A stretch of DNA of 64,000 nt from Ulva prolifera (taxonomy: Eukaryota > Chlorophyta > Ulvophyceae > Ulvales > Ulvaceae), in NCBI GenBank assembly GCA_023078555.1, contig CM041201.1, positions 1,805,713 through 1,869,712 of the forward strand. Direction: 5' to 3'. Position numbers and translations under genes: made by a program. Within the stretch, counting starts at the first letter, position 1. Each line of letters begins with the position of its first letter. Under the pieces are notes generated by a model. That model was given only the letters and a program-made list of their open reading frames with translations. It did not search any database and was not told the origin of the DNA. Positions 1-64,000 of this stretch are shown piece by piece.

Positions 1-1841
1 TTTTCATGCTCACAGGCGCAAGGATCCGACATATCTGGCGCTCTTTGCACATGTGCGGTGCCGCTGCTGAGGTGTGGAGGGCGGACATCAACGTTGGTCA
101 GCCGCGGGCGACGCCAGTGCGGGTGTGCGAGTGGGTGCCACGCCCACTCGGTCCAGCGGGGAGTACTACCTTTTGGCAGGCCACCTATCGAGCCGGCACT
201 TGTTTTGATAGGCGGTCCACCGGATCAGAGGTGAACCACACGTGATCAATAGTGGAATCGGTGTGCCTCCATGAGTACAGGCCGCCGACGAAATGTCCAC
301 AGTTCTGTGACGTCAGTGAGCATCACTAGAACAGAGGAGGTGGTGATGGGTTACTGGCACCATATAGCCAACTCCGAAGTGTCATGGGTGACCATCGTTA
401 CATATAGGGGTTGTGTCTACCCTGTAACGAGCTGTTCAGGTCCACATGTAACACATCTCCGCCGTGCACCCTGTTTGCACTGTACCGGTACAGTGGTACC
501 ACGGGGACCTCGGAGACATTGTGCATACGTCGCCAACAGTCCAAAAACCGAGCTCAGGGCGGGTATTTGATACCGGGAAACGACAAACAGTCACAATGCG
601 ATGGTGATTCTGTGGCGGGATTGCCGCCATTTGCACGGGCATGGATGCGCGCCCTCCTGACAGTGCATGTGCTGTAGCCCATTGATCTGCCTCCACGGAG
701 CACCGATCGCAACTTTCGCGGCTCAATAGCGCCAGGTCGGCCCACTAGATTGCAGTGTCATCGATAAGCAGGGTGCAAGGAGAGTCGTCTCCGCGGTTAT
801 CCCCGTTTCAGACGTGCGCAGGTGTGTGTGTCGTTAGAATGCAGATCTAGACCTCGTCGCCAGGCGAAAACCCGGGCTTACGGCGGGAATTTGATAACGT
901 GAAACGATGGACAGTTACAATACGGTGGTCATGACGTGGCGGGATTGCCGCCGTTTGCACGGTCATGGGTGCGCGCCCACCTGAGGTCAGCGCATGTTTT
1001 GGTATTCATTGGTCTGCTGTGCCTCCAGGAATGCGTACCTGTAACAGCGACCGCTGCTCGTCGCAGCCTCCATGCACGACACGATCTCGTGCCTATTGCA
1101 TGCTTTGAGTCTCCTTCGTAGCCTCCGTGTTGCTGCCTGTCGTGGTCGTCGGATCTGCGACGGTGTTGCCTGGTTCGATCAGCTCGACACACCGATCGCA
1201 GCTTTCGCGGCTCAATCGCGCCAAGTCAGCCCGGTAGAATGCAGTGTCATCAATAAGCATGATACCAGGATGGTCGTCTCTGCCGTTGTTTCGTTTCTGA
1301 CGTGCACAGGTGCGTGTCGTTGGAATGGAGACCTCGTCGCCAGTCCAACAACCGGACTCAGGGCGGGAATTTGTGAACGCGAAACGGTAGACAATTACGA
1401 TGCGATGGTGAATTTGTGGCGGGATTCCCGCCATGTGCACGGTCGTCGGTGCGCGCCCAGCTGACATGAGTGCAAGTACTGAAGTAGCTCACAAAAGAGT
1501 GAACGAGGTCTCTAGAGAAGTACTGAAGTGTTGCAAAAGAGTGAACGGGAGAAAACAAACGCTGACACCGAATCTCTTCCGAATCAACACCAACATATCA
1601 GGACAAAAAGTACTGACGTTGGCTCAGTTAGAGCCTCAACAGAGCTAGCTTCACTACACACAAACCTGCAGTCCACGTGTCAACAAAACAAACAGCAGTG
1701 CGTGTCCCAGCACGGCCAGACCCATCGCCACTGTCCCAATATGTCCCGTACTGTTGAAGAAACTGTGCATTTGTGTGAGTGTGCTTGCCCGAGCGGTACC
1801 GGCCCCGCTGTCACACCACCAGCCACAACACTCTAGTGGTG
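1..1841. repeat. Diverged copy of the ~1.9-kb repeat module R1
   Basis: The stretch aligns by eye, with many substitutions, to 4,410-6,383 and 20,757-23,060: the opening words (cacaggcgcaaggatcc, tctggcgctctttgcacatg) recur in the same order. Inside it a sub-module of about 110 bp occurs three times (near 535-640, 855-975 and 1,340-1,450), each with a GGCGGGAATTTG word followed about 60 bp later by a GGCGGGAT-T/G-CCCGCC palindrome. Short open frames here show no recognisable domain and I read them as non-coding. Positions 927-1,841 also occur inverted at 42,409-43,323. Confidence 0.75.
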
Positions 1842-2152
1842 GGACTTTTGGCCCCGGGCTTCCACAGCCCCCGCATCCACAGCCCCATTGCCACACCACC
1901 AGCCACAGACCACCGGCACTGGTGGGGGTCGCACGTGCCGCTCGCGGCGGCGCCTCGCCGCGGGGCTGCGCCCCGCCGCTCCCCGCCCGTCGCTCGCCGA
2001 CGGCGGCCTCCCGGTGGTCCTCCCCGGACTCTGGTGGGGGTCGCACGTGCCGCTCGCGCCGGCGCCTCGCCGCGGGGCTGCGCCCCGCCGCTCCCCGCCC
2101 GCCGCGAAACCTGCGGGCGGCACAGCGGCAAAAGCGGCGTGTGAGCATCTCT
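1842..2152. repeat. GC-rich palindromic repeat block
   Basis: After a short link of CCACAGCCCC words, this block holds GC-rich inverted words such as GCGGGGCTGCGCCCCGC and ends in the motif GAAACCTGCGGGCGGCACAG...GCAAAAGCG. The same ending closes similar blocks near 7,307, 23,517, 45,648, 45,967 and 46,401, so it is probably one edge of a defined repeat. Long proline/arginine/alanine frames across it are composition artefacts. It abuts the segmental duplication that starts at 2,153. Confidence 0.7.
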
Positions 2153-2600
2153 CCCCTCCAACGCCGCCCGTGACCGTGCACCTCCGGCGGTCGTCGCCGG
2201 CGGAAGGCTGACCTTGGCAACGTACTGGTCGCGCCACCCGTTGCGCTGGACGGCGCCGCGCCGCCCGCGGGCCACATCCTGGAACTCCTCACGCCGCCAC
2301 AGCCGCCGGACACTCGGATGGTGGCCACGCCTGCCTTGCACACAATGCGCCATCGCCCTGCAAACCGACGCGGCTCGCGCGCTGCAACATGCCACCGGGG
2401 CGGGGGATGGGCACAGGAGCAAAGACGTACCTCTTGACCCGGGGCATCGCGTGCCAGCGCACACTCCACTGCACATCGTCGGCGTACGACGCCAACACCT
2501 CCACCGTCAACCCCGCAACCTCTGCCGGTGCCGGCTCGGTCGGGAACCTGCGCAGGAATGGCTGGTTCACATTGCATGCTCAAGAATGGCTGGTTCACAT
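2153..2600 (-). pseudogene. Fragment of the 5' part of the acidic-protein gene
   Basis: Read on the minus strand this is an identical copy of 12,098-12,545, the upstream part of the unknown gene whose body lies at 8,970-12,097. Here the gene body is missing: at 2,153 the coding-like sequence runs straight into a GC-rich palindrome block. The frame stays open into that block only because of base composition. I call it a truncated duplicate; whether 12,098-12,545 is itself exon or 5' region of the gene is uncertain. Confidence 0.5.
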
Positions 2601-2725
2601 TGCATGCGCAGAGACGGTTGGATCACAGTGCATGCTCAGGAATGACTGTCTCACAGTGAATGCGCAGGAACAGTTGGTTCACATGTGCTGCAGCATATGC
2701 TCAGGCATGCCTGGCTCACAGCAGC
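2551..2725. repeat. 28-bp minisatellite
   Basis: The word GGTTCAC/GGATCAC/GTCTCAC recurs at 2,564, 2,592, 2,620, 2,648 and 2,676, an exact 28-bp period, with a sixth degenerate unit at 2,713. Units have the form ggaatggctggttcacattgc plus an ATGC-rich tail. The identical array lies at 12,496-12,670 in the second copy of the segmental duplication. Confidence 0.85.
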
Positions 2726-4306
2726 TAGGTCGTGCACACCTCGGCGGAGGTGCAGGCCGCCCTCGGCGCTCTCGCTCGCGCCGTTTCCCCGCCCGTCGCG
2801 TACTGCTGCTGCGTCGCGTCCCACTGCGACCATGGCGCACCAGGCTACCCGTGACCGCCTCCATCCGGGCCACCCACCGGGCCACGGCGGCCTCGCTGCC
2901 TCCAGCGTCAAGCGCCGTGCTGAATTCGCACTGCCCGAGCGCCGGGCTGGACTCTGCTACCCCGCCGTCATCCCCACTTGTCCGGTCCAGGTTGCAGTGT
3001 TCCCCCTGTAGGCACACCGCAGAGTGAACACATGCACAGCTACACTGGTGCGACTGAGGGCAACGTGGATCCGCCACGACCTTCAGCGTGCCGACAGTAC
3101 TAGCAGGAGGCAGTGGACATCTGGTGGTATATCGCACTGGTCGTACATTGCCCAAGTCGACTGACGACTCAAAGCACTAGTCGTGCACCAGTGCAGTACA
3201 CGACGCAGCGCGCAGGCACGGGCCCACCACTGTATGCATGCACATATGCATGCAGCCTTATCCTCTCTGTCAACCTGCGTACCTCTCCAGAAATGAGGCC
3301 GACCTCCGCCATCTATTGCCCCAATCCACCGGCGTCGCTACCCAGATGTACACAGCCTTGTTGACGACGAAGATGTTCGCAAGCAGGCGCGTCGTTCGCC
3401 GTGCCGATGACCTTGTGTAAGCTTGCAGCCTGCACCTAAGGCGTCCCCCACGGCCCCGCGCGACAGAATCCCCAGCCGGGACACACAGAGTAGCTATGAG
3501 AGATCACCGTAATGATGCGATTCTACGTGAGTGGAATGCGCCGTGGGGTCGTTGCCCACGCCGTGCCCTGTCGCAGTACCACTTCAAGGAACCAGAAATT
3601 AATCGTTAACGGTCAACGTGACGATCGCACACACGCACTCTACGCCTCTAGGCACCCGTGGGGCTCGTCCACATGATAAGTCGCACAGACACGATCCACG
3701 TGTGGGGGCTCTGCTGCTCCTTCGCCCTGCGGTGGTCACCTCTGCGGTCACGTACGTTATAGACATGAGCCCGTATCCATGCGACCCCTGCGCCACCAAT
3801 CCAGTAACAGTCTCCCGCGTGTACAGCACCTTGGTACCCGGATACAGGCCTTCAGCACTACACCCGCACATACCTCCGCTGTCTCCACTTTCCAGCATCG
3901 TGATAGCAGCCTTTCTACCGTGACAGCAGAAACAAGTACGTCGCGCGTGCCGCTCCAGCGATATAACCTCCCGTTTCGTTTGCCAGACTCGTGTTCACGA
4001 CGCCAAGATTACAGAATTTCAAAGATGGCGGGATTGAGCTCTGGAGCAGGTCCTTTTCATGAGGTGCGTCGACATCTACACCCGTGAGCACGATGCGTAC
4101 GTCAGCTTCCGTCAGGTGGCACCCGTGCGTGCGAGAAATTCTTGCTGTGAGAGTGCAGGGGCTGCAGCACTGCATGCGACTGGCAGGTGAGAAGGGCCAC
4201 AGCCGCAGAGCCTGGGCACCTGGCGGCATGTTACAGCACCCCAAGGACCGTGGTGATGACGTTCAGACGCGAAGCATCGCCCTCTGGGTTCCACAACCGC
4301 CTCTGA

Positions 4307-4311
4307 CGGCC
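4307..4311. other. Empty target site of the Ty3 chromovirus
   Basis: In this copy the word CGGCC occurs once, between ctctga and tcagcatcc. In the duplicate copy the same flanks are separated by the Ty3 element and CGGCC occurs on both sides (14,252-14,256 and 20,653-20,657). This confirms the 5-bp target duplication and the exact element ends. Confidence 0.95.
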
Positions 4312-4411
4312 TCAGCATCCCAAGCCGGTGGGATGTACCCAGAACTCTGGATCCGCGTCGGGTTGACGGTTGGGGGGGCTCGGGTGTACTACGGGCTCGC
4401 CATTCACGTTT

Positions 4412-6383
4412 TCATGCTGACAGGCGCAAGGATCCGGCATGTCTGGCGCTCTTTGCACATGTGTGGTGCTGCTGCTGAGGTGTGGAGGGTGGACATTACC
4501 GTTGGTCAGCTGCGGCCGACGCCAGTGCGTGTGTGTGAGTGGGTGCCACGCCCACTCGGGCCTGCAGGGGGTGTTACCTTATGGCAGGCCACATATCGAG
4601 CCGGCTTCTGTTTTGATAGTTTAGTCCACCGTATCAGAGGAGAACCACACTGAAACTGTTGATGAGTTCCCGGCACCATATATCCAACTCTGAAGTGTCA
4701 TGAGTGACCATCGTTACATAGCCAGATTGTGTCTACCCTGTAACGAGCTGTTCAGATCCACCTGTACCACATCTCCCGCCACGCATCCTGCTGTACCATC
4801 GGGACCTGTGCCCGCTGTACCATCGGGACCTCGTGGACACTGCACAAACGTCGCCAACAGTCCAAAAACCGGGCTCAGGGCGGGAATTTGTTCACGTGAC
4901 ACGATAGACAGTTACAATGCGATGGTGATTCTGTGGCGGGATTCCCGCCATTTGCACGGACATTGGTTCACGCCCACCTGAGATCAAGTGCATGAGTCAG
5001 TACGAATGCGTTGCTGTAACAACGCCCACTGCTCATCGCAGCCTCCGTTCCCGACGCGATGTCGTGCCTGTTGCACGCTTCAAGCGTCGTTCCTAGCCTC
5101 CGTGTTGCTGCCTTTCGTGGTCGTCGGATTTGCGACGTTGTTGCCCGCGGCTCTATCACCTCGGAGCACCGATCGCAGCTTCCGCGGCTCCGTCGCGCCA
5201 GGTCAGCCGGATACATTGCAGTGTCAACAATATACATGATGCAAGGGTGGCCGTCCCTGGCGTTGTCTCCGTTTCACCCGTGCACGGATGTGTGACGTTT
5301 GAGACGCCGTGGAGACCTCGTAGACACTGCACAAACGTCGCCAACACCCCAAAACCCGGGCTCGGGGCGGGAATTTGTTCACGTGGAACGATAGACAGTT
5401 ACAATACGATCGTCATTCTGTGGCGGGATTCCCGCCATGTGCACGGTCATTCGTTCGCGCCCGCCTGACATCGAGCGCATGTCTCGGAGTTCATTGACCT
5501 GCTCTGGAGGACGCGATCCTGCCGGACCGAGTTGTGAGTGCGGTTGTAGTGTTCGTGTGTGTGTGAGTGTATGTTGCTGTTGATTCGGATGAGATTCGGT
5601 TTCAGTGTTTGTTTTCTCCCGTTCACTCTTTTGTAACTCATTGATCTGCTCTAGACTAGGCAGATCTGCCTCCAGGAATGCGTAGCTGTAACAACGACCG
5701 CTGCTCATCGCAGCCTCCATGCACGACGCGATATCGTGCCTATTACATGCTTTGAGCCTCCTTCCTAGCCTGCGTTTTGCCGCCTGTCGTGGTCGCCGGA
5801 TCTGCGACGGTGTTGCCTGGTTGGATCAGCTCGAAACACCGCAGATCGCAGCTTCCGCGGCTCCATCGCGCCAGGTCAGCCCGATAGATTGCAGTGCCAT
5901 CAATAAGCATGATGCGTGGATGGTCGTCCCTGCCGTTGTTTCGTTTCAGACGTGCACAGGTGTGTGTCGTTAGAATGGAGACCTCGTCGCCAGACCAACA
6001 ACCGGACTCAGGGCGGGAATTCGTCAACGTGAATCGGTGGACAATTACGTTACGATGGTTTGTTTGTGGCGGGATTTCCGCCATCTGCGCGGTCGTCGGT
6101 GCGCGCCCAGCTGTCATGAGTGCAAGTGCTGAAGTGGATTACAAAAGAGTGAACGAGATCTCTAGAGAAGTTCTGATGTATTACAAAAGAGTGAACGGGA
6201 GACAACAAACGCTGAAACCGACTCTCTTCCGAATCAACATCAACATATTAGGCCAAGAAGTACTGACGTTAGCACCGTTAGAGCCTCAACAGAGCTAGCA
6301 CTACACACAAACCTGACCCATCGCCACTGTCCCAATCTGACCCGTACTGTCGAAGAAAATGTGCATTTGTGTGAGTGTGCTTG
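4412..6383. repeat. Repeat module R1, copy within segmental duplication 1
   Basis: This is the best-preserved form of R1, matched at 20,758-23,060. It holds three sub-modules (near 4,850-4,975, 5,335-5,460 and 5,990-6,110), each with the order CGGGCTC-GGGCGGGAATT, a CACGTG or AACGTG word, AGACAGTTACAAT or a close variant, then the 15-bp palindrome GGCGGGATTCCCGCC or a variant, then TGCACGG or TGCGCGG. No protein domain is recognisable in any frame. Function unknown; a repeat-borne regulatory or replication sequence is possible. Confidence 0.7.
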
Positions 6384-6822
6384 ACGCCTCCGTGGCGCCG
6401 TTCCGAGCGCCGCACCTGCCACCCACCTGGTGGTGTGCTGCACAGGGGGCCAAAACCGACCTGCCCCGATGTGAGAAATGATGCAGCCACCGTATTACAC
6501 ATGCCGAACGCTGCAATCAGCACTCAACAGACCCGCGATCGGCCAACCGAGGCCTCCGTGGCGCCGTTCCGAGCGCCGCACCTGCCACCCACCCTGTGGT
6601 GTACTGCACAGGGGGCCAAAACCGACCTGTCCCGATGTGAGAAACGATGCAGCCACCGCAACATACATGCCAGGCACTGCAATCCGCACTCAAGAGACCC
6701 GCGATCGGCCAACCGAGGCCTCCGTGGCGCCGTGCCGAGCGCCGCACCTGCCACCCACCTGGTGGAGTACTGCACAGGGGGCCAAAACCGACCTGCCCCG
6801 ATGTGTGAAACATTGCAGCCCC
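6384..6822 (+). repeat. 166-bp satellite, three units
   Basis: The word GCCTCCGTGGCGCC recurs at 6,386, 6,552 and 6,718, an exact 166-bp period. Each unit carries GCACCTGCCACCCACC, CTGCACAGGGGGCCAAAACC and GACCCGCGATCGGCC. The array directly abuts the end of segmental duplication 1. The same satellite has about five units at 25,724-26,600 and lone monomers at 8,283-8,406 and, inverted, 40,740-40,863. Confidence 0.9.
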
Positions 6823-6961
6823 GGCAGACCTGCATCCGCAGCCCCACTGCCCCCGCATCCACTGCCCCACTGTCACACCGGCCACAACAGCCCGGCCCCG
6901 GGCTTCCACAGCCCCCACATCCACAGCCCCATTGCCACACCACCAGCCACAGACCACCGGC

Positions 6962-7336
6962 ACTGGTGGGGGTCGCACGTGCCGCTCGCGGCGGCGCCTC
7001 GCCGCGGGGCTGCGCCCCGCCGCTCCCCGCCCGTCGCTCGCCGACGGCGGCCTCCCGGTGGTCCTCCCCGGACTCTGGTGGGGGTCGCACGTGCCGCTCG
7101 CGCCGGCGCCTCGCCGCGGGGCTGCGCCCCGCCGCTCCCCGCCCGCCGCTCGCCGGCGGCGGCCTCCGGCCGCCCGGCGGGGCTCCGCCCCGCGCCCCGT
7201 CGGGCCCGCGGCCCGAACCCGCCACAACGGGGCTCCGCCCCGCGCCCCGGCGGGCCCGCGGCCCGCGCCCGCCCCCCCGGGGCTCCGCCCCGCGCCCGCC
7301 GCCGGGAAACCTGCGGGCGGCACAGCGGCAAAAGCG
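6962..7336. repeat. GC-rich palindromic repeat block
   Basis: The block holds several GGGGCTCCGCCCC palindromes separated by CGGGCCCGCGGCCCG words, and ends with the shared motif GGGAAACCTGCGGGCGG...GGCAAAAGCG. The inverted equivalent is 41,810-42,184; shorter relatives are at 1,920-2,130 and 23,337-23,551. Long Pro/Arg/Ala/Gly frames on both strands are composition artefacts. Confidence 0.75.
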
Positions 7337-7453
7337 CGATCCGGCCGCGGGTGTACAATGTGTGCAACTTCGCCGCAGGCCAGTAGGGCGTACGCGTGGG
7401 AGTGGACGGACAACGCCGTGGTTCGGATACGCACAAGCCCAGCATTGAAGCCA

Positions 7454-7545
7454 CGCTGACACAGTATAAATCAGACACAGTATAATTATAAGCCGTAATA
7501 TAATATTTTAAGCCATATAAGACACAGTATAGTTAAGTTTAAAAC
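7454..7545. promoter_or_regulatory. AT-rich block with triplicated GACACAGTATA
   Basis: In surroundings of about 60% GC, this block is strongly AT-rich (ATTATAAG, TAATATAATATTTTAAG). It carries the 11-mer GACACAGTATA three times at 7,458, 7,474 and 7,521, the first reading on into TATAAAT. Exact copies are at 24,888-24,979 and, inverted, 41,601-41,692. A TATA-type promoter, a replication origin and a transposon control region are all compatible. I see no gene immediately downstream on the plus strand, so direction and role are open. Confidence 0.35.
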
Positions 7546-8960
7546 AGGAGATCGGTTCCAGTGCAGCCGCGGACACACATGATTCCATCTGCTTCGCGCC
7601 ACACCCGTCGCGCACTCAATGAAATCTGCACCTGACGTTTGATTCCCCTACTTATAATGCACGACGTGCCCTCACCAGGCCGCGCCAATACAGGTGGGCA
7701 TCCCATACACATGCAACACCACTACAGGGAAGCAGCCCTGCGTTAGCAGTGCAGAGCGACTAGTGTGTAGCACAACGGCTGCGCTGACAACATGTCGTGT
7801 AATGCACCAACAAACAGATAACTCTGTGATGCTGACAACAGAAACCCTTGTGGAATGCACAGCAACATAGCTGCAGCGTGGACTTGGCCTGAATGACAGC
7901 CACCGGATCAGGAAACCTGCCGGTTATGCAGAGGCAAGATAGACTCACGTATGGAGCAACATGTGCTATGATAATCTTGCATAGTGTACATCGAACCTGA
8001 CAGAGCAGCAAACAGACAAACGAACAAACCGTAACATGCAACCATGCGCTTTGGACACTCACTTGGATGCGCAGCGCATGGAAGGTAGGAACATGCATGA
8101 TACCTAAAACAATGCAATCACTGGATCCGGCATGCCGCATCGTGCAAGCAGAAGATGACAGAACACCTAACGGACAACCTAACAATACGGGGCGGTGTGG
8201 AATTCGCAGAATAGCAACACCCTTCTCAAGGAGCGTTGCACATAGGGCTCAAACCAACCGTGATGAAAAACTTGTCAACGCTGTATTGGCGGCACTCAAC
8301 AGACCCGCGATCGGCCAACCGAGGCCTCCGTGGCGCCGTTCCGAGCGCCGCACCTGCCACCCACCTGGTGGTGTGCTGCACAGGGGGCCAAAACCGACCT
8401 GCCCCCGAAGATGGGACGCTGCTACGCGGGCCTGCATTGCGATTTATCATGAATTTCCTGTGCAAAGGACTAGCACGGATGAAGGTGACAGCCGCGAATG
8501 CCGCGGAAACTAGAATGTGTGACTCTACGCATGCTCCCCACTCTGCGCATGCTCCCCAACTATAGCACCGACAGGGTTGCATCCCTACGCAACAAAGTGA
8601 AAAACGTTCATATTGAACACGCATACGAAACATATGTGTCAACTTCGGTGCAAAATAAAAAACGTTGTGTAGGTAAAATGCCTATGGTGGCATGTGTTGA
8701 ATTGTTGTTCACAAGGCATGGTGTTACTGGCCTCGCTACGCTTTGTGGCAACCGGTACAACAGGTTTCCGGTATGCATGGAATCCTAGCCATACGCATCG
8801 CTACGGGTGCAGTGCGGTGCGGATTTGCCTAGAGGGAACCTAAAAACGTCAAGTCCCCACGTCCCAACGTATCATACGTTGCTTTCCTACGTGAGAATAG
8901 AAAATGCTGTACTCAACGTATTTTTTCGAAAGAAACGCGAAAGAATGCAAATCTGAGCAC
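7546..8960. other. No gene seen; satellite monomer at 8,283-8,406
   Basis: Frames on both strands are short and lack domains, and composition is unlike the neighbouring coding DNA. One 166-bp satellite monomer, cut short at both ends, lies at 8,283-8,406, and AT-richer words rich in AACGTA/TACGTT (8,660-8,940) precede the 3' end of the minus-strand gene. Positions 7,347-8,406 recur in direct orientation at 24,781-25,840. Confidence 0.5.
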
Positions 8961-8969
8961 CGATGGGCA

Positions 8970-9640
8970 TCAGGACCACACCTTAAAATCAGCCGGGTTG
9001 CTGCGAAAGATCATTTCCTTGTTTTCCCAGTACGCGTCCACCACCGTGGCGAGGGTGTACTTGTACCGTGCAAGCGTGTTGAAGCTCCCGATGTGCCCGG
9101 CCCATGTGAGAAGGGTCAGAGTTTGGCAGAAGATCCGCCCAGGGCACTTCCAAAAGGAGGCAATGATGCTGCCCATGGGGACCTGCCCCTCAACATTCGC
9201 ACACCCCTGAATGTCTTGCAACAGGGCTGCGGGGGTGACACGGGTGACATCACCCTCAGTATCAAATACAGGATCGTCTTGTCCTGAAATCAAGGCTGCA
9301 AGGTATGCTCGCGCGAATACGAGCACGACCCTAGCAGTTGCCTCCTGGTTGTCCAAGACCTTGCAGGGAATGCACTTGAACCACTCTGCATCGGTGTCAG
9401 TGAACAACACCTTGGAGTGGTCATCCCACCCTGCAGCTAGGCCAAGAACCTGCATCTCGCGCCGAGGCATGACGACGTCGGCGTGTGCCACAGCCGCTGC
9501 GTCCATGCTGCTGCACTTTATCCTGCATGTCAGAAGAGGCTCATAATGCTGGGCGACGACGGAGTTCTGGGTGTGAAATATACCAGAGCGAGCCTGAACT
9601 AAGCCAAGAGAATCAAGCAGAGCAACGCGAACCTGACATT
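8970..9640 (-). CDS. Unknown gene, C-terminal exon (arm A copy)
   Basis: I do not recognise this protein. The frame, about 220 codons, ends in a stop at 8,970 and has normal composition with no low complexity: motifs include WDDHSKVLFTDTDAEWFKC, ARVVLVFARAYLAAL and LTWAGHIGSFNTLARYKY. It overlaps the end of the upstream acidic frame in another reading frame around 9,599-9,674, so the two are joined either by a short intron or by a frameshift; I could not fix the junction. An identical copy lies at 39,506-40,176 on the opposite strand. No helicase, nuclease or polymerase motif is visible. Confidence 0.6.
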
Positions 9641-12421
9641 GATGGTTGCGCAATGGACAGCAGCAGTTGCACACCTCGCATACATCTCCGGGCTGTCAAG
9701 CAGATCTCCGAGACGATACAGCTCTGCAACTTCGTCACCTTCACCTGTCTCTCGCACAGTCACGACATCACCGTCGCTGTGGCCACAATCGGGTGAAACT
9801 TGTCCCTCTGGGGCGCTGTTGGGGGCTGCTCTGTCGACGTCGCCGGATGACATGTCCCCCCCTCCGAGGCTCAAGGGCGCTGACCCAGACTCAGAAGGTA
9901 TGTAAGAGTCGTCGTCGTCATCCGAGTCATCGCTGAAGTCGGGTTGGTCAATGTCGCCCTCTAGGCCACCAGAGTCACGGTTACGTGTGGCACCACTGCG
10001 GCCAGCCGTTGCAATGGCATGCGGTGGCTGCGGGGGACGTGCCGCCACACCGCCACCCACCCGCGCACCGCATGTAACACCACAGCCGCGTGCGTCTGCA
10101 CTGATCGCGCTCTCAAGCAGTACAGGGGTCGAGCTGTCTATGACAGCAGCATCTGCCGCACTTGCATTTGGCGCAGCGCCTCCCGCTGCAGTGACAGCCT
10201 CTTGATGCGGCGGCTCGCCTGCCGGGTTCCCGCCGCAACCCATGCTGTGCTGCTGCGATCTCTGGGCCGGCAGCGCGGGCAGCACCATCGCGGTCGATGC
10301 GTCCGCTGCTGGTTGCGCTGCTGCAACCTCGGGAGCATTCACCGCAACGCCAGATTCGGCCATGCCAGTGCAAAGAGGAGGTTCAGTTGCGACGTTGCCC
10401 TCTCGCGAGCGAGTAGGACTGCCATGGCCACGTGCAGTCGCCACAGGTGGCAGTGGGCCGAGGTTGATGACAGGGCGACGACGGCGACGGGCCGCGCCCA
10501 AGCCCCGGCCATGGGCGGCAACACATCTGCGCCCTCCATCCCGATCGCGCTCTGCCGCACGACCAGATACAATGTCAACACCAGGCCGCGCATGCGCAGC
10601 CCCACAAGGCACGGACGCCTGCCCTGGCACAGATGCGACCCCCTTCAGGGCGCTCGACGCGAGTTCAGCATCATCAAAGTCGGCAAGGACAAACCTTGAC
10701 AAGGACACAGCGCTGCGGCCGTGTCGGGGTTGCGCCGTATCACCGGCGCGCACCGCTCCGCCACCCACGCCAGCCCCACCGCTGCCTGTCGAGATCCTGA
10801 TCCACGACATATCCGGCGATCGCAGCGAAGAGGCAGCAGCCACATGTGGTGGACCTCCAGCTACAGTGCCTGCGGTGGCAGTGGCTGCAGCTGCAGTGGC
10901 TGCACGGCCGAGGGTTGGCTGCCCGGGCGCGCTCAGCGGTTCATCACGGGGCCGTTTGCACGTTGGCTGCTTGTTCAGACCCATCATCATCAAACGCTGC
11001 TGCTGTGACTTCCGGATGCGGAACTCCGGTCGCACCGATGTGATGGACGAAACCACAGCCGCCGCTACAGGGTCCGGTGCAGCATTTACCTGGTCCGTCA
11101 CCGCAAGGCCAAAGCTCGACTGGCCGGCGCCGGTGCCCATCTCATCGCCATCTTCATCAGACACGCACAGATCGATGCTGCCCCCGCCTCCTCTGAGCCT
11201 CAGCCCGATGCCCGCAGCCACAGCGCCCTCTTCGTCCCCGTCATCACTGAACAGGCTGCCGCTGTCCCCGCCTCCCCTCAGCCTCGGCGCCAGAGGCTGC
11301 GGCCCGACGCCAGCATCCACAGCGCCCTCCCCGTCACCGTCATCACCGAACAGGCTGCCGCTGTCCCCGCCTCCCCTCAGCCTCGGCGCCAGAGGCTGCG
11401 GCCCGACGCCAGCATCCACAGCGCCCTCCCCGTCACCGTCATCACCGAACGGGCTGCCGCTGTCCCCGTGTCCCCTGAACCTGTACCTGTCGGCAGCGTC
11501 CACAGAGCCCTTCGCTTCGCCGTCATCACTGGACGGGCTGCCGCGGTCACCGCCTGCCTTCTGCCTGGGCCCAACGGCAAGGGCTGGGGCAGGCAAGTCC
11601 ACATGGACTGCGCTCACACCGCCTGCAGCGTCCGAGGCCCCTGCTGTGGACCATCCAGGGGGTCTTCTTGCACGGTGCATCTCCGCAGCAGCCAAGCCCA
11701 CAGCAGCCATCTGGGCTGCCATGAACAGGACCCGCCCGACCCTGGCGTCGTCATGTCTGGCGACGCTGCGCCCAGCTGGTCCAGCCACGGCGTTCCGCAG
11801 CAGGGTTTGGACACACCGAACGATGCAGGAGCCGAGATGCATGCCGGCGGTGACGCGCCCGGGCACAAGCTGCCTCGCCCGCTTTGCGCTGGGTGTGCCG
11901 ATGGCGGTCCCCGGACCCGCAGCGTCGAACCCCGCCGCTGGTGCGAGGCCCTCGCACCACGCGAGCCCGTACTGCGACTGTTGCACGGTGACATCGCCCG
12001 GCGCGTCCATCACGTGCACGCGCGTCGGCGTGTGCGTGGCCGTCACCGCTCGCTTCCTCTCAGGGTTCAGCAGCCACGCGCGTGCAGCTCGCACGCGCCC
12101 CTCCAACGCCGCCCGTGACCGTGCACCTCCGGCGGTCGTCGCCGGCGGAAGGCTGACCTTGGCAACGTACTGGTCGCGCCACCCGTTGCGCTGGACGGCG
12201 CCGCGCCGCCCGCGGGCCACATCCTGGAACTCCTCACGCCGCCACAGCCGCCGGACACTCGGATGGTGGCCACGCCTGCCTTGCACACAATGCGCCATCG
12301 CCCTGCAAACCGACGCGGCTCGCGCGCTGCAACATGCCACCGGGGCGGGGGATGGGCACAGGAGCAAAGACGTACCTCTTGACCCGGGGCATCGCGTGCC
12401 AGCGCACACTCCACTGCACAT
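9599..12421 (-). CDS. Unknown acidic, low-complexity protein (arm A copy)
   Basis: This long minus-strand frame has an N-terminal part with arginine-rich and small-residue stretches, a middle part with three or more near-identical 33-residue repeats (core GDSGSLFGDDGDGEGAVDAG, encoded by a 99-bp minisatellite at 11,200-11,500), basic segments such as RKSQQQRLMMMGLNKQP, and an acidic tail with a run DDSDDDDDSY. The composition suggests a nuclear, disordered, possibly chromatin- or DNA-associated protein; that is inference. The part upstream of 11,692 is absent from the arm B copy, and the part upstream of 12,097 lies in another duplicated block, so the true start is unknown. A 782-codon antisense frame overlaps it and I take that as a shadow. 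Confidence 0.55.
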   Translation of the reverse strand: MCSGVCAGTRCPGSRGTSLLLCPSPAPVACCSARAASVCRAMAHCVQGRRGHHPSVRRLWRREEFQDVARGRRGAVQRNGWRDQYVAKVSLPPATTAGGARSRAALEGRVRAARAWLLNPERKRAVTATHTPTRVHVMDAPGDVTVQQSQYGLAWCEGLAPAAGFDAAGPGTAIGTPSAKRARQLVPGRVTAGMHLGSCIVRCVQTLLRNAVAGPAGRSVARHDDARVGRVLFMAAQMAAVGLAAAEMHRARRPPGWSTAGASDAAGGVSAVHVDLPAPALAVGPRQKAGGDRGSPSSDDGEAKGSVDAADRYRFRGHGDSGSPFGDDGDGEGAVDAGVGPQPLAPRLRGGGDSGSLFGDDGDGEGAVDAGVGPQPLAPRLRGGGDSGSLFSDDGDEEGAVAAGIGLRLRGGGGSIDLCVSDEDGDEMGTGAGQSSFGLAVTDQVNAAPDPVAAAVVSSITSVRPEFRIRKSQQQRLMMMGLNKQPTCKRPRDEPLSAPGQPTLGRAATAAAATATAGTVAGGPPHVAAASSLRSPDMSWIRISTGSGGAGVGGGAVRAGDTAQPRHGRSAVSLSRFVLADFDDAELASSALKGVASVPGQASVPCGAAHARPGVDIVSGRAAERDRDGGRRCVAAHGRGLGAARRRRRPVINLGPLPPVATARGHGSPTRSREGNVATEPPLCTGMAESGVAVNAPEVAAAQPAADASTAMVLPALPAQRSQQHSMGCGGNPAGEPPHQEAVTAAGGAAPNASAADAAVIDSSTPVLLESAISADARGCGVTCGARVGGGVAARPPQPPHAIATAGRSGATRNRDSGGLEGDIDQPDFSDDSDDDDDSYIPSESGSAPLSLGGGDMSSGDVDRAAPNSAPEGQVSPDCGHSDGDVVTVRETGEGDEVAELYRLGDLLDSPEMYARCATAAVHCATINVRFALLCLILLA
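11200..11500. repeat. 99-bp coding minisatellite
   Basis: GAACAGGCTGCCGCTGTCC or a one-base variant recurs at 11,249, 11,348 and 11,447, exactly 99 bp apart, so the array stays in frame and encodes 33-residue protein repeats. Partial, more diverged units flank it. The same array is at 37,646-37,946 in arm B. Confidence 0.85.
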
Positions 12422-14256
12422 CGTCGGCGTACGACGCCAACACCTCCACCGTCAACCCCGCAACCTCTGCCGGTGCCGGCTCGGTCGGGAACCTGCGCAG
12501 GAATGGCTGGTTCACATTGCATGCTCAAGAATGGCTGGTTCACATTGCATGCGCAGAGACGGTTGGATCACAGTGCATGCTCAGGAATGACTGTCTCACA
12601 GTGAATGCGCAGGAACAGTTGGTTCACATGTGCTGCAGCATATGCTCAGGCATGCCTGGCTCACAGCAGCTAGGTCGTGCACACCTCGGCGGAGGTGCAG
12701 GCCGCCCTCGGCGCTCTCGCTCGCGCCGTTTCCCCGCCCGTCGCGTACTGCTGCTGCGTCGCGTCCCACTGCGACCATGGCGCACCAGGCTACCCGTGAC
12801 CGCCTCCATCCGGGCCACCCACCGGGCCACGGCGGCCTCGCTGCCTCCAGCGTCAAGCGCCGTGCTGAATTCGCACTGCCCGAGCGCCGGGCTGGACTCT
12901 GCTACCCCGCCGTCATCCCCACTTGTCCGGTCCAGGTTGCAGTGTTCCCCCTGTAGGCACACCGCAGAGTGAACACATGCACAGCTACACTGGTGCGACT
13001 GAGGGCAACGTGGATCCGCCACGACCTTCAGCGTGCCGACAGTACTAGCAGGAGGCAGTGGACATCTGGTGGTATATCGCACTGGTCGTACATTGCCCAA
13101 GTCGACTGACGACTCAAAGCACTAGTCGTGCACCAGTGCAGTACACGACGCAGCGCGCAGGCACGGGCCCACCACTGTATGCATGCACATATGCATGCAG
13201 CCTTATCCTCTCTGTCAACCTGCGTACCTCTCCAGAAATGAGGCCGACCTCCGCCATCTATTGCCCCAATCCACCGGCGTCGCTACCCAGATGTACACAG
13301 CCTTGTTGACGACGAAGATGTTCGCAAGCAGGCGCGTCGTTCGCCGTGCCGATGACCTTGTGTAAGCTTGCAGCCTGCACCTAAGGCGTCCCCCACGGCC
13401 CCGCGCGACAGAATCCCCAGCCGGGACACACAGAGTAGCTATGAGAGATCACCGTAATGATGCGATTCTACGTGAGTGGAATGCGCCGTGGGGTCGTTGC
13501 CCACGCCGTGCCCTGTCGCAGTACCACTTCAAGGAACCAGAAATTAATCGTTAACGGTCAACGTGACGATCGCACACACGCACTCTACGCCTCTAGGCAC
13601 CCGTGGGGCTCGTCCACATGATAAGTCGCACAGACACGATCCACGTGTGGGGGCTCTGCTGCTCCTTCGCCCTGCGGTGGTCACCTCTGCGGTCACGTAC
13701 GTTATAGACATGAGCCCGTATCCATGCGACCCCTGCGCCACCAATCCAGTAACAGTCTCCCGCGTGTACAGCACCTTGGTACCCGGATACAGGCCTTCAG
13801 CACTACACCCGCACATACCTCCGCTGTCTCCACTTTCCAGCATCGTGATAGCAGCCTTTCTACCGTGACAGCAGAAACAAGTACGTCGCGCGTGCCGCTC
13901 CAGCGATATAACCTCCCGTTTCGTTTGCCAGACTCGTGTTCACGACGCCAAGATTACAGAATTTCAAAGATGGCGGGATTGAGCTCTGGAGCAGGTCCTT
14001 TTCATGAGGTGCGTCGACATCTACACCCGTGAGCACGATGCGTACGTCAGCTTCCGTCAGGTGGCACCCGTGCGTGCGAGAAATTCTTGCTGTGAGAGTG
14101 CAGGGGCTGCAGCACTGCATGCGACTGGCAGGTGAGAAGGGCCACAGCCGCAGAGCCTGGGCACCTGGCGGCATGTTACAGCACCCCAAGGACCGTGGTG
14201 ATGACGTTCAGACGCGAAGCATCGCCCTCTGGGTTCCACAACCGCCTCTGACGGCC
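12098..14256 (+). repeat. Segmental duplication copy 2, left part
   Basis: This matches 2,153-4,311 at offset 9,945 with no visible indel, including the 28-bp minisatellite (12,496-12,670). It ends with the 5-bp target duplication CGGCC at 14,252-14,256 next to the Ty3 LTR. I see no convincing gene in 12,700-14,250; frames there are short and without domains. Confidence 0.9.
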
Positions 14257-14623
14257 TGTAAAGACTGTTAGTCAAGAGACATGGAATGTGAGATCTGTCT
14301 AATACCCTTTAAGGTCCAGCTGCTTATATACTGTAAGCTAGCCTGTGTACGACACCTGCCACAGTGCGCTGTGCTCAGCACACTGACCCCGTACACACCA
14401 GAGGCTCCCATCGTGTCCGCCTATACGCCGGACATTTGCAATGCTTCTGGAGAATTCCAGAGCAGTGCCTCGATGGCTCGCCTGCGTCAGCAGGACGAGT
14501 CTGGCGACCACTGTTAACAGAGTCCCATACTGCCAGCCACGGTCACGTGGACTGACGGGACATTCCGGAGGCTTCCAGAATACTCTAAGCCATGCATCTC
14601 CATGCGTGTGACGTATCGTCACA
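14257..14623 (-). repeat. 3' LTR of the Ty3 chromovirus
   Basis: This 367-bp repeat is matched by 20,286-20,652 and has TGT...ACA ends. On the minus strand it carries a TATATAAG word (14,333-14,340) suited to a TATA box. Its left edge abuts CGGCC. Confidence 0.93.
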
Positions 14624-14637
14624 GTACTCCCCCGCTA
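14624..14637 (-). other. Polypurine tract of the Ty3 element
   Basis: On the minus strand a GCGGGGGAGTAC word sits directly before the TGTGACG start of the 3' LTR, just past the pol stop codon. Its position and purine run fit the plus-strand primer of Ty3 elements. Confidence 0.6.
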
Positions 14638-17600
14638 AGCTTGCTTGCCCTCAAGCAACTTGGACAGCTTGTCCACACTTAACGGAAAAGCGTCATCAGG
14701 CGGAGGCTCAGCGCGGCTACGCCAGAACTCCCGAATGTGTGCGTCGCAATCGTGCATCAGCATGGCATCATGCCAGCCGTATCCACCTCCGACCCAGTGC
14801 ACTTTGTACTGTCGCCGTGGAGTATCCCGGCTCTCAGAGATGTAGTCCACTGTCCACTGCAGGTCATCGTCCGCGACTCCGGGCATGACCGGTGGCTGAT
14901 AAGATCCATCGCTGTGGAATCTCTTCAGAGACGACACATGGAACACATTGTGTTTCCGATGCAAGGGCGCAGGCAAATGCAATCGATAGCTCAGCCTATG
15001 CGTGCCAATGACCTCCGTGATACGAAACGGTCCTAGCCATCGCGGTGCGAGCTTAAGCTTAAGCCCCTTTTCTATGCGAAAATGCTTAATGCTGATCAGT
15101 ACTTGATCACCCACCTCAAGCGGCTCTGCTGGCCTCCTGCGGCGATCAGCCGCGGCTTTCTGCCTCGACTGTGCTGCTGCTATGCAAGTCTTTGCCAGCT
15201 GCAGCTGTTCCGACCATTTACCCACAAACTGATTTACTGCTGGATTCGCTTTTCGCAAGTATAGAGCGATTGGCGTGTCCGGATTCTGTCCGTAGTTCAG
15301 CATAAACGGTGTGTTGTTGATCGTACTGTTGAACGCATTGTTCATCGCAAACTCGGCGACTGGCAATAGTGCGTCCCAGTTCGTCTGTGTGCCATTGACA
15401 AAGTGCCGCAAGGTATCTTCTAAGATGCCATTAGCGTTCTCTGTCTGGCCATCCGACTGCGGATGATGACTGGATGTTTTATTGTGTTCGATGCCGAAGT
15501 GTTCACACATCAGCTGCCAGAACTCACTCTGTACTCGCACATCGCGATCAGATACAATGTCGCTTGGTATGCCATGCAGCTTCCAGACATGTTCCTCGAA
15601 CAGCTGGACAAGCCCACTAGACGTGACTGTCTTTGTGGATGGCGCCAGGTGTACCATCTTGGATAGACGGTCGACAAAGACAACAATCGTGTCGTGACCT
15701 TTCTGCGTGCGAGGCAGATCGGTGATCAGGTCCATAGACACAGATTCCCATCTGCGACTCGGAACAGGCAAGGGACTTAGCAAGCCTTGCGGCTTCTGAG
15801 TCGATGCTTTCACGCGCTGGCAAGAATCACAATTCTTAATGAATGCAGCAACGTCTTTGCTGATGCATTCCCAGTGAAACACCTCTCTGACCTTGCGTGT
15901 CGTGCGTGCAATGCCATAGTGGCCACAGTGCGGTGGCGAATGCAATGCGTCTACACACTCACTCCGCAGTGTATCAACACTCGGAATGTACAACTGGCCT
16001 TTCTTAGTCCAGTATAGCCCATCATCTTTCCGCACAAGGTCCAGCTTATCAAAGCGACGCTTGTTGTCACGCTGCATAGCCTCGTAGCCCTGCTGGCAAC
16101 GAGCGAACAGATCTTTGACTAAATAGCCTTTGATCGACTGTGCTACGCCATGACCCATAGCTGTTACTGCATTCATCTGCACACGACGGCCGTTGCCCCC
16201 CCTCTGCGAAGTGCGCGCCTCGCGTACAACACCAGCAAAGTAAAGGCACGTGGCGCCCCGCGCATTGAAAGTCGTAGTGGGATCCAATCTTTGGACATAG
16301 TGACCACCGACTTGCAGCAGAGCGAAATGAGCAGGTGAGCGCGACAGCGGGTCCGCGACGTTCGTAGCACCAGGTCTGTACTTCCATACATAATTGTATG
16401 CAGAAGACTCATACAGCCAGCGTGCACGACGTTTAAGAGTATGCGGATTCGTTGACGTGTCTACGTACGTGTTGGGCTGGTGATCGGTCTCGATCGTAAA
16501 AGGCTCTGAAGTGCCCTCCAGATAACACCGCCACTCGCGCAAAGCATATACCACCGCCAGCATTTCAATGTCTGACGTGTTGTAACCCGCTTCGGCACCA
16601 CTAAGCTTCTTTGAATAGAACGCGATGGGGTGACGCTCCTGGAGCAGTGCACCGCCTACTGCCGGTGCAGCCGAGCATGCATCGACCACGACTGTGAAAG
16701 GCTTAGAGAAGTCAGGCAATGCTAGGACAGGCGCTGTTACCAGTGCAGTTTTCAGTGCATTGAAGGCGTCCGCGCACTGCTGTGTCCATTTGCCCTTGAA
16801 CGACTCCTCGACTTTGCGTGCCTCCTCTGCCGAGAGCTTGCCCCATTGTAGAAGGCGTCCCTTCCGATCGCTGGCATCTATCCCCTTCAGCAGGTCAGTC
16901 AGTGGGCACGCCATGCGTGCGTATCCGCGGATATACCGTCGGAAGTAATTGGCCAGTCCCAAGAAGCTGCGCACTTCATAAACAGAGCGAGGTTGGGGCC
17001 AGCCTGACACAACAGACACCTTCGCCGGATCAGGCTTGATCCCCTCTGAGGACAGTATGTGGCCCAGGAAACGCAGTTCCTGCTTAAAGAACTCACTCTT
17101 CGTGAGCCGGGCTTTGTAATTGTGTTTGCGCAGTACACTGAGCACTTTCCGGATATGCTCCATGTGCTCCTCTTCGTTCTTCGAATATATGAGGATATCG
17201 TCTAAATAGACGCACACGAACTTGTTCAGCTGTTTGCCAAAGATTCTATTCATCTCGGCCTGAAACACAGCTGGCGCATTACACAGCCCGAATGGCAGCA
17301 CTCGCCATTCAAATTTTCCTATGTGTGTGTTGAAGGCCGTTTTCTCCCAGTCTTTGGGGTGCAGGCCGATCTGATGGTACCCGCTGGTAAGATCAATGGA
17401 TGAGAAGCATTTCGCTCCACCCAGATTGTCCAGCAGGTCCTCCACACGGGGCATAGGATACTTATTTTTGTGTGTGAGTTTATTCAGCTCCCGATAATCG
17501 ATGCACATACGCAGAGTGCCATCAGGCTTCGGGGCGAACAACACCGGGGCTCCATAAGCCGAGGATGAGGGGACTATTCGCCCTGCATCCAACAGGCCTT

Positions 17601-18702
17601 GCACCTGGGTCTCCACCTCCTTACGTTCGCTAATAGATAGACGGAACGCAGGTCTGTTTGGTGCAGCGGCCCCCTCGCTCAGGCGCAAGCCTTCCGGTGT
17701 ACCCGGCTGCCAATCTCTGACAACAGGGTCCTCAAACACATCTTTGTATTCTGCTAATACCTGCTTCACCTGTTCCCGCTGGTCGAAGCCAGCGTCTTTG
17801 GCCTCCCGAAGGATGACCAGGAACGGCGAAGCGCAGCCCTGCTTGGGCCTAGAAAGCAGTCGCTTAGCTTGCACTGCTGACAGCAGAACTGCAGCCTGGG
17901 AGCCTTCCCTAGGCTGGCTGCGTGCGCGGGCATCTGCGCGCGCGTCCGCAGCCGGAGACAGTCGTTTGTTTCTGCGCCTAAGCCACAAGCTCGGTGGCGA
18001 GTAGCGCGGGCCCGGTTCATGCGAACCGAAATCAATCACAGCCCCCTCGCGTTTATGCCAATCGTCGCCCAAGATCACGTCAAATCCTGGTGTCATATCA
18101 ATAACGTGCAGAGTCACTGTCTCAGTGTACGATTGCAACGACAGGCGTGCTTGCACATGGCCGGCTGTCACACTCTGTGAGCCGTCCGCAAGGATAATGG
18201 GCACTTTCGAACGGTTGATTGCGAGTTTGTGTCTATGTGCAAATGCTTTGCTGACGAAACTGTACTTCGCGCCTGTGTCGCCGAGCACCGTGCAAGGAGC
18301 ACCGGCGAGAGCAGCTGAGAAAACGAACGTGAGATCACTCTCCGTCGTCGCAGGGACTCGCAAGTCCTGTACAGTCGAAGGCAAGTCTGTTGCCGTGTAC
18401 AGTCCAGCAGGGAACGCAGGCGGATCGTAAAACAGTACAGTGTCAGACAAGCCATCCTCACAACGCTGCTGTACGGTGCACAATTGTTGCATCCCTTTAG
18501 TCAGAGGTGTAGGCAAAGCATTACTGGGCAAGCCGAAATATGCACTAGTGCCGTATGGCACCTGCTGTTTACATCGTTTGTAGTGCGCCAGCACTCTGCT
18601 CACGTCTTCCGACTGCGAAACTGACACAATCGAACAACAACCGGCAACTGATGCATCAACAAAAGCATGCGCATTGAACTGTCGCTGTGGGAAACTATCC
18701 AC
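14635..18702 (-). CDS. Ty3 chromovirus Pol polyprotein
   Basis: The 1,355-codon frame reads in order: aspartic protease with LGDTGA near residue 140; reverse transcriptase with FGLCNAPAVFQ near 471-481 and the catalytic YLDD at 499-502; RNase H with VVVDA near 671-675 and ETDHQ near 738-742; integrase zinc finger with paired histidines near 921-928 and C958/C961; integrase core with D991, D1052 and E1088, giving the exact DD35E spacing; a GPF-type module near 1,219-1,230; and a chromodomain near 1,279-1,330 (YKVHWVG core). All catalytic residues are present. The chromodomain would target integration to particular chromatin. Pol lies in the same frame as Gag, one TGA downstream, with no further stop between, so the Met position used here is nominal. 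It is likely made as a Gag-Pol fusion. Confidence 0.96.
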   Translation of the reverse strand: MDSFPQRQFNAHAFVDASVAGCCSIVSVSQSEDVSRVLAHYKRCKQQVPYGTSAYFGLPSNALPTPLTKGMQQLCTVQQRCEDGLSDTVLFYDPPAFPAGLYTATDLPSTVQDLRVPATTESDLTFVFSAALAGAPCTVLGDTGAKYSFVSKAFAHRHKLAINRSKVPIILADGSQSVTAGHVQARLSLQSYTETVTLHVIDMTPGFDVILGDDWHKREGAVIDFGSHEPGPRYSPPSLWLRRRNKRLSPAADARADARARSQPREGSQAAVLLSAVQAKRLLSRPKQGCASPFLVILREAKDAGFDQREQVKQVLAEYKDVFEDPVVRDWQPGTPEGLRLSEGAAAPNRPAFRLSISERKEVETQVQGLLDAGRIVPSSSAYGAPVLFAPKPDGTLRMCIDYRELNKLTHKNKYPMPRVEDLLDNLGGAKCFSSIDLTSGYHQIGLHPKDWEKTAFNTHIGKFEWRVLPFGLCNAPAVFQAEMNRIFGKQLNKFVCVYLDDILIYSKNEEEHMEHIRKVLSVLRKHNYKARLTKSEFFKQELRFLGHILSSEGIKPDPAKVSVVSGWPQPRSVYEVRSFLGLANYFRRYIRGYARMACPLTDLLKGIDASDRKGRLLQWGKLSAEEARKVEESFKGKWTQQCADAFNALKTALVTAPVLALPDFSKPFTVVVDACSAAPAVGGALLQERHPIAFYSKKLSGAEAGYNTSDIEMLAVVYALREWRCYLEGTSEPFTIETDHQPNTYVDTSTNPHTLKRRARWLYESSAYNYVWKYRPGATNVADPLSRSPAHFALLQVGGHYVQRLDPTTTFNARGATCLYFAGVVREARTSQRGGNGRRVQMNAVTAMGHGVAQSIKGYLVKDLFARCQQGYEAMQRDNKRRFDKLDLVRKDDGLYWTKKGQLYIPSVDTLRSECVDALHSPPHCGHYGIARTTRKVREVFHWECISKDVAAFIKNCDSCQRVKASTQKPQGLLSPLPVPSRRWESVSMDLITDLPRTQKGHDTIVVFVDRLSKMVHLAPSTKTVTSSGLVQLFEEHVWKLHGIPSDIVSDRDVRVQSEFWQLMCEHFGIEHNKTSSHHPQSDGQTENANGILEDTLRHFVNGTQTNWDALLPVAEFAMNNAFNSTINNTPFMLNYGQNPDTPIALYLRKANPAVNQFVGKWSEQLQLAKTCIAAAQSRQKAAADRRRRPAEPLEVGDQVLISIKHFRIEKGLKLKLAPRWLGPFRITEVIGTHRLSYRLHLPAPLHRKHNVFHVSSLKRFHSDGSYQPPVMPGVADDDLQWTVDYISESRDTPRRQYKVHWVGGGYGWHDAMLMHDCDAHIREFWRSRAEPPPDDAFPLSVDKLSKLLEGKQA

Positions 18703-18753
18703 GGCGCCATATGACGCTACCAGCGCTCGCAGATCAACCGGCTCGGGTTGTCA
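18703..18753 (-). other. In-frame TGA between gag and pol
   Basis: The gag frame ends TTC CCG GGC AAC TGA CAA, and the next 16 codons stay open in the same frame up to the pol frame. Gag and Pol are therefore one frame split by a single UGA, with no frameshift. Most chromoviruses use a single uninterrupted frame; this could be programmed read-through (UGA followed by C) or a recent nonsense change. Confidence 0.85.
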
Positions 18754-20229
18754 GTTGCCCGGGAACGCATTCACCTGGGAGCCCTTGCCCTTGGAGACCA
18801 GGGCTCGGACACGCCCCATCCTGCTCTTGAACTTTGCCGCGTCGCCTGGGCACGAAGCTTCGTGCTTGGACAGAGCAGCCCCCGGGGAGTGGTGAAAGCC
18901 ACACTTCGAGCAGCGACTGTACTGCTTCGCTAGCTCTTCAAAGGAGGGTCCTTTGTTGACCTTGGGTCGCTTGGAAGCGGTTTCGCTCTGCGCAGGCTTG
19001 CGCTTTCCCGGAGCGTTACCGCGGCGGCCGGCACTCTCGCCGACGTCGCCATTGGCAGCGGAGCCAAGGTTCTGCACAAGAACTCCTTCCTGCTGAAGGC
19101 GTGTGACAATGTCAACCGCTCGCGCAATCAGGTGCTGAAACGGCTCCTGCGGCCGGTAATCCAGGCTGATGTTCAGCAAGCTTGCTGACAGCGTGAGCAG
19201 ATCGGGCTTCGCAGCTAACAGCTTGCGAGTCAGGTGATGGAACCAGAAGCGGGTATTCTCGTGGGCGATCTCGCCGTGCGAGACAAGCAGGCCAAAAACT
19301 TCAATATCTTTGCGCAGCGATTTCAGTTTGAAGTGCATGTTCAGCGCACGGGTGGTGAACACAGTACCATGGTCCGGGATTGCATTGACAAGCTTGTCCA
19401 AGAGTGCATCCGGGGTGGAATTGTTGCTCATGCCATTCTGTGTCGCTACACGCCGCGCTGGGCCCTCGAGTGCATTGAAAATCGCAAGTGCTTGCAGTCG
19501 CGGCGGCAGACCGCTAAAGTGCAGCAACGTGCGCGTTTCATTGATCCACTCGAGCAGAGGCAAATAATACGCTGAGTCTATGTGGCGTGCTTCGGGGTCA
19601 CTGCTGCCCGAGAACATTGGCAACTTCACATCGCGTGCTGTCAACTTGCTAGACGACATGTCAATCTGTGCTGCTGGGGCAGGCTGCGCAGGCAGGGCAG
19701 GCTGGACGGGCGCAGCCGACATGACAGCAGGCTGAGACGGAACGGCGGGCACCTGAACGGCTCCAGAGAGCCATGCGTGCATCGTCTGTCCCATGGCTTC
19801 TTTAACCGCGTTTGCAACCGCGTTGATGAATGTCGTCGATCCGGTAGGGTCTTCAGGACGATCACGTGATGGCGGCTCGGTTGAAGCAGGTTGCTCGCTG
19901 GCGGGTGATTGCGCGTTAGCGACAGGAGCTGTCTGAGGCCGGCGCGGATCAGGAGGAGATCCCGTGCGAACGACGTCGGAATACGTCGGTGCTCCGGGTC
20001 CGACCTGGAGTTGTCCCACGCCTGCTATGGCGTTGAGGACACCCGAGGTCGTCGGTGCGGGAGCTACGGATGCGGACGCTGTGACCTGGGCGCTGCCAGC
20101 ACCAGCACCGGGTCCCTGCTGTGAAGCAGGAACGTCACTCATAGTGACATCCGTGTCCTCTGTAGCAGCGGCAGCGGCCTGAGCCTCTCGCTCGGCCATG
20201 CTGCGCGTATGGATCTGTTGCTCGACCAT
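18751..20229 (-). CDS. Ty3 chromovirus Gag protein
   Basis: The 492-codon frame starts about 57 bp after the 5' LTR. It has a long alanine/proline/serine-rich N-terminal half (about residues 1-195), a Ty3-type capsid region (about 200-380, with VKLPMFSGS near 201 and WINETRTLLHFSGLP near 228), then a basic stretch and a single zinc-binding cluster near 440-460 (C440, C443, H446/447, H456, C460) whose spacing differs from the usual CCHC knuckle. It would form the cytoplasmic particle that packages the element RNA. It ends in the TGA shared with the start of the pol frame. Confidence 0.9.
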   Translation of the reverse strand: MVEQQIHTRSMAEREAQAAAAATEDTDVTMSDVPASQQGPGAGAGSAQVTASASVAPAPTTSGVLNAIAGVGQLQVGPGAPTYSDVVRTGSPPDPRRPQTAPVANAQSPASEQPASTEPPSRDRPEDPTGSTTFINAVANAVKEAMGQTMHAWLSGAVQVPAVPSQPAVMSAAPVQPALPAQPAPAAQIDMSSSKLTARDVKLPMFSGSSDPEARHIDSAYYLPLLEWINETRTLLHFSGLPPRLQALAIFNALEGPARRVATQNGMSNNSTPDALLDKLVNAIPDHGTVFTTRALNMHFKLKSLRKDIEVFGLLVSHGEIAHENTRFWFHHLTRKLLAAKPDLLTLSASLLNISLDYRPQEPFQHLIARAVDIVTRLQQEGVLVQNLGSAANGDVGESAGRRGNAPGKRKPAQSETASKRPKVNKGPSFEELAKQYSRCSKCGFHHSPGAALSKHEASCPGDAAKFKSRMGRVRALVSKGKGSQVNAFPGN

Positions 20230-20266
20230 CTGCTGTTAACTCGTGGAAGCGTGAAGAGACTGGGTT

Positions 20267-20284
20267 CGGAACTCACCGATACCA
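20267..20284 (-). other. Putative primer-binding site of the Ty3 element
   Basis: One base after the 5' LTR the minus strand reads TGGTATCGGTGAG. TGG complements a tRNA CCA end, and the first seven bases would suit a tRNA ending in GATACCA. I could not match the rest to a particular tRNA. Confidence 0.45.
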
Positions 20285-20285
20285 C

Positions 20286-20652
20286 TGTAAAGACTGTTAG
20301 TCAAGAGACATGGAATGTGAGATCTGTCTAATACCCTTTAAGGTCCAGCTGCTTATATACTGTAAGCTAGCCTGTGTACGACACCTGCCACAGTGCGCTG
20401 TGCTCAGCACACTGACCCCGTACACACCAGAGGCTCCCATCGTGTCCGCCTATACGCCGGACATTTGCAATGCTTCTGGAGAATTCCAGAGCAGTGCCTC
20501 GATGGCTCGCCTGCGTCAGCAGGACGAGTCTGGCGACCACTGTTAACAGAGTCCCATACTGCCAGCCACGGTCACGTGGACTGACGGGACATTCCGGAGG
20601 CTTCCAGAATACTCTAAGCCATGCATCTCCATGCGTGTGACGTATCGTCACA
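20286..20652 (-). repeat. 5' LTR of the Ty3 chromovirus
   Basis: This is the 367-bp partner of 14,257-14,623 and lies upstream of gag in the element's orientation. The TATATAAG word at 20,362-20,369 (minus strand) is a candidate core promoter. It is followed at 20,653-20,657 by the target duplication CGGCC. Confidence 0.93.
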
Positions 20653-23060
20653 CGGCCTCAGCATCCCAAGCCGGTGGGATGTACCCAGAACTCTGGATCC
20701 GCGTCGGGTTGACGGTTGGGGGGGCTCGGGTGTACTACGGGCTCGCCATTCACGTTTTCATGCTGACAGGCGCAAGGATCCGGCATGTCTGGCGCTCTTT
20801 GCACATGTGTGGTGCTGCTGCTGAGGTGTGGAGGGTGGACATTACCGTTGGTCAGCTGCGGCCGACGCCAGTGCGTGTGTGTGAGTGGGTGCCACGCCCA
20901 CTCGGGCCTGCAGGGGGTGTTACCTTATGGCAGGCCACATATCGAGCCGGCTTCTGTTTTGATAGTTTAGTCCACCGTATCAGAGGAGAACCACACTGAA
21001 ACTGTTGATGAGTTCCCGGCACCATATATCCAACTCTGAAGTGTCATGAGTGACCATCGTTACATAGCCAGATTGTGTCTACCCTGTAACGAGCTGTTCA
21101 GATCCACCTGTACCACATCTCCCGCCACGCATCCTGCTGTACCATCGGGACCTGTGCCCGCTGTACCATCGGGACCTCGTGGACACTGCACAAACGTCGC
21201 CAACAGTCCAAAAACCGGGCTCAGGGCGGGAATTTGTTCACGTGACACGATAGACAGTTACAATGCGATGGTGATTCTGTGGCGGGATTCCCGCCATTTG
21301 CACGGACATTGGTTCACGCCCACCTGAGATCAAGTGCATGAGTCAGTACGAATGCGTTGCTGTAACAACGCCCACTGCTCATCGCAGCCTCCGTTCCCGA
21401 CGCGATGTCGTGCCTGTTGCACGCTTCAAGCGTCGTTCCTAGCCTCCGTGTTGCTGCCTTTCGTGGTCGTCGGATTTGCGACGTTGTTGCCCGCGGCTCT
21501 ATCACCTCGGAGCACCGATCGCAGCTTCCGCGGCTCCGTCGCGCCAGGGCAGCCGGATACATTGCAGTGTCAACAATATACATGATGCAAGGGTGGCCGT
21601 CCCTGGCGTTGTCTCCGTTTCACCCGTGCACGGATGTGTGACGTTTGAGACGCCGTGGAGACCTCGTAGACACTGCACAAACGTCGCCAACACCCCAAAA
21701 CCCGGGCTCGGGGCGGGAATTTGTTCACGTGGAACGATAGACAGTTACAATACGATCGTCATTCTGTGGCGGGATTCCCGCCATGTGCACGGTCATTCGT
21801 TCGCGCCCGCCTGACATCGAGCGCATGTCTCGGAGTTCATTGACCTGCTCTGGAGGACGCGATCCTGCCGGACCGAGTTGTGAGTGCGGTTGTAGTGTTC
21901 GTGTGTGTGTGAGTGTATGTTGCTGTTGATTCGGATGAGATTCGGTTTCAGTGTTTGTTTTCTCCCGTTCACTCTTTTGTAACTCATTGATCTGCTCTAG
22001 ACTAGGCAGATCACTACAAGAATGACTTTTGCAGGAACAGGCCACCGGAACACTATTTTGGGAGCTGTTCCGGTGGCACAATGCCGTGTTCAGCGACTCT
22101 CAAACAAAGTGTGGGAAAGTAGCTTTGCAGTGGTGTCGGCGTGAGAACATCGTTCGAGGTTGTTGTAGTGGTATGCTGCACGCCCGTATGATTTCGCGGC
22201 GCGCACTGACGCTTACACGCGCGTGTTCTCGTGTGCATGTAAGCCAGTCGCGAAGTTTTCATACCACGCCGAACTCCACTGCAGTGAAGAGTCAAACGGG
22301 CGGACAAATGGATGAATTTCGAGTGTTTGTACGCTTGTCGATCTGCCTCCAGGAATGCGTAGCTGTAACAACGACCGCTGCTCATCGCAGCCTCCATGCA
22401 CGACGCGATATCGTGCCTATTACATGCTTTGAGCCTCCTTCCTAGCCTGCGTTTTGCCGCCTGTCGTGGTCGCCGGATCTGCGACGGTGTTGCCTGGTTG
22501 GATCAGCTCGAAACACCGCAGATCGCAGCTTCCGCGGCTCCATCGCGCCAGGTCAGCCCGATAGATTGCAGTGCCATCAATAAGCATGATGCGTGGATGG
22601 TCGTCCCTGCCGTTGTTTCGTTTCAGACGTGCACAGGTGTGTGTCGTTAGAATGGAGACCTCGTCGCCAGACCAACAACCGGACTCAGGGCGGGAATTCG
22701 TCAACGTGAATCGGTGGACAATTACGTTACGATGGTTTGTTTGTGGCGGGATTTCCGCCATCTGCGCGGTCGTCGGTGCGCGCCCAGCTGTCATGAGTGC
22801 AAGTGCTGAAGTGGATTACAAAAGAGTGAACGAGATCTCTAGAGAAGTTCTGATGTATTACAAAAGAGTGAACGGGAGACAACAAACGCTGAAACCGACT
22901 CTCTTCCGAATCAACATCAACATATTAGGCCAAGAAGTACTGACGTTAGCACCGTTAGAGCCTCAACAGAGCTAGCACTACACACAAACCTGACCCATCG
23001 CCACTGTCCCAATCTGTCCCGTACTGTCGAAGAAAATGTGCATTTGTGTGAGTGTGCTTG
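20653..23060 (+). repeat. Segmental duplication copy 2, right part
   Basis: This resumes the match to copy 1 (4,307-6,383) after the Ty3 element. It contains R1 with three palindrome sub-modules and differs from copy 1 mainly by the 331-bp gain at 22,009-22,343. It ends where copy 1 switches to 166-bp satellite; here the sequence instead continues into CCACAGCCCC-type repeats. Confidence 0.9.
22013..22339. mobile_element. 327-bp insertion with internal hairpin (MITE-like)
   Basis: Copy 1 reads ctaggcagatctgcctcc at 5,655-5,672. Here 331 bp are added, which parse as a 327-bp insert flanked by GATC (22,009-22,012 and 22,340-22,343). A perfect 12-bp inverted repeat, GCCACCGGAACA and its complement (22,041-22,052 and 22,066-22,077), would fold with a 13-nt loop. 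Terminal inverted repeats are weak at best and no protein is encoded. A small non-autonomous element is the simplest reading, though the superfamily is unknown. Confidence 0.6.
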
Positions 23061-23560
23061 CCCGAGCGGTACCGGCCCCACTGTCACACCACCAGCCACA
23101 ACAGTCTAGTGGTGCTAACGCGACTTTTGGCCCCGGGCTTCCACAGCCCCCACATCCACAGCCCCATTGCCACACCACCAGCCACAGCAGCCCAGCTGCC
23201 GCAGACCTGCATCCGCAGCCCCACTGCCCCCGCATCCACTGCCCCACTGTCACACCGGCCACAACAGCCCGGCCCCGGGCTTCCACAGCCCCCGCATCCA
23301 CAGCCCCATTGCCACACCACCAGCCACAGACCACCGGCACTGGTGGGGGTCGCACGTGCCGCTCGCGGCGGCGCCTCGCCGCGGGGCTGCGCCCCGCCGC
23401 TCCCCGCCCGTCGCTCGCCGACGGCGGCCTCCCGGTGGTCCTCCCCGGACTCTGGTGGGGGTCGCGCCCGCCCCCGCGCCCGCCCCCCCGGGGCTCCGCC
23501 CCGCGCCCGCCGCCGGGAAACCTGCGGGCGGCACAGCGGCAAAAGCGCGATCCGGCCAAA
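23061..23560. repeat. CCACAGCCCC-rich and GC-palindrome repeat block
   Basis: Positions 23,036-23,465 recur inverted at 42,058-42,487 (coordinates sum to 65,523). The right end has the GGGCTCCGCCCCGCGCC palindromes and the shared AAACCTGCGGGCGGCACAG ending. No gene is supported. Confidence 0.75.
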
Positions 23561-23810
23561 CTGGAAAACAGAACTGTGTTCATTGTGTGGTGCATATGCC
23601 ACATGGGGGTGATTGGGTGCACAGGGGTGCACAAAGGAGTAGGTACACAAGGGAACAACATGCCGATACCAAAGTCGGTCAAAATAAAATTTGGTAGGGG
23701 CATACCTTCGATGGTGTGGCCTCCTCTATCTCAAAGGCTGCCGATCAGCTTAAAATTGGTGGCCTACAACAATGTGGGCCGCTCAATTCAGTGACGCTAT
23801 CACACGGGTA
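23561..23810. other. No gene seen
   Basis: Mixed-composition sequence between the GC-rich block and the 150-bp repeats. No domain-bearing frame or known repeat is recognised. Confidence 0.4.
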
Positions 23811-24500
23811 GGCACAGCTCGCTGCGGTGGCTACGATCAATCAAGCCGCAGTCACATCAACAGGTACCACTACTACAGCAAGGGCTACTAATTGTCGCCC
23901 TTCCTACGGCTATGGATTCAACTGAGTGTAAAGGCCGGCTTCACAGCTGGCTCAGGTAGCTACGGTCACGAATGTGGCGAAAAACAGATAGCTGCGTACC
24001 TTAGATACATTCGTTGTCGATGTAACAAGGGCTGGTAAGGGTCGCCCTTCGAACGGCTATGGATTCAGCTGAATCGCGAACGTTTCAGGGCACACGTCAT
24101 AGCTGGTTGAGGTAGCTACGACCACGAATATGGCGACAAAACGACAGCTCTTTACCTCAGAGAAAACTGTTCCCGATGTAATAAAGGCTGCTAATTGTCG
24201 CCCTTCGAACGGCGATGGATTTAGCCGGGTGGCGAAAGTGTGACGGCATGCTTCACAGCTGGCAGGTACGATCACGAACATGGCGACAGAACGACAGCTG
24301 CTTACCATAGAGAATGCTGCCCCCGATGTAACCAGCTGGCTGCTCATTGTTCGCACAGCTATGGATTCAACCGTGTGGAGTGTGCCGGCAGGCTTCGCAC
24401 TTGCCTACAGATTTTGCCCGCACAAGGACGTGCAGGCGCGATACAACACCACACTGCTTCTCCTTCCGGAATATCGTCCTATTAGCTCTCCTGGTTAGAC
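23811..24500 (+). repeat. Diverged ~150-bp tandem repeat
   Basis: The landmark GTCGCCCTTC...GGCTATGGATT occurs at 23,894, 24,041, 24,197 and, degenerate, 24,349, spacings of 147, 156 and 152 bp. Each unit also has an ACAGCTGG...GGTAGCTACG or related word and ACGAATGTGGCGA or a variant. The substitution load indicates an old array, in contrast with the near-identical duplications around it. Confidence 0.7.
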
Positions 24501-24534
24501 TTACATTGAATCATATGATGTAGCTGTCAAAGTA

Positions 24535-24710
24535 TAGGAACAGCTGCGAGGCGTGGCCCCAGCATCCTCGCCCACAAGCCACGCTTAAGAGGCAGCCACG
24601 CTTAAGAGGCGGGCCGTCAGCCCAGCTGTAGCAGCTCGCAGCTGGGATATGAAAGCGTGGCCTATCCAGCTGTAGCAGATCGCAGCTGGAGACAGGGCGA
24701 GGTGCGCCAT
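24535..24710. repeat. Short tandem words with internal dyads
   Basis: GCCACGCTTAAGAGGC occurs twice within 21 bp, and CAGCTGTAGCAG followed by TCGCAGCTGG occurs twice about 48 bp apart. Each CAGCTG...CAGCTGG pair can fold on itself. Function unknown. Confidence 0.5.
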
Positions 24711-24780
24711 GACACATTGCTGGTGCAGCAAGCGTCCAGTGTGGTGCGCCCGCAAGCTCGTATGGTATGCTAGATGGCCT

Positions 24781-25840
24781 GCGGGTGTACAATGTGTGCA
24801 ACTTCGCCGCAGGCCAGTAGGGCGTACGCGTGGGAGTGGACGGACAACGCCGTGGTTCGGATACGCACAAGCCCAGCATTGAAGCCACGCTGACACAGTA
24901 TAAATCAGACACAGTATAATTATAAGCCGTAATATAATATTTTAAGCCATATAAGACACAGTATAGTTAAGTTTAAAACAGGAGATCGGTTCCAGTGCAG
25001 CCGCGGACACACATGATTCCATCTGCTTCGCGCCACACCCGTCGCGCACTCAATGAAATCTGCACCTGACGTTTGATTCCCCTACTTATAATGCACGACG
25101 TGCCCTCACCAGGCCGCGCCAATACAGGTGGGCATCCCATACACATGCAACACCACTACAGGGAAGCAGCCCTGCGTTAGCAGTGCAGAGCGACTAGTGT
25201 GTAGCACAACGGCTGCGCTGACAACATGTCGTGTAATGCACCAACAAACAGATAACTCTGTGATGCTGACAACAGAAACCCTTGTGGAATGCACAGCAAC
25301 ATAGCTGCAGCGTGGACTTGGCCTGAATGACAGCCACCGGATCAGGAAACCTGCCGGTTATGCAGAGGCAAGATAGACTCACGTATGGAGCAACATGTGC
25401 TATGATAATCTTGCATAGTGTACATCGAACCTGACAGAGCAGCAAACAGACAAACGAACAAACCGTAACATGCAACCATGCGCTTTGGACACTCACTTGG
25501 ATGCGCAGCGCATGGAAGGTAGGAACATGCATGATACCTAAAACAATGCAATCACTGGATCCGGCATGCCGCATCGTGCAAGCAGAAGATGACAGAACAC
25601 CTAACGGACAACCTAACAATACGGGGCGGTGTGGAATTCGCAGAATAGCAACACCCTTCTCAAGGAGCGTTGCACATAGGGCTCAAACCAACCGTGATGA
25701 AAAACTTGTCAACGCTGTATTGGCGGCACTCAACAGACCCGCGATCGGCCAACCGAGGCCTCCGTGGCGCCGTTCCGAGCGCCGCACCTGCCACCCACCT
25801 GGTGGTGTGCTGCACAGGGGGCCAAAACCGACCTGCCCCG
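24781..25840 (+). repeat. Third, partial copy of the inverted-repeat arm
   Basis: This is a direct copy of 7,347-8,406 at a constant offset of 17,434, including the AT-rich block with three GACACAGTATA words. It lacks both the flanking GC palindromes and the acidic-protein gene. It runs directly into the 166-bp satellite array, of which the arm's own monomer is the first unit. Confidence 0.9.
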
Positions 25841-26604
25841 ATGTGAGAAATGATGCATCCACCATAACATACATGCCGGGAGCTGCAATCCGCACTCAAC
25901 AGACCCGCGATCGGCCAAACGACGCCTCCGTGGCGCCGTTCCGAGCGCCGCACCTGCCACCCACCTGGTGGTGTGCTGCACAGGGGGCCAAAACCGACCT
26001 GCCCCGATGTGAGAAATGATGCAGCCACCGTATTACACATGCCGAACGCTGCAATCAGCACTCAACAGACCCGCGATCGGCCAACCGAGGCCTCCGTGGC
26101 GCCGTTCCGAGCGCCGCACCTGCCACCCACCTGGTGGTGTGCTGCACAGGGGGCCAAAACCGACCTGCCCCGATGTGAGAAACATTGCATCCACCGTAAC
26201 ATACATGCCGGGAGCTGCAATCCGCACTCAACAGACCCGCGATCGGCCAACCGAGGCCTCCGTGGCGCCGTTCCGAGCGCCGCACCTGCCACCCACCCTG
26301 TGGTGTACTGCACAGGGGGCCAAAACCGACCTGCCCCGATGTGCGAAACGATGCATCCACCGTAACATACATGCCGGGAGCTGCAATCCGCACTCAACAG
26401 ACCCGCGATCGGCCAACCGAGGCCTCCGTGGCGCCGTTCCGAGCGCCGCACCTGCCACCCACCTGGTGGTGTGCTGCACAGGGGGCCAAAACCGACCTGC
26501 CCCGATGTGAGAAACATTGCATCCACCGTAACATACATGCCGGGAGCTGCAATCCGCACTCAACAGACCCGCGATCGGCCAACCGAGGCCTCCGTGGCAC
26601 CGTT
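25724..26604 (+). repeat. 166-bp satellite array, about 5.3 units
   Basis: The GCCTCCG word recurs at 25,758, 25,924, 26,090, 26,256, 26,422 and 26,588, exactly 166 bp each time. Units differ by a few substitutions. The period is close to the DNA length wrapped by one nucleosome. Open frames within it are periodic artefacts. Confidence 0.93.
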
Positions 26605-26921
26605 TTGAAAGCAGTGTATCACTCAGCGGCACATGACGTCACAGAAGGAGCCAGAGTGCAGCATCGACATTGGAATCTCTCAACCGCAATCATGATGATG
26701 TGTCAGTGGTTCGTGGCTTGTCCTGTGTCATACCCTTGGCATCGACATTCACATGTACCCCTTCTTGCACCTCCCGCACTCCAGGATCACGCGTGGCATA
26801 AGGTGAACATCTATCACAGTCGTTACACAGATGTTCCCAGTGCTGCACCAGTGGCAAAGCGTAGGATATACAGGCACGCTCATGTGTGCACACGTACCAA
26901 ACACGTTCAACACTGAGCATA

Positions 26922-27845
26922 CTACGGCGCCGCCTGTCGGTGCAGAAAAGCGTTCACCACGGAGGCCTCGACATCCGGCGCCCACCGGAAAAACCCATGC
27001 GCTGCCTGGCTGTTGAGCCGCGCATCAAACACCGCCGACCCGCGGTCCGGGGGCGGCTGTCCGTCATGCCCCTGCGCATACGCATGGTACAGGTTGCAGT
27101 AGCCCTGCCCCTGGCTCAGCCGCTGCACCTCCGCTGCGAGGTTCGCCACCGGCTGCCGCGGCGCGAACATGTTCTCATGAACGATCGAGTCATGCGTGAT
27201 CGCAACGTCTGCGGCGTCTGACACACGCGTGAGGCCGATGTACATCGGCGCGTTGTGTGCAACAGGGTCCAGCGTCGTGTCCGCCGCAGACTTACTGTGC
27301 ACGACCACACGCTGCCCTGCCAGCTCCACCGTCGCGCTGAGCATGGATGACGATGTGCGCACGGCCGCCGGCACGATCGGCAGCTGCACGCGCAGCGCCG
27401 CGATCTTCTTGGTCTTCAGCACGTACTCCATCTCGGGCTCCGGCATGAGCACCTGCTGGATCATCACGTCCGACGGCGACCGAATCGCAACGAACGGCAA
27501 GCCCACGAGGTCATACGACGTGTTTGCCTCGATGAACCGTTCCAGTAGCATGTTAGCGATGCTCTCGACCGAACCTGCGACTTGCTGTGGCACAGAAGCA
27601 CCCGTGCGAAGCCGCACTGGCGACCACGGGACCTTCAGTTTCGCGGCGTTCTTGCACATGAAGGCCAGGCGCGCTTTGAACTCTGCCCGCACGTGCCATG
27701 CTGGCACAAACGCCCATGCCACAGCCGAGCACGCCGCACCGTTTGGTCGGCTCTCCCCGAGGCAGGCTGTCAGCAGCAGGGGCTCACCGAGGTGGACCCT
27801 GAAGGAGTCCCAGCTGGAGAATGCGATGTCCTCCAGCTGGCCCAC
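26922..27845 (-). CDS. Pif1-like helicase, C-terminal block (motifs V and VI)
   Basis: Near residues 154-192 of this block LPIVPA is followed by VVVHSKSAADTTLDPV, which aligns with the Pif1 stretch that normally ends in a KSQGLTL-type motif V. Residues 201-216, MYIGLTRVSDAADVAI, match motif VI (YVALSRV type). The usual QG of motif V is replaced by AA, which could weaken ATP or DNA coupling. The frame closes at 26,922, about 320 bp from the end of the satellite array. Assignment rests on motif order with the two blocks upstream. Confidence 0.65.
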   Translation of the reverse strand: MGQLEDIAFSSWDSFRVHLGEPLLLTACLGESRPNGAACSAVAWAFVPAWHVRAEFKARLAFMCKNAAKLKVPWSPVRLRTGASVPQQVAGSVESIANMLLERFIEANTSYDLVGLPFVAIRSPSDVMIQQVLMPEPEMEYVLKTKKIAALRVQLPIVPAAVRTSSSMLSATVELAGQRVVVHSKSAADTTLDPVAHNAPMYIGLTRVSDAADVAITHDSIVHENMFAPRQPVANLAAEVQRLSQGQGYCNLYHAYAQGHDGQPPPDRGSAVFDARLNSQAAHGFFRWAPDVEASVVNAFLHRQAAP

Positions 27846-30800
27846 GATCCTCCGGCCGGAGTCTGTCGTCGTACTGCATGCACCCGTGTCCCATCAAGCC
27901 AGCTTCAAAGCGGCAGCGCACAGGCCTACGTAGCAGTCAGACACCCGGAGTGAATGAGTCACCGCAATAGAGGAGACGTGCACAGACGACGCAAGGCACC
28001 CCGACATGCAGATCACATGCCGCCTGCACACGCGATCACACAGGAAGCCGGGCAGGCGCGCACTCGAATGCATACGCATCCTCCGCGCGATACTCTGTGT
28101 CTCGGAAGGTGCAGGTCGTCGGCCCACCAGGGCACGAGGGGGCATCATGCGGGAGGGCCGGCAGTGTGTAGAACAACGCCTTGTAGTCAGCGCGCGTGAG
28201 CAGTATATCACGCAGCGCCTTGCAGTCCGGCTTGTACGGCGCGATGACAACGGTCGCCGGGGGCAGGCTGCGATCTTCACCCGACAGGTCGATCGGGTAG
28301 TTGGGGTTGCGATATGTCGCCTCGTCCGCCCCCACCGCTGCCCAGCCGTAGTTAACGCCTTTGATGCCGGACTTCTCTTGCGCAGCCTGCGCCGGCGTCT
28401 GCCGCAGGTCTGACCGGCACCACGTGGAAAACAAGTAGTCCGTCGCGAGGTCCACCCTCCGGAATTGCATGGTGGCAATGTCTGCCCTTGACCTGCACAT
28501 ACACTCAGCCGGTCACAGCTGACGTATGTACAGCTGTCCCGCTTATGGCCTGGACTGAGCGGCGGGTACATCCGGGCCCTGTCACAGTTGTAGGCAGCGC
28601 ACAGCACGACCAGAACAAATCACAGCACATCACATGGAGGTAGCACGACAGCAGCCAGCGCGGGGCGTACGCATTGTGGAGCAGCCGGAACCCGAGGCCA
28701 CGCAGGCGTCGCTGGCCGTGGATGGCAAAGATGTGCCAATGCATGCTTGCGCTAGGCTGGCCGAGCGCGTTGAACACCGCCGTCCACGGCATCACGACCT
28801 CTGGCTTCTCCTGCTGCACCCGCCCATTGTGGTCGATTGACTTGATGCCGTACGTCTTGCACGGACTCTGGTGGGGGTCGCACGCCAGGATGTACCGGCA
28901 GCGGCGAAGCATATGCTCCGATTCGCACTGCGCGTTGGCCTGCTGGAGGGCTCGCTGATGCTGACTCAGCAGATGCGGCAACTGCTGCACCCATGCCTGC
29001 ACCTCTTCTAGCACATGCAGCTTCCGGCCGGCGACGCGGTCGATGGCGTTGCCGACGTACCCAGCTGGCCGACCCTCCACAGCGGGCTCCCAGAAGTAGT
29101 TACACATCGCCTTTGCGCACGTCTCGGTGGGGTACCCGATGTTGTGCGTGACGCCCGACTTGTGCACCATGATTTTGGCACAGTCGTGCGTCAGCCGCGG
29201 CAGCGCGGCGGTGCTGCCTTGGGCTGCGGCTCGCAGCGGCGAGTCGACGATGGACAGGGCCATCGCGTCCAGCATCAGCCCGGTCTTGCCCGAGCCAGGC
29301 ATGCCGAGCACAATGATGCCGTTCGCATGGTCGGCTGCCGGCTTACCGGCCACGAGCAGATCCTGCATACGATCAGACGCGGTGAATGTATGGGCCGTGT
29401 TGGCTTATTCATCAGAGAGCAGCGAGGGTCTCGGCATACTGACACAAATACACACAGTTCCGCAGCGAACAAGGTGCACAAGCAGCCTCACAGAACACAG
29501 CGCCACATGCATGCACACACGTCAGCCGCCCACGACGAGTACACACCGCGCCAGTGATGGCTCTGACATTCTGACCGGGCTGCATGGGCTGGTCACCGAT
29601 CCTCAGCTTGTAGCTGAATGGATTCGACGTCGTGTCTTTGCACAACTGCAGCATCTCAGACACCTGCTGCGGTGTCCGCACAGAGATGGGCACGCGGTGG
29701 TTGACGGGAGCCCAGTGGCCCCTCCTTCTGCCACCTCCACCACCGCCGTTACCGCCGCCCCCATCGCCGCCGCTTCCGTCGCCACCGTCGCTGTCAGACC
29801 CGCCTCCGTTGCCGCCGCCTCCATTGCCGCCGTCAAAGCCTCCATGTCCGCCATTGCCGCGCCCAGTTCCTCCGCCCCCGGTCCCGCCCGCACGTCCACC
29901 CGATGGACCGGCGCCCGGATCGCCTCGGGACCCGCCACGCGGGGGGCTCCGAGCACGCTTTGGCGCTGCGGGGGCTGACCTGTGCACACGGTCGCCCAGC
30001 GATGCGGCCGGACCTGTGACCATCACGCCACCGCCGGTTCCGGATCTCAACCCGCGTCTCGTGCCCGCCCGAGTGCCCGCCTGGGTGTCCCCCTGGCCGC
30101 CCTGACTGCTGTTCCTGCGGCGCCGCTTGGAGGGTGGCTGCGCGCGATCACCTCCGTCACCGGTCAGGTCGATCGCGGCCGCGCTGGCTCCCGCACGACT
30201 CCTTGCGGCGCGCCGCATCGACCCGACACCCTGGCCCTGCGTGACGTCGCCGACCGGGCGCACGCGCGCGTCCGCGGTGAATTCGAACCGCTGCCGAGTG
30301 GCGTCCGTTTGGGCTGCCGCCTGAAGGCCTGTCAACTCGGATGGCGTCGCACGCGTCATCACGATGACCTCCGGGTCGCAGTCGTCAGACCATGGGATCT
30401 GCATGCACACGGGCGTCGGTGCCATGGTTTCGATGCACGCCCGGTACAATGACTACGGAAAACAGACACGACAAATGCACACCATCCGATAATAGGAGGG
30501 CGAACAGTGCAGTCTCATAAATTCTGTTTTGAGGCCGAGCTGGGAAGTATCTGGGTTATGGCAGACTCGCACCGGCTCGAGTTTGTCGCCGCCTCGCCGC
30601 TTGCGTCGCCCGTCCAGGATCTCCGGCCACTTCTGCTTGTCAAATTGCTCCAGCCCGATCAGGGCGGCCCGCGGGATGCACGCCAGCACGGACAGCGCAG
30701 ACGTGACATCGTCATCGCTGTTGATCCACGTCGTGCCGGCGGCGACTAGGACGAGCTGCCATGCCAGCGTCAGGCCTTCCGCAAACGCATAGTGCCAGAT

Positions 30801-33800
30801 CAGCTGCGGCACCGCGTCTCTGCTCTCGCGAACAGCGACACTGCAGTGTGCGAGGCCCCACACAAACAGCGTCAGGAGGGCTGGGAGTGTCGGCCGAGGG
30901 AGCAGCTGCAGCCGCTGCAGTAGCTGCAGGGTCGTCGCATGCACACGGACGGGGGGTTGTGCAGGCGCGGCGGGGTCGAACACCCGCGCGATGAGGAGCT
31001 CGCCCGCGTCTCGCACGAGCTGCAGATACCGCACGTCCACCGTGCCGATCCTGCGCAGCGGCTCCGTCATGCTCTGTGCGCACTTCAAGTGCACCGCGCG
31101 CATAGAGTACGTCAGACATGAAGGCGCATCCTCGCCGCGGTCTTTTGCTTGCTGACATTGCGCGTGTCCGATGCGGACCACCGTTGACCTTTGGCTCCGC
31201 GCCGCCTGAGCCACGAGCGCGTCGTCTGGGCGTGGCCGTGCTGAGGCAGCTCCCTGTGGGGCCTGCGCCTTGCTGGCCTTGGGCTTCCGAGACGTGAAGC
31301 CGACAGGCATGAACATCTCCAGCGCGAAGATTTGCAGGCTACGGTTGGTCACCCACTTCGGAGTCTCCACGACCATCCCTACCGCCGCGTCGGACACCGC
31401 GGCGGCCTTCGCCCAGTCCACCAGCTTGAAGGCGTGGAGGCTGTCCATCACTCGCATCGCTGCTGATGCTGCATGCACATGGAACACTCCGGCGGGGCAC
31501 ATGACGTACACAGTCTCCATAGGTACACCCCTGTGGACACTGCAACAGTAGGGCAAGCACGGCATTGGATACAACACAGGCCATGAAATTCAGCAACACA
31601 CTTCTAGCACAACATTGGACAATGAACACACACAGCATCTACAGAAGCTTGATCAAGTAGCCGTACCATGCTCACAGTGCCGGCTGGGCGCGCATCGGCC
31701 GCGCATGGCATTTGCGATTGGGCCTTGCTGAATGTTCTTGAGTCCCTTGGGGGCATTGCTCCGGGGTCCCTTCATACTTGCATGCATCTTTGCCCGCTTC
31801 ACCTTCTTCTTCTCCTCTGGAAGCGCTTCGTACTGCAGACGCTCCCGGTGGTTCCGCCTGGCAGCCTTGTCAGTCTTCAGGGCGTCCCTCGGCCGGATGT
31901 CGCACTCGTCGACGTCATCCGTGAGTGCGTGTTTCATCATGTCAACAGTGCCTGCACAGCAATCCTTCGGATGGCATCACAGGGAGTCGCGTCAACACAT
32001 GTACAAACAACCAGACTTGCACACCACACGTATCGGAAGCGATTGAGAGCATATTGATACGTATTAATACAATTAATAAACATTGTACAACGAAGCATGT
32101 CCGCAGAGGCACCGGTGACAGCCCGGCACGTCACCAGGTGATGGTGAACACGGTTTCACGAGGCACCAGTGCCACTGAAACACTAGCGCACGAGCGGCCA
32201 CTTCCATGTCAGCACACAGACCCTGACCCGGCAGGAAGTGCAGAGCAGGCACGGATGTGACCGATTTATGCTCAGCTGCACATGAAAAGCAGCGAATGCC
32301 GCACCCGCGCTGCGATCCAATGTGCCTGGAGTCGTCACCAACACGATCGCGTCCAGAGCAGAGCCGCAGTCCTTCAAGCTGGACAAGCAGGTGATGCAGT
32401 ACCCGTCCACGACCCGCTCAACCGGCGGCGTCTTCTTGCACAAAGGTGCATTGCGGCACCCGACACAGCCGAGAGGCACGGCCGGGGAGCCGTGTACCTC
32501 TGCTGAGGGCGCCTGCGCACGCGCGACAGCTGCTGCGCTCGTGCTGGCCCCACCGTGTCCTGTGGTTGGGTGGGCTGCGTCTTGTCGCGACTGACGGACG
32601 GTGATGCCTGCGACGAGCGCCAACCCAGCATCCCTGCAATCTGACCCGCTCCCGTCACCGTAGTCGTACCCCGCCAGCACCTCGTCGTCCTCAGCCGACT
32701 CTGCAGCAGCCTCGGTGGAGCCGATGACTTGCGGCTCCGAGTCTAAATCCGAAGACGCATCGGACTCGCTGCCGACGTCCTCCCCTTCAGCAGACAGCAC
32801 GACGCTGTCGTCGCATGAGGGTGCATCTTCGTCCAGCAGCCGGCGTGCCTCTGCAGCGTGTCGCTGCAGCCTCGTGTGCACCTCATAGCAGCGGGCACAC
32901 GCGTAACTGCCACGCACGAGGCCCACGCCCTCGATACTGCACACCTTTTGGCAGAATCGGTTTGGGCAGTACCACGTGATGGACACCACCGACGGGCCCT
33001 GGCCACCGTCAACCCTGAGCACCACATCATGGCAATGTGTCCGGCACATGCGGCTGGCATGGCTCCCCGTGATCTTCGACGTGCACCGACCTGTGTGTGG
33101 GCTGACGTGGTGGCATCGACTCGGTTCTCCCGTCTGCATGTCGCACGTGGCCAGCCCCAGCACACGAGCTAGACCCCGGGGCGGCTCATCTGCGAGAGCC
33201 GGCGTCTCACAAAGGCGCTCGAGGACCCGCCTCAGGTGTTTGTCGCCTGCGACCGCCGCCTTGGCGCCGTCGCTGCCGAATGCTTGGCAGCGTGGCCCGC
33301 ATCTGCCATCCTCTTCAAGCCGCTCGATCTCCACCCACATCTGGCACGATCGACAGTGGTACACAACCGCCGCGTCTTGGCCGTCCTTGCTTTGGAGGTA
33401 CAACACAGCATCTCTGTGCGTGTCGCACACCTTAGACTTGCTCGTCACAATTGTGCCGCTGCAGCCCACGACGTGGCACTCGCCCGGGCGAGCCCACGAG
33501 CCCCCCGCCTGCCTCATGGCCTTTGACATTGGCTCATACCACAACAGCCACTCAAGGGCGCCTGGATGGTCCGGCACTCGCTGATGCAAGGTCAGGGGCT
33601 GAACCGCTTGCGCGCCTTGCTTCCGCAGCCGCGCGCCCTCCCGCTTTGCCGCTCTCTTCGCCGCGCAATCGTCACACGCTTTCCTCACATACGTGCCATC
33701 TGCCCTTGTCACCCACGCATCTTCGATCTTCCATGCCGGACAGTCAGTGCAATATTTCTTCGCGCATGTCACGTGCGCGTCCGTGTGATGCACGACGCAT

Positions 33801-36800
33801 CCTCTGTGCTCCGCACACGTGCGGGAACCGTGCGGGTGGCCCTTCGCTGTCATCACACTGTTAGGGCACGGCACATACCGGCCCCCGTCAGCTGCCTGCC
33901 ACACGTACACCGCGCACCGAGCCCCGGTCAACGGCCCTGGCCAGAGCGCGCCCGCTGGCATCCTGCCCGTGATCATCACCAGCGCGCCGGAAGGGGGGCG
34001 TGGCAGTGCCGGAAGCACGCGCGCGTCCTGCGGCTGCTGCGGGGAATCCAGCTCCAGACACACACAGCACTGCCGCTTCCAGTTGCGCTGCGCATCTGGG
34101 AAGAGGCCCTGCTCCTTCAGGTTATAACAGCGACTGCAAGTCACCGCTGCGACGCCTTTCGCGTCGATCACCCGTGGAACCTGCAGCACACGCCACGTCA
34201 GCCGGCTCACGACTACATGACGAGAACCTGAAACTAAGAACCACATACGGCTATAACTTTAGCGTCAGTGCATAAAATCCGCTGAAGAACCTCAGGCCAT
34301 CGTCAAGAGCACGCACATAACACGCCAGCCGTGCACGCGTAGCACACCTTGACGTGCTTCCGGCACAACCCTGTGACAGTCTTCCGGCGATCGGGTTCCT
34401 TCTCGCACACGCTCACATCGCAGCGCTCGAGGTCGCGGCGGTGGGTGTTTGGAGACCCGGCGACAAGTGTGTCAAGCCGGAGGTCGGTAGCTGCCACCCC
34501 GTGGAACTCCTCTCCGGCCGACGGCAGCACCGCTTTCCGGCCGAGTAGCGTCGCGCCTGTTTGATGCGCGTCACACACCGTCGCGAACCCTGTGAAGTTC
34601 GCGATGTCCATCAGCCGCCTGTGCTGCGTGTTGCTGCAGTACCGCACAAACCGTGCGGTGCCGGTGCCCTGGAAGTCCTCGATCAGCAACAGCGGCTTCC
34701 TCAAGTGGGGCAGGCACAGGTGAAACCGCTGGCTGGCCCCTCCCGTAGTGTCTGCGAGGCACAGCTCGTCAACGCCCACAGCTCCAGCTGCTACCTTCTT
34801 CGGGTCGACCGCCAGGCACTTCCCTTGGAGCCGCTTTAACGGGTCGGCCACGTCAAGAGACTTATAGCTCCGCACTACCACCGGCGTCGGTGCCTTATCT
34901 GCAACAGCGGCGAGTATCGTCCTCTTCGATTGGCATGCCAGTACGCATGATGCCAACACCGAGTTGTGACAGTGTGCCAATTCCACCTCTCGCAACCATG
35001 GACCATACACCGCGGTGCTGATGCTCATTGACATGCATAACAAGCACGTCCAGCATACCTTCAATTAGTCAAGGTCCATGGTGCCACCACGTTGCAAATA
35101 CACACCAAGGAGTCAGGATCGCACCAAGGCGTAGGTATTGCAGCATGTGCTCAAGGCCACGGCCGCCCTCTCGGATGTGTCGCAGGATGCCGTCGAAGAC
35201 ATCTCCACCGGCGGAGCACACCCAGTCGACCATGCGCAGCGTCGGCGGTCTCTGCACTGCAACGCTGAACCTCTGCAGTGCCGCCTTACGATGCATCAGG
35301 ATGGCGTTGAGTCCTTCCGTAGTCACCTGCATACTGGCACCGCGCCAATGGTGCTGGTTGCTGTGGGGCAACAGGGTGGGCCCTGATGGATGGCAATGTT
35401 GCTGCCCACGTGCACAAGCACATACACCACCCACCCCCCGCATTGGGAGCATAGTCCCGGCACGCACACATGTGGTGCAGCGGGCGTGCAGACAAAGAGA
35501 AACAGATGCACGCACCTCCACTTCAATGTCTCCGACGCGCAACTTGGCCAGGCGCTTCCGCCGCATGGCATCGGCATTGTACACACACTTCCGCTTCCGC
35601 ATGCGCTCCACCAAGAAGTCCCCTGCCGGCCCAAAGAGCTGCGCGCACGAGAGCTCTTGACCGAAGCGACAGAGGTCAACTTCTTCCGCGATGTCTTCGA
35701 CAGTGTTGCCCTCCACCTGGGCGTCAGGGTCGAGGAGGTGCTCGTACACATCTGCGGCGATGGTTTCTCCCACCGTCCGCATGGCCTCCAGCGACGTCGA
35801 AACCTTGCAGCCACTGGCAGTGCTCAACATGTCACGCAGGGCCACACCATGCTCTTCACCGGCGCTCTCAAGTTGGCCCAGCCATGCTGTTTGGACCTCG
35901 TCGGCAGTCCCCAACATCATGCAGAATCTCTTAAGCTCCCCTGCACAGAATGCACACACATGAGCGTACTGTGTGGGACCGGTGGCACATACCTGACATT
36001 ACCGTGGGACCCATACATACTATAGTCTCGCACACACAGCGGCATGCGATGCAGTATGTAAGTGCAAGCCGGCCACAGCACCGATGCATACATGGCTGCT
36101 GCATCAAAGGTGCTCCACTGCCCGAGCTCTCTATCGATCCCCCTGTAGACACCTAGGCTGTCGGGCCGCCGTCGGGCCGCAGACCGGTACCACATTGATT
36201 ACCGTCGACTCGGCATGCATGTGCACGATCCTTGCTGCTCGGTTGGTTTGAGCGCCCATGCATGGCACACCCCGTCCCTGTGGACGCATGCAGTGCCCGG
36301 TATCACACCGGTCGGGCTGCACTGTTGGCCCCGCACTGCCCACACCCATGCGCTGCAGGAAGTTTGCAGTCTGCAGTCGGTGGTAGCACCACCTACATGC
36401 ATGGTCGGCACATGGAATCAGGCGACGCCGGGACCAACACATGAGATGCACACCAGGGCTGTCCTCAGCAGGCCTGTTTTCCTCTTTCCCCCACAGGTGA
36501 AGCTGCCCTGGACCGTCGGGGTGCAGCTTGCGGATGAGCGTCCAGCCGTATGCAGCGAATGCGCCATGCGACTGGTCCTGGATAGCCCGAACGCTGGCGT
36601 TGAGAACGGCCTTGCCGTGCTCATCCGCCGCTCGCAGTTGTCGCCTCCCCTCCGCACTTTGCAGGAACAGGTTGCCCACGGCTGCGTGCAAGTACAACGC
36701 CAGGGCGTACGGGTTCTCGTCTCGTTCCACGCACAAGGCCTTGAAAGCAGCAGCCTTGACGAGGTTCTTCATTGCAGATGGCACACCATGATCCGTCAAA

Positions 36801-37290
36801 GGCTGCACAGTATGCACGATCACCTTTCGCATCATGGCACACATACTTGCTAGCCATGCCCGTGGGTCCCCAACAGGGCGTATGGTTCTACATGTGAGAC
36901 GCGCACTACCAGCCTGGCGGGCAAGCACATACAACAGAACCAGCTTTGGCAGAAGCAATGGATGCCATCACGACGGACAAAAGCACGTGCGCCGCTGTGT
37001 GCTGGCTACAATTCAGGGCGCACCAGATCTCCGAACAGCGAATTCAGGAATGCGGGGTGGCAGTACTCCGTTTGGTACGTGCTACAATTCAGGGACCACT
37101 GCCCATTGTTTGCCAATGAGGTCCGATTCTCATGGCCGTTGTAGTGCAACTGGGCCTGCGCCATGCGCCCGAACACCGAGCCGGAACGCATCTCCTTTTG
37201 CAGGGCTTTCTTGTCAGCGGCTGCGGTGAACCGCGCCAACAGAGCCGACATGGCGTATGGCGCCATGGGTATGAATCGCAACGGCACCAT
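26922..37290 (-). CDS. Large spliced gene: zinc clusters plus Pif1-like helicase
   Basis: About eleven coding blocks follow one another on the minus strand from 37,290 to 26,922, separated by gaps of roughly 40-240 bp that carry plausible GT...AG borders, for example a GAGCCG|GTGCGA donor near 30,520 with a TTCCGTAG acceptor near 30,447, and a GTATGTGCAG acceptor near 28,492. I infer a single gene of some 2,500 or more codons, though two or three genes cannot be excluded. N-terminal blocks are unfamiliar, the middle is Cys/His-rich, and the last three blocks hold SF1/Pif1 helicase motifs. The whole span is unique in this window and lies between the 4,869-bp inverted repeats. Large proteins ending in a Pif1 helicase are typical of Helitron-like elements, but I find no HUH nickase motif. 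Confidence 0.6.
28036..28491 (-). CDS. Helicase gene, block between motif IV and motif V
   Basis: A clean acceptor (GTATGTGCAG) precedes this roughly 150-codon block on the minus strand. It holds FRRVDLATDYLFSTWCRSDL and VVIAPYKPDCKALRDILL. In Pif1-type helicases the equivalent region carries the 2A-2B linker; I see no diagnostic motif and assign it by position only. Confidence 0.5.
   Translation of the reverse strand, partial: SRADIATMQFRRVDLATDYLFSTWCRSDLRQTPAQAAQEKSGIKGVNYGWAAVGADEATYRNPNYPIDLSGEDRSLPPATVVIAPYKPDCKALRDILLTRADYKALFYTLPALPHDAPSCPGGPTTCTFRDTEYRAEDAYAFECAPARLPV
28630..29368 (-). CDS. Pif1-like helicase, ATPase core (motifs I-IV)
   Basis: Counting from 29,368, residues 22-29 are GMPGSGKT (Walker A), residues 117-122 are LHVLEE (Walker B with the acidic pair), residues 162-169 are ACDPHQSP (motif III, the GDxxQ-like sensor) and residues 216-221 are IHGQRR (motif IV arginine finger region). 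Order and spacing fit SF1B Pif1/RecD-type helicases and not AAA+ or Helicase-C folds. Coding continues to about 28,630 (RWLLSCYL), after which an intron with several stops leads to the next block. Confidence 0.7.
29412..30445 (-). CDS. Helicase gene, glycine-rich block before the ATPase
   Basis: The block opens with TMAPTPVCMQIPWSDDCDPE, passes through a basic stretch (KRRRRNSS) and a long glycine/arginine/aspartate-rich linker encoded by GGN-rich DNA at about 29,730-29,930, and then PISVRTPQQVSEMLQLCKD and RIGDQPMQPGQNVRAIT. The last part probably corresponds to the Q-motif region just before Walker A. Low complexity makes homology uncertain. Confidence 0.5.
30522..31530 (-). CDS. Helicase gene, unknown block
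   Basis: About 330 codons of normal composition, with METVYVMCPAGVFHVHAAS at the start and DKQKWPEILDGRRKRRGGDK near the end, where a GAGCCG|GTGCGA donor follows. I recognise no domain. The leucine-rich LQLLQRLQLLPRPTLPALL stretch may be helical. Confidence 0.45.
31653..31940 (-). CDS. Helicase gene, short basic block
   Basis: About 95 codons, highly charged (AARRNHRERLQYEALPEEKK, then VKRAKMHASMKGPR). The composition suggests a nuclear-localisation or nucleic-acid-binding segment. The acceptor and donor are not resolved, and it could instead be a small separate gene. Confidence 0.4.
   Translation of the reverse strand: MMKHALTDDVDECDIRPRDALKTDKAARRNHRERLQYEALPEEKKKVKRAKMHASMKGPRSNAPKGLKNIQQGPIANAMRGRCAPSRHCEHGTAT
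32183..34246 (-). CDS. Cys/His zinc-cluster block
   Basis: Counting from 34,246, cysteines pair at 37/40, 60/63, 166/169, 191/194 and 298/301, and there are repeated modules of the form C-x(n)-C-x(n)-C-x2-H, for example C111/C127/C144/H147 and C257/C262/C274/H277 (ECHVVGCSGT, KVCDTH), with another near 390-420. Such arrays bind zinc and usually DNA or protein; similar C..C..CxxH repeats occur in plant and oomycete WRKY-19-like proteins and beside KDZ transposases, but I cannot place this one. An acidic linker (SESDASSDLDSE) and a final cysteine cluster follow. Confidence 0.55.
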   Translation of the reverse strand: MWFLVSGSRHVVVSRLTWRVLQVPRVIDAKGVAAVTCSRCYNLKEQGLFPDAQRNWKRQCCVCLELDSPQQPQDARVLPALPRPPSGALVMITGRMPAGALWPGPLTGARCAVYVWQAADGGRYVPCPNSVMTAKGHPHGSRTCAEHRGCVVHHTDAHVTCAKKYCTDCPAWKIEDAWVTRADGTYVRKACDDCAAKRAAKREGARLRKQGAQAVQPLTLHQRVPDHPGALEWLLWYEPMSKAMRQAGGSWARPGECHVVGCSGTIVTSKSKVCDTHRDAVLYLQSKDGQDAAVVYHCRSCQMWVEIERLEEDGRCGPRCQAFGSDGAKAAVAGDKHLRRVLERLCETPALADEPPRGLARVLGLATCDMQTGEPSRCHHVSPHTGRCTSKITGSHASRMCRTHCHDVVLRVDGGQGPSVVSITWYCPNRFCQKVCSIEGVGLVRGSYACARCYEVHTRLQRHAAEARRLLDEDAPSCDDSVVLSAEGEDVGSESDASSDLDSEPQVIGSTEAAAESAEDDEVLAGYDYGDGSGSDCRDAGLALVAGITVRQSRQDAAHPTTGHGGASTSAAAVARAQAPSAEVHGSPAVPLGCVGCRNAPLCKKTPPVERVVDGYCITCLSSLKDCGSALDAIVLVTTPGTLDRSAGAAFAAFHVQLSINRSHPCLLCTSCRVRVCVLTWKWPLVR
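34303..35020 (-). CDS. Unknown block ending in a C..C..CxxH cluster
   Basis: Contains DPLKRLQGKCLAVDPKKVAA, LCLPHLRKPLLLIEDFQGTG and FTGFATVCDAHQTGATLLG, and ends with the zinc-type module RCDVSVCEKEP...GLCRKH. Normal composition and the shared cysteine module tie it to the next block. No catalytic signature is recognised. Confidence 0.5.
35069..35950 (-). CDS. Unknown alpha-helical block(s)
   Basis: Two coding-like stretches, about 35,930-35,515 (QTAWLGQLESAGEEHGVALR ... LARLRVGDIEVEV-like end) and 35,335-35,090 (TTEGLNAILMHRKAALQRFS, CSAGGDVFDGILRHIREGG), flank an apparent intron near 35,340-35,510. They are rich in charged amphipathic helices and of unknown function. Confidence 0.45.
   Translation of the reverse strand, partial: FCAGELKRFCMMLGTADEVQTAWLGQLESAGEEHGVALRDMLSTASGCKVSTSLEAMRTVGETIAADVYEHLLDPDAQVEGNTVEDIAEEVDLCRFGQELSCAQLFGPAGDFLVERMRKRKCVYNADAMRRKRLAKLRVGDIEVEVRASVSLCLHARCTTCVRAGTMLPMRGVGGVCACARGQQHCHPSGPTLLPHSNQHHWRGASMQVTTEGLNAILMHRKAALQRFSVAVQRPPTLRMVDWVCSAGGDVFDGILRHIREGGRGLEHMLQYLRLGAILTPWCVFATWWHHGP
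36470..36900 (-). CDS. Unknown N-terminal block
   Basis: Coding-like sequence with DPRAWLASMCAMMRKVIVHT, PSAMKNLVKAAAFKALCVER, PYALALYLHAAVGNLFLQS and FAAYGWTLIRKLHPDGPG. Composition is normal. No family recognised. The adjoining 35,960-36,460 stretch looks intronic. Confidence 0.45.
37006..37290 (-). CDS. Probable first coding block of the large gene
   Basis: Starts with ATG codons at 37,290 (MVPLRFIPMAPYAMSALLAR) and reads through FGRMAQAQLHYNGHENRTSL and YCHPAFLNSLFGDLVRPEL to a stop at 37,006. An internal exon border probably removes that stop. It lies only some 160 bp from the edge of inverted-repeat arm B, back to back with the acidic-protein gene there. Confidence 0.45.
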   Translation of the reverse strand: MVPLRFIPMAPYAMSALLARFTAAADKKALQKEMRSGSVFGRMAQAQLHYNGHENRTSLANNGQWSLNCSTYQTEYCHPAFLNSLFGDLVRPEL

Positions 37291-37465
37291 CCCATGGAAC
37301 CGGCAGAAGCAGAACCTGCATGTAGCTCATAGGGTCCGTTGCCACCTGTGCGTGCGAGGTGACATGTGAGTTCACGGCATGGGTCGCCCTCCCCGCACAC
37401 AAGCAATCACACACTGCAGCAGCGCAAGTGACAGCAGGTGAGCATGTGGTGATGCTGCTGCGGAG

Positions 37466-39547
37466 ATGCACCGTGCAAGAAGACCCCCTGGATGGTCCAC
37501 AGCAGGGGCCTCGGACGCTGCAGGCGGTGTGAGCGCAGTCCATGTGGACTTGCCTGCCCCAGCCCTTGCCGTTGGGCCCAGGCAGAAGGCAGGCGGTGAC
37601 CGCGGCAGCCCGTCCAGTGATGACGGCGAAGCGAAGGGCTCTGTGGACGCTGCCGACAGGTACAGGTTCAGGGGACACGGGGACAGCGGCAGCCCGTTCG
37701 GTGATGACGGTGACGGGGAGGGCGCTGTGGATGCTGGCGTCGGGCCGCAGCCTCTGGCGCCGAGGCTGAGGGGAGGCGGGGACAGCGGCAGCCTGTTCGG
37801 TGATGACGGTGACGGGGAGGGCGCTGTGGATGCTGGCGTCGGGCCGCAGCCTCTGGCGCCGAGGCTGAGGGGAGGCGGGGACAGCGGCAGCCTGTTCAGT
37901 GATGACGGGGACGAAGAGGGCGCTGTGGCTGCGGGCATCGGGCTGAGGCTCAGAGGAGGCGGGGGCAGCATCGATCTGTGCGTGTCTGATGAAGATGGCG
38001 ATGAGATGGGCACCGGCGCCGGCCAGTCGAGCTTTGGCCTTGCGGTGACGGACCAGGTAAATGCTGCACCGGACCCTGTAGCGGCGGCTGTGGTTTCGTC
38101 CATCACATCGGTGCGACCGGAGTTCCGCATCCGGAAGTCACAGCAGCAGCGTTTGATGATGATGGGTCTGAACAAGCAGCCAACGTGCAAACGGCCCCGT
38201 GATGAACCGCTGAGCGCGCCCGGGCAGCCAACCCTCGGCCGTGCAGCCACTGCAGCTGCAGCCACTGCCACCGCAGGCACTGTAGCTGGAGGTCCACCAC
38301 ATGTGGCTGCTGCCTCTTCGCTGCGATCGCCGGATATGTCGTGGATCAGGATCTCGACAGGCAGCGGTGGGGCTGGCGTGGGTGGCGGAGCGGTGCGCGC
38401 CGGTGATACGGCGCAACCCCGACACGGCCGCAGCGCTGTGTCCTTGTCAAGGTTTGTCCTTGCCGACTTTGATGATGCTGAACTCGCGTCGAGCGCCCTG
38501 AAGGGGGTCGCATCTGTGCCAGGGCAGGCGTCCGTGCCTTGTGGGGCTGCGCATGCGCGGCCTGGTGTTGACATTGTATCTGGTCGTGCGGCAGAGCGCG
38601 ATCGGGATGGAGGGCGCAGATGTGTTGCCGCCCATGGCCGGGGCTTGGGCGCGGCCCGTCGCCGTCGTCGCCCTGTCATCAACCTCGGCCCACTGCCACC
38701 TGTGGCGACTGCACGTGGCCATGGCAGTCCTACTCGCTCGCGAGAGGGCAACGTCGCAACTGAACCTCCTCTTTGCACTGGCATGGCCGAATCTGGCGTT
38801 GCGGTGAATGCTCCCGAGGTTGCAGCAGCGCAACCAGCAGCGGACGCATCGACCGCGATGGTGCTGCCCGCGCTGCCGGCCCAGAGATCGCAGCAGCACA
38901 GCATGGGTTGCGGCGGGAACCCGGCAGGCGAGCCGCCGCATCAAGAGGCTGTCACTGCAGCGGGAGGCGCTGCGCCAAATGCAAGTGCGGCAGATGCTGC
39001 TGTCATAGACAGCTCGACCCCTGTACTGCTTGAGAGCGCGATCAGTGCAGACGCACGCGGCTGTGGTGTTACATGCGGTGCGCGGGTGGGTGGCGGTGTG
39101 GCGGCACGTCCCCCGCAGCCACCGCATGCCATTGCAACGGCTGGCCGCAGTGGTGCCACACGTAACCGTGACTCTGGTGGCCTAGAGGGCGACATTGACC
39201 AACCCGACTTCAGCGATGACTCGGATGACGACGACGACTCTTACATACCTTCTGAGTCTGGGTCAGCGCCCTTGAGCCTCGGAGGGGGGGACATGTCATC
39301 CGGCGACGTCGACAGAGCAGCCCCCAACAGCGCCCCAGAGGGACAAGTTTCACCCGATTGTGGCCACAGCGACGGTGATGTCGTGACTGTGCGAGAGACA
39401 GGTGAAGGTGACGAAGTTGCAGAGCTGTATCGTCTCGGAGATCTGCTTGACAGCCCGGAGATGTATGCGAGGTGTGCAACTGCTGCTGTCCATTGCGCAA
39501 CCATCAATGTCAGGTTCGCGTTGCTCTGCTTGATTCTCTTGGCTTAG
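37466..39547 (+). CDS. Unknown acidic, low-complexity protein (arm B copy, 5'-truncated)
   Basis: The 693-codon frame is identical to the C-terminal part of the arm A protein: it has the 33-residue GDSGSLFGDDGDGEG repeats, the RKSQQQRLMMM segment and the DDSDDDDD tail. It begins at the arm boundary, so the N-terminal 200 or so residues seen in arm A are missing. A CAG|GTGAGC donor-like site at 37,436 lies just upstream, so a different first exon is conceivable. Whether this copy is expressed is unknown. Function not recognised. Confidence 0.5.
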   Translation: MHRARRPPGWSTAGASDAAGGVSAVHVDLPAPALAVGPRQKAGGDRGSPSSDDGEAKGSVDAADRYRFRGHGDSGSPFGDDGDGEGAVDAGVGPQPLAPRLRGGGDSGSLFGDDGDGEGAVDAGVGPQPLAPRLRGGGDSGSLFSDDGDEEGAVAAGIGLRLRGGGGSIDLCVSDEDGDEMGTGAGQSSFGLAVTDQVNAAPDPVAAAVVSSITSVRPEFRIRKSQQQRLMMMGLNKQPTCKRPRDEPLSAPGQPTLGRAATAAAATATAGTVAGGPPHVAAASSLRSPDMSWIRISTGSGGAGVGGGAVRAGDTAQPRHGRSAVSLSRFVLADFDDAELASSALKGVASVPGQASVPCGAAHARPGVDIVSGRAAERDRDGGRRCVAAHGRGLGAARRRRRPVINLGPLPPVATARGHGSPTRSREGNVATEPPLCTGMAESGVAVNAPEVAAAQPAADASTAMVLPALPAQRSQQHSMGCGGNPAGEPPHQEAVTAAGGAAPNASAADAAVIDSSTPVLLESAISADARGCGVTCGARVGGGVAARPPQPPHAIATAGRSGATRNRDSGGLEGDIDQPDFSDDSDDDDDSYIPSESGSAPLSLGGGDMSSGDVDRAAPNSAPEGQVSPDCGHSDGDVVTVRETGEGDEVAELYRLGDLLDSPEMYARCATAAVHCATINVRFALLCLILLA

Positions 39548-40176
39548 TTCAGGCTCGCTCTGGTATATTTCACACCCAGAACTCCGTCGTCGCCCAGCAT
39601 TATGAGCCTCTTCTGACATGCAGGATAAAGTGCAGCAGCATGGACGCAGCGGCTGTGGCACACGCCGACGTCGTCATGCCTCGGCGCGAGATGCAGGTTC
39701 TTGGCCTAGCTGCAGGGTGGGATGACCACTCCAAGGTGTTGTTCACTGACACCGATGCAGAGTGGTTCAAGTGCATTCCCTGCAAGGTCTTGGACAACCA
39801 GGAGGCAACTGCTAGGGTCGTGCTCGTATTCGCGCGAGCATACCTTGCAGCCTTGATTTCAGGACAAGACGATCCTGTATTTGATACTGAGGGTGATGTC
39901 ACCCGTGTCACCCCCGCAGCCCTGTTGCAAGACATTCAGGGGTGTGCGAATGTTGAGGGGCAGGTCCCCATGGGCAGCATCATTGCCTCCTTTTGGAAGT
40001 GCCCTGGGCGGATCTTCTGCCAAACTCTGACCCTTCTCACATGGGCCGGGCACATCGGGAGCTTCAACACGCTTGCACGGTACAAGTACACCCTCGCCAC
40101 GGTGGTGGACGCGTACTGGGAAAACAAGGAAATGATCTTTCGCAGCAACCCGGCTGATTTTAAGGTGTGGTCCTGA
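39506..40176 (+). CDS. Unknown gene, C-terminal exon (arm B copy)
   Basis: Identical to the 8,970-9,640 block on the other strand and ends at the stop at 40,174-40,176. Same normal-composition sequence (SFWKCPGRIFCQTLTLLTWA). Its conservation with no indel in both arms shows that the duplication is young; it does not itself show selection. Confidence 0.55.
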
Positions 40177-41600
40177 TGCCCATCGGTGCTCAGATTTGCA
40201 TTCTTTCGCGTTTCTTTCGAAAAAATACGTTGAGTACAGCATTTTCTATTCTCACGTAGGAAAGCAACGTATGATACGTTGGGACGTGGGGACTTGACGT
40301 TTTTAGGTTCCCTCTAGGCAAATCCGCACCGCACTGCACCCGTAGCGATGCGTATGGCTAGGATTCCATGCATACCGGAAACCTGTTGTACCGGTTGCCA
40401 CAAAGCGTAGCGAGGCCAGTAACACCATGCCTTGTGAACAACAATTCAACACATGCCACCATAGGCATTTTACCTACACAACGTTTTTTATTTTGCACCG
40501 AAGTTGACACATATGTTTCGTATGCGTGTTCAATATGAACGTTTTTCACTTTGTTGCGTAGGGATGCAACCCTGTCGGTGCTATAGTTGGGGAGCATGCG
40601 CAGAGTGGGGAGCATGCGTAGAGTCACACATTCTAGTTTCCGCGGCATTCGCGGCTGTCACCTTCATCCGTGCTAGTCCTTTGCACAGGAAATTCATGAT
40701 AAATCGCAATGCAGGCCCGCGTAGCAGCGTCCCATCTTCGGGGGCAGGTCGGTTTTGGCCCCCTGTGCAGCACACCACCAGGTGGGTGGCAGGTGCGGCG
40801 CTCGGAACGGCGCCACGGAGGCCTCGGTTGGCCGATCGCGGGTCTGTTGAGTGCCGCCAATACAGCGTTGACAAGTTTTTCATCACGGTTGGTTTGAGCC
40901 CTATGTGCAACGCTCCTTGAGAAGGGTGTTGCTATTCTGCGAATTCCACACCGCCCCGTATTGTTAGGTTGTCCGTTAGGTGTTCTGTCATCTTCTGCTT
41001 GCACGATGCGGCATGCCGGATCCAGTGATTGCATTGTTTTAGGTATCATGCATGTTCCTACCTTCCATGCGCTGCGCATCCAAGTGAGTGTCCAAAGCGC
41101 ATGGTTGCATGTTACGGTTTGTTCGTTTGTCTGTTTGCTGCTCTGTCAGGTTCGATGTACACTATGCAAGATTATCATAGCACATGTTGCTCCATACGTG
41201 AGTCTATCTTGCCTCTGCATAACCGGCAGGTTTCCTGATCCGGTGGCTGTCATTCAGGCCAAGTCCACGCTGCAGCTATGTTGCTGTGCATTCCACAAGG
41301 GTTTCTGTTGTCAGCATCACAGAGTTATCTGTTTGTTGGTGCATTACACGACATGTTGTCAGCGCAGCCGTTGTGCTACACACTAGTCGCTCTGCACTGC
41401 TAACGCAGGGCTGCTTCCCTGTAGTGGTGTTGCATGTGTATGGGATGCCCACCTGTATTGGCGCGGCCTGGTGAGGGCACGTCGTGCATTATAAGTAGGG
41501 GAATCAAACGTCAGGTGCAGATTTCATTGAGTGCGCGACGGGTGTGGCGCGAAGCAGATGGAATCATGTGTGTCCGCGGCTGCACTGGAACCGATCTCCT

Positions 41601-41692
41601 GTTTTAAACTTAACTATACTGTGTCTTATATGGCTTAAAATATTATATTACGGCTTATAATTATACTGTGTCTGATTTATACTGTGTCAGCG
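41601..41692. promoter_or_regulatory. AT-rich block with triplicated GACACAGTATA (inverted copy)
   Basis: Reverse complement of 7,454-7,545. It separates about 1.4 kb of gene-free arm sequence from the GC-rich palindromes at 41,810-42,184. Role unknown. Confidence 0.35.
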
Positions 41693-41809
41693 TGGCTTCA
41701 ATGCTGGGCTTGTGCGTATCCGAACCACGGCGTTGTCCGTCCACTCCCACGCGTACGCCCTACTGGCCTGCGGCGAAGTTGCACACATTGTACACCCGCG
41801 GCCGGATCG

Positions 41810-42184
41810 CGCTTTTGCCGCTGTGCCGCCCGCAGGTTTCCCGGCGGCGGGCGCGGGGCGGAGCCCCGGGGGGGCGGGCGCGGGCCGCGGGCCCGCCGGG
41901 GCGCGGGGCGGAGCCCCGTTGTGGCGGGTTCGGGCCGCGGGCCCGACGGGGCGCGGGGCGGAGCCCCGCCGGGCGGCCGGAGGCCGCCGCCGGCGAGCGG
42001 CGGGCGGGGAGCGGCGGGGCGCAGCCCCGCGGCGAGGCGCCGGCGCGAGCGGCACGTGCGACCCCCACCAGAGTCCGGGGAGGACCACCGGGAGGCCGCC
42101 GTCGGCGAGCGACGGGCGGGGAGCGGCGGGGCGCAGCCCCGCGGCGAGGCGCCGCCGCGAGCGGCACGTGCGACCCCCACCAGT
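41810..42184. repeat. GC-rich palindromic repeat block (inverted copy)
   Basis: Reverse complement of 6,962-7,336 with the same GGGGCGGAGCCCC palindromes and the CGCTTTTGCC...CCGCAGGTTTCC edge motif. Long frames on both strands are composition artefacts. Confidence 0.75.
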
Positions 42185-42408
42185 GCCGGTGGTCTGTGGC
42201 TGGTGGTGTGGCAATGGGGCTGTGGATGTGGGGGCTGTGGAAGCCCGGGGCCGGGCTGTTGTGGCCGGTGTGACAGTGGGGCAGTGGATGCGGGGGCAGT
42301 GGGGCTGCGGATGCAGGTCTGCGGCAGCTGGGCTGCTGTGGCTGGTGGTGTGGCAATGGGGCTGTGGATGTGGGGGCTGTGGAAGCCCGGGGCCAAAAGT
42401 CGCGTTAG

Positions 42409-43323
42409 CACCACTAGACTGTTGTGGCTGGTGGTGTGACAGCGGGGCCGGTACCGCTCGGGCAAGCACACTCACACAAATGCACATTTTCTTCGACAGT
42501 ACGGGACAGATTGGGACAGTGGCGATGGGTCTGGCCGTGCTGGGACACGCACTGCTGTTTGTTTTGTTGACACGTGGACTGCAGGTTTGTGTGTAGTGAA
42601 GCTAGCTCTGTTGAGGCTCTAACTGAGCCAACGTCAGTACTTTTTGTCCTGATATGTTGGTGTTGATTCGGAAGAGATTCGGTGTCAGCGTTTGTTTTCT
42701 CCCGTTCACTCTTTTGCAACACTTCAGTACTTCTCTAGAGACCTCGTTCACTCTTTTGTGAGCTACTTCAGTACTTGCACTCATGTCAGCTGGGCGCGCA
42801 CCGACGACCGTGCACATGGCGGGAATCCCGCCACAAATTCACCATCGCATCGTAATTGTCTACCGTTTCGCGTTCACAAATTCCCGCCCTGAGTCCGGTT
42901 GTTGGACTGGCGACGAGGTCTCCATTCCAACGACACGCACCTGTGCACGTCAGAAACGAAACAACGGCAGAGACGACCATCCTGGTATCATGCTTATTGA
43001 TGACACTGCATTCTACCGGGCTGACTTGGCGCGATTGAGCCGCGAAAGCTGCGATCGGTGTGTCGAGCTGATCGAACCAGGCAACACCGTCGCAGATCCG
43101 ACGACCACGACAGGCAGCAACACGGAGGCTACGAAGGAGGCTCAAAGCATGCAATAGGCACGATATCGTGTCGTGCATGGAGGCTGCGACGAGCAGCGGT
43201 CGCTGTTACAGGTACGCATTCCTGGAGGCACAGCAGACCAATGAATACCAAAACATGCGCTGACCTCAGGTGGGCGCGCACCCATGACCGTGCAAACGGC
43301 GGCAATCCCGCCACGTCATGACC
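42409..43323 (-). repeat. Inverted copy of 927-1,841 (R1 module)
   Basis: Coordinates sum to 44,250 throughout, again with no net indel, but with several substitutions, so this pair is slightly older than the 4,869-bp arms. It carries two GGCGGGAATCCCGCC-type palindromes (near 42,825 and, imperfect, 43,300). Confidence 0.88.
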
Positions 43324-43375
43324 ACAATGATGCTCACAATCATGATGCTCACAATGATGCTCACACGACGCTTTT
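43324..43375. repeat. TGATGCTCACAA microsatellite
   Basis: Three to four units of (A)ATGATGCTCACA occur in a row, at the exact place where the inverted match to 927-1,841 ends. Confidence 0.7.
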
Positions 43376-43377
43376 GC

Positions 43378-43890
43378 GGCAGCGTCGGCCGCAGGTTTCG
43401 CGGCGGGGGGCGGGGCGGAGCCCCGCGCGGGCGCGGGCGGCGAGCACGACCTTCACCGCGCCGACAGTGCAACTGGCGGGCAATGGGCATATGGTGGGAT
43501 ATTGCACTGGTCGTGTATCTGCACTAATCGACCGTCGACTTGTTGCACTAGCCTTGCACCAATGCAGTACACGACGCCGGCACGGCCCACCACTGTATGC
43601 ATGCGCGTCACGGACTGTGTGCATGCGCGTCACGGTATGCATGCCGCCTTATCCTCGGAGTCAACACGCGTACGTACCCCTTCGCATGTAGGGCCGGGCC
43701 CCGCCATCGACAACCCGCCACTCCCCGGCGTCGATGAACAGCTGTGCGCCCGCTTATGAGTCATGAAAGACCTTGTAGATATCAGCGGCCGCCCGCGCCG
43801 TGCGCTCTGTCGTTTGCCTCGTGTAAGCTTGCGGTCAGCACCTCGACCACGGCCTCCCGACGGAAGCCTCCGCTTCGCCTCTGGCCTTAG
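43378..43890 (+). repeat. Diverged copy of 3,080-3,480 with a GC palindrome
   Basis: A short GGGGCGGAGCCCCG block is followed by sequence sharing the order ATTGCACTGGTCGTGT, CAGTACACGACG, CCCACCACTGTATGCATGC with 3,118-3,240, at much lower identity than the other duplications. No gene supported. Confidence 0.55.
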
Positions 43891-44875
43891 CTGTCTAACT
43901 GTACAATATTCTAGAGAGTCAACGTCTTTTCGTCGTGCCGCGGTGGCACCTCGTACGCCGTGGCTGCTGCTGTACCGCCTCACGAAAGTACGAACCGTCA
44001 AGAGATTGTATAATCGCACGAACACGCCGAAAGCCTCCAGTTCCCCGTGGTGCACTCCACATCATCCATTGTTGCTTCCCCTGCCTCGCCGCCGTCCCCG
44101 GCGTCGCCCTGCACTGGTCAAACTCTGCCGGCAGGCACGTCATGATCTCCTCGCGTGTGCGCCCCTGCGCCACCAGCCCAACCAGGCTTCCACTCGCCAC
44201 CTGCTCGGCATAGGCGCTCCCTTCGCCATCTCCACGGCCAGTGCCCCGCAGAAGTCTCTCTGAATACGCTGTGGACACTGGATGTGCTTTGCCTCCCCCG
44301 AACCTGCGCTGAAGGTTGCCTTCACCGACGGCTCCGTTGCATGCCGTCGACGCCTCGGATGTGCCTGCCTCGGCTACATCGACGCTGCCGGTCCACCTGT
44401 GCACAGCTGTGTGGAACTACGTTTCTAAAGACCCGGCGCTGCCGTGGAGGTGTGACGTGTGGGACGCCATGGAGGCCTCGTGGACACTGCACATTCGTCG
44501 TCGCCAGTCCAAAAACCGGCCTCAGGGCGGGAATCTGATCACGCGAAACGCTAAACAGGTACAATACGATGGGCATTCGGTGGCGGGATCCCCGCCATTT
44601 GCACGGTCGTGGGAGCGCCCACCTGCCACGCGTGCAAGCCCCGGTTTGCGAGCCAATTTGGCCTGTCCATGATCAACTTCAGCGTAGCTGATCGGACGAG
44701 GTGCAGGGCAGGCCACCTTACCGACCCCCAGGTCCATCACCTCAATGGCTGTTCTGGCTGCTGTAGGAGTTGCATGTGGAATTCTTTGGACTGGTGTGAT
44801 CCATGGGTGGTGTAGTGCGCCTCCGTAACAGCCCCACTTTCACACCACCATGGCAGCCACAGCAGCCCGCCTCCA
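43891..44875. other. Mostly unrecognised; one R1 sub-module at 44,500-44,640
   Basis: The only repeat I can identify is one E2F-like sub-module (GGGCGGGAATCTG, then GGCGGGATCCCCGCC). The rest shows short frames without domains. Confidence 0.45.
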
Positions 44876-45545
44876 GGCTGCCACGGCCCTGCATCCCCAG
44901 CCCCACTGCCTCCACATCCAAGATGGCAACTCCGGTTTCTTAGCTGACTGCAACTTTCAGCCCGCCCCTGCAACACCCCCGAGTGCATTCTCAGTGAGGA
45001 GGTGTTGTGGAAATTGGCCCAGCCTCGAGGGCAAACAGCCAACAGGCAGCTCGTCCAAAAAGCGCCCGCTCGGCACTTCACACATACCTCGTGTGATCTC
45101 CGCCCTGTCCACGGGGCCTATGTGTCCATGGGGCTGCCCGACTGTTGTATTTTCGGCCCAAGCAGTGCGAGTTTTCACAACACCATGTGCATTTGTGTCC
45201 AGGCTGCCATAGCCCTGCATCCCCAGCCCCACTGCCTCCACGTCCAAGATGGCAACTCCGGTTTTTTAGCTGACTGCAACTCTCAGCCCGCCCCTGCAAC
45301 ACCCCCGAGTGCATTCTCAGTGAGGAGGTGTTGTGGAAATTGGCCCAGCCTCGAGGGGAAACAGCCGACAGGCAGCTCGTCCAAAAAGCGCCCGGTCAGC
45401 ACTTCACACATGATCTCCGCCCTGTCCACGGGGCCTATGTGTCCATGGGGCTGCCCGACTGTTGTATTCTCGGCCCAAGCAGTGCGAGGTTGAACAGCAC
45501 CATGTGCATTTGTGTCCGGGCTGCCACAGCCCCTGCATCCCCAGG
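44876..45545 (+). repeat. ~325-bp tandem repeat, two units and a partial third
   Basis: GGCTGCCAnnGCCCTGCATCCCCAG starts units at 44,876, 45,202 and, truncated, 45,519. Both full units include CTCAGTGAGGAGGTGTTG and TGGGGCTGCCCGACTGTTG. No gene supported. Confidence 0.8.
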
Positions 45546-45599
45546 CCCATCGCCGCACCACCTGCCACAGCAGCCCGCCCCCAGGCTGCCACAGACCTG

Positions 45600-46440
45600 C
45601 ATCCGCCCCCGCGGGGCTCCGCCCCGCCCCCCGGCGCGCCGGGAAACCTGCGGGCGACGCTGCGGCAAAAGCGGGATGTCGCCGGAATGGGGCCCCACCG
45701 TCACGCCGGCCACAACAGCCCGCCCCCGGGCTTCCACAGCCCCCACATCCACAGCGAAGGGCGCATCCCCACCATCATATACTCTGGGACGGTCGCACGC
45801 GCCGCTCGCGGCGGCGCCTCGCCGCGGGGCTGCGCCCCGCCGCTCCCCGCCCGCCGCTCGCCGGCGGCGGCCTCCGGCCGCCCGGCGGGGCTCCGCGCCC
45901 CGGCGGGCCCGCGGCCCGCGCCCGCCCCCGCGGGGCTCCGCCCCGCCCCCCGGCGCGCCGGGAAACCTGCGGGCGACGCTGCGGCAAAAGCGGGATGTCG
46001 CCGGAATGGGGCCCCACCGTCACGCCGGCCACAACAGCCCGCCCCCGGGCTTCCACAGCCCCCACATCCACAGCCCCATTGCCACACCACCAGCCACAGA
46101 CCACCGGCACTGGTGGGGGTCGCACGTGCCGCTCGCGGCGGCGCCTCGCCGCGGGGCTGCGCCCCGCCGCTCCCCGCCCGTCGCTCGCCGACGGCGGCCT
46201 CCCGGTGGTCCTCCCCGGACTCTGGTGGGGGTCGCACGTGCCGCTCGCGCCGGCGCCTCGCCGCGGGGCTGCGCCCCGCCGCTCCCCGCCCGCCGCTCGC
46301 CGGCGGCGGCCTCCGGCCGCCCGGCGGGGCTCCGCCCCGCGCCCCGTCGGGCCCGCGGCCCGAACCCGCCACAACGGGGCTCCGCCCCGCCCCCCGCCGC
46401 GAAACCTGCGGCCGACGCTGCGGCAAAAGCGGGATGTCGC
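45600..46440. repeat. GC-rich palindromic repeats in tandem
   Basis: Three blocks of GGGGCTCCGCCCC palindromes, each ending with GAAACCTGCGG...GCTGCGGCAAAAGCGGG ATGTCGCCGGAATGGG, start near 45,606, 45,926 and 46,080. The first two share about 147 bp at 319-bp spacing. The last one stops some 17 bp before the 3' end of a tRNA gene. Confidence 0.75.
46425..46428 (-). terminator. Possible Pol III terminator of tRNA-Lys
   Basis: The minus strand has TTTT 29 nt past the tRNA 3' end, inside the CCGCTTTTGCC motif of the adjoining repeat. It is the first T4 run downstream of the tRNA. Confidence 0.35.
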
Positions 46441-46456
46441 CGGAATGGGTCCATTC

Positions 46457-46529
46457 TACCGAAAGTGGGGCTTGAACCCACGACCACAGGATTAAGAGTC
46501 CTGCGCTCTACCGACTGAGCTATCCCGGC
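46457..46529 (-). tRNA. tRNA-Lys(CTT)
   Basis: The minus strand reads GCCGGGATAGCTCAGTCGG..., giving a 73-nt cloverleaf without CCA: D arm with AGCTCAGTCGGTAGAGC, anticodon loop CTCTTAA with anticodon CTT, T arm GTGGGTTCAAGCCCCAC. The acceptor stem GCCGGGA/TTTCGGT relies on three G-U pairs, more than usual. It has no intron. Internal A and B box sequences are present (GGTTCAAGCC as B box). It marks the border between repeat DNA on its 3' side and gene-bearing DNA on its 5' side. Confidence 0.9.
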
Positions 46530-47458
46530 TGTGCAAGGTGTGGAACGGTGCTTCCTTGCACCTTCTCCCTAAATTAAATATTATATAAACATGTTTGCTA
46601 GGCTGCAACACTTTTTTTGTGGAACTTGATCACGGCAAGACGGCTTCTGAACGTGGCTGTGTTGATAGAGATGCTTGTGTTGTGTTGTGATTAGAACAGT
46701 TAACATGTTTGTAACGTACCCTATAGCAAAACCGTGGCATCTCGAAGCACAGCAACCTAGGTTGTTGCATTCCGACGTACTATTTGATGTAGGAACCCCG
46801 ATATTATTTTACTCCCGCACACTGCAATGCCCATGGCTAATTCTGTGACATCCAGGCTTCAGGGATTTATTGTAGGATTCCGAAGCATGTGGCAACATCG
46901 CAACGGCACCGGTGCACCATGGATAGATGTTGCACTTACCAGCGCATGGCTGCATGTAGCTGCCAACCCATCGCACCCTCTCATCTCCGCAATTGCCGTG
47001 ATCAGTGAGGCAGCATGTGTTACAATGAGGTCAGTGACATGGCGGCCGTGAGCACCGCGGGAACCGCATGAGGACTCTCAAGCTTGTTTTGCCACGGCTA
47101 CATATTCGTCGTATTTGGAAGCGCCATGGCATCTAAACTCATCTCGACGGCAAAGGGCTATGCCATCTGCCAACAAATGATTGATTCAATGTGTTTCTGT
47201 GGTGGTCCTGATGCTTGCGCTTTGAAATCTGTCGAGACTGCAAGCTAGCGAGGGTGGCGTGGTGTACAACCGTTAGGAAAAATGACATGGGGATTCGTCG
47301 GCAGATGTGGTCATCGCGAGTCGATTCGCGAACACTGTGTGAGTCGATGTCGATCATCTGATCTGCATACACTGCATGTTGACCGCGCATTTTGATGGCC
47401 TGTGTCATCGCAGCTAGTCCGAGAAGCTGCCTGATGTCGTGTGTATGGATCGTCAGTC
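46530..47458. other. Intergenic region upstream of the reductase gene
   Basis: Lower-GC sequence with an AT-rich patch near 46,570-46,590 (TTAAATATTATATAAAC), which also lies just upstream of the tRNA on its strand. No gene frame is convincing. Confidence 0.45.
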
Positions 47459-47684
47459 ATGGCTAGCCGTACCATTAGTCTGACCGCACCACAGGTCCTG
47501 CTTGTCGCGGTCTCCGGCGCAGCAGCGCCACGAGTGCTCCGATGGACGTGTAGCCTACTCAGCTTTGCATGGCGGCATCTGCTTCGACGATCCAACAACT
47601 TGTCGAAGTATGGAGAGTGGGCGGTTGTAACAGGAGCCACAGATGGCATCGGACGATCGTATTGTGACAGATTCGCCGAGAAAG
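47459..47684 (+). CDS. KCR exon 1
   Basis: Starts at ATG 47,459 (an upstream in-frame GTG at 47,441 is less likely). Ends GCCGAGAAAG; the next exon resumes GC CTG AAC in phase 1. The intron then opens with GCTCGC, a GC-AG type border, since no suitable GT is nearby. Confidence 0.7.
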
Positions 47685-50600
47685 GCTCGCTGCTACTCAG
47701 AAATCTGATCACTGCCCTAATTAGACTCTCAAGACAAGGCAGTTGTCGCTGGCCATTCTTGCAGCTAGCGCATCATGAGGAACCACGTACCCATCGGACA
47801 CAGTCGTCGGTTTCCTGGCCCATCGAGAAAGCGACGCGCATATGCGTTTGTGCGTAGCTATAGTGATGGTGCACGAATTTTTTTATTCATGTTTATCACA
47901 AAGTTACAGACGCCTTCGCTGTTTGAGCAGGTGCAGCTCTGTCGAGTCTGACAGGCACATGCATGCATTGCAGGCCTGAACGTGCTCCTTGTGTCTCGCA
48001 ACACAGAGAAGCTCAAGTCTGCAGCCTCTGAGATTCAGAGCCAACACGGAGTCCAGTGCAAATGGCACGCCATTGACCTGGTGGAGGCAGCTGCTTCCAG
48101 AAGTGATGCAGACATGTGGAACGGTCTCAAAGCTCAGGTCGATGACCTCGATGTTGGCGTGCTGGTCAACAATGCGGGTGCTTGCTACAGCTACCCGGAG
48201 ATGTTCAGCGAGCTCGACGCCAGCACTGTGCACGATGTGCCAGCTCTGAATGTCTCATCTCTCGCAAAAGTCACACGCCTGGTCCTGCCTGGGATGATGG
48301 AGAGGCAGAGAGGTGCCATCATAAACCTGTCTTCCATCGCTGCAGCCCGAATCGCAGATGGGTCTCCACTCCTCGCTCTATACTCTGGCACAAAGGCGTT
48401 TGTGGAGAACTTCTCCGCCTCCCTTGCTGCAGAATGTAGGCCTGCAGGCATCCATGTACAGGTATGCCCATATCATACCGTATCATCAATCATGCATACA
48501 TATCACCCTCTCCCAGAGAGCTGTTGAGTAGCTGTTGCCTCTGTGACTGGCCAGACTTGATGCATCACATGCTGATCCCATCACATGATGATCCCATCAC
48601 CGGTGCCGTTTGCCACACCGGGACATATTGATACAATCGATAAATGGTTGTTTCAATGGCGCTCCTTACCAAATGTGTTGAAGTCTAAAACTATGGTGTT
48701 CAATCAGCCGCAGGGCGGCGCACCAGTTGTCTTCCAGCTGCGGGGGTCGCAGTTGGAGACTGTTCACACCTACAAATACTTGGGTGTTTTCTTCCAGTCA
48801 AATGGCTCTTGGTCTGAACATATGCATCATGTACGCGCAAAGATGAACAAGGCACTTGGCGCGTGGCGGCCAGTGCTGCGTTGCCACTACCTCCCGGTGA
48901 CCGCCCGGCTCCGCCTTGTTTATGCGTTCATATATACTCCTGCTTTGTATGGGGCTGAGGTATGGATTGGCCCAAAAACTGAACTCGACAAACTTGATAC
49001 CATCTGTAAAAAGGCAATCCGCATGGTGTTTGGTCTGCACCAGTTCGATTGCAGGGAGGAGATTCTTTTTTCCGACACGGGCCTCCTGCCTGTGAGCTCA
49101 ATGATCAAGGCAGCTAAACTTTGCTGGTACGCAAAGCTGACACACATGGGGGCGGAGCGATTCCCGGTTGCGGTGGAATCCACCGCGATTCGGGGTCACT
49201 CTCAACGGGGGCCGGGGGTGGGCGGGGACTTTCACTCCCGCATCACGGCCATTGCGGCAGAACTGAAACGATATGCACACATCAGACTTGCCTTACAGGC
49301 TCCACCCGAGCCTGAGCATCGCCGCCGACGTGGGCCACCCAGGGTGTCCAAACGTCTCGGCATGCATGATCAGCCGTCCAAACAAAGCCCTCTCACAATC
49401 ACGTACTCAAATCTTACCCGTGAGAAGGTCGTGGCTGTCATGTGGTTGGCATACCTTGAACAACGATTTGAGAAGCGTGGTCGCGACAATAAGGTCACTG
49501 GAGAGTGGTTGCGTGGTGTGATAACACACGAACTAGGGTCACTAGCCCCGTTTATGGACTCCGTTGAGCCCGGTCTTGTGCGTGTGCTAATGTCTGCTCG
49601 TTAACCCGAATTCGGGTCTGTCTCCTTTCTTGTGTAGGCACCGTAGTGAAAAGCATTTGGAATATTCACGTGCTGCTGATGTCTTCACATCCTACATCGC
49701 ACGTGCACCCATCGGGGCAGTTCTGCCACCTGTCCCAGTGGCACATCGTGATCGGCATGTCTCCGCCGTTGCGGTTTTGGTGCGGCAGTTGCTCGCACGG
49801 CCAGGTCCTTATGACAGTGCCTCTGGTGTTTCGTGGTCTGATGTAGCGGTTGTGCTTATTGTCGGTGTTGATGGTGTTGGTGGTGATGCTGGGGTGTCGG
49901 GTGTTGCAAATCGCCCGTCCCCTCTCGGTGAATTGGCTCGTGTTGTTGCATTCTGTGGCGCAAGTCAGAGTTTGCGGCAGCATGTTGCTTGGATGCCTCT
50001 TTCGGTCCCGGATTTCGGAGTTGTCAATGTCCAAATGGATACGGCTATGTAATCATGCATACATACATACAAGGATGAGGTGTTCAGGGCAGTGGCCCAG
50101 GAGAAACTGGGGGACATCATGTTTATGCCGCCGGGCGACCCTTTGTGCATAGGAGATGTGTCGGTTGTGAACCCCTGTGCTGGTTCCTATTGCGGCCGTG
50201 CGGCCCGCGAGGACGGGGGTGCTGCGGAGACGCGGGACGTGCAGAAACGCACTGCTTATCGTTTGTACGACCCTGATGCGTATAGTTTCGTGCCGTTGTC
50301 GCATGAGACGCATGGTCGCTTGGGGCGGCCTGCCATGAATCACTTGAATCGGCTGGCGGAGGTTGCGTCTCGGTGTGGTAAGGTGAACCGTGCTTTGTTT
50401 GTGACGAATGCTCTGCGCCGGTTGAGTGTGGCGTTGTGCAAGGGGAATGCTCTTGTGCTCCGTGTGGGGCTTCAATCTTTGGCTGGCATCACCGGCCGAG
50501 CTGTGGTACGTGCTCGTGCCCGGCCTAGTGCCATGACTGCGTGAGTGGATTTGCGTGTGTATTCCTGGCAACGGCTCGCTGCCCGGCCTCTGTCCTTTGT

Positions 50601-52700
50601 AACTACATACATACATGCTGGATGCCTGTATTTTTTCTAATTGTGACGACGCTTTTGACGTTTCTCATGTGCAGTGCACTTGCCCGTAGTGGGCGTGCAC
50701 TGACCTGGTGGATGGGTGGATTTGCGTGTGCGTTCCTAGCGATGGCTCGGTGCCCGGCATCTGTCCTTTGTAACTACATACATACAATATGTGGTACGTG
50801 CTCGTGCCCGGCCTAGTGCCATGACTGCGTGAGTGGATTTGCGTGTGTATTCCTGGTAATGGCTCGCTGCCCGGCCTCTGTCCTTTGTAACTACATACAT
50901 ACAATTGGCGCGGAGCATTGGCCAGCACAGTCTGAGGGGTTTTCCTTCGTTCGAGTTGGCAATGCCCTGTTCAGCTGAAGACACGGGAGACTTGATCTAG
51001 GTTTACTGTACATCACAGCGGCCATGGCCAGGTTGCCATGTGAACACGGGGTGCATGCATGCAGGTGCACAGCCCCGCGTTCGTCAACACCAAGATGTTT
51101 GTTCAGCCCAACGACGCGACCTCCGTCTCAGCCGACACATTCACGAGGGAGGCTGTCAGGCGAATCGGCTTTGAGAGGCGTGCCGTGCCTTGTGCGCAGC
51201 ATGCAATGCTCGAGTGCGCCCCCACCCATGCATATGCCTCTCCTGCAATGCCTGCCTCTGGCAGCTGCCTATAGCTAGGCCTGCCGCCAATTTATATAAT
51301 ATACAGGTGTGGTGCCAGAGCGCACCGCACCTTTATATTACGGGCTTCCACACGTAGCTACATACTACATGGCTGCAGCGCTGCGTGTGGCTTTTGCCTA
51401 GGCCTCTGCTGAGTCGTTGTTGCACCCTCACTTCCAACGGGAGTCAGCGAATGCTGATGTCCGCACCGACAATTTGTGCATTCATCTGCAATTGCTCGTG
51501 CGACGAGTGATCGGTCGACTGCAACGCCGGCAGATGCCACTGCGGTGCCGATCGCAGCGGTTGTGGGCGCTGGCTCATGGCGTCTCCCACGGTCGGCCCT
51601 GCGGCGGGGCCCTGGGTGGCTGAGCTCGAGCGTGTCATCGGCGCCAGGCGCTGCACCGGCAGTGCTGATGGGAGTTCATGAATGCATCGCGTATCGGACG
51701 CTGTAAAGTCGCTGCATTTGAGACTGTCTCCAAATTCTCAGCTGCGATTGAATTGTAAATGTTCACATATGTTGAAATAATAATGGTGTGGTCTGGATGC
51801 GCATGCTGCGGCATGCTACGCCGCTTCCAGTGTCCCATGCGCATGTCATATCTCGAGATACGGACTTGCATGCGTGTCGGACAGACCAGACACGAGACGC
51901 ACACATGAAGACAGGTCCGGAGTCCGGCTGAACGCCACATGCATGGTCAGAGCTGCACCGCACCGCGCGGTCAACACCACATAACAGCATGTGCACTTCG
52001 CTGAGTTGTCGTGTCCACTGTGGACATTCAGTGGCGCAGCAGATGCAGGAAGTAGCCCGCTGTGCATGCTGTGCACGGTGCAGTGCACGCACATGTGAAC
52101 ATGCATTGCGCCTGCACGCGATTGCGAGGTGGGCACTTCCGCTGGCAGAAAGACCTGCGCATGCGTGCCGGTCTGTTTGCAGAGGGCATATCGCCCAGCA
52201 GTGTTGGGTTATCCGGCCCGATCACATAGAAAAATTCCGAATGTTTAGATCAAATTTCGGGGTGGCAGTCCTGGAAACGCTGCAAAGCGAGCCAACACTG
52301 TCGCCCAGTCGAGTCGCTGCCAGCGGCGGCAGTTGCTGGTGCTAGCAGCTGTGGCCAGAGCATGCGCATGTGTTGAGCAGTCCCCTCGGTAAGCGCCTCC
52401 ACGCTCGTCACGTCGTCCAATCCCGGATTCCCAGGACTGTTTTCTAGGGACGCAGCCCCGAAGAATCGGTGCAGGGACCACGGCCTGGTGTGCAGGGCAA
52501 TAACCAAGTCGCTGCCAGGGCCGATATTCGAACCATTGATGTGGGACTCTGTGTCCAAGCTGCGTGCGCAGGCGCTGCAGGAGATGCGGGACGGCACCCG
52601 GGTCCCCTCCGGAACCCTCGCCGGCGCCGTCAGCCTGCCGGAGGCCAAGAGTGAGGCCATTGTCCGGATGCAATCTCGCCAAGGCGGTGCCCGGACGTGA
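47459..52700 (+). CDS. Very-long-chain 3-oxoacyl-CoA reductase (KCR/HSD17B12 type)
   Basis: Exons recognised: 47,459-47,684, 47,974-48,461, 51,065 to about 51,190, and 52,496-52,700. Exon 1 gives a hydrophobic N-terminal segment (QVLLVAVSGAAAPRVL), then WAVVTGATDGIG, the NAD(P)H-binding TGxxxGIG. Exon 2 has VSRNTEKL, DVGVLVNNAGACYSYPE, INLSSIAA and YSGTKAF, the catalytic Ser and YxxxK. Exon 3 (NTKM, ADTFTREAVRRIGFERR) matches the KCR-specific C-terminal part, and exon 4 (LRAQALQEMR) a basic tail. The enzyme reduces 3-oxoacyl-CoA in the ER fatty-acid elongation cycle. Intron 1 seems to begin GC; intron 2 is 2.6 kb and holds a LINE. The link between exons 3 and 4 is not resolved, and a small exon may be missing. 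Confidence 0.8.
47974..48461 (+). CDS. KCR exon 2 (catalytic core)
   Basis: A GCATTGCAG acceptor precedes it, and a CATGTACAG|GTATGC donor follows. It encodes the NNAG motif and the Ser-Tyr-Lys catalytic residues of the classical short-chain dehydrogenase fold. Confidence 0.85.
48585..49604 (+). CDS. LINE reverse transcriptase, C-terminal fragment
   Basis: About 330 codons ending in a stop at 49,602-49,604. It contains the RT region after the palm (LGVFFQ, WSEHM, ALGAWRPVLRCHYLP) and the connection region (LDKLDTICKKAIRMVFGL, RGRDNKVTGEWLRGVI). The first 20 or so codons may be intron sequence. Catalytic aspartates are absent. Confidence 0.75.
   Translation: MMIPSPVPFATPGHIDTIDKWLFQWRSLPNVLKSKTMVFNQPQGGAPVVFQLRGSQLETVHTYKYLGVFFQSNGSWSEHMHHVRAKMNKALGAWRPVLRCHYLPVTARLRLVYAFIYTPALYGAEVWIGPKTELDKLDTICKKAIRMVFGLHQFDCREEILFSDTGLLPVSSMIKAAKLCWYAKLTHMGAERFPVAVESTAIRGHSQRGPGVGGDFHSRITAIAAELKRYAHIRLALQAPPEPEHRRRRGPPRVSKRLGMHDQPSKQSPLTITYSNLTREKVVAVMWLAYLEQRFEKRGRDNKVTGEWLRGVITHELGSLAPFMDSVEPGLVRVLMSAR
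49630..50052 (+). pseudogene. LINE protein fragment, second frame
   Basis: A 140-codon frame with SRAADVFTSYIARAPIGA and GELARVVAFCGASQSLRQHV, read in a different frame from the RT fragment. It ends shortly before a CATACATACATACAAGG tail at 50,055-50,071, so it may be a separate truncated insertion. Homology is uncertain. Confidence 0.4.
50080..50544 (+). pseudogene. LINE C-terminal domain fragment
   Basis: About 150 codons with YSFVPLSHETHGRLGRPAMN and FVTNALRRLSVALCKGN, the conserved end of many algal/plant LINE ORF2 proteins. It is followed by the element's 3' UTR. Confidence 0.6.
50545..50910 (+). repeat. Three LINE 3' ends with CATA tails
   Basis: GTGGATTTGCGTGTG...CCTCTGTCCTTTGTAACTACATACATACA occurs three times, ending near 50,617, 50,792 and 50,905. 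Each copy closes with a (CATA)n microsatellite, as in LINEs that end in short tandem repeats. The copies look like successive, heavily 5'-truncated insertions or tail slippage. Confidence 0.75.
51065..51190 (+). CDS. KCR exon 3
   Basis: A GCATGCATGCAG acceptor leads into GTG CAC AGC in phase 0. Encodes FVNTKMFVQPNDATSVSADT followed by FTREAVRRIGFERR, corresponding to the ATKM...Y/FxRxAVRxIGYE region of KCR proteins. The donor is somewhere in the GAGAGGCGTGCCGTGCC stretch. Confidence 0.7.
52496..52700 (+). CDS. KCR last exon (probable)
   Basis: A GGTGTGCAG acceptor, then phase 2 coding for ITKSLPGPIFEPLMWDSVSK and LRAQALQEMR, resembling the proline-led membrane segment and basic tail that end KCR proteins, then a longer tail (EAKSEAIVRMQSRQGG) to a TGA at 52,698. 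Assigned by position and weak similarity. An AATAAA word lies at 52,824. Confidence 0.5.
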
Positions 52701-54187
52701 CGCGGGGCGAGCGCAGAAGCCCCAAAGCAAAGACAACAACAGGCGGCGGCGATGGCGTCACCAGCGCTGAAGGTCGGTACTGGACTGTTCCACTTGCCGC
52801 TGCGGAGCCTTAAGTGAATTGATAATAAAACAACCTTCCACGTTGTTTTCTCTGGTCGGCTTCACAGAGCTGCAGCTGCAGCACGGCCATGTATGCTTGC
52901 AGGTAGCACCCATGCATGCCCCGGGGACACTTGCAGTTGTGCTTCCATGGTGTGGTGTAGGGCTCCGGTTTTGCTGAGCCCCGGGGCATAGGCAACCTAG
53001 GCGAGTTGCAGAATATGAGTTACGATATCATGCCGTTTTCCGATGGCGGTTTTGAGTGCAGGAGGAGACTCTTGGACAACTGCAGCAGCCTGAAGGGTGC
53101 AGGCTGTGTGGGCTTTGGAGCCTTATGTGCACCGCGCAATGTAACGTGCCGTCTTTGCCTGTCTCCAATACAACGAACTGGGAGGGGGATGTGTCTGTGC
53201 GGAAGGAGAATCCGTGCATGCATGGGCGCTTGAGTGATTGTGGTGTGAGGCTGCTTCGTACAAAGGTTGTGTGCTGTGACTGTCTGAGCTCGTTCACGTG
53301 ACTGAGGCTGCTGTGAAACCAGCACAGGTCGAGAGCACAGCGGCATCGGGGCATGTAGCGATACATAACAGGGGTCGGCAGAATGTCCCAGGCCGGCGCT
53401 GCAAGGCCAAGCTGCTCCCTCGCACTGTGCATTGCATGGTCATGCATTTCTGGATCACGGCATCTGCGACGCAACCACACAGCATGCGGTTACATCTCAC
53501 GGCGCCTCGCCACATCTACCTATTCCACACGAACGGCGTTCTGGTGCACCAGGGGCGTGTGACTGAGGGCAGGCGAAGAGTGAAGAGTGCTGCCATGGTG
53601 TATCGGCCCGACCCGTGCACGCGCCACCGTGCTGCCGCCTAAACCATATCAGACCTGCCCCAACTTTCGTCGCTGCTGCACTTGTGAATGTAGCAGTGGC
53701 TCCACGTTTCCCCCGGATCGCTTTGATGATATCACGACCCCCGCTCTCTCGCATCGAGCTCCCTGTTGGAAGCTGCTCAGGTACACCGACCGGATGACAA
53801 AGTCTCCAACGCGACACGTGCGGCCTTTGCTGCATGGACCGGCAGAAGCACCGGCCGCCGCCCCTGTGCACCCCAGATCTACAATGACGATGCCTGTAAG
53901 GTGCCTGAGTGCGGCTCCTGTGCAAGCGCCCCTTCACAGACCCTACAACTCCCGGGCCGTGAGTGCGGCTCCTGTGCAAGCGACCCTTCACGGACCCTAC
54001 AACTCCCGGGCCGTGACGCCCTCCCGACTGCCTCCGCCACGCTGCCGTGGCACCTCCATCGCGCCCCCGGCGCCGCGCGGCTGTCGCCATGTGAACTCAC
54101 CCCACACCGCCGCCATGCATGGAGCACGCACACCGGCCGAGCACCCGGACAGCCCCCTCCACCGGCGCCCCTGACCAGCACCGCAGA
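52701..54187. other. Gene-free region between convergent genes; 54-bp duplication
   Basis: No convincing gene. A 54-bp tandem duplication (GAGTGCGGCTCCTGTGCAAG...) lies at 53,907-54,014. The 3' ends of the KCR and TyrRS genes face each other here. Confidence 0.45.
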
Positions 54188-54374
54188 TCACCGCGTGACC
54201 TTGAACTGCTTGACGCGCTTGAGCAGCGAGGCGGCGTGCGCGTCGTTCACAAAGTGGTCGCGCACGGGCTGCAGGATGGCGTTGAGCGCGGCGGTGAGGC
54301 CGGGCTTGAGGTCGCCAGGGTGCAGCGCCCCCGACGCGTAGTCCGCCTCGAGGGCCTCCATGTCCGTGTACACC
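54188..54374 (-). CDS. TyrRS exon 6 (C-terminus)
   Basis: Encodes YTDMEALEADYASGALHPGD and the conserved eukaryotic C-terminal helix ending VKQFKVTR. It follows GCGATGCAG; it joins exon 5 if the donor there is GGGAATGT|GTACGC. Confidence 0.85.
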
Positions 54375-56938
54375 CTGCATCGCCATGCGCCCGTGCCTCA
54401 GCCAGCTGACCTCGCCCGCATCCCGCTCGCAAGATGCGGCGCAACGCCGTTCCACAGGGGTATCCGTGACGATGACACAGTCGGGAACAAACACGTAGAG
54501 AGGGCCGGCATGCGGCGCGTCGCGGGCGTACGCAGACATCAGTAAACCCTGACCCTTCTACCGCGGATTTTCGGTTTAGATATCATATGGAAATATACAG
54601 CGGTATCGGAACTTTGATTACCGCCGCTGTCTAAGTTCGAGGACGCTAGCAGCACGGGCATGCGCTGCGACTGGGAAATACACTGGTGGCGGCATGTCCT
54701 GAACCGACTTGGCTGTGCGGTGCGGGCGCTGCAGTCGCGCCAGCGGCCGCCCGGTACCGCATGGTCCACATGTAGTCCCGTCAGCCTCGCACCAAGGATA
54801 TGCATGTACCCGTGCAAAGATGAGCACCGCGATCGCAGCTCCGGCCTGGGGAAAGCGGCTGCAACACCGCATGCCCGGACGAATGCCCATCTCGACGAAA
54901 TCGACAGCTGCACATTATAGTAATACAGACTCCAACAGGACACAGGTGCCCGACGAGATGGGCCCGAGACAGCGACAGGCACAGAGCATTGCAGACCGAG
55001 CCGGGGACGCGTACACATTCCCGCCGTTGTCCTCTGGCCGGGTGACCTCGAGCTTCCCGCACCACGGCAGCACGATCGAGCGCACGTACTCGAGGCACGG
55101 GTTGCCGGCGACGACGCCCGGCGGGCAGAACGCGCGCTTGATCTTCGTCTTGACGTCGGCCGCGGAGTCCTCCATGAAGATCGCGCTGTCCGGGTCGCTC
55201 TTGGACATCTTCTCCTGGCCCTCCTTGAGGCCGGGGAGCATCGCGTGCGAGACGATGATCGGCTTGAGCTTGCGCTTCGTGAGGTCGCAGTACTCGCGGG
55301 CGAGCATGTTGACCTTGCGCTGGTCGTTGCCGAGCTGGCAGATGTCGGCCTGCAAAGGAGGTCGCTGGTCGTTGCTGAGCAGGCAGATGTCGGCCTGTGC
55401 CGGGGGGCGGGGGACACGGGGGGGTGGGTGTGGTATGGAGGGGCATTGCGGGCGATCGTCGAGGTTCTGAGGAACAAGAATGCAGAAGGATATAGGAAGG
55501 TATCAACGGGGGGTGCAGGGGTGGAACGTCAATGTGAGTACTATGAAACTCGTGATGTAGATCACACATAGGGGTATTGCAGGTGCATGGCGGGAGAGGT
55601 AGATTACGTGTAATTGACTTCAAGTGTGCTTCACGCGTTACGTGTGATTTGATGAACAAGTGTTTTACTTGTCTGGCCCTGTGGAGAATGACAGTTGCCG
55701 CCGGTCAGCCCTTACGAGGTGATCTGGAGTGTGCTGAATGATGTATCTGACAGGGCCTGCGGACTGGAGGGGTGAATCGGAGGGAAGGCATGCTATGAGG
55801 GCTGAAACACATCCTGTGAGCAACCAGGTATTCCGCAAGGGGTCTGAAACTCTGGCAGCGACCACGCAGCCTGGAAGAAGAAGCGGTGTCGGAGCAAGCG
55901 CACCTTGAGGAAGAAGATGTCGGCGCACTGCATGCAGGGGTAGAAGATCTGGCTCGCCTGGAGATCACTGTCATCACGGCCCATGATCTGCGTGCACCGC
56001 ATGACACGAGCGAGCTTGAACTTGATGGCGATGTCCATCACCAGCGACCAGTACTCTGCTGGGCGAGCATTGATCTCATCCGACGCCCACAGGAACTCCA
56101 CCATGTCCAGATTCATGCCAACAGCCTTCCACACCTCGATCATGTACTCCCCGACGACCCGGATCTTCTTCAGGTCACCGTTCATCTTGTTGTTGAGCTG
56201 TGCGAACCAGTCCGCGACCCTGCACATGCGGTGAGGAGGTCGCAGGTGAGCATTTGCAGTGGCCTTTGGACAACAGTGTGTGGGATTGCAAGACGCACCA
56301 GAACTTGAACTTCACTCCGCACTTGGTTAGCTTATTGACGTTCAGGCACTTCATGACGCCCTGCAGGTGGGGGCGAGGTGGTGAGGGCGGTCATGCCAGA
56401 TGCGAGAGCAGTCTATCACCGTTGGAAGGGGCTACGGAGCAGCTGTAACCTGGGTACCCCCTCAATCGAAGGCGGTGAGTACATCGTACCGCCAAAAGGT
56501 GCAGTTCGTACGGAAGAGATCGAACCTGTGCAATGTGCATTCGGCCGGAAGGCTCGAATCCGTCGTAGGCTGTCGGATTGGGCTTGTTCTGCAGGAGCTT
56601 CGCCAGCTCTTCTTCCATCAAGATTTCACAAGCAAAACTGCGGACGAGATCCATACGGTTCTCGATCGTCAGTCTGTATATAAGATGTCGTGTTAGGATG
56701 TGCGCATGATTGTGTCGCTGTTGTCTTGACTGCGTTCAAGTTGCGACACCTCTTTCGAAACTGTTTGCGCGAAAATTAACAGCCACGCAAGCGCGTTGCA
56801 GGATGCATCATTTGTGACCATTTGTTTGGACGAAAAGATCGGAGCGCGCCCTTGCATTTCAAGCGTAGCCTGGGCTACATCGGCCCCAGCAGCAGGCTGG
56901 ACCGCGGGATCCTTCTCAGCATCGGCAACTTCACTCAT
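54188..56938 (-). CDS. Cytosolic-type tyrosyl-tRNA synthetase
   Basis: Six exons on the minus strand: about 56,757-56,938, 56,526-56,673, 56,299-56,360, 55,904-56,219, 55,015-55,349 and 54,188-54,374. The product charges tRNA-Tyr. Visible class I features are YDGFEPSGRMHIAQ (the HIGH-equivalent, HIAQ), GVMKCLNVNKLT, WVADWFAQLNNK, EYMIEVWKAVGMN, YPCMQCADIFFLKADICQLG and the KMSKS loop in EGQEKMSKSDP; the end NAILQPVRDHF and KRVKQFKVTR is that of eukaryotic/archaeal TyrRS, not the bacterial/organelle type. Exon phases agree from exon 2 to exon 6. The exon 1-2 join is not settled. Expected length about 390-400 residues, as in plants. Confidence 0.9.
55015..55349 (-). CDS. TyrRS exon 5 (KMSKS loop), with duplicated acceptor
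   Basis: Encodes ADICQLGNDQRKVNMLAREY, the KMSKS loop and the stretch to DNGGN. The acceptor used in the standard model is TTTGCAG|GCC at 55,349. A 45-nt partial duplication places a second good acceptor (GGCACAG|GCC) at 55,394, in frame and open, which would insert 15 extra residues. Confidence 0.85.
55904..56219 (-). CDS. TyrRS exon 4
   Basis: Encodes ADWFAQLNNKMNGDLKK to CMQCADIFFLK, the tyrosine- and tRNA-binding core. Borders ATGTGCAG|G and CTCAAG|GTGCGC; it enters in phase 2 and leaves in phase 0. Confidence 0.9.
56526..56673 (-). CDS. TyrRS exon 2
   Basis: Encodes FACEILMEEELAKLLQNKP and the YDGFEPSGRMHIAQ signature. TATATACAG acceptor at 56,674 and GCACAG|GTTCG donor at 56,526. Confidence 0.85.
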
Positions 56939-57492
56939 TGTAAGAGCCCCGGATTACAAGAATTGCCGAAGACGGCCGCGGCGTTTGCTCTGACCTGGAT
57001 GCGCCCACGTCTGACCAAGCAGCCACAGAGCCCTGCGCCAATTTAGTGATTGCGAGCACGGAAACGAGGTGTGCGGCGGCCTAGCGACGATGTCAAAGCT
57101 TGCTTGTGCCTGCATGCTTATTTTCGATTCTTTCAGACTGTCTCCGCGACTTGTGAGTTTGTCCCCAGAAACTCTACAGCTGGGCCCAGGTCTGCGGTGG
57201 ACGCCGTTGCATGCCAGCGGGGAAAGTGGCTACCAGCCCCGTGACACTCCATCCAACGACGGCCTCAAACGAGACTGCGTTTGAGGTTATACTTTATTAA
57301 TACGCGACCAGGTATCGTGTCACTCCACCATCTGCAGCTAGCATGCCGGTGACACTTTGCGTCGTCGCTGTTGAGTTGTCGTGGTGTCGTTCACCAGTGA
57401 ATAATGTGGAGCTAGCTCGCTGTGTGTTGACCAGCGACCTCTCAAAGATTACATAGATGGTTGGGTAGGAAGTATCTGACGCAAAAAGTACG
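56939..57492. promoter_or_regulatory. Bidirectional promoter region TyrRS / HCF145-like gene
   Basis: About 550 bp separate the start codons of two divergently transcribed genes. An AT-rich GAGGTTATACTTTATTAATAC patch lies at 57,280-57,302. No other gene seen. Confidence 0.4.
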
Positions 57493-57625
57493 ATGTCGAA
57501 GTACAGTGGTTGCCGACTACAACGGCATTCGTTCTCGCTTCCTCTGTGCAGGCATGTGCAGGGCAGAGAGCCGAACATCCGCGCGGTACTTGCGAGAGCA
57601 GCCTGCCCCATGCCTGAGCCTGACG
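57493..57625 (+). CDS. HCF145-like gene, tentative first exon (transit peptide)
   Basis: MSKYSGCRLQRHSFSLPLCR and what follows is basic, serine/arginine-rich and almost free of acid, as expected for a plastid transit peptide. A GACG|GTGCGC donor at 57,625 is in the phase needed by the GTGTAG|GG acceptor at 57,948. No independent support. Confidence 0.4.
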
Positions 57626-60600
57626 GTGCGCTACATTTGGAAGGTCGCAGACTGAGAGACGCGGCTGTGTCTGCGCGGCCACGGTATGATTGTTTGCCGC
57701 AAGCTGCTGCTGCGACACTGCTCTCAAGGAATAGAGTACACCAGTATCTTTATGAGACATAACAACACATGGGCAGAAATGTTTTTCACTGATGTCCATC
57801 TCTTTCTGAGATGACCCTGATCGGGCCCGCTGTCGAATCTGCAAGTGTAGAACGTCGTGGCAGCGAGTATTCGCAGCTTCGCACCCCACAACCGCACACA
57901 CAGCATCTGCGGATAAGTTCAACCTAACTTTGATATATACGGGTGTAGGGATCTCTGCGTCGTCGTTGGATGAAGATCCGCTGGCTTCGTTCGCCGAGCA
58001 GCGAAGCAAAATCTCAGCTGAGATACCAGTCGCGGCTCCGTCTGAAGTGCTCTGGGGCGTACTGACGGACTACGATGCGCACACCTTCATCATGCCGAAC
58101 CTCGAGCAGTGCGAGAGGTTGCCTAGCAGACGTCCAGACACCGTGTTGTTGTACCAGAAGGTGTTCAGCCAGACGCCGTTCTGGCGCATGGAGGCTTCCG
58201 CTGTCCTCGAGATCCAGCAGAAAACGGCTCCAGACTGGCGAAAGACGCAGTTCCGGATGGTCTCGGGAGACTTCGATGAGCTCAGCGGGCAATGGGTCGT
58301 GGTTCCAGATTCAAATGACCCCAAGAACAGGTCCATCCTGCGGTATGAGATCGTGCTGCTGCCAGTCAGCAAAGCTCTCCTGCCGACCTCGCTGCGACAC
58401 TTCCTGCTGAAGAAGGTCTTCCCAGGCAACATCCTGGCTCTCGCAACCTATGCAGAGCGACTGTCTCAGGTGCTCAACCACTGGCAAAGCCTCTGCAGCA
58501 CACGCAGTCACACTAGACCTCTGCTTGTGAAAGATGTCGTCCTGGCCACACTCACCCTCCCTGTTCCTTGTGTTGCTACTCAAAAGCACATTTCTATGCC
58601 CTATGTGCTGACAGCCATGAGTCGTGTCGATTGCAAGCGCGGTCCTGCAGCCTGCAAGCTATATCGCGAGACGCAACTCTCGTCCAGCTGCAATCACTGC
58701 GTCATCCGTGACTGACGCCCCCATGAATCGTCTTGGGCCAAAAAGTTCGTTCATATGCACCTCTCCAGGCCCGGTAGTGGGAAACCTCTGCGGCCGGGAC
58801 TGCCTAGGTTATGGGCCAATGAGGTCTGCAGCAGGACTGGCCAGCACCACCAGGCCTGGAGGTGCCTACCTGGTTCTGATCTGCCTAGCCACATTTACAC
58901 CCAATGCCAGCCGTGGAGATTGCAACCAGGTAGCATCCGCGGGACTCCGTTACATCACAGGTCATCAGCGCTTGCAGCTGCCTCAACATGCAGCAGAGTG
59001 GTGCGCCTGCAGCAACTGCTCCGGTCAAGGCAGGTTAGCCGCCATCTGCACACGCCTGAGCTCCAGCCACTTTCTCCCTGCCTGTACCGTGGCTGATGTA
59101 CAGTGGCTGGCTGCAGAATCGCGGTGGGTCCCTGATGGACTTCCTGTCGCCAGAGCCACTCAATCTCGTGGCCGCGGATGCGGGGGCGCAGCTCACGCCG
59201 CTGTCCACAGCCAACCTACCCCCCAACCCCCAAGAGCCGGCCCCAGAGCGCGCCGCCGGGCCGCAGGACGACCCGCTCGCCCCCGGCTGGATCCCAAACC
59301 GCCGCCCGATGTACCTCGGTGTGAGCAGCGTGCCGCTGCCGCGGCAGCCGCCGCCGGCTGCGGCCGCCGCCACGGCGGCGGAGGCCGCCGCCTCCGGTGA
59401 TCAATGGGCAGGGGGGGCTGTGGATGCGCGAGAGGTGCCGGACGCGGGAGCGCAGCCCCGTGGGGACGAGGGCGTGCCGCCCTATCCACCGTTTATGGCG
59501 CAGCCGGAGGCTGAGGCGGCAGCAGGGGCTGACGCGGCCTATCGGCGCATCAGCAGCCGCTCCTTGTCCGGTGCGACTCCGGCCACGAAGCGATTTGCCA
59601 GAGTACGAGGCAGCGCACATGGTTGACTCGGATAACTCGGTACTCGCCATGGTGCCAGCTGCACGGACGCTGCGGCATGCATATACCAGCATGAGCTCAG
59701 TGAAGCAGCGCACTTTCTGCTCTATTTCCTGTTGAGACTTGGTGAGTATGCTGTCTGGGGGGTGCAGACACAGAAGTCCACATCCGGAAGCTGGACACGG
59801 ACTCGAAGCTGCACTGGCGGCTGCTCGCGAGCGTCGATGTCGCCGCCGACGCCGCCGCCATCTGGGCCGTGCTCACAGACTACGCCGCCCTCGGCAGTGT
59901 GGTGCCCGTCATCAGTGTCAGCGAGGTGCTGCCGCGCAGCGGCGGCGGCGACCGCCGCCGCCGCGGCGCGGCCGCGGCCGTGGCTCCGCCGCCGGGGCTG
60001 CGCCGGGTGCGGCAGGTGGCCGCGAAGCGGCTGCCGTATGTGCACCTGCGGGCGGAGGTGGAGCTGGACGTGCTGGAGAAGCCGGGTAAGGCACCGGGGG
60101 ACGTGTGGGAGCTGCAGTTCAAACAGCACCGCAGCGACTTTGACGTGCTGCAGGTGCGCAGCGCTTGCACCTCCACTGCAATTGCGAATCCCAGCGTGCA
60201 GTGCCCAATCCCTGCTCAGGAAGCAGAAGCCGTTCCCTAACCAACGGAGTTTGGCTGCAGTTGGTCGCAGTTCGTCTGTCACCTCCTTGCCAATGGCATG
60301 TTCCGCACAGCCTCTGCAGCAGCTCATGCGCCTGCTGACACACCGCTCCCACATCTTGCACATTCACTCGCAAGCACCGCACTTCCGCTCGGGTTTCGCG
60401 ATCAAGCACTCATGCAAAGCCATGATCGTGGGTCGACCGCACATGAACTGAGCTGACCGGGCGCCACGTTGCTACAGGGGAAGTGGGTGATCGAGCCCGC
60501 AGAGGACAGCGACTCCGAGGGCGGGGCGCCGCGGCACACGCTGCGCTACGCCGTCGAGCTCGTCGTGCACGCACGACCCTTCCGTTTCCTCGGCATCATG

Positions 60601-62351
60601 GAGCCCATCCTCGAGCGGGGCATCGTGGAGGACGTGCCGAGCAGCCTCGCGGCGATCCGCCGCGTCGCGGAGGGCCACCGCCGGCCGGCGCCGGAGCGCG
60701 GGCGCGCCGCCGTGGCGCGCGCGGAGCGCGTGTTTGAGCATTTTGAGGAGCTCCGGGCGGAGCTGACCGGGCTGTATGGGGAGCGGCGGCAGCTGCCGAA
60801 CAGGAAGGAGTTGCTCGCAACCGGCCGGTTCGCACCTGCTGGTGTCAGCATCGCGGTGTTCGTGTTTGATGTCCGTTGACATGGCCCCACGTCAATGAGC
60901 CACCCAGTCACAGCACGCGCGAATGTGGTTTCCTTCAGTCTCTCGTGGTACCATGGGGTGTTTCTACGATAGATAATTTATCGGTTGGTCTGCTTTTGTT
61001 AGTAGTGGATGTCGTACATCTGCACTTATGGCATGTCATGTGCTACACCTCGAATTGCGGAATTGTGATTTTGAAGAATTTGAGGTAGAGTGCGTGTGAC
61101 AGTGGCAGCGGTGCGGTTCAGGCTGGACCTGATGAACGCGATCCGCGACTTTGGCGGCCACGCGGCGGTCGCGGAGAAGATGCAGTGGGCCGTCGCGAAG
61201 GTCACGCGGCGGCCCCGTGGCTACTGGGGCAGCCTCGCCAACATCCAGACCGAGGTCGACCTCTTCAACGACGAGTTCGACCTGCCGATGAGCACGCTGC
61301 CGCAGAAGAGCTTCCTGCGGAAGATGGGCCGCTTCGACATCATCAAGGCGCTGGAGCGCGCCGGAGGCGCCGGGGCGGTGCGTTCCCCCCCTCCCCCCCC
61401 TCCCCCCCGCGGGCCCCTTTCATGGGGACATGGCAACGACACCTATGTATGAAATCCTGACATCTGTCACCCTGCGGGGTCTGCGAGTTTCTGTGCTGGG
61501 ATGTGGCAGCACTGCGGCATGTGTTGCCGCGATGCACAGTGGAAACGTGAACATGGGGTCTCTCCGTTGCATAGCATGACAGGCCGGGTCACCCTTGAAG
61601 CCATCTTTTGATCCCCTTGAACCATGGTGCTAGGCGTGAGAGAGGCTGTCCCCTCCCAGTCACAGCCAGAGAGGGCGCGACATTAGCACGGCACGCGAGC
61701 TGCATTGCGGGGTACGTGCAGGTCGCGAAAGAACTGGAATATACGCTCGCGAGCCGTCACGGCGAGCGCACTCCGGCAATTCGGTTGCCGGTCGAAGATA
61801 TCGGGGAGACGGCGGGCCGCGCCGTGCTGCAGGAGCAGCAGGGGGGCGCGGGGCGGGCCACGTCACCAGGCAGCGCTGCCGCGGCGCTGCCGTCGCTTGC
61901 GGACTTGCTACAGCAGACCCCTGACGTTGACGGCGCTGGCCGGAACGCGGCGGCTAACGTCGGGGACGCCGCAACCGATCCAGTGGAGAGTCCGTTGCAG
62001 GCGAGAACAGATAACAGCGGCCGCCTCGGCGAGCAAGACGGTGTGACAGGAGACCCATACACAGACCGCTTTGGGGGCGGCAGTGGGGCGGCGGAGATGC
62101 CAGTGGCTGCAGATGCATGGGGCAGCGAGGGGAGGGCGCAGGAGTTGCAACAGTCAGAGGCGCGGGGGGCGCTACGGCGGACGCTGCGGCCGAAGCTCGA
62201 CTTGAACTTCCGGGACGTGGACTGGCAGCAGGGTGCCGTGGAGGGGCGGGGGTGGGGTTACGGGGAGGCGGCAGGCCGGCGGGCGCTGCTGACACAAGCA
62301 GAGCTCGAGAGCTTGCTGTCTGATACGACGGAATCCACCGACTCGCTGTAG
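57493..62351 (+). CDS. HCF145-like plastid RNA-stability factor (START + TMR repeats)
   Basis: Exons with consistent phase: 57,949-58,469, 59,117-59,570, 59,768-60,153, 60,478-60,827, 61,122-61,377 and 61,722-62,351; a first exon 57,493-57,625 is tentative. The first long exon is a START/SRPBCC domain (VAAPSEVLWGVLTDYDAH, WVVVPDSNDP). A proline-rich linker follows, then a second START domain (AADAAAIWAVLTDYAALGSV, YAVELVVHARPFRFL). Next come two TMR-type units: LPNRKELLATGRLDLMNAI with YWGSLANIQTEVDLFNDEF, and LPQKSFLRKMGRFDIIKALE with VAKELEYTLASR. In plants this two-START plus TMR architecture is HCF145, which binds and stabilises psaA mRNA in chloroplasts. The N-terminal segment is Arg/Ser/Ala-rich with little acid, as in a transit peptide. 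A low-complexity C-terminal tail of about 190 residues is extra. Confidence 0.85.
57949..58469 (+). CDS. HCF145-like gene, START domain 1
   Basis: 521 bp, phase 1 in and phase 0 out. Encodes a complete SRPBCC/START fold of the COQ10-like cyclase family (ISAEIPVAAPSEVLWGVLTD to PGNILALATYAERLSQ). CTCTCTCAG-like end, CAG|GTGCTC donor. Confidence 0.8.
59117..59570 (+). CDS. HCF145-like gene, linker exon
   Basis: Enters after GGCTGCAG in phase 0 and leaves at TTGTCCG|GTGCGA in phase 1. Encodes GGSLMDFLSPEPLNLVAADA, a short conserved-looking IPNRRPMYLGVSSVPLP stretch, then alanine-rich low complexity. Confidence 0.65.
59768..60153 (+). CDS. HCF145-like gene, START domain 2, first half
   Basis: GGGGTGCAG acceptor, CTGCAG|GTGCGC donor. 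Encodes TEVHIRKLDTDSKLHWRLLA, the LTDYAALG motif parallel to LTDYDAH in domain 1, and YVHLRAEVELDVLEKPGK. A run of arginine and alanine codons (about 59,940-60,000) is an insertion in the fold. Confidence 0.85.
60478..60827 (+). CDS. HCF145-like gene, START domain 2 end and TMR start
   Basis: TGCTACAG acceptor, CGGCCG|GTTCGC donor (phase 2). Encodes GKWVIEPAEDSDSEGG, RPFRFLGIMEPILERGIVED, then the first half of the TMR motif LPNRKELLATGR. Confidence 0.85.
61122..61377 (+). CDS. HCF145-like gene, TMR repeat exon
   Basis: GGTTCAG acceptor completes the Arg codon left by the previous exon; GGGGCG|GTGCGT donor. Encodes LDLMNAIRDFGGHAAVAEKM, RPRGYWGSLANIQTEVDLFN and the start of the second unit, LPQKSFLRKMGRFDIIKALE. 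The repeat is split by introns at the same kind of place in both units (after the GR and after the GGAGA positions). Confidence 0.85.
61722..62351 (+). CDS. HCF145-like gene, last exon
   Basis: GTACGTGCAG acceptor in phase 0. Completes TMR unit 2 (VAKELEYTLASRHGERTP) and adds a tail rich in alanine, glycine and glutamate with LDLNFRDVDWQQG near the end, closing with a TAG at 62,349-62,351. TGTAA words, the usual algal polyadenylation signal, lie downstream near 62,613. Confidence 0.75.
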   Translation, partial: VAKELEYTLASRHGERTPAIRLPVEDIGETAGRAVLQEQQGGAGRATSPGSAAAALPSLADLLQQTPDVDGAGRNAAANVGDAATDPVESPLQARTDNSGRLGEQDGVTGDPYTDRFGGGSGAAEMPVAADAWGSEGRAQELQQSEARGALRRTLRPKLDLNFRDVDWQQGAVEGRGWGYGEAAGRRALLTQAELESLLSDTTESTDSL

Positions 62352-63877
62352 GCGGTGGGTGGGGCGGGGCGGGGTTGTGGTGACATGGATTCAGTAGCAG
62401 TAACCCAGTACCAATGGTTTGGTGGCAAGGTGGCGTGCGGTGAGGCCATGGCGCATGTGCTTGCAGTGAGTTCTCTGGACTGGACGATGAGGCCATGTGA
62501 GTTCACGTGCTGGCGCACTCCTGCTTGCCACCATGCATTCATGTGGTTTGTGTGATCAACCACGCTACGTCAAGTTCTGTAGTTTGTATGATCAATCATG
62601 CCACTTCAAGTTCTGTAAACACAGCATTACGGACGTTCGCGAGATGTACCATGAGCAATGCTGTTGCACATGCCCACAGGCTTTTCCTGGGCTACACTGA
62701 TTGGCACGATGCGTTGTAGAGGTATTCTGCACCGCAGAAGATGCAAGTTTCATAGCACCTTCAAGTGTCTTGAGAATTGATGGAATTGTGAGCAAGGCTG
62801 TGATTCACACATGCATTGTAGAGTAGGTGTGGAAATAACGTCAGATGGTGGACCATGTCACTACTGATGTCGCCATTGATACCAAAGCAATCAGAGCTGC
62901 GCCTATTGACACCTCTGCAATCCTCCACCATTGCGCCAACTCAGAAGTCTGCCCGTGTGCAGTGTTACAAGCGTGCCGCAGCTGGTGTCCAGAGTACCAT
63001 AGCCTAAGCTCTACCATGAGTCATGTCGTGGTCGACAGCAGCTGTAACTTGAAGCTAGATGTCTTCCATGCGTGGAGCCTCCTCGACAATGTCAGGCTCA
63101 TCATCAACCCTGCATAGCCACAACTATGCAAAAGAGTCCAATTTTAATTCCAATTTTGTGCTCCTAGCCTGTGTGGTCAGCGCAGTGTCAGCTGCCTAGA
63201 TGACCCAACAGCAGCAGGTCTGCCAGATAACATAGCCCACTGCCTGGCACCAAATGGACCGCATAGCCAGTCAGCCGGCCGTGCATGCTATCAAGCAGAC
63301 AGCGACATCGTCCGCAGGCAAGGGGCCCGACTGTACACTTCATTCATGCCAGCCAGCAGTCTCATGGCCAAGAGGCTGCAGCCCACATCTGAGCAGGTGC
63401 AGCCATGGAAACAGGCCACTGCAACATCCACCAGAAGCCTGGCCACTTAAGGACCCCGCAGCCTGGTCCAACTGTACTTGCAAGCACAGTGCCCAGCAGT
63501 GCACACTGCGCTTGCAACGAACGGTGGCATGTGGGTCCTGTTCTCCGAAGTTGTTGAGGACGGATATGGTTAAGTCATTTCAAAAGCACATGACTGCGCA
63601 CGGTCTCAAAGCGGCCGCAGGCGCCACAGCGGTACAGGGCACAAGCGTCGCCCCTCCATGTTGCCGGCACAAGGCATGCTGACAGCATGCAAGCCAATCT
63701 GCAGGCAGCACTGCCCAGCCACACAAGTGTCCACAAGGACCAGCAGTCTCCCGCCACGCCAACGTGCATCCAAACGCCCCAGCTTTTCGGACCTTCCAGT
63801 CGATTGAGCGCACCTGACGTGCAGCCACACTGCTGCTATAAATTTGAGAAGCGCGGCTGCTGAACGCCGGAGCAGAC
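62352..63877. other. Intergenic, no gene seen
   Basis: Frames are short and without domains. A direct repeat of ATGATCAATCA/TGTGATCAACCACG words near 62,550-62,605 is the only local structure noted. Confidence 0.45.
63837..63843 (+). promoter_or_regulatory. Candidate TATA box
   Basis: TATAAAT lies 35 bp before the ATG of the last frame, consistent with a core promoter giving a very short 5' leader. Confidence 0.35.
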
Positions 63878-64000
63878 ATGCTCCATGACATGCTGCAGAG
63901 CACTGACAGGCGGGTGACGCACCCGGGGGAAGAGGCTGCGCCGACGCCGGAGCAGATTTTGACGGAGCGGGCGCGGGTCATGATGCGCGACATGGCCCGG
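63878..64000 (+). CDS. Start of an unknown gene, cut by the window edge
   Basis: An open frame runs from ATG at 63,878 to the end of the window (41 codons; MLHDMLQSTDRRV then GEEAAPTPEQILTERARVMM). Composition is clearly coding and rich in charged residues. It may be an N-terminus or an internal exon (GGAGCAG precedes it). No family recognised. Confidence 0.5.
   Translation, partial: MLHDMLQSTDRRVTHPGEEAAPTPEQILTERARVMMRDMAR

Follow-up and report, generated by a model that had tools for sequence, protein, structure and literature searches.

A candidate family of giant, apparently mobile DNA elements with SBP-type modules and a helicase-like end in Ulva prolifera

The chances are about even that the window, a stretch of 64,000 nucleotides from Ulva prolifera, carries a member of a giant, apparently mobile DNA-element family that combines SBP modules, a helicase-like end and a recombinase-like region (A2-E2). 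In the likeliest reading the family represents a new superfamily among giant mobile elements of eukaryotes and not a Helitron, and its sequence places it in none of the mobile-element classes tested; we infer mobility because of the pattern of its copies. Read from its 5' end, the gene has an acidic first exon; then come the conserved region A2-E5 and five modules of SBP type, and after them a linker and a C-terminus that is helicase-like.

The first-pass annotation had described one large spliced gene, which is borne out by collinear copies, uniform splice sites and purifying selection. Inspection of open reading frames showed open minus-strand blocks spanning 37326 to 26922, collinear with a copy on contig C2 at 50-76% identity, and for every block the best E-value against the C2 copy comes from a minus-strand frame. 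Splice sites were set by this comparison, the doubtful ones being picked with the emerging consensus and the phase, giving 12 exons (E2-E13) of one minus-strand gene at 37315-26922 in a single reading frame:

37024 to 37315, minus strand: E2, with conserved FCRxHxMVPLR and G-Q-W-S-x-N-x-[SN]-T-[YF]-x3-Y-x-H-P, putative tyrosine-recombinase-like boxes II/III
36454 to 36802, minus strand: E3, from the window/C2 comparison
35516 to 35940, minus strand: E4, from the window/C2 comparison and dN/dS
35125 to 35326, minus strand: E5, from the window/C2 comparison
34348 to 34898, minus strand: E6, SBP-type zinc module 1 and the first half of module 2
32305 to 34180, minus strand: E7, the remainder of zinc module 2, modules 3-5, then an acidic stretch
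31667 to 31951, minus strand: E8, from the window/C2 comparison
30573 to 31468, minus strand: E9, a domain conserved as far as the C5 lineage, with no Pfam match
29547 to 30398, minus strand: E10, a linker rich in Gly/Ser/Arg
28671 to 29362, minus strand: E11, helicase-like motifs I GMPGSGKT, II LHVLEE, III DPHQSPC and IV HGQRR
28064 to 28492, minus strand: E12, from the window/C2 comparison and dN/dS
26922 to 27873, minus strand: E13, GEPLLLT, a degenerate motif V, motif VI YIGLTRV and the stop codon

The 11 introns between E2 and E13 measure 167-513 nt each, with GTRYG donors in 11 of 11 and TGCAG acceptors in 12 of 12, including the acceptor preceding E2. Between the window and the C2 copy, dN was 0.14-0.38 and dS 0.82-1.71 in all seven exon segments measured (E4 being saturated). 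Close copies held no stop in any of 17 comparisons, and dN was below dS in all 16 that showed differences; another close copy outside this set (C6:7763495) has two stops within its E7 match. The gene is under purifying selection, and two diverged lineages within this genome share its exon order.

The gene does not start at 37290, as had been supposed; its first exons are present, inverted and incomplete, in what appeared to be a separate plus-strand gene. The segment 37454-42330 is a perfect (100%) inverted copy of 11692-6816, and collinear copies have other exons in its place, so the gene is cut off upstream. The window copy is rearranged and 5'-incomplete, its beginning having been lost through rearrangement. 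The pieces concerned are as follows:

37454 to 42330, plus strand: inverted segment, the reverse complement of 6816-11692, occupying the upstream-exon place of collinear copies
37454 to 39471, plus strand: first exon of the same gene, inverted and 5'-truncated, acidic, with 33-aa repeats
39624 to 40164, plus strand: exon A2 of the same gene, inverted, followed by a donor-like GTGTGG
8982 to 12010, minus strand: Copy I, the first exon (ATG at 12010) and A2 in normal orientation

In Copy I, the 3' arm of the element follows at most 0.6 kb after A2, the remainder of the gene being deleted. The A2 donor position reads GTGCGT/GTGTGC in C2 and in a collinear copy, L069, and A2 is 58% identical to its counterpart on C2 and 31% to that on C5. 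Comparison with L069 identifies the adjoining plus-strand coding of the window as the 5' part of the gene, and a model joining A1-A4 from L069 to E2-E13 from the window predicts a protein of 3786 aa with at least 15 introns in its gene. A reading as two divergent genes was rejected, since in the C2 and C5 copies the plus-strand gene lies upstream of, and co-directional with, the helicase gene, and since the joining exons are present in L069. A tentative 5-nt first exon at 37380-37376 (giving 2601 aa) was dropped because A4 splices to E2 in the collinear copies.

Downstream of the gene, three features were delimited:

23558 to 24780, minus strand: 3' region, with 98% conservation in two C6 copies from the 7.6-Mb cluster
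24781 to 25839, no strand assigned: arm of 1059 bp, repeated perfectly in inverted form at 40741-41799 and in direct orientation at 7347-8405
25726 to 26689, no strand assigned: 166-bp tandem repeats of the 3' region (a 300-nt reference matched five times, at intervals of 166 nt)

An abrupt junction with GC-rich repeats lies at 23557, and 23557/23558 is a candidate end of the element at most. A 700-bp piece of the arm occurs at five places in the genome. Terminal inverted repeats of 1 kb were rejected as bounds of the element, because the inverted duplicate includes the right arm and the arm occurs in only these five places; a 22-kb C2 stretch (24 bases left out) contained no inverted repeats, and the copies do not in general carry long ones at their termini. 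Position L068:3726 was discarded as a 3' end because a dispersed repeat starts there. Insertion at a tRNA-Lys gene was discarded too: the repeats stop 5 bp short of it, but neither the window nor the loci contain a further match of more than 14 bp to the tRNA region. The copies showed neither an empty site nor a circle junction nor a target duplication.

The repeated zinc clusters noticed at first reading are real: strict modules number 3, 2 and 2 in three lineages, far above shuffle means of 0.003, 0.000 and 0.008 (1000 shuffles each). These clusters, which could not then be placed, are assigned by profile comparison to five tandem SBP-type modules. A joint profile built from 11 of 15 modules of three lineages returned 10 PDB sequences at E up to 10, of which the top six are SBP proteins, the best an SBP-like protein at E 1.2e-6 and five at E 1.4e-4 or below. 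The Pfam SBP family matches three of the 11 modules (best E 2.9e-6), and over the genome PF03110 gives 34 matches, with two C1-cluster places above the curated cut-off and six C5-cluster places at about 24 bits. None of the 34 falls in the window's cluster, the C6 7.6-Mb cluster or the C2 cluster, so it is homology to C5, together with the joint profile, that links this lineage to SBP; four window modules scanned one by one likewise had no SBP match. The modules share with the SBP-box (SQUAMOSA promoter-binding) domain the arrangement C...C...C-x2-H...C-x2-C, and their joint profile significantly matches SBP structures, whereas here five stand in tandem within a giant multidomain protein and CxxC supplies the last zinc ligands in most of them. 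One of the 11 modules weakly matched CxC6 (E 0.012), a cysteine cluster found alongside KDZ transposases.

At the other end of the protein, the helicase motif order first reported was recovered, GMPGSGKT, LHVLEE, ACDPHQSP, IHGQRR and YIGLTRV all being present in the window gene. In a five-lineage alignment judged by eye, motifs I, II, III, IV and VI can be read in an order and spacing resembling those of Pif1/RecD-type SF1 helicases, from which the element differs in an EE motif II (three of five lineages) and a degenerate motif V. The label "Pif1-like" stands as far as motif order goes and finds no backing in a Pif1 profile match: only P-loop families match, weakly (AAA_25 down to E 0.00068, in three of the five lineages, and AAA_19 at E 0.003, in two), the PDB matches of this end include no helicase, and the six genomic PF05970 matches all lie outside the element clusters. 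Loci on C1 and C10 have an SBP match and a PIF1 match separated by 5109 bp. A structure model of the E11 reading frame had a pLDDT of 35.5, too low to be of use. The C-terminus appears helicase-like in its motifs and very divergent, a helicase identity recognised by no family profile.

The candidate transposition enzyme lies upstream of the zinc modules, in A2-E2, where an R-K-(K/R)xxR-W-Y series weakly resembles tyrosine recombinases. R248, K289, R419, W449 and Y460 (alignment A2 numbering) are identical in the three sequences aligned, and the box II His of the R-H-R-Y tetrad is replaced by Lys/Arg. No recombinase was recognised when A2-E2 was compared with Pfam, PHROGs and PDB sequences, and PF00589 had no match in the genome in an exon-by-exon search, which could miss a split gene. 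Box I scoring put the proposed site at rank 2 of 574, 1 of 455 and 6 of 550, with higher-scoring windows elsewhere in the protein; an hhalign comparison with phage recombinases carries no weight either way, its control between phage families having failed too, and a structure model of P0004 had a pLDDT of 32.8, too low to be of use. If A2-E2 is a tyrosine-recombinase-like enzyme, it might excise the element as a circle and insert it, often beside existing copies, while the SBP modules would bind the element's own DNA, perhaps at the 166-bp repeats, and the Pif1-like helicase would unwind that DNA in replication or strand exchange. Cryptons, which are tyrosine-recombinase transposons (PMC3212892), are comparable in the possible R-K-R-W-Y site and in the C2 stretch lacking terminal inverted repeats, and differ in that the protein here has about 3786 aa, SBP modules, a helicase-like end, a replaced box II His and no profile match; a text search of that paper for "helicase" gave no occurrence.

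It is possible, though doubtful, that the recombinase likeness is due to chance and that another enzyme, such as a divergent DDE or KDZ-type transposase, moves the giant element. The want of a recombinase profile match and the CxC6 match speak for this. Against it, neither a KDZ nor a DDE transposase was matched in the scanned blocks (most weak matches are lost to HMMER filters), and the C2 stretch free of inverted repeats and the five identical residues also tell against it. With KDZ transposons that have CxC clusters the element shares cysteine clusters in a large protein, and it differs from them in that no KDZ transposase domain was found.

The copies bear on mobility itself. Genome-wide matches number 47 for the helicase, 73 for E7 and 59 for E2, and copies cluster on five large contigs (C1, C2, C4, C5 and C6) at one or two sites each, frequently sharing a strand. 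E2 matches are all on the plus strand in the C2 cluster (five of five) and the C6 7.6-Mb cluster (six of six), and are mixed in the C1 cluster (six plus, three minus). Many copies, several lineages and purifying selection are as expected of a mobile-element protein, in agreement with the role first proposed. That the gene is instead a non-mobile one, a fast-evolving host gene or centromere-like repeat spread, window pieces included, by unequal crossing-over and segmental duplication, is unlikely: clusters restricted to certain places, the near-constant spacing of three C5 copies (23408 and 23412 bp) and the window's own segmental inverted duplication would suit it, but at least four diverged lineages (27-76% identical) occupy separate clusters, isolated helicase-like matches lie far from clusters on C1, C3, C4 and C6, and stretches in two C6 clusters 5.8 Mb apart are 92-99% identical. 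Two points against the preferred reading, that of a mobile family, are that unequal crossing-over can also give one-strand spacing and that the C1 copies lie on both strands.

That the element is a rolling-circle one of Helitron-like type, with an HUH nuclease too diverged to be recognised, is quite improbable. Its helicase-like C-terminus, zinc clusters, head-to-tail copies and lack of general terminal inverted repeats would fit, as would the HxH that A3 shows, as GHVHF, in both the C6 and the C2 lineage; at the same place C5 reads QIE, and no HxH (HUH) site is common to the C6, C2 and C5 lineages in the compared blocks, the C5 string being incomplete (2380 aa). The earlier report of no HUH nickase agrees with the three-lineage comparison, while the Helitron likeness it drew fails on this defining feature. 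Helitron RepHel (PMC6431247) is likewise a very large protein with a C-terminal helicase, from which the element differs in having SBP modules and no common HUH motif. Least probable of all is an integrated virus or polinton-like element with one gene recognised, which large size and an algal-type host would suit, but the helicase exon has no relative in 2.9 million viral contigs (a search that sees close relatives only) and the gene is spliced, with its many introns in the model.

Among 5.8 billion proteins, three queries gave 3, 1 and 3 matches, amounting to five distinct metagenome ORFs (7999 and 7996 candidates were scored in two of the three queries), and the titles and abstract beginnings listed in literature searches contained no account of such an element or of a transposon origin for SBP. 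More tentatively, the family may be a new superfamily that unites a diverged tyrosine recombinase, tandem SBP modules and a Pif1-like helicase in about 3.8 thousand residues, forms arrays at a few chosen sites and has common ancestry with plant SBP-box factors, whose domain may have been recruited from such elements. The occurrence of SBP domains in tandem within a giant protein that appears to be mobile makes transposon origin, or transposon capture, directly testable, and SBP modules with a helicase-like end and no recognisable HUH nuclease would stand outside all element classes tested. The arrays on the five contigs could reflect centromere-like or target-site biology in algae.

The minus-strand blocks of 26922-37326, which are open in an ORF reading of the window, belong to one gene. 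Compared by tBLASTn with a related copy on contig C2, the window's ORF blocks are collinear at 50-76% identity and the minus-strand frame fits best, and with splice sites set by comparison of these two copies, downstream exons E2 to E13 join in a single frame, its 12 exons separated by 11 introns (167-513 nt). Synonymous change greatly exceeds amino-acid change between window and C2 in 7 of 7 exon segments, and when close copies are compared with the window, all 17 comparisons are free of stops. The single spliced gene proposed in the first-pass annotation is confirmed.

Upstream, the window's copy of the gene is disrupted. There, 37454-42330 repeats 11692-6816 perfectly in inverted orientation, with its coding on the window's plus strand, and in the C2 and C5 copies this coding lies upstream of the helicase-like gene on the same strand. 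L069, which lies within the C6 7.6-Mb cluster, shows a 98% match to the window as far as 37453, where the sequences diverge, and supplies the upstream exons.

Upstream exons in L069, and a second gene copy
L069 1926-4357, first exon
L069 4473-5001, exon A2
L069 5183-5482, exon A3
L069 5675-5973, exon A4
L069 6180-6471, exon E2
12010-8982, second, deleted gene copy: A2, then the 3' arm (a 1059-bp piece of the 3' region) within 0.6 kb

From the first exon through E2, 1284 codons are open and in phase; L069 upstream exons joined to E2-E13 as in the window give 3786 aa, a composite model rather than one copy read through its whole length. Neither A3 nor A4 was found in the window.

Across the genome (88.9 Mb in 44 contigs scanned), the helicase block has 47 matches and E7 at least 73, with scores for 64 of its 78 candidates. 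E2 has 59, divided between C1-C6 (33) and contigs C13-C43 (26). Six clusters hold 32 of the 33, the lone match being at C4 6.86 Mb.

Clusters of E2 matches
C1 3.54-3.78 Mb, 9 matches, 6 plus and 3 minus
C2 1.86-2.06 Mb, 5 matches, all plus
C4 1.06-1.10 Mb, 2 matches
C5 3.31-3.47 Mb, 8 matches, 6 minus and 2 plus
C6 7.61-7.76 Mb (7.6-Mb cluster), 6 matches, all plus
C6 1.80-1.84 Mb (1.8-Mb cluster), 2 matches, both minus, the window's included

Helicase-query matches outside clusters lie at C1 12.1 Mb, C3 2.71 and 4.41 Mb, C4 6.86 Mb and C6 5.87 Mb. Parts of the window share 92-99% identity with copies in the C6 7.6-Mb cluster. Unequal crossing-over could be an alternative source of the regular copy spacing. 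Protein databases, searched three times, gave 3, 1 and 3 matches, amounting to at least five distinct unnamed ORFs without Pfam domains: two share about 60% identity with the helicase exon and three are 99-100% identical to element exons. A search of viral contigs that reaches close relatives only gave none for the helicase exon.

Exons E6 and E7 carry five zinc modules of the form C...C...C-x2-H...C-x2-C...C-x2-C, whose SBP likeness was first seen by eye and tested afterwards. Among six modules scanned singly against Pfam SBP, four from the window gave no match and one from C5 reached E 0.028, below the cut-off; a longer C5 piece reached E 0.0026. Pfam SBP matches 3 of 11 modules (taken from 15 in three lineages; best E 2.9e-6), and the six top PDB matches of the 11-module profile are all SBP structures (best E 1.2e-6). 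The SBP profile PF03110 has 34 genome matches at E up to 10, with strong ones in host-like genes on C9 and C4; within clusters there are eight on C1 (two over the cut-off), six on C5 and one on C4, and none in the window's, C6 7.6-Mb and C2 clusters in this whole-genome scan. It matches in 3 of 14 control genomes, never over the cut-off. The abstracts of two papers (PMC4606839, PMC3601960) term SBP-box genes plant-specific, so that a host from the green lineage is probable. Equal-score SBP matches in 663-aa open frames occur at scattered sites (C6:5825967, C6:5857574, C9:1052214), the second having a helicase-like match 9.3 kb downstream.

The helicase-like end (E11-E13) shares motifs I (GxPGxGK), II (H-x-L-[DE]-E-V-Q-A), III (DPxQSxC), IV (H-x-Q-x-R) and GE..LL among five lineages, and VI (LTRV) wherever sequence extends that far, with V degenerate in their alignment. 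Library and PDB profiles gave it no decisive match, its predicted structure is a poor model, and the PIF1 profile PF05970 occurs at six genome places, none in clusters. Because PF05970 follows a weak SBP match exactly 5109 bp downstream at two loci (C1:2761008/2766117 and C10:1197152/1202261), a sister family of the same domain order is suggested. The layout had been said to recall Helitrons while lacking HUH; the blocks compared between lineages C6, C2 and C5 have no HxH site in common, and judged by this HUH test, the element protein is not a Helitron.

For the A2-E2 region, aligned as A2-A4-E2 in lineages C6, C2 and C5, tyrosine-recombinase identity is offered as a hypothesis. AGPRNPVFVALRWGHVHF resembles box I, the likeness being to eukaryotic recombinases; WDKxPN may hold the recombinase lysine, [KR]x[ML]R[ST]G may correspond to box II, and GQWSxNxxT[YF]xxxYxHP may contain the tryptophan and nucleophile. 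The profile libraries scanned gave no support, and PF00589, the tyrosine-recombinase profile, was not found in the genome, while matching 14 of 14 control genomes. Profile-profile comparison with recombinases gives no verdict either way, since its own control failed, and a recombinase scoring test was only suggestive. Most likely, the SBP modules would bind element DNA, the A2-E2 region would perform strand exchange and the helicase-like end would unwind DNA. Domain order, conservation and copy pattern are observed directly, and each mechanistic step is what we infer. Support for the proposed replicative element protein of a new type is partial.

The element's upstream spacer is present twice. 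An LTR retrotransposon at 14256-20652, Ty3/gypsy-like by eye, is inserted in one spacer copy, with identical 368-bp LTRs (14256-14623, 20285-20652) and minus-strand ORFs of 494 and 1371 aa; the other spacer copy has the empty site near 4306-4312. Blocks of GC-rich repeats that contain GGGGCGGAGCCCCG-like palindromes (41806-42330, 45603-46452, 22989-23557, 6824-7346) flank element pieces and end beside a minus-strand tRNA-Lys gene (46457-46529), whose 3' end lies 5 bp from the repeat cluster's right edge (46452). Some integrating elements use tRNA ends; a duplicated tRNA end was not found in the window. Beyond, 47952-58715 is ordinary-looking coding sequence by eye, presumably comprising part of a short-chain dehydrogenase (near 47952), a fragment of a reverse transcriptase (near 48576-49604), a minus-strand region resembling tyrosyl-tRNA synthetase (near 54915-56311) and a START-like ORF (near 57810-58715).
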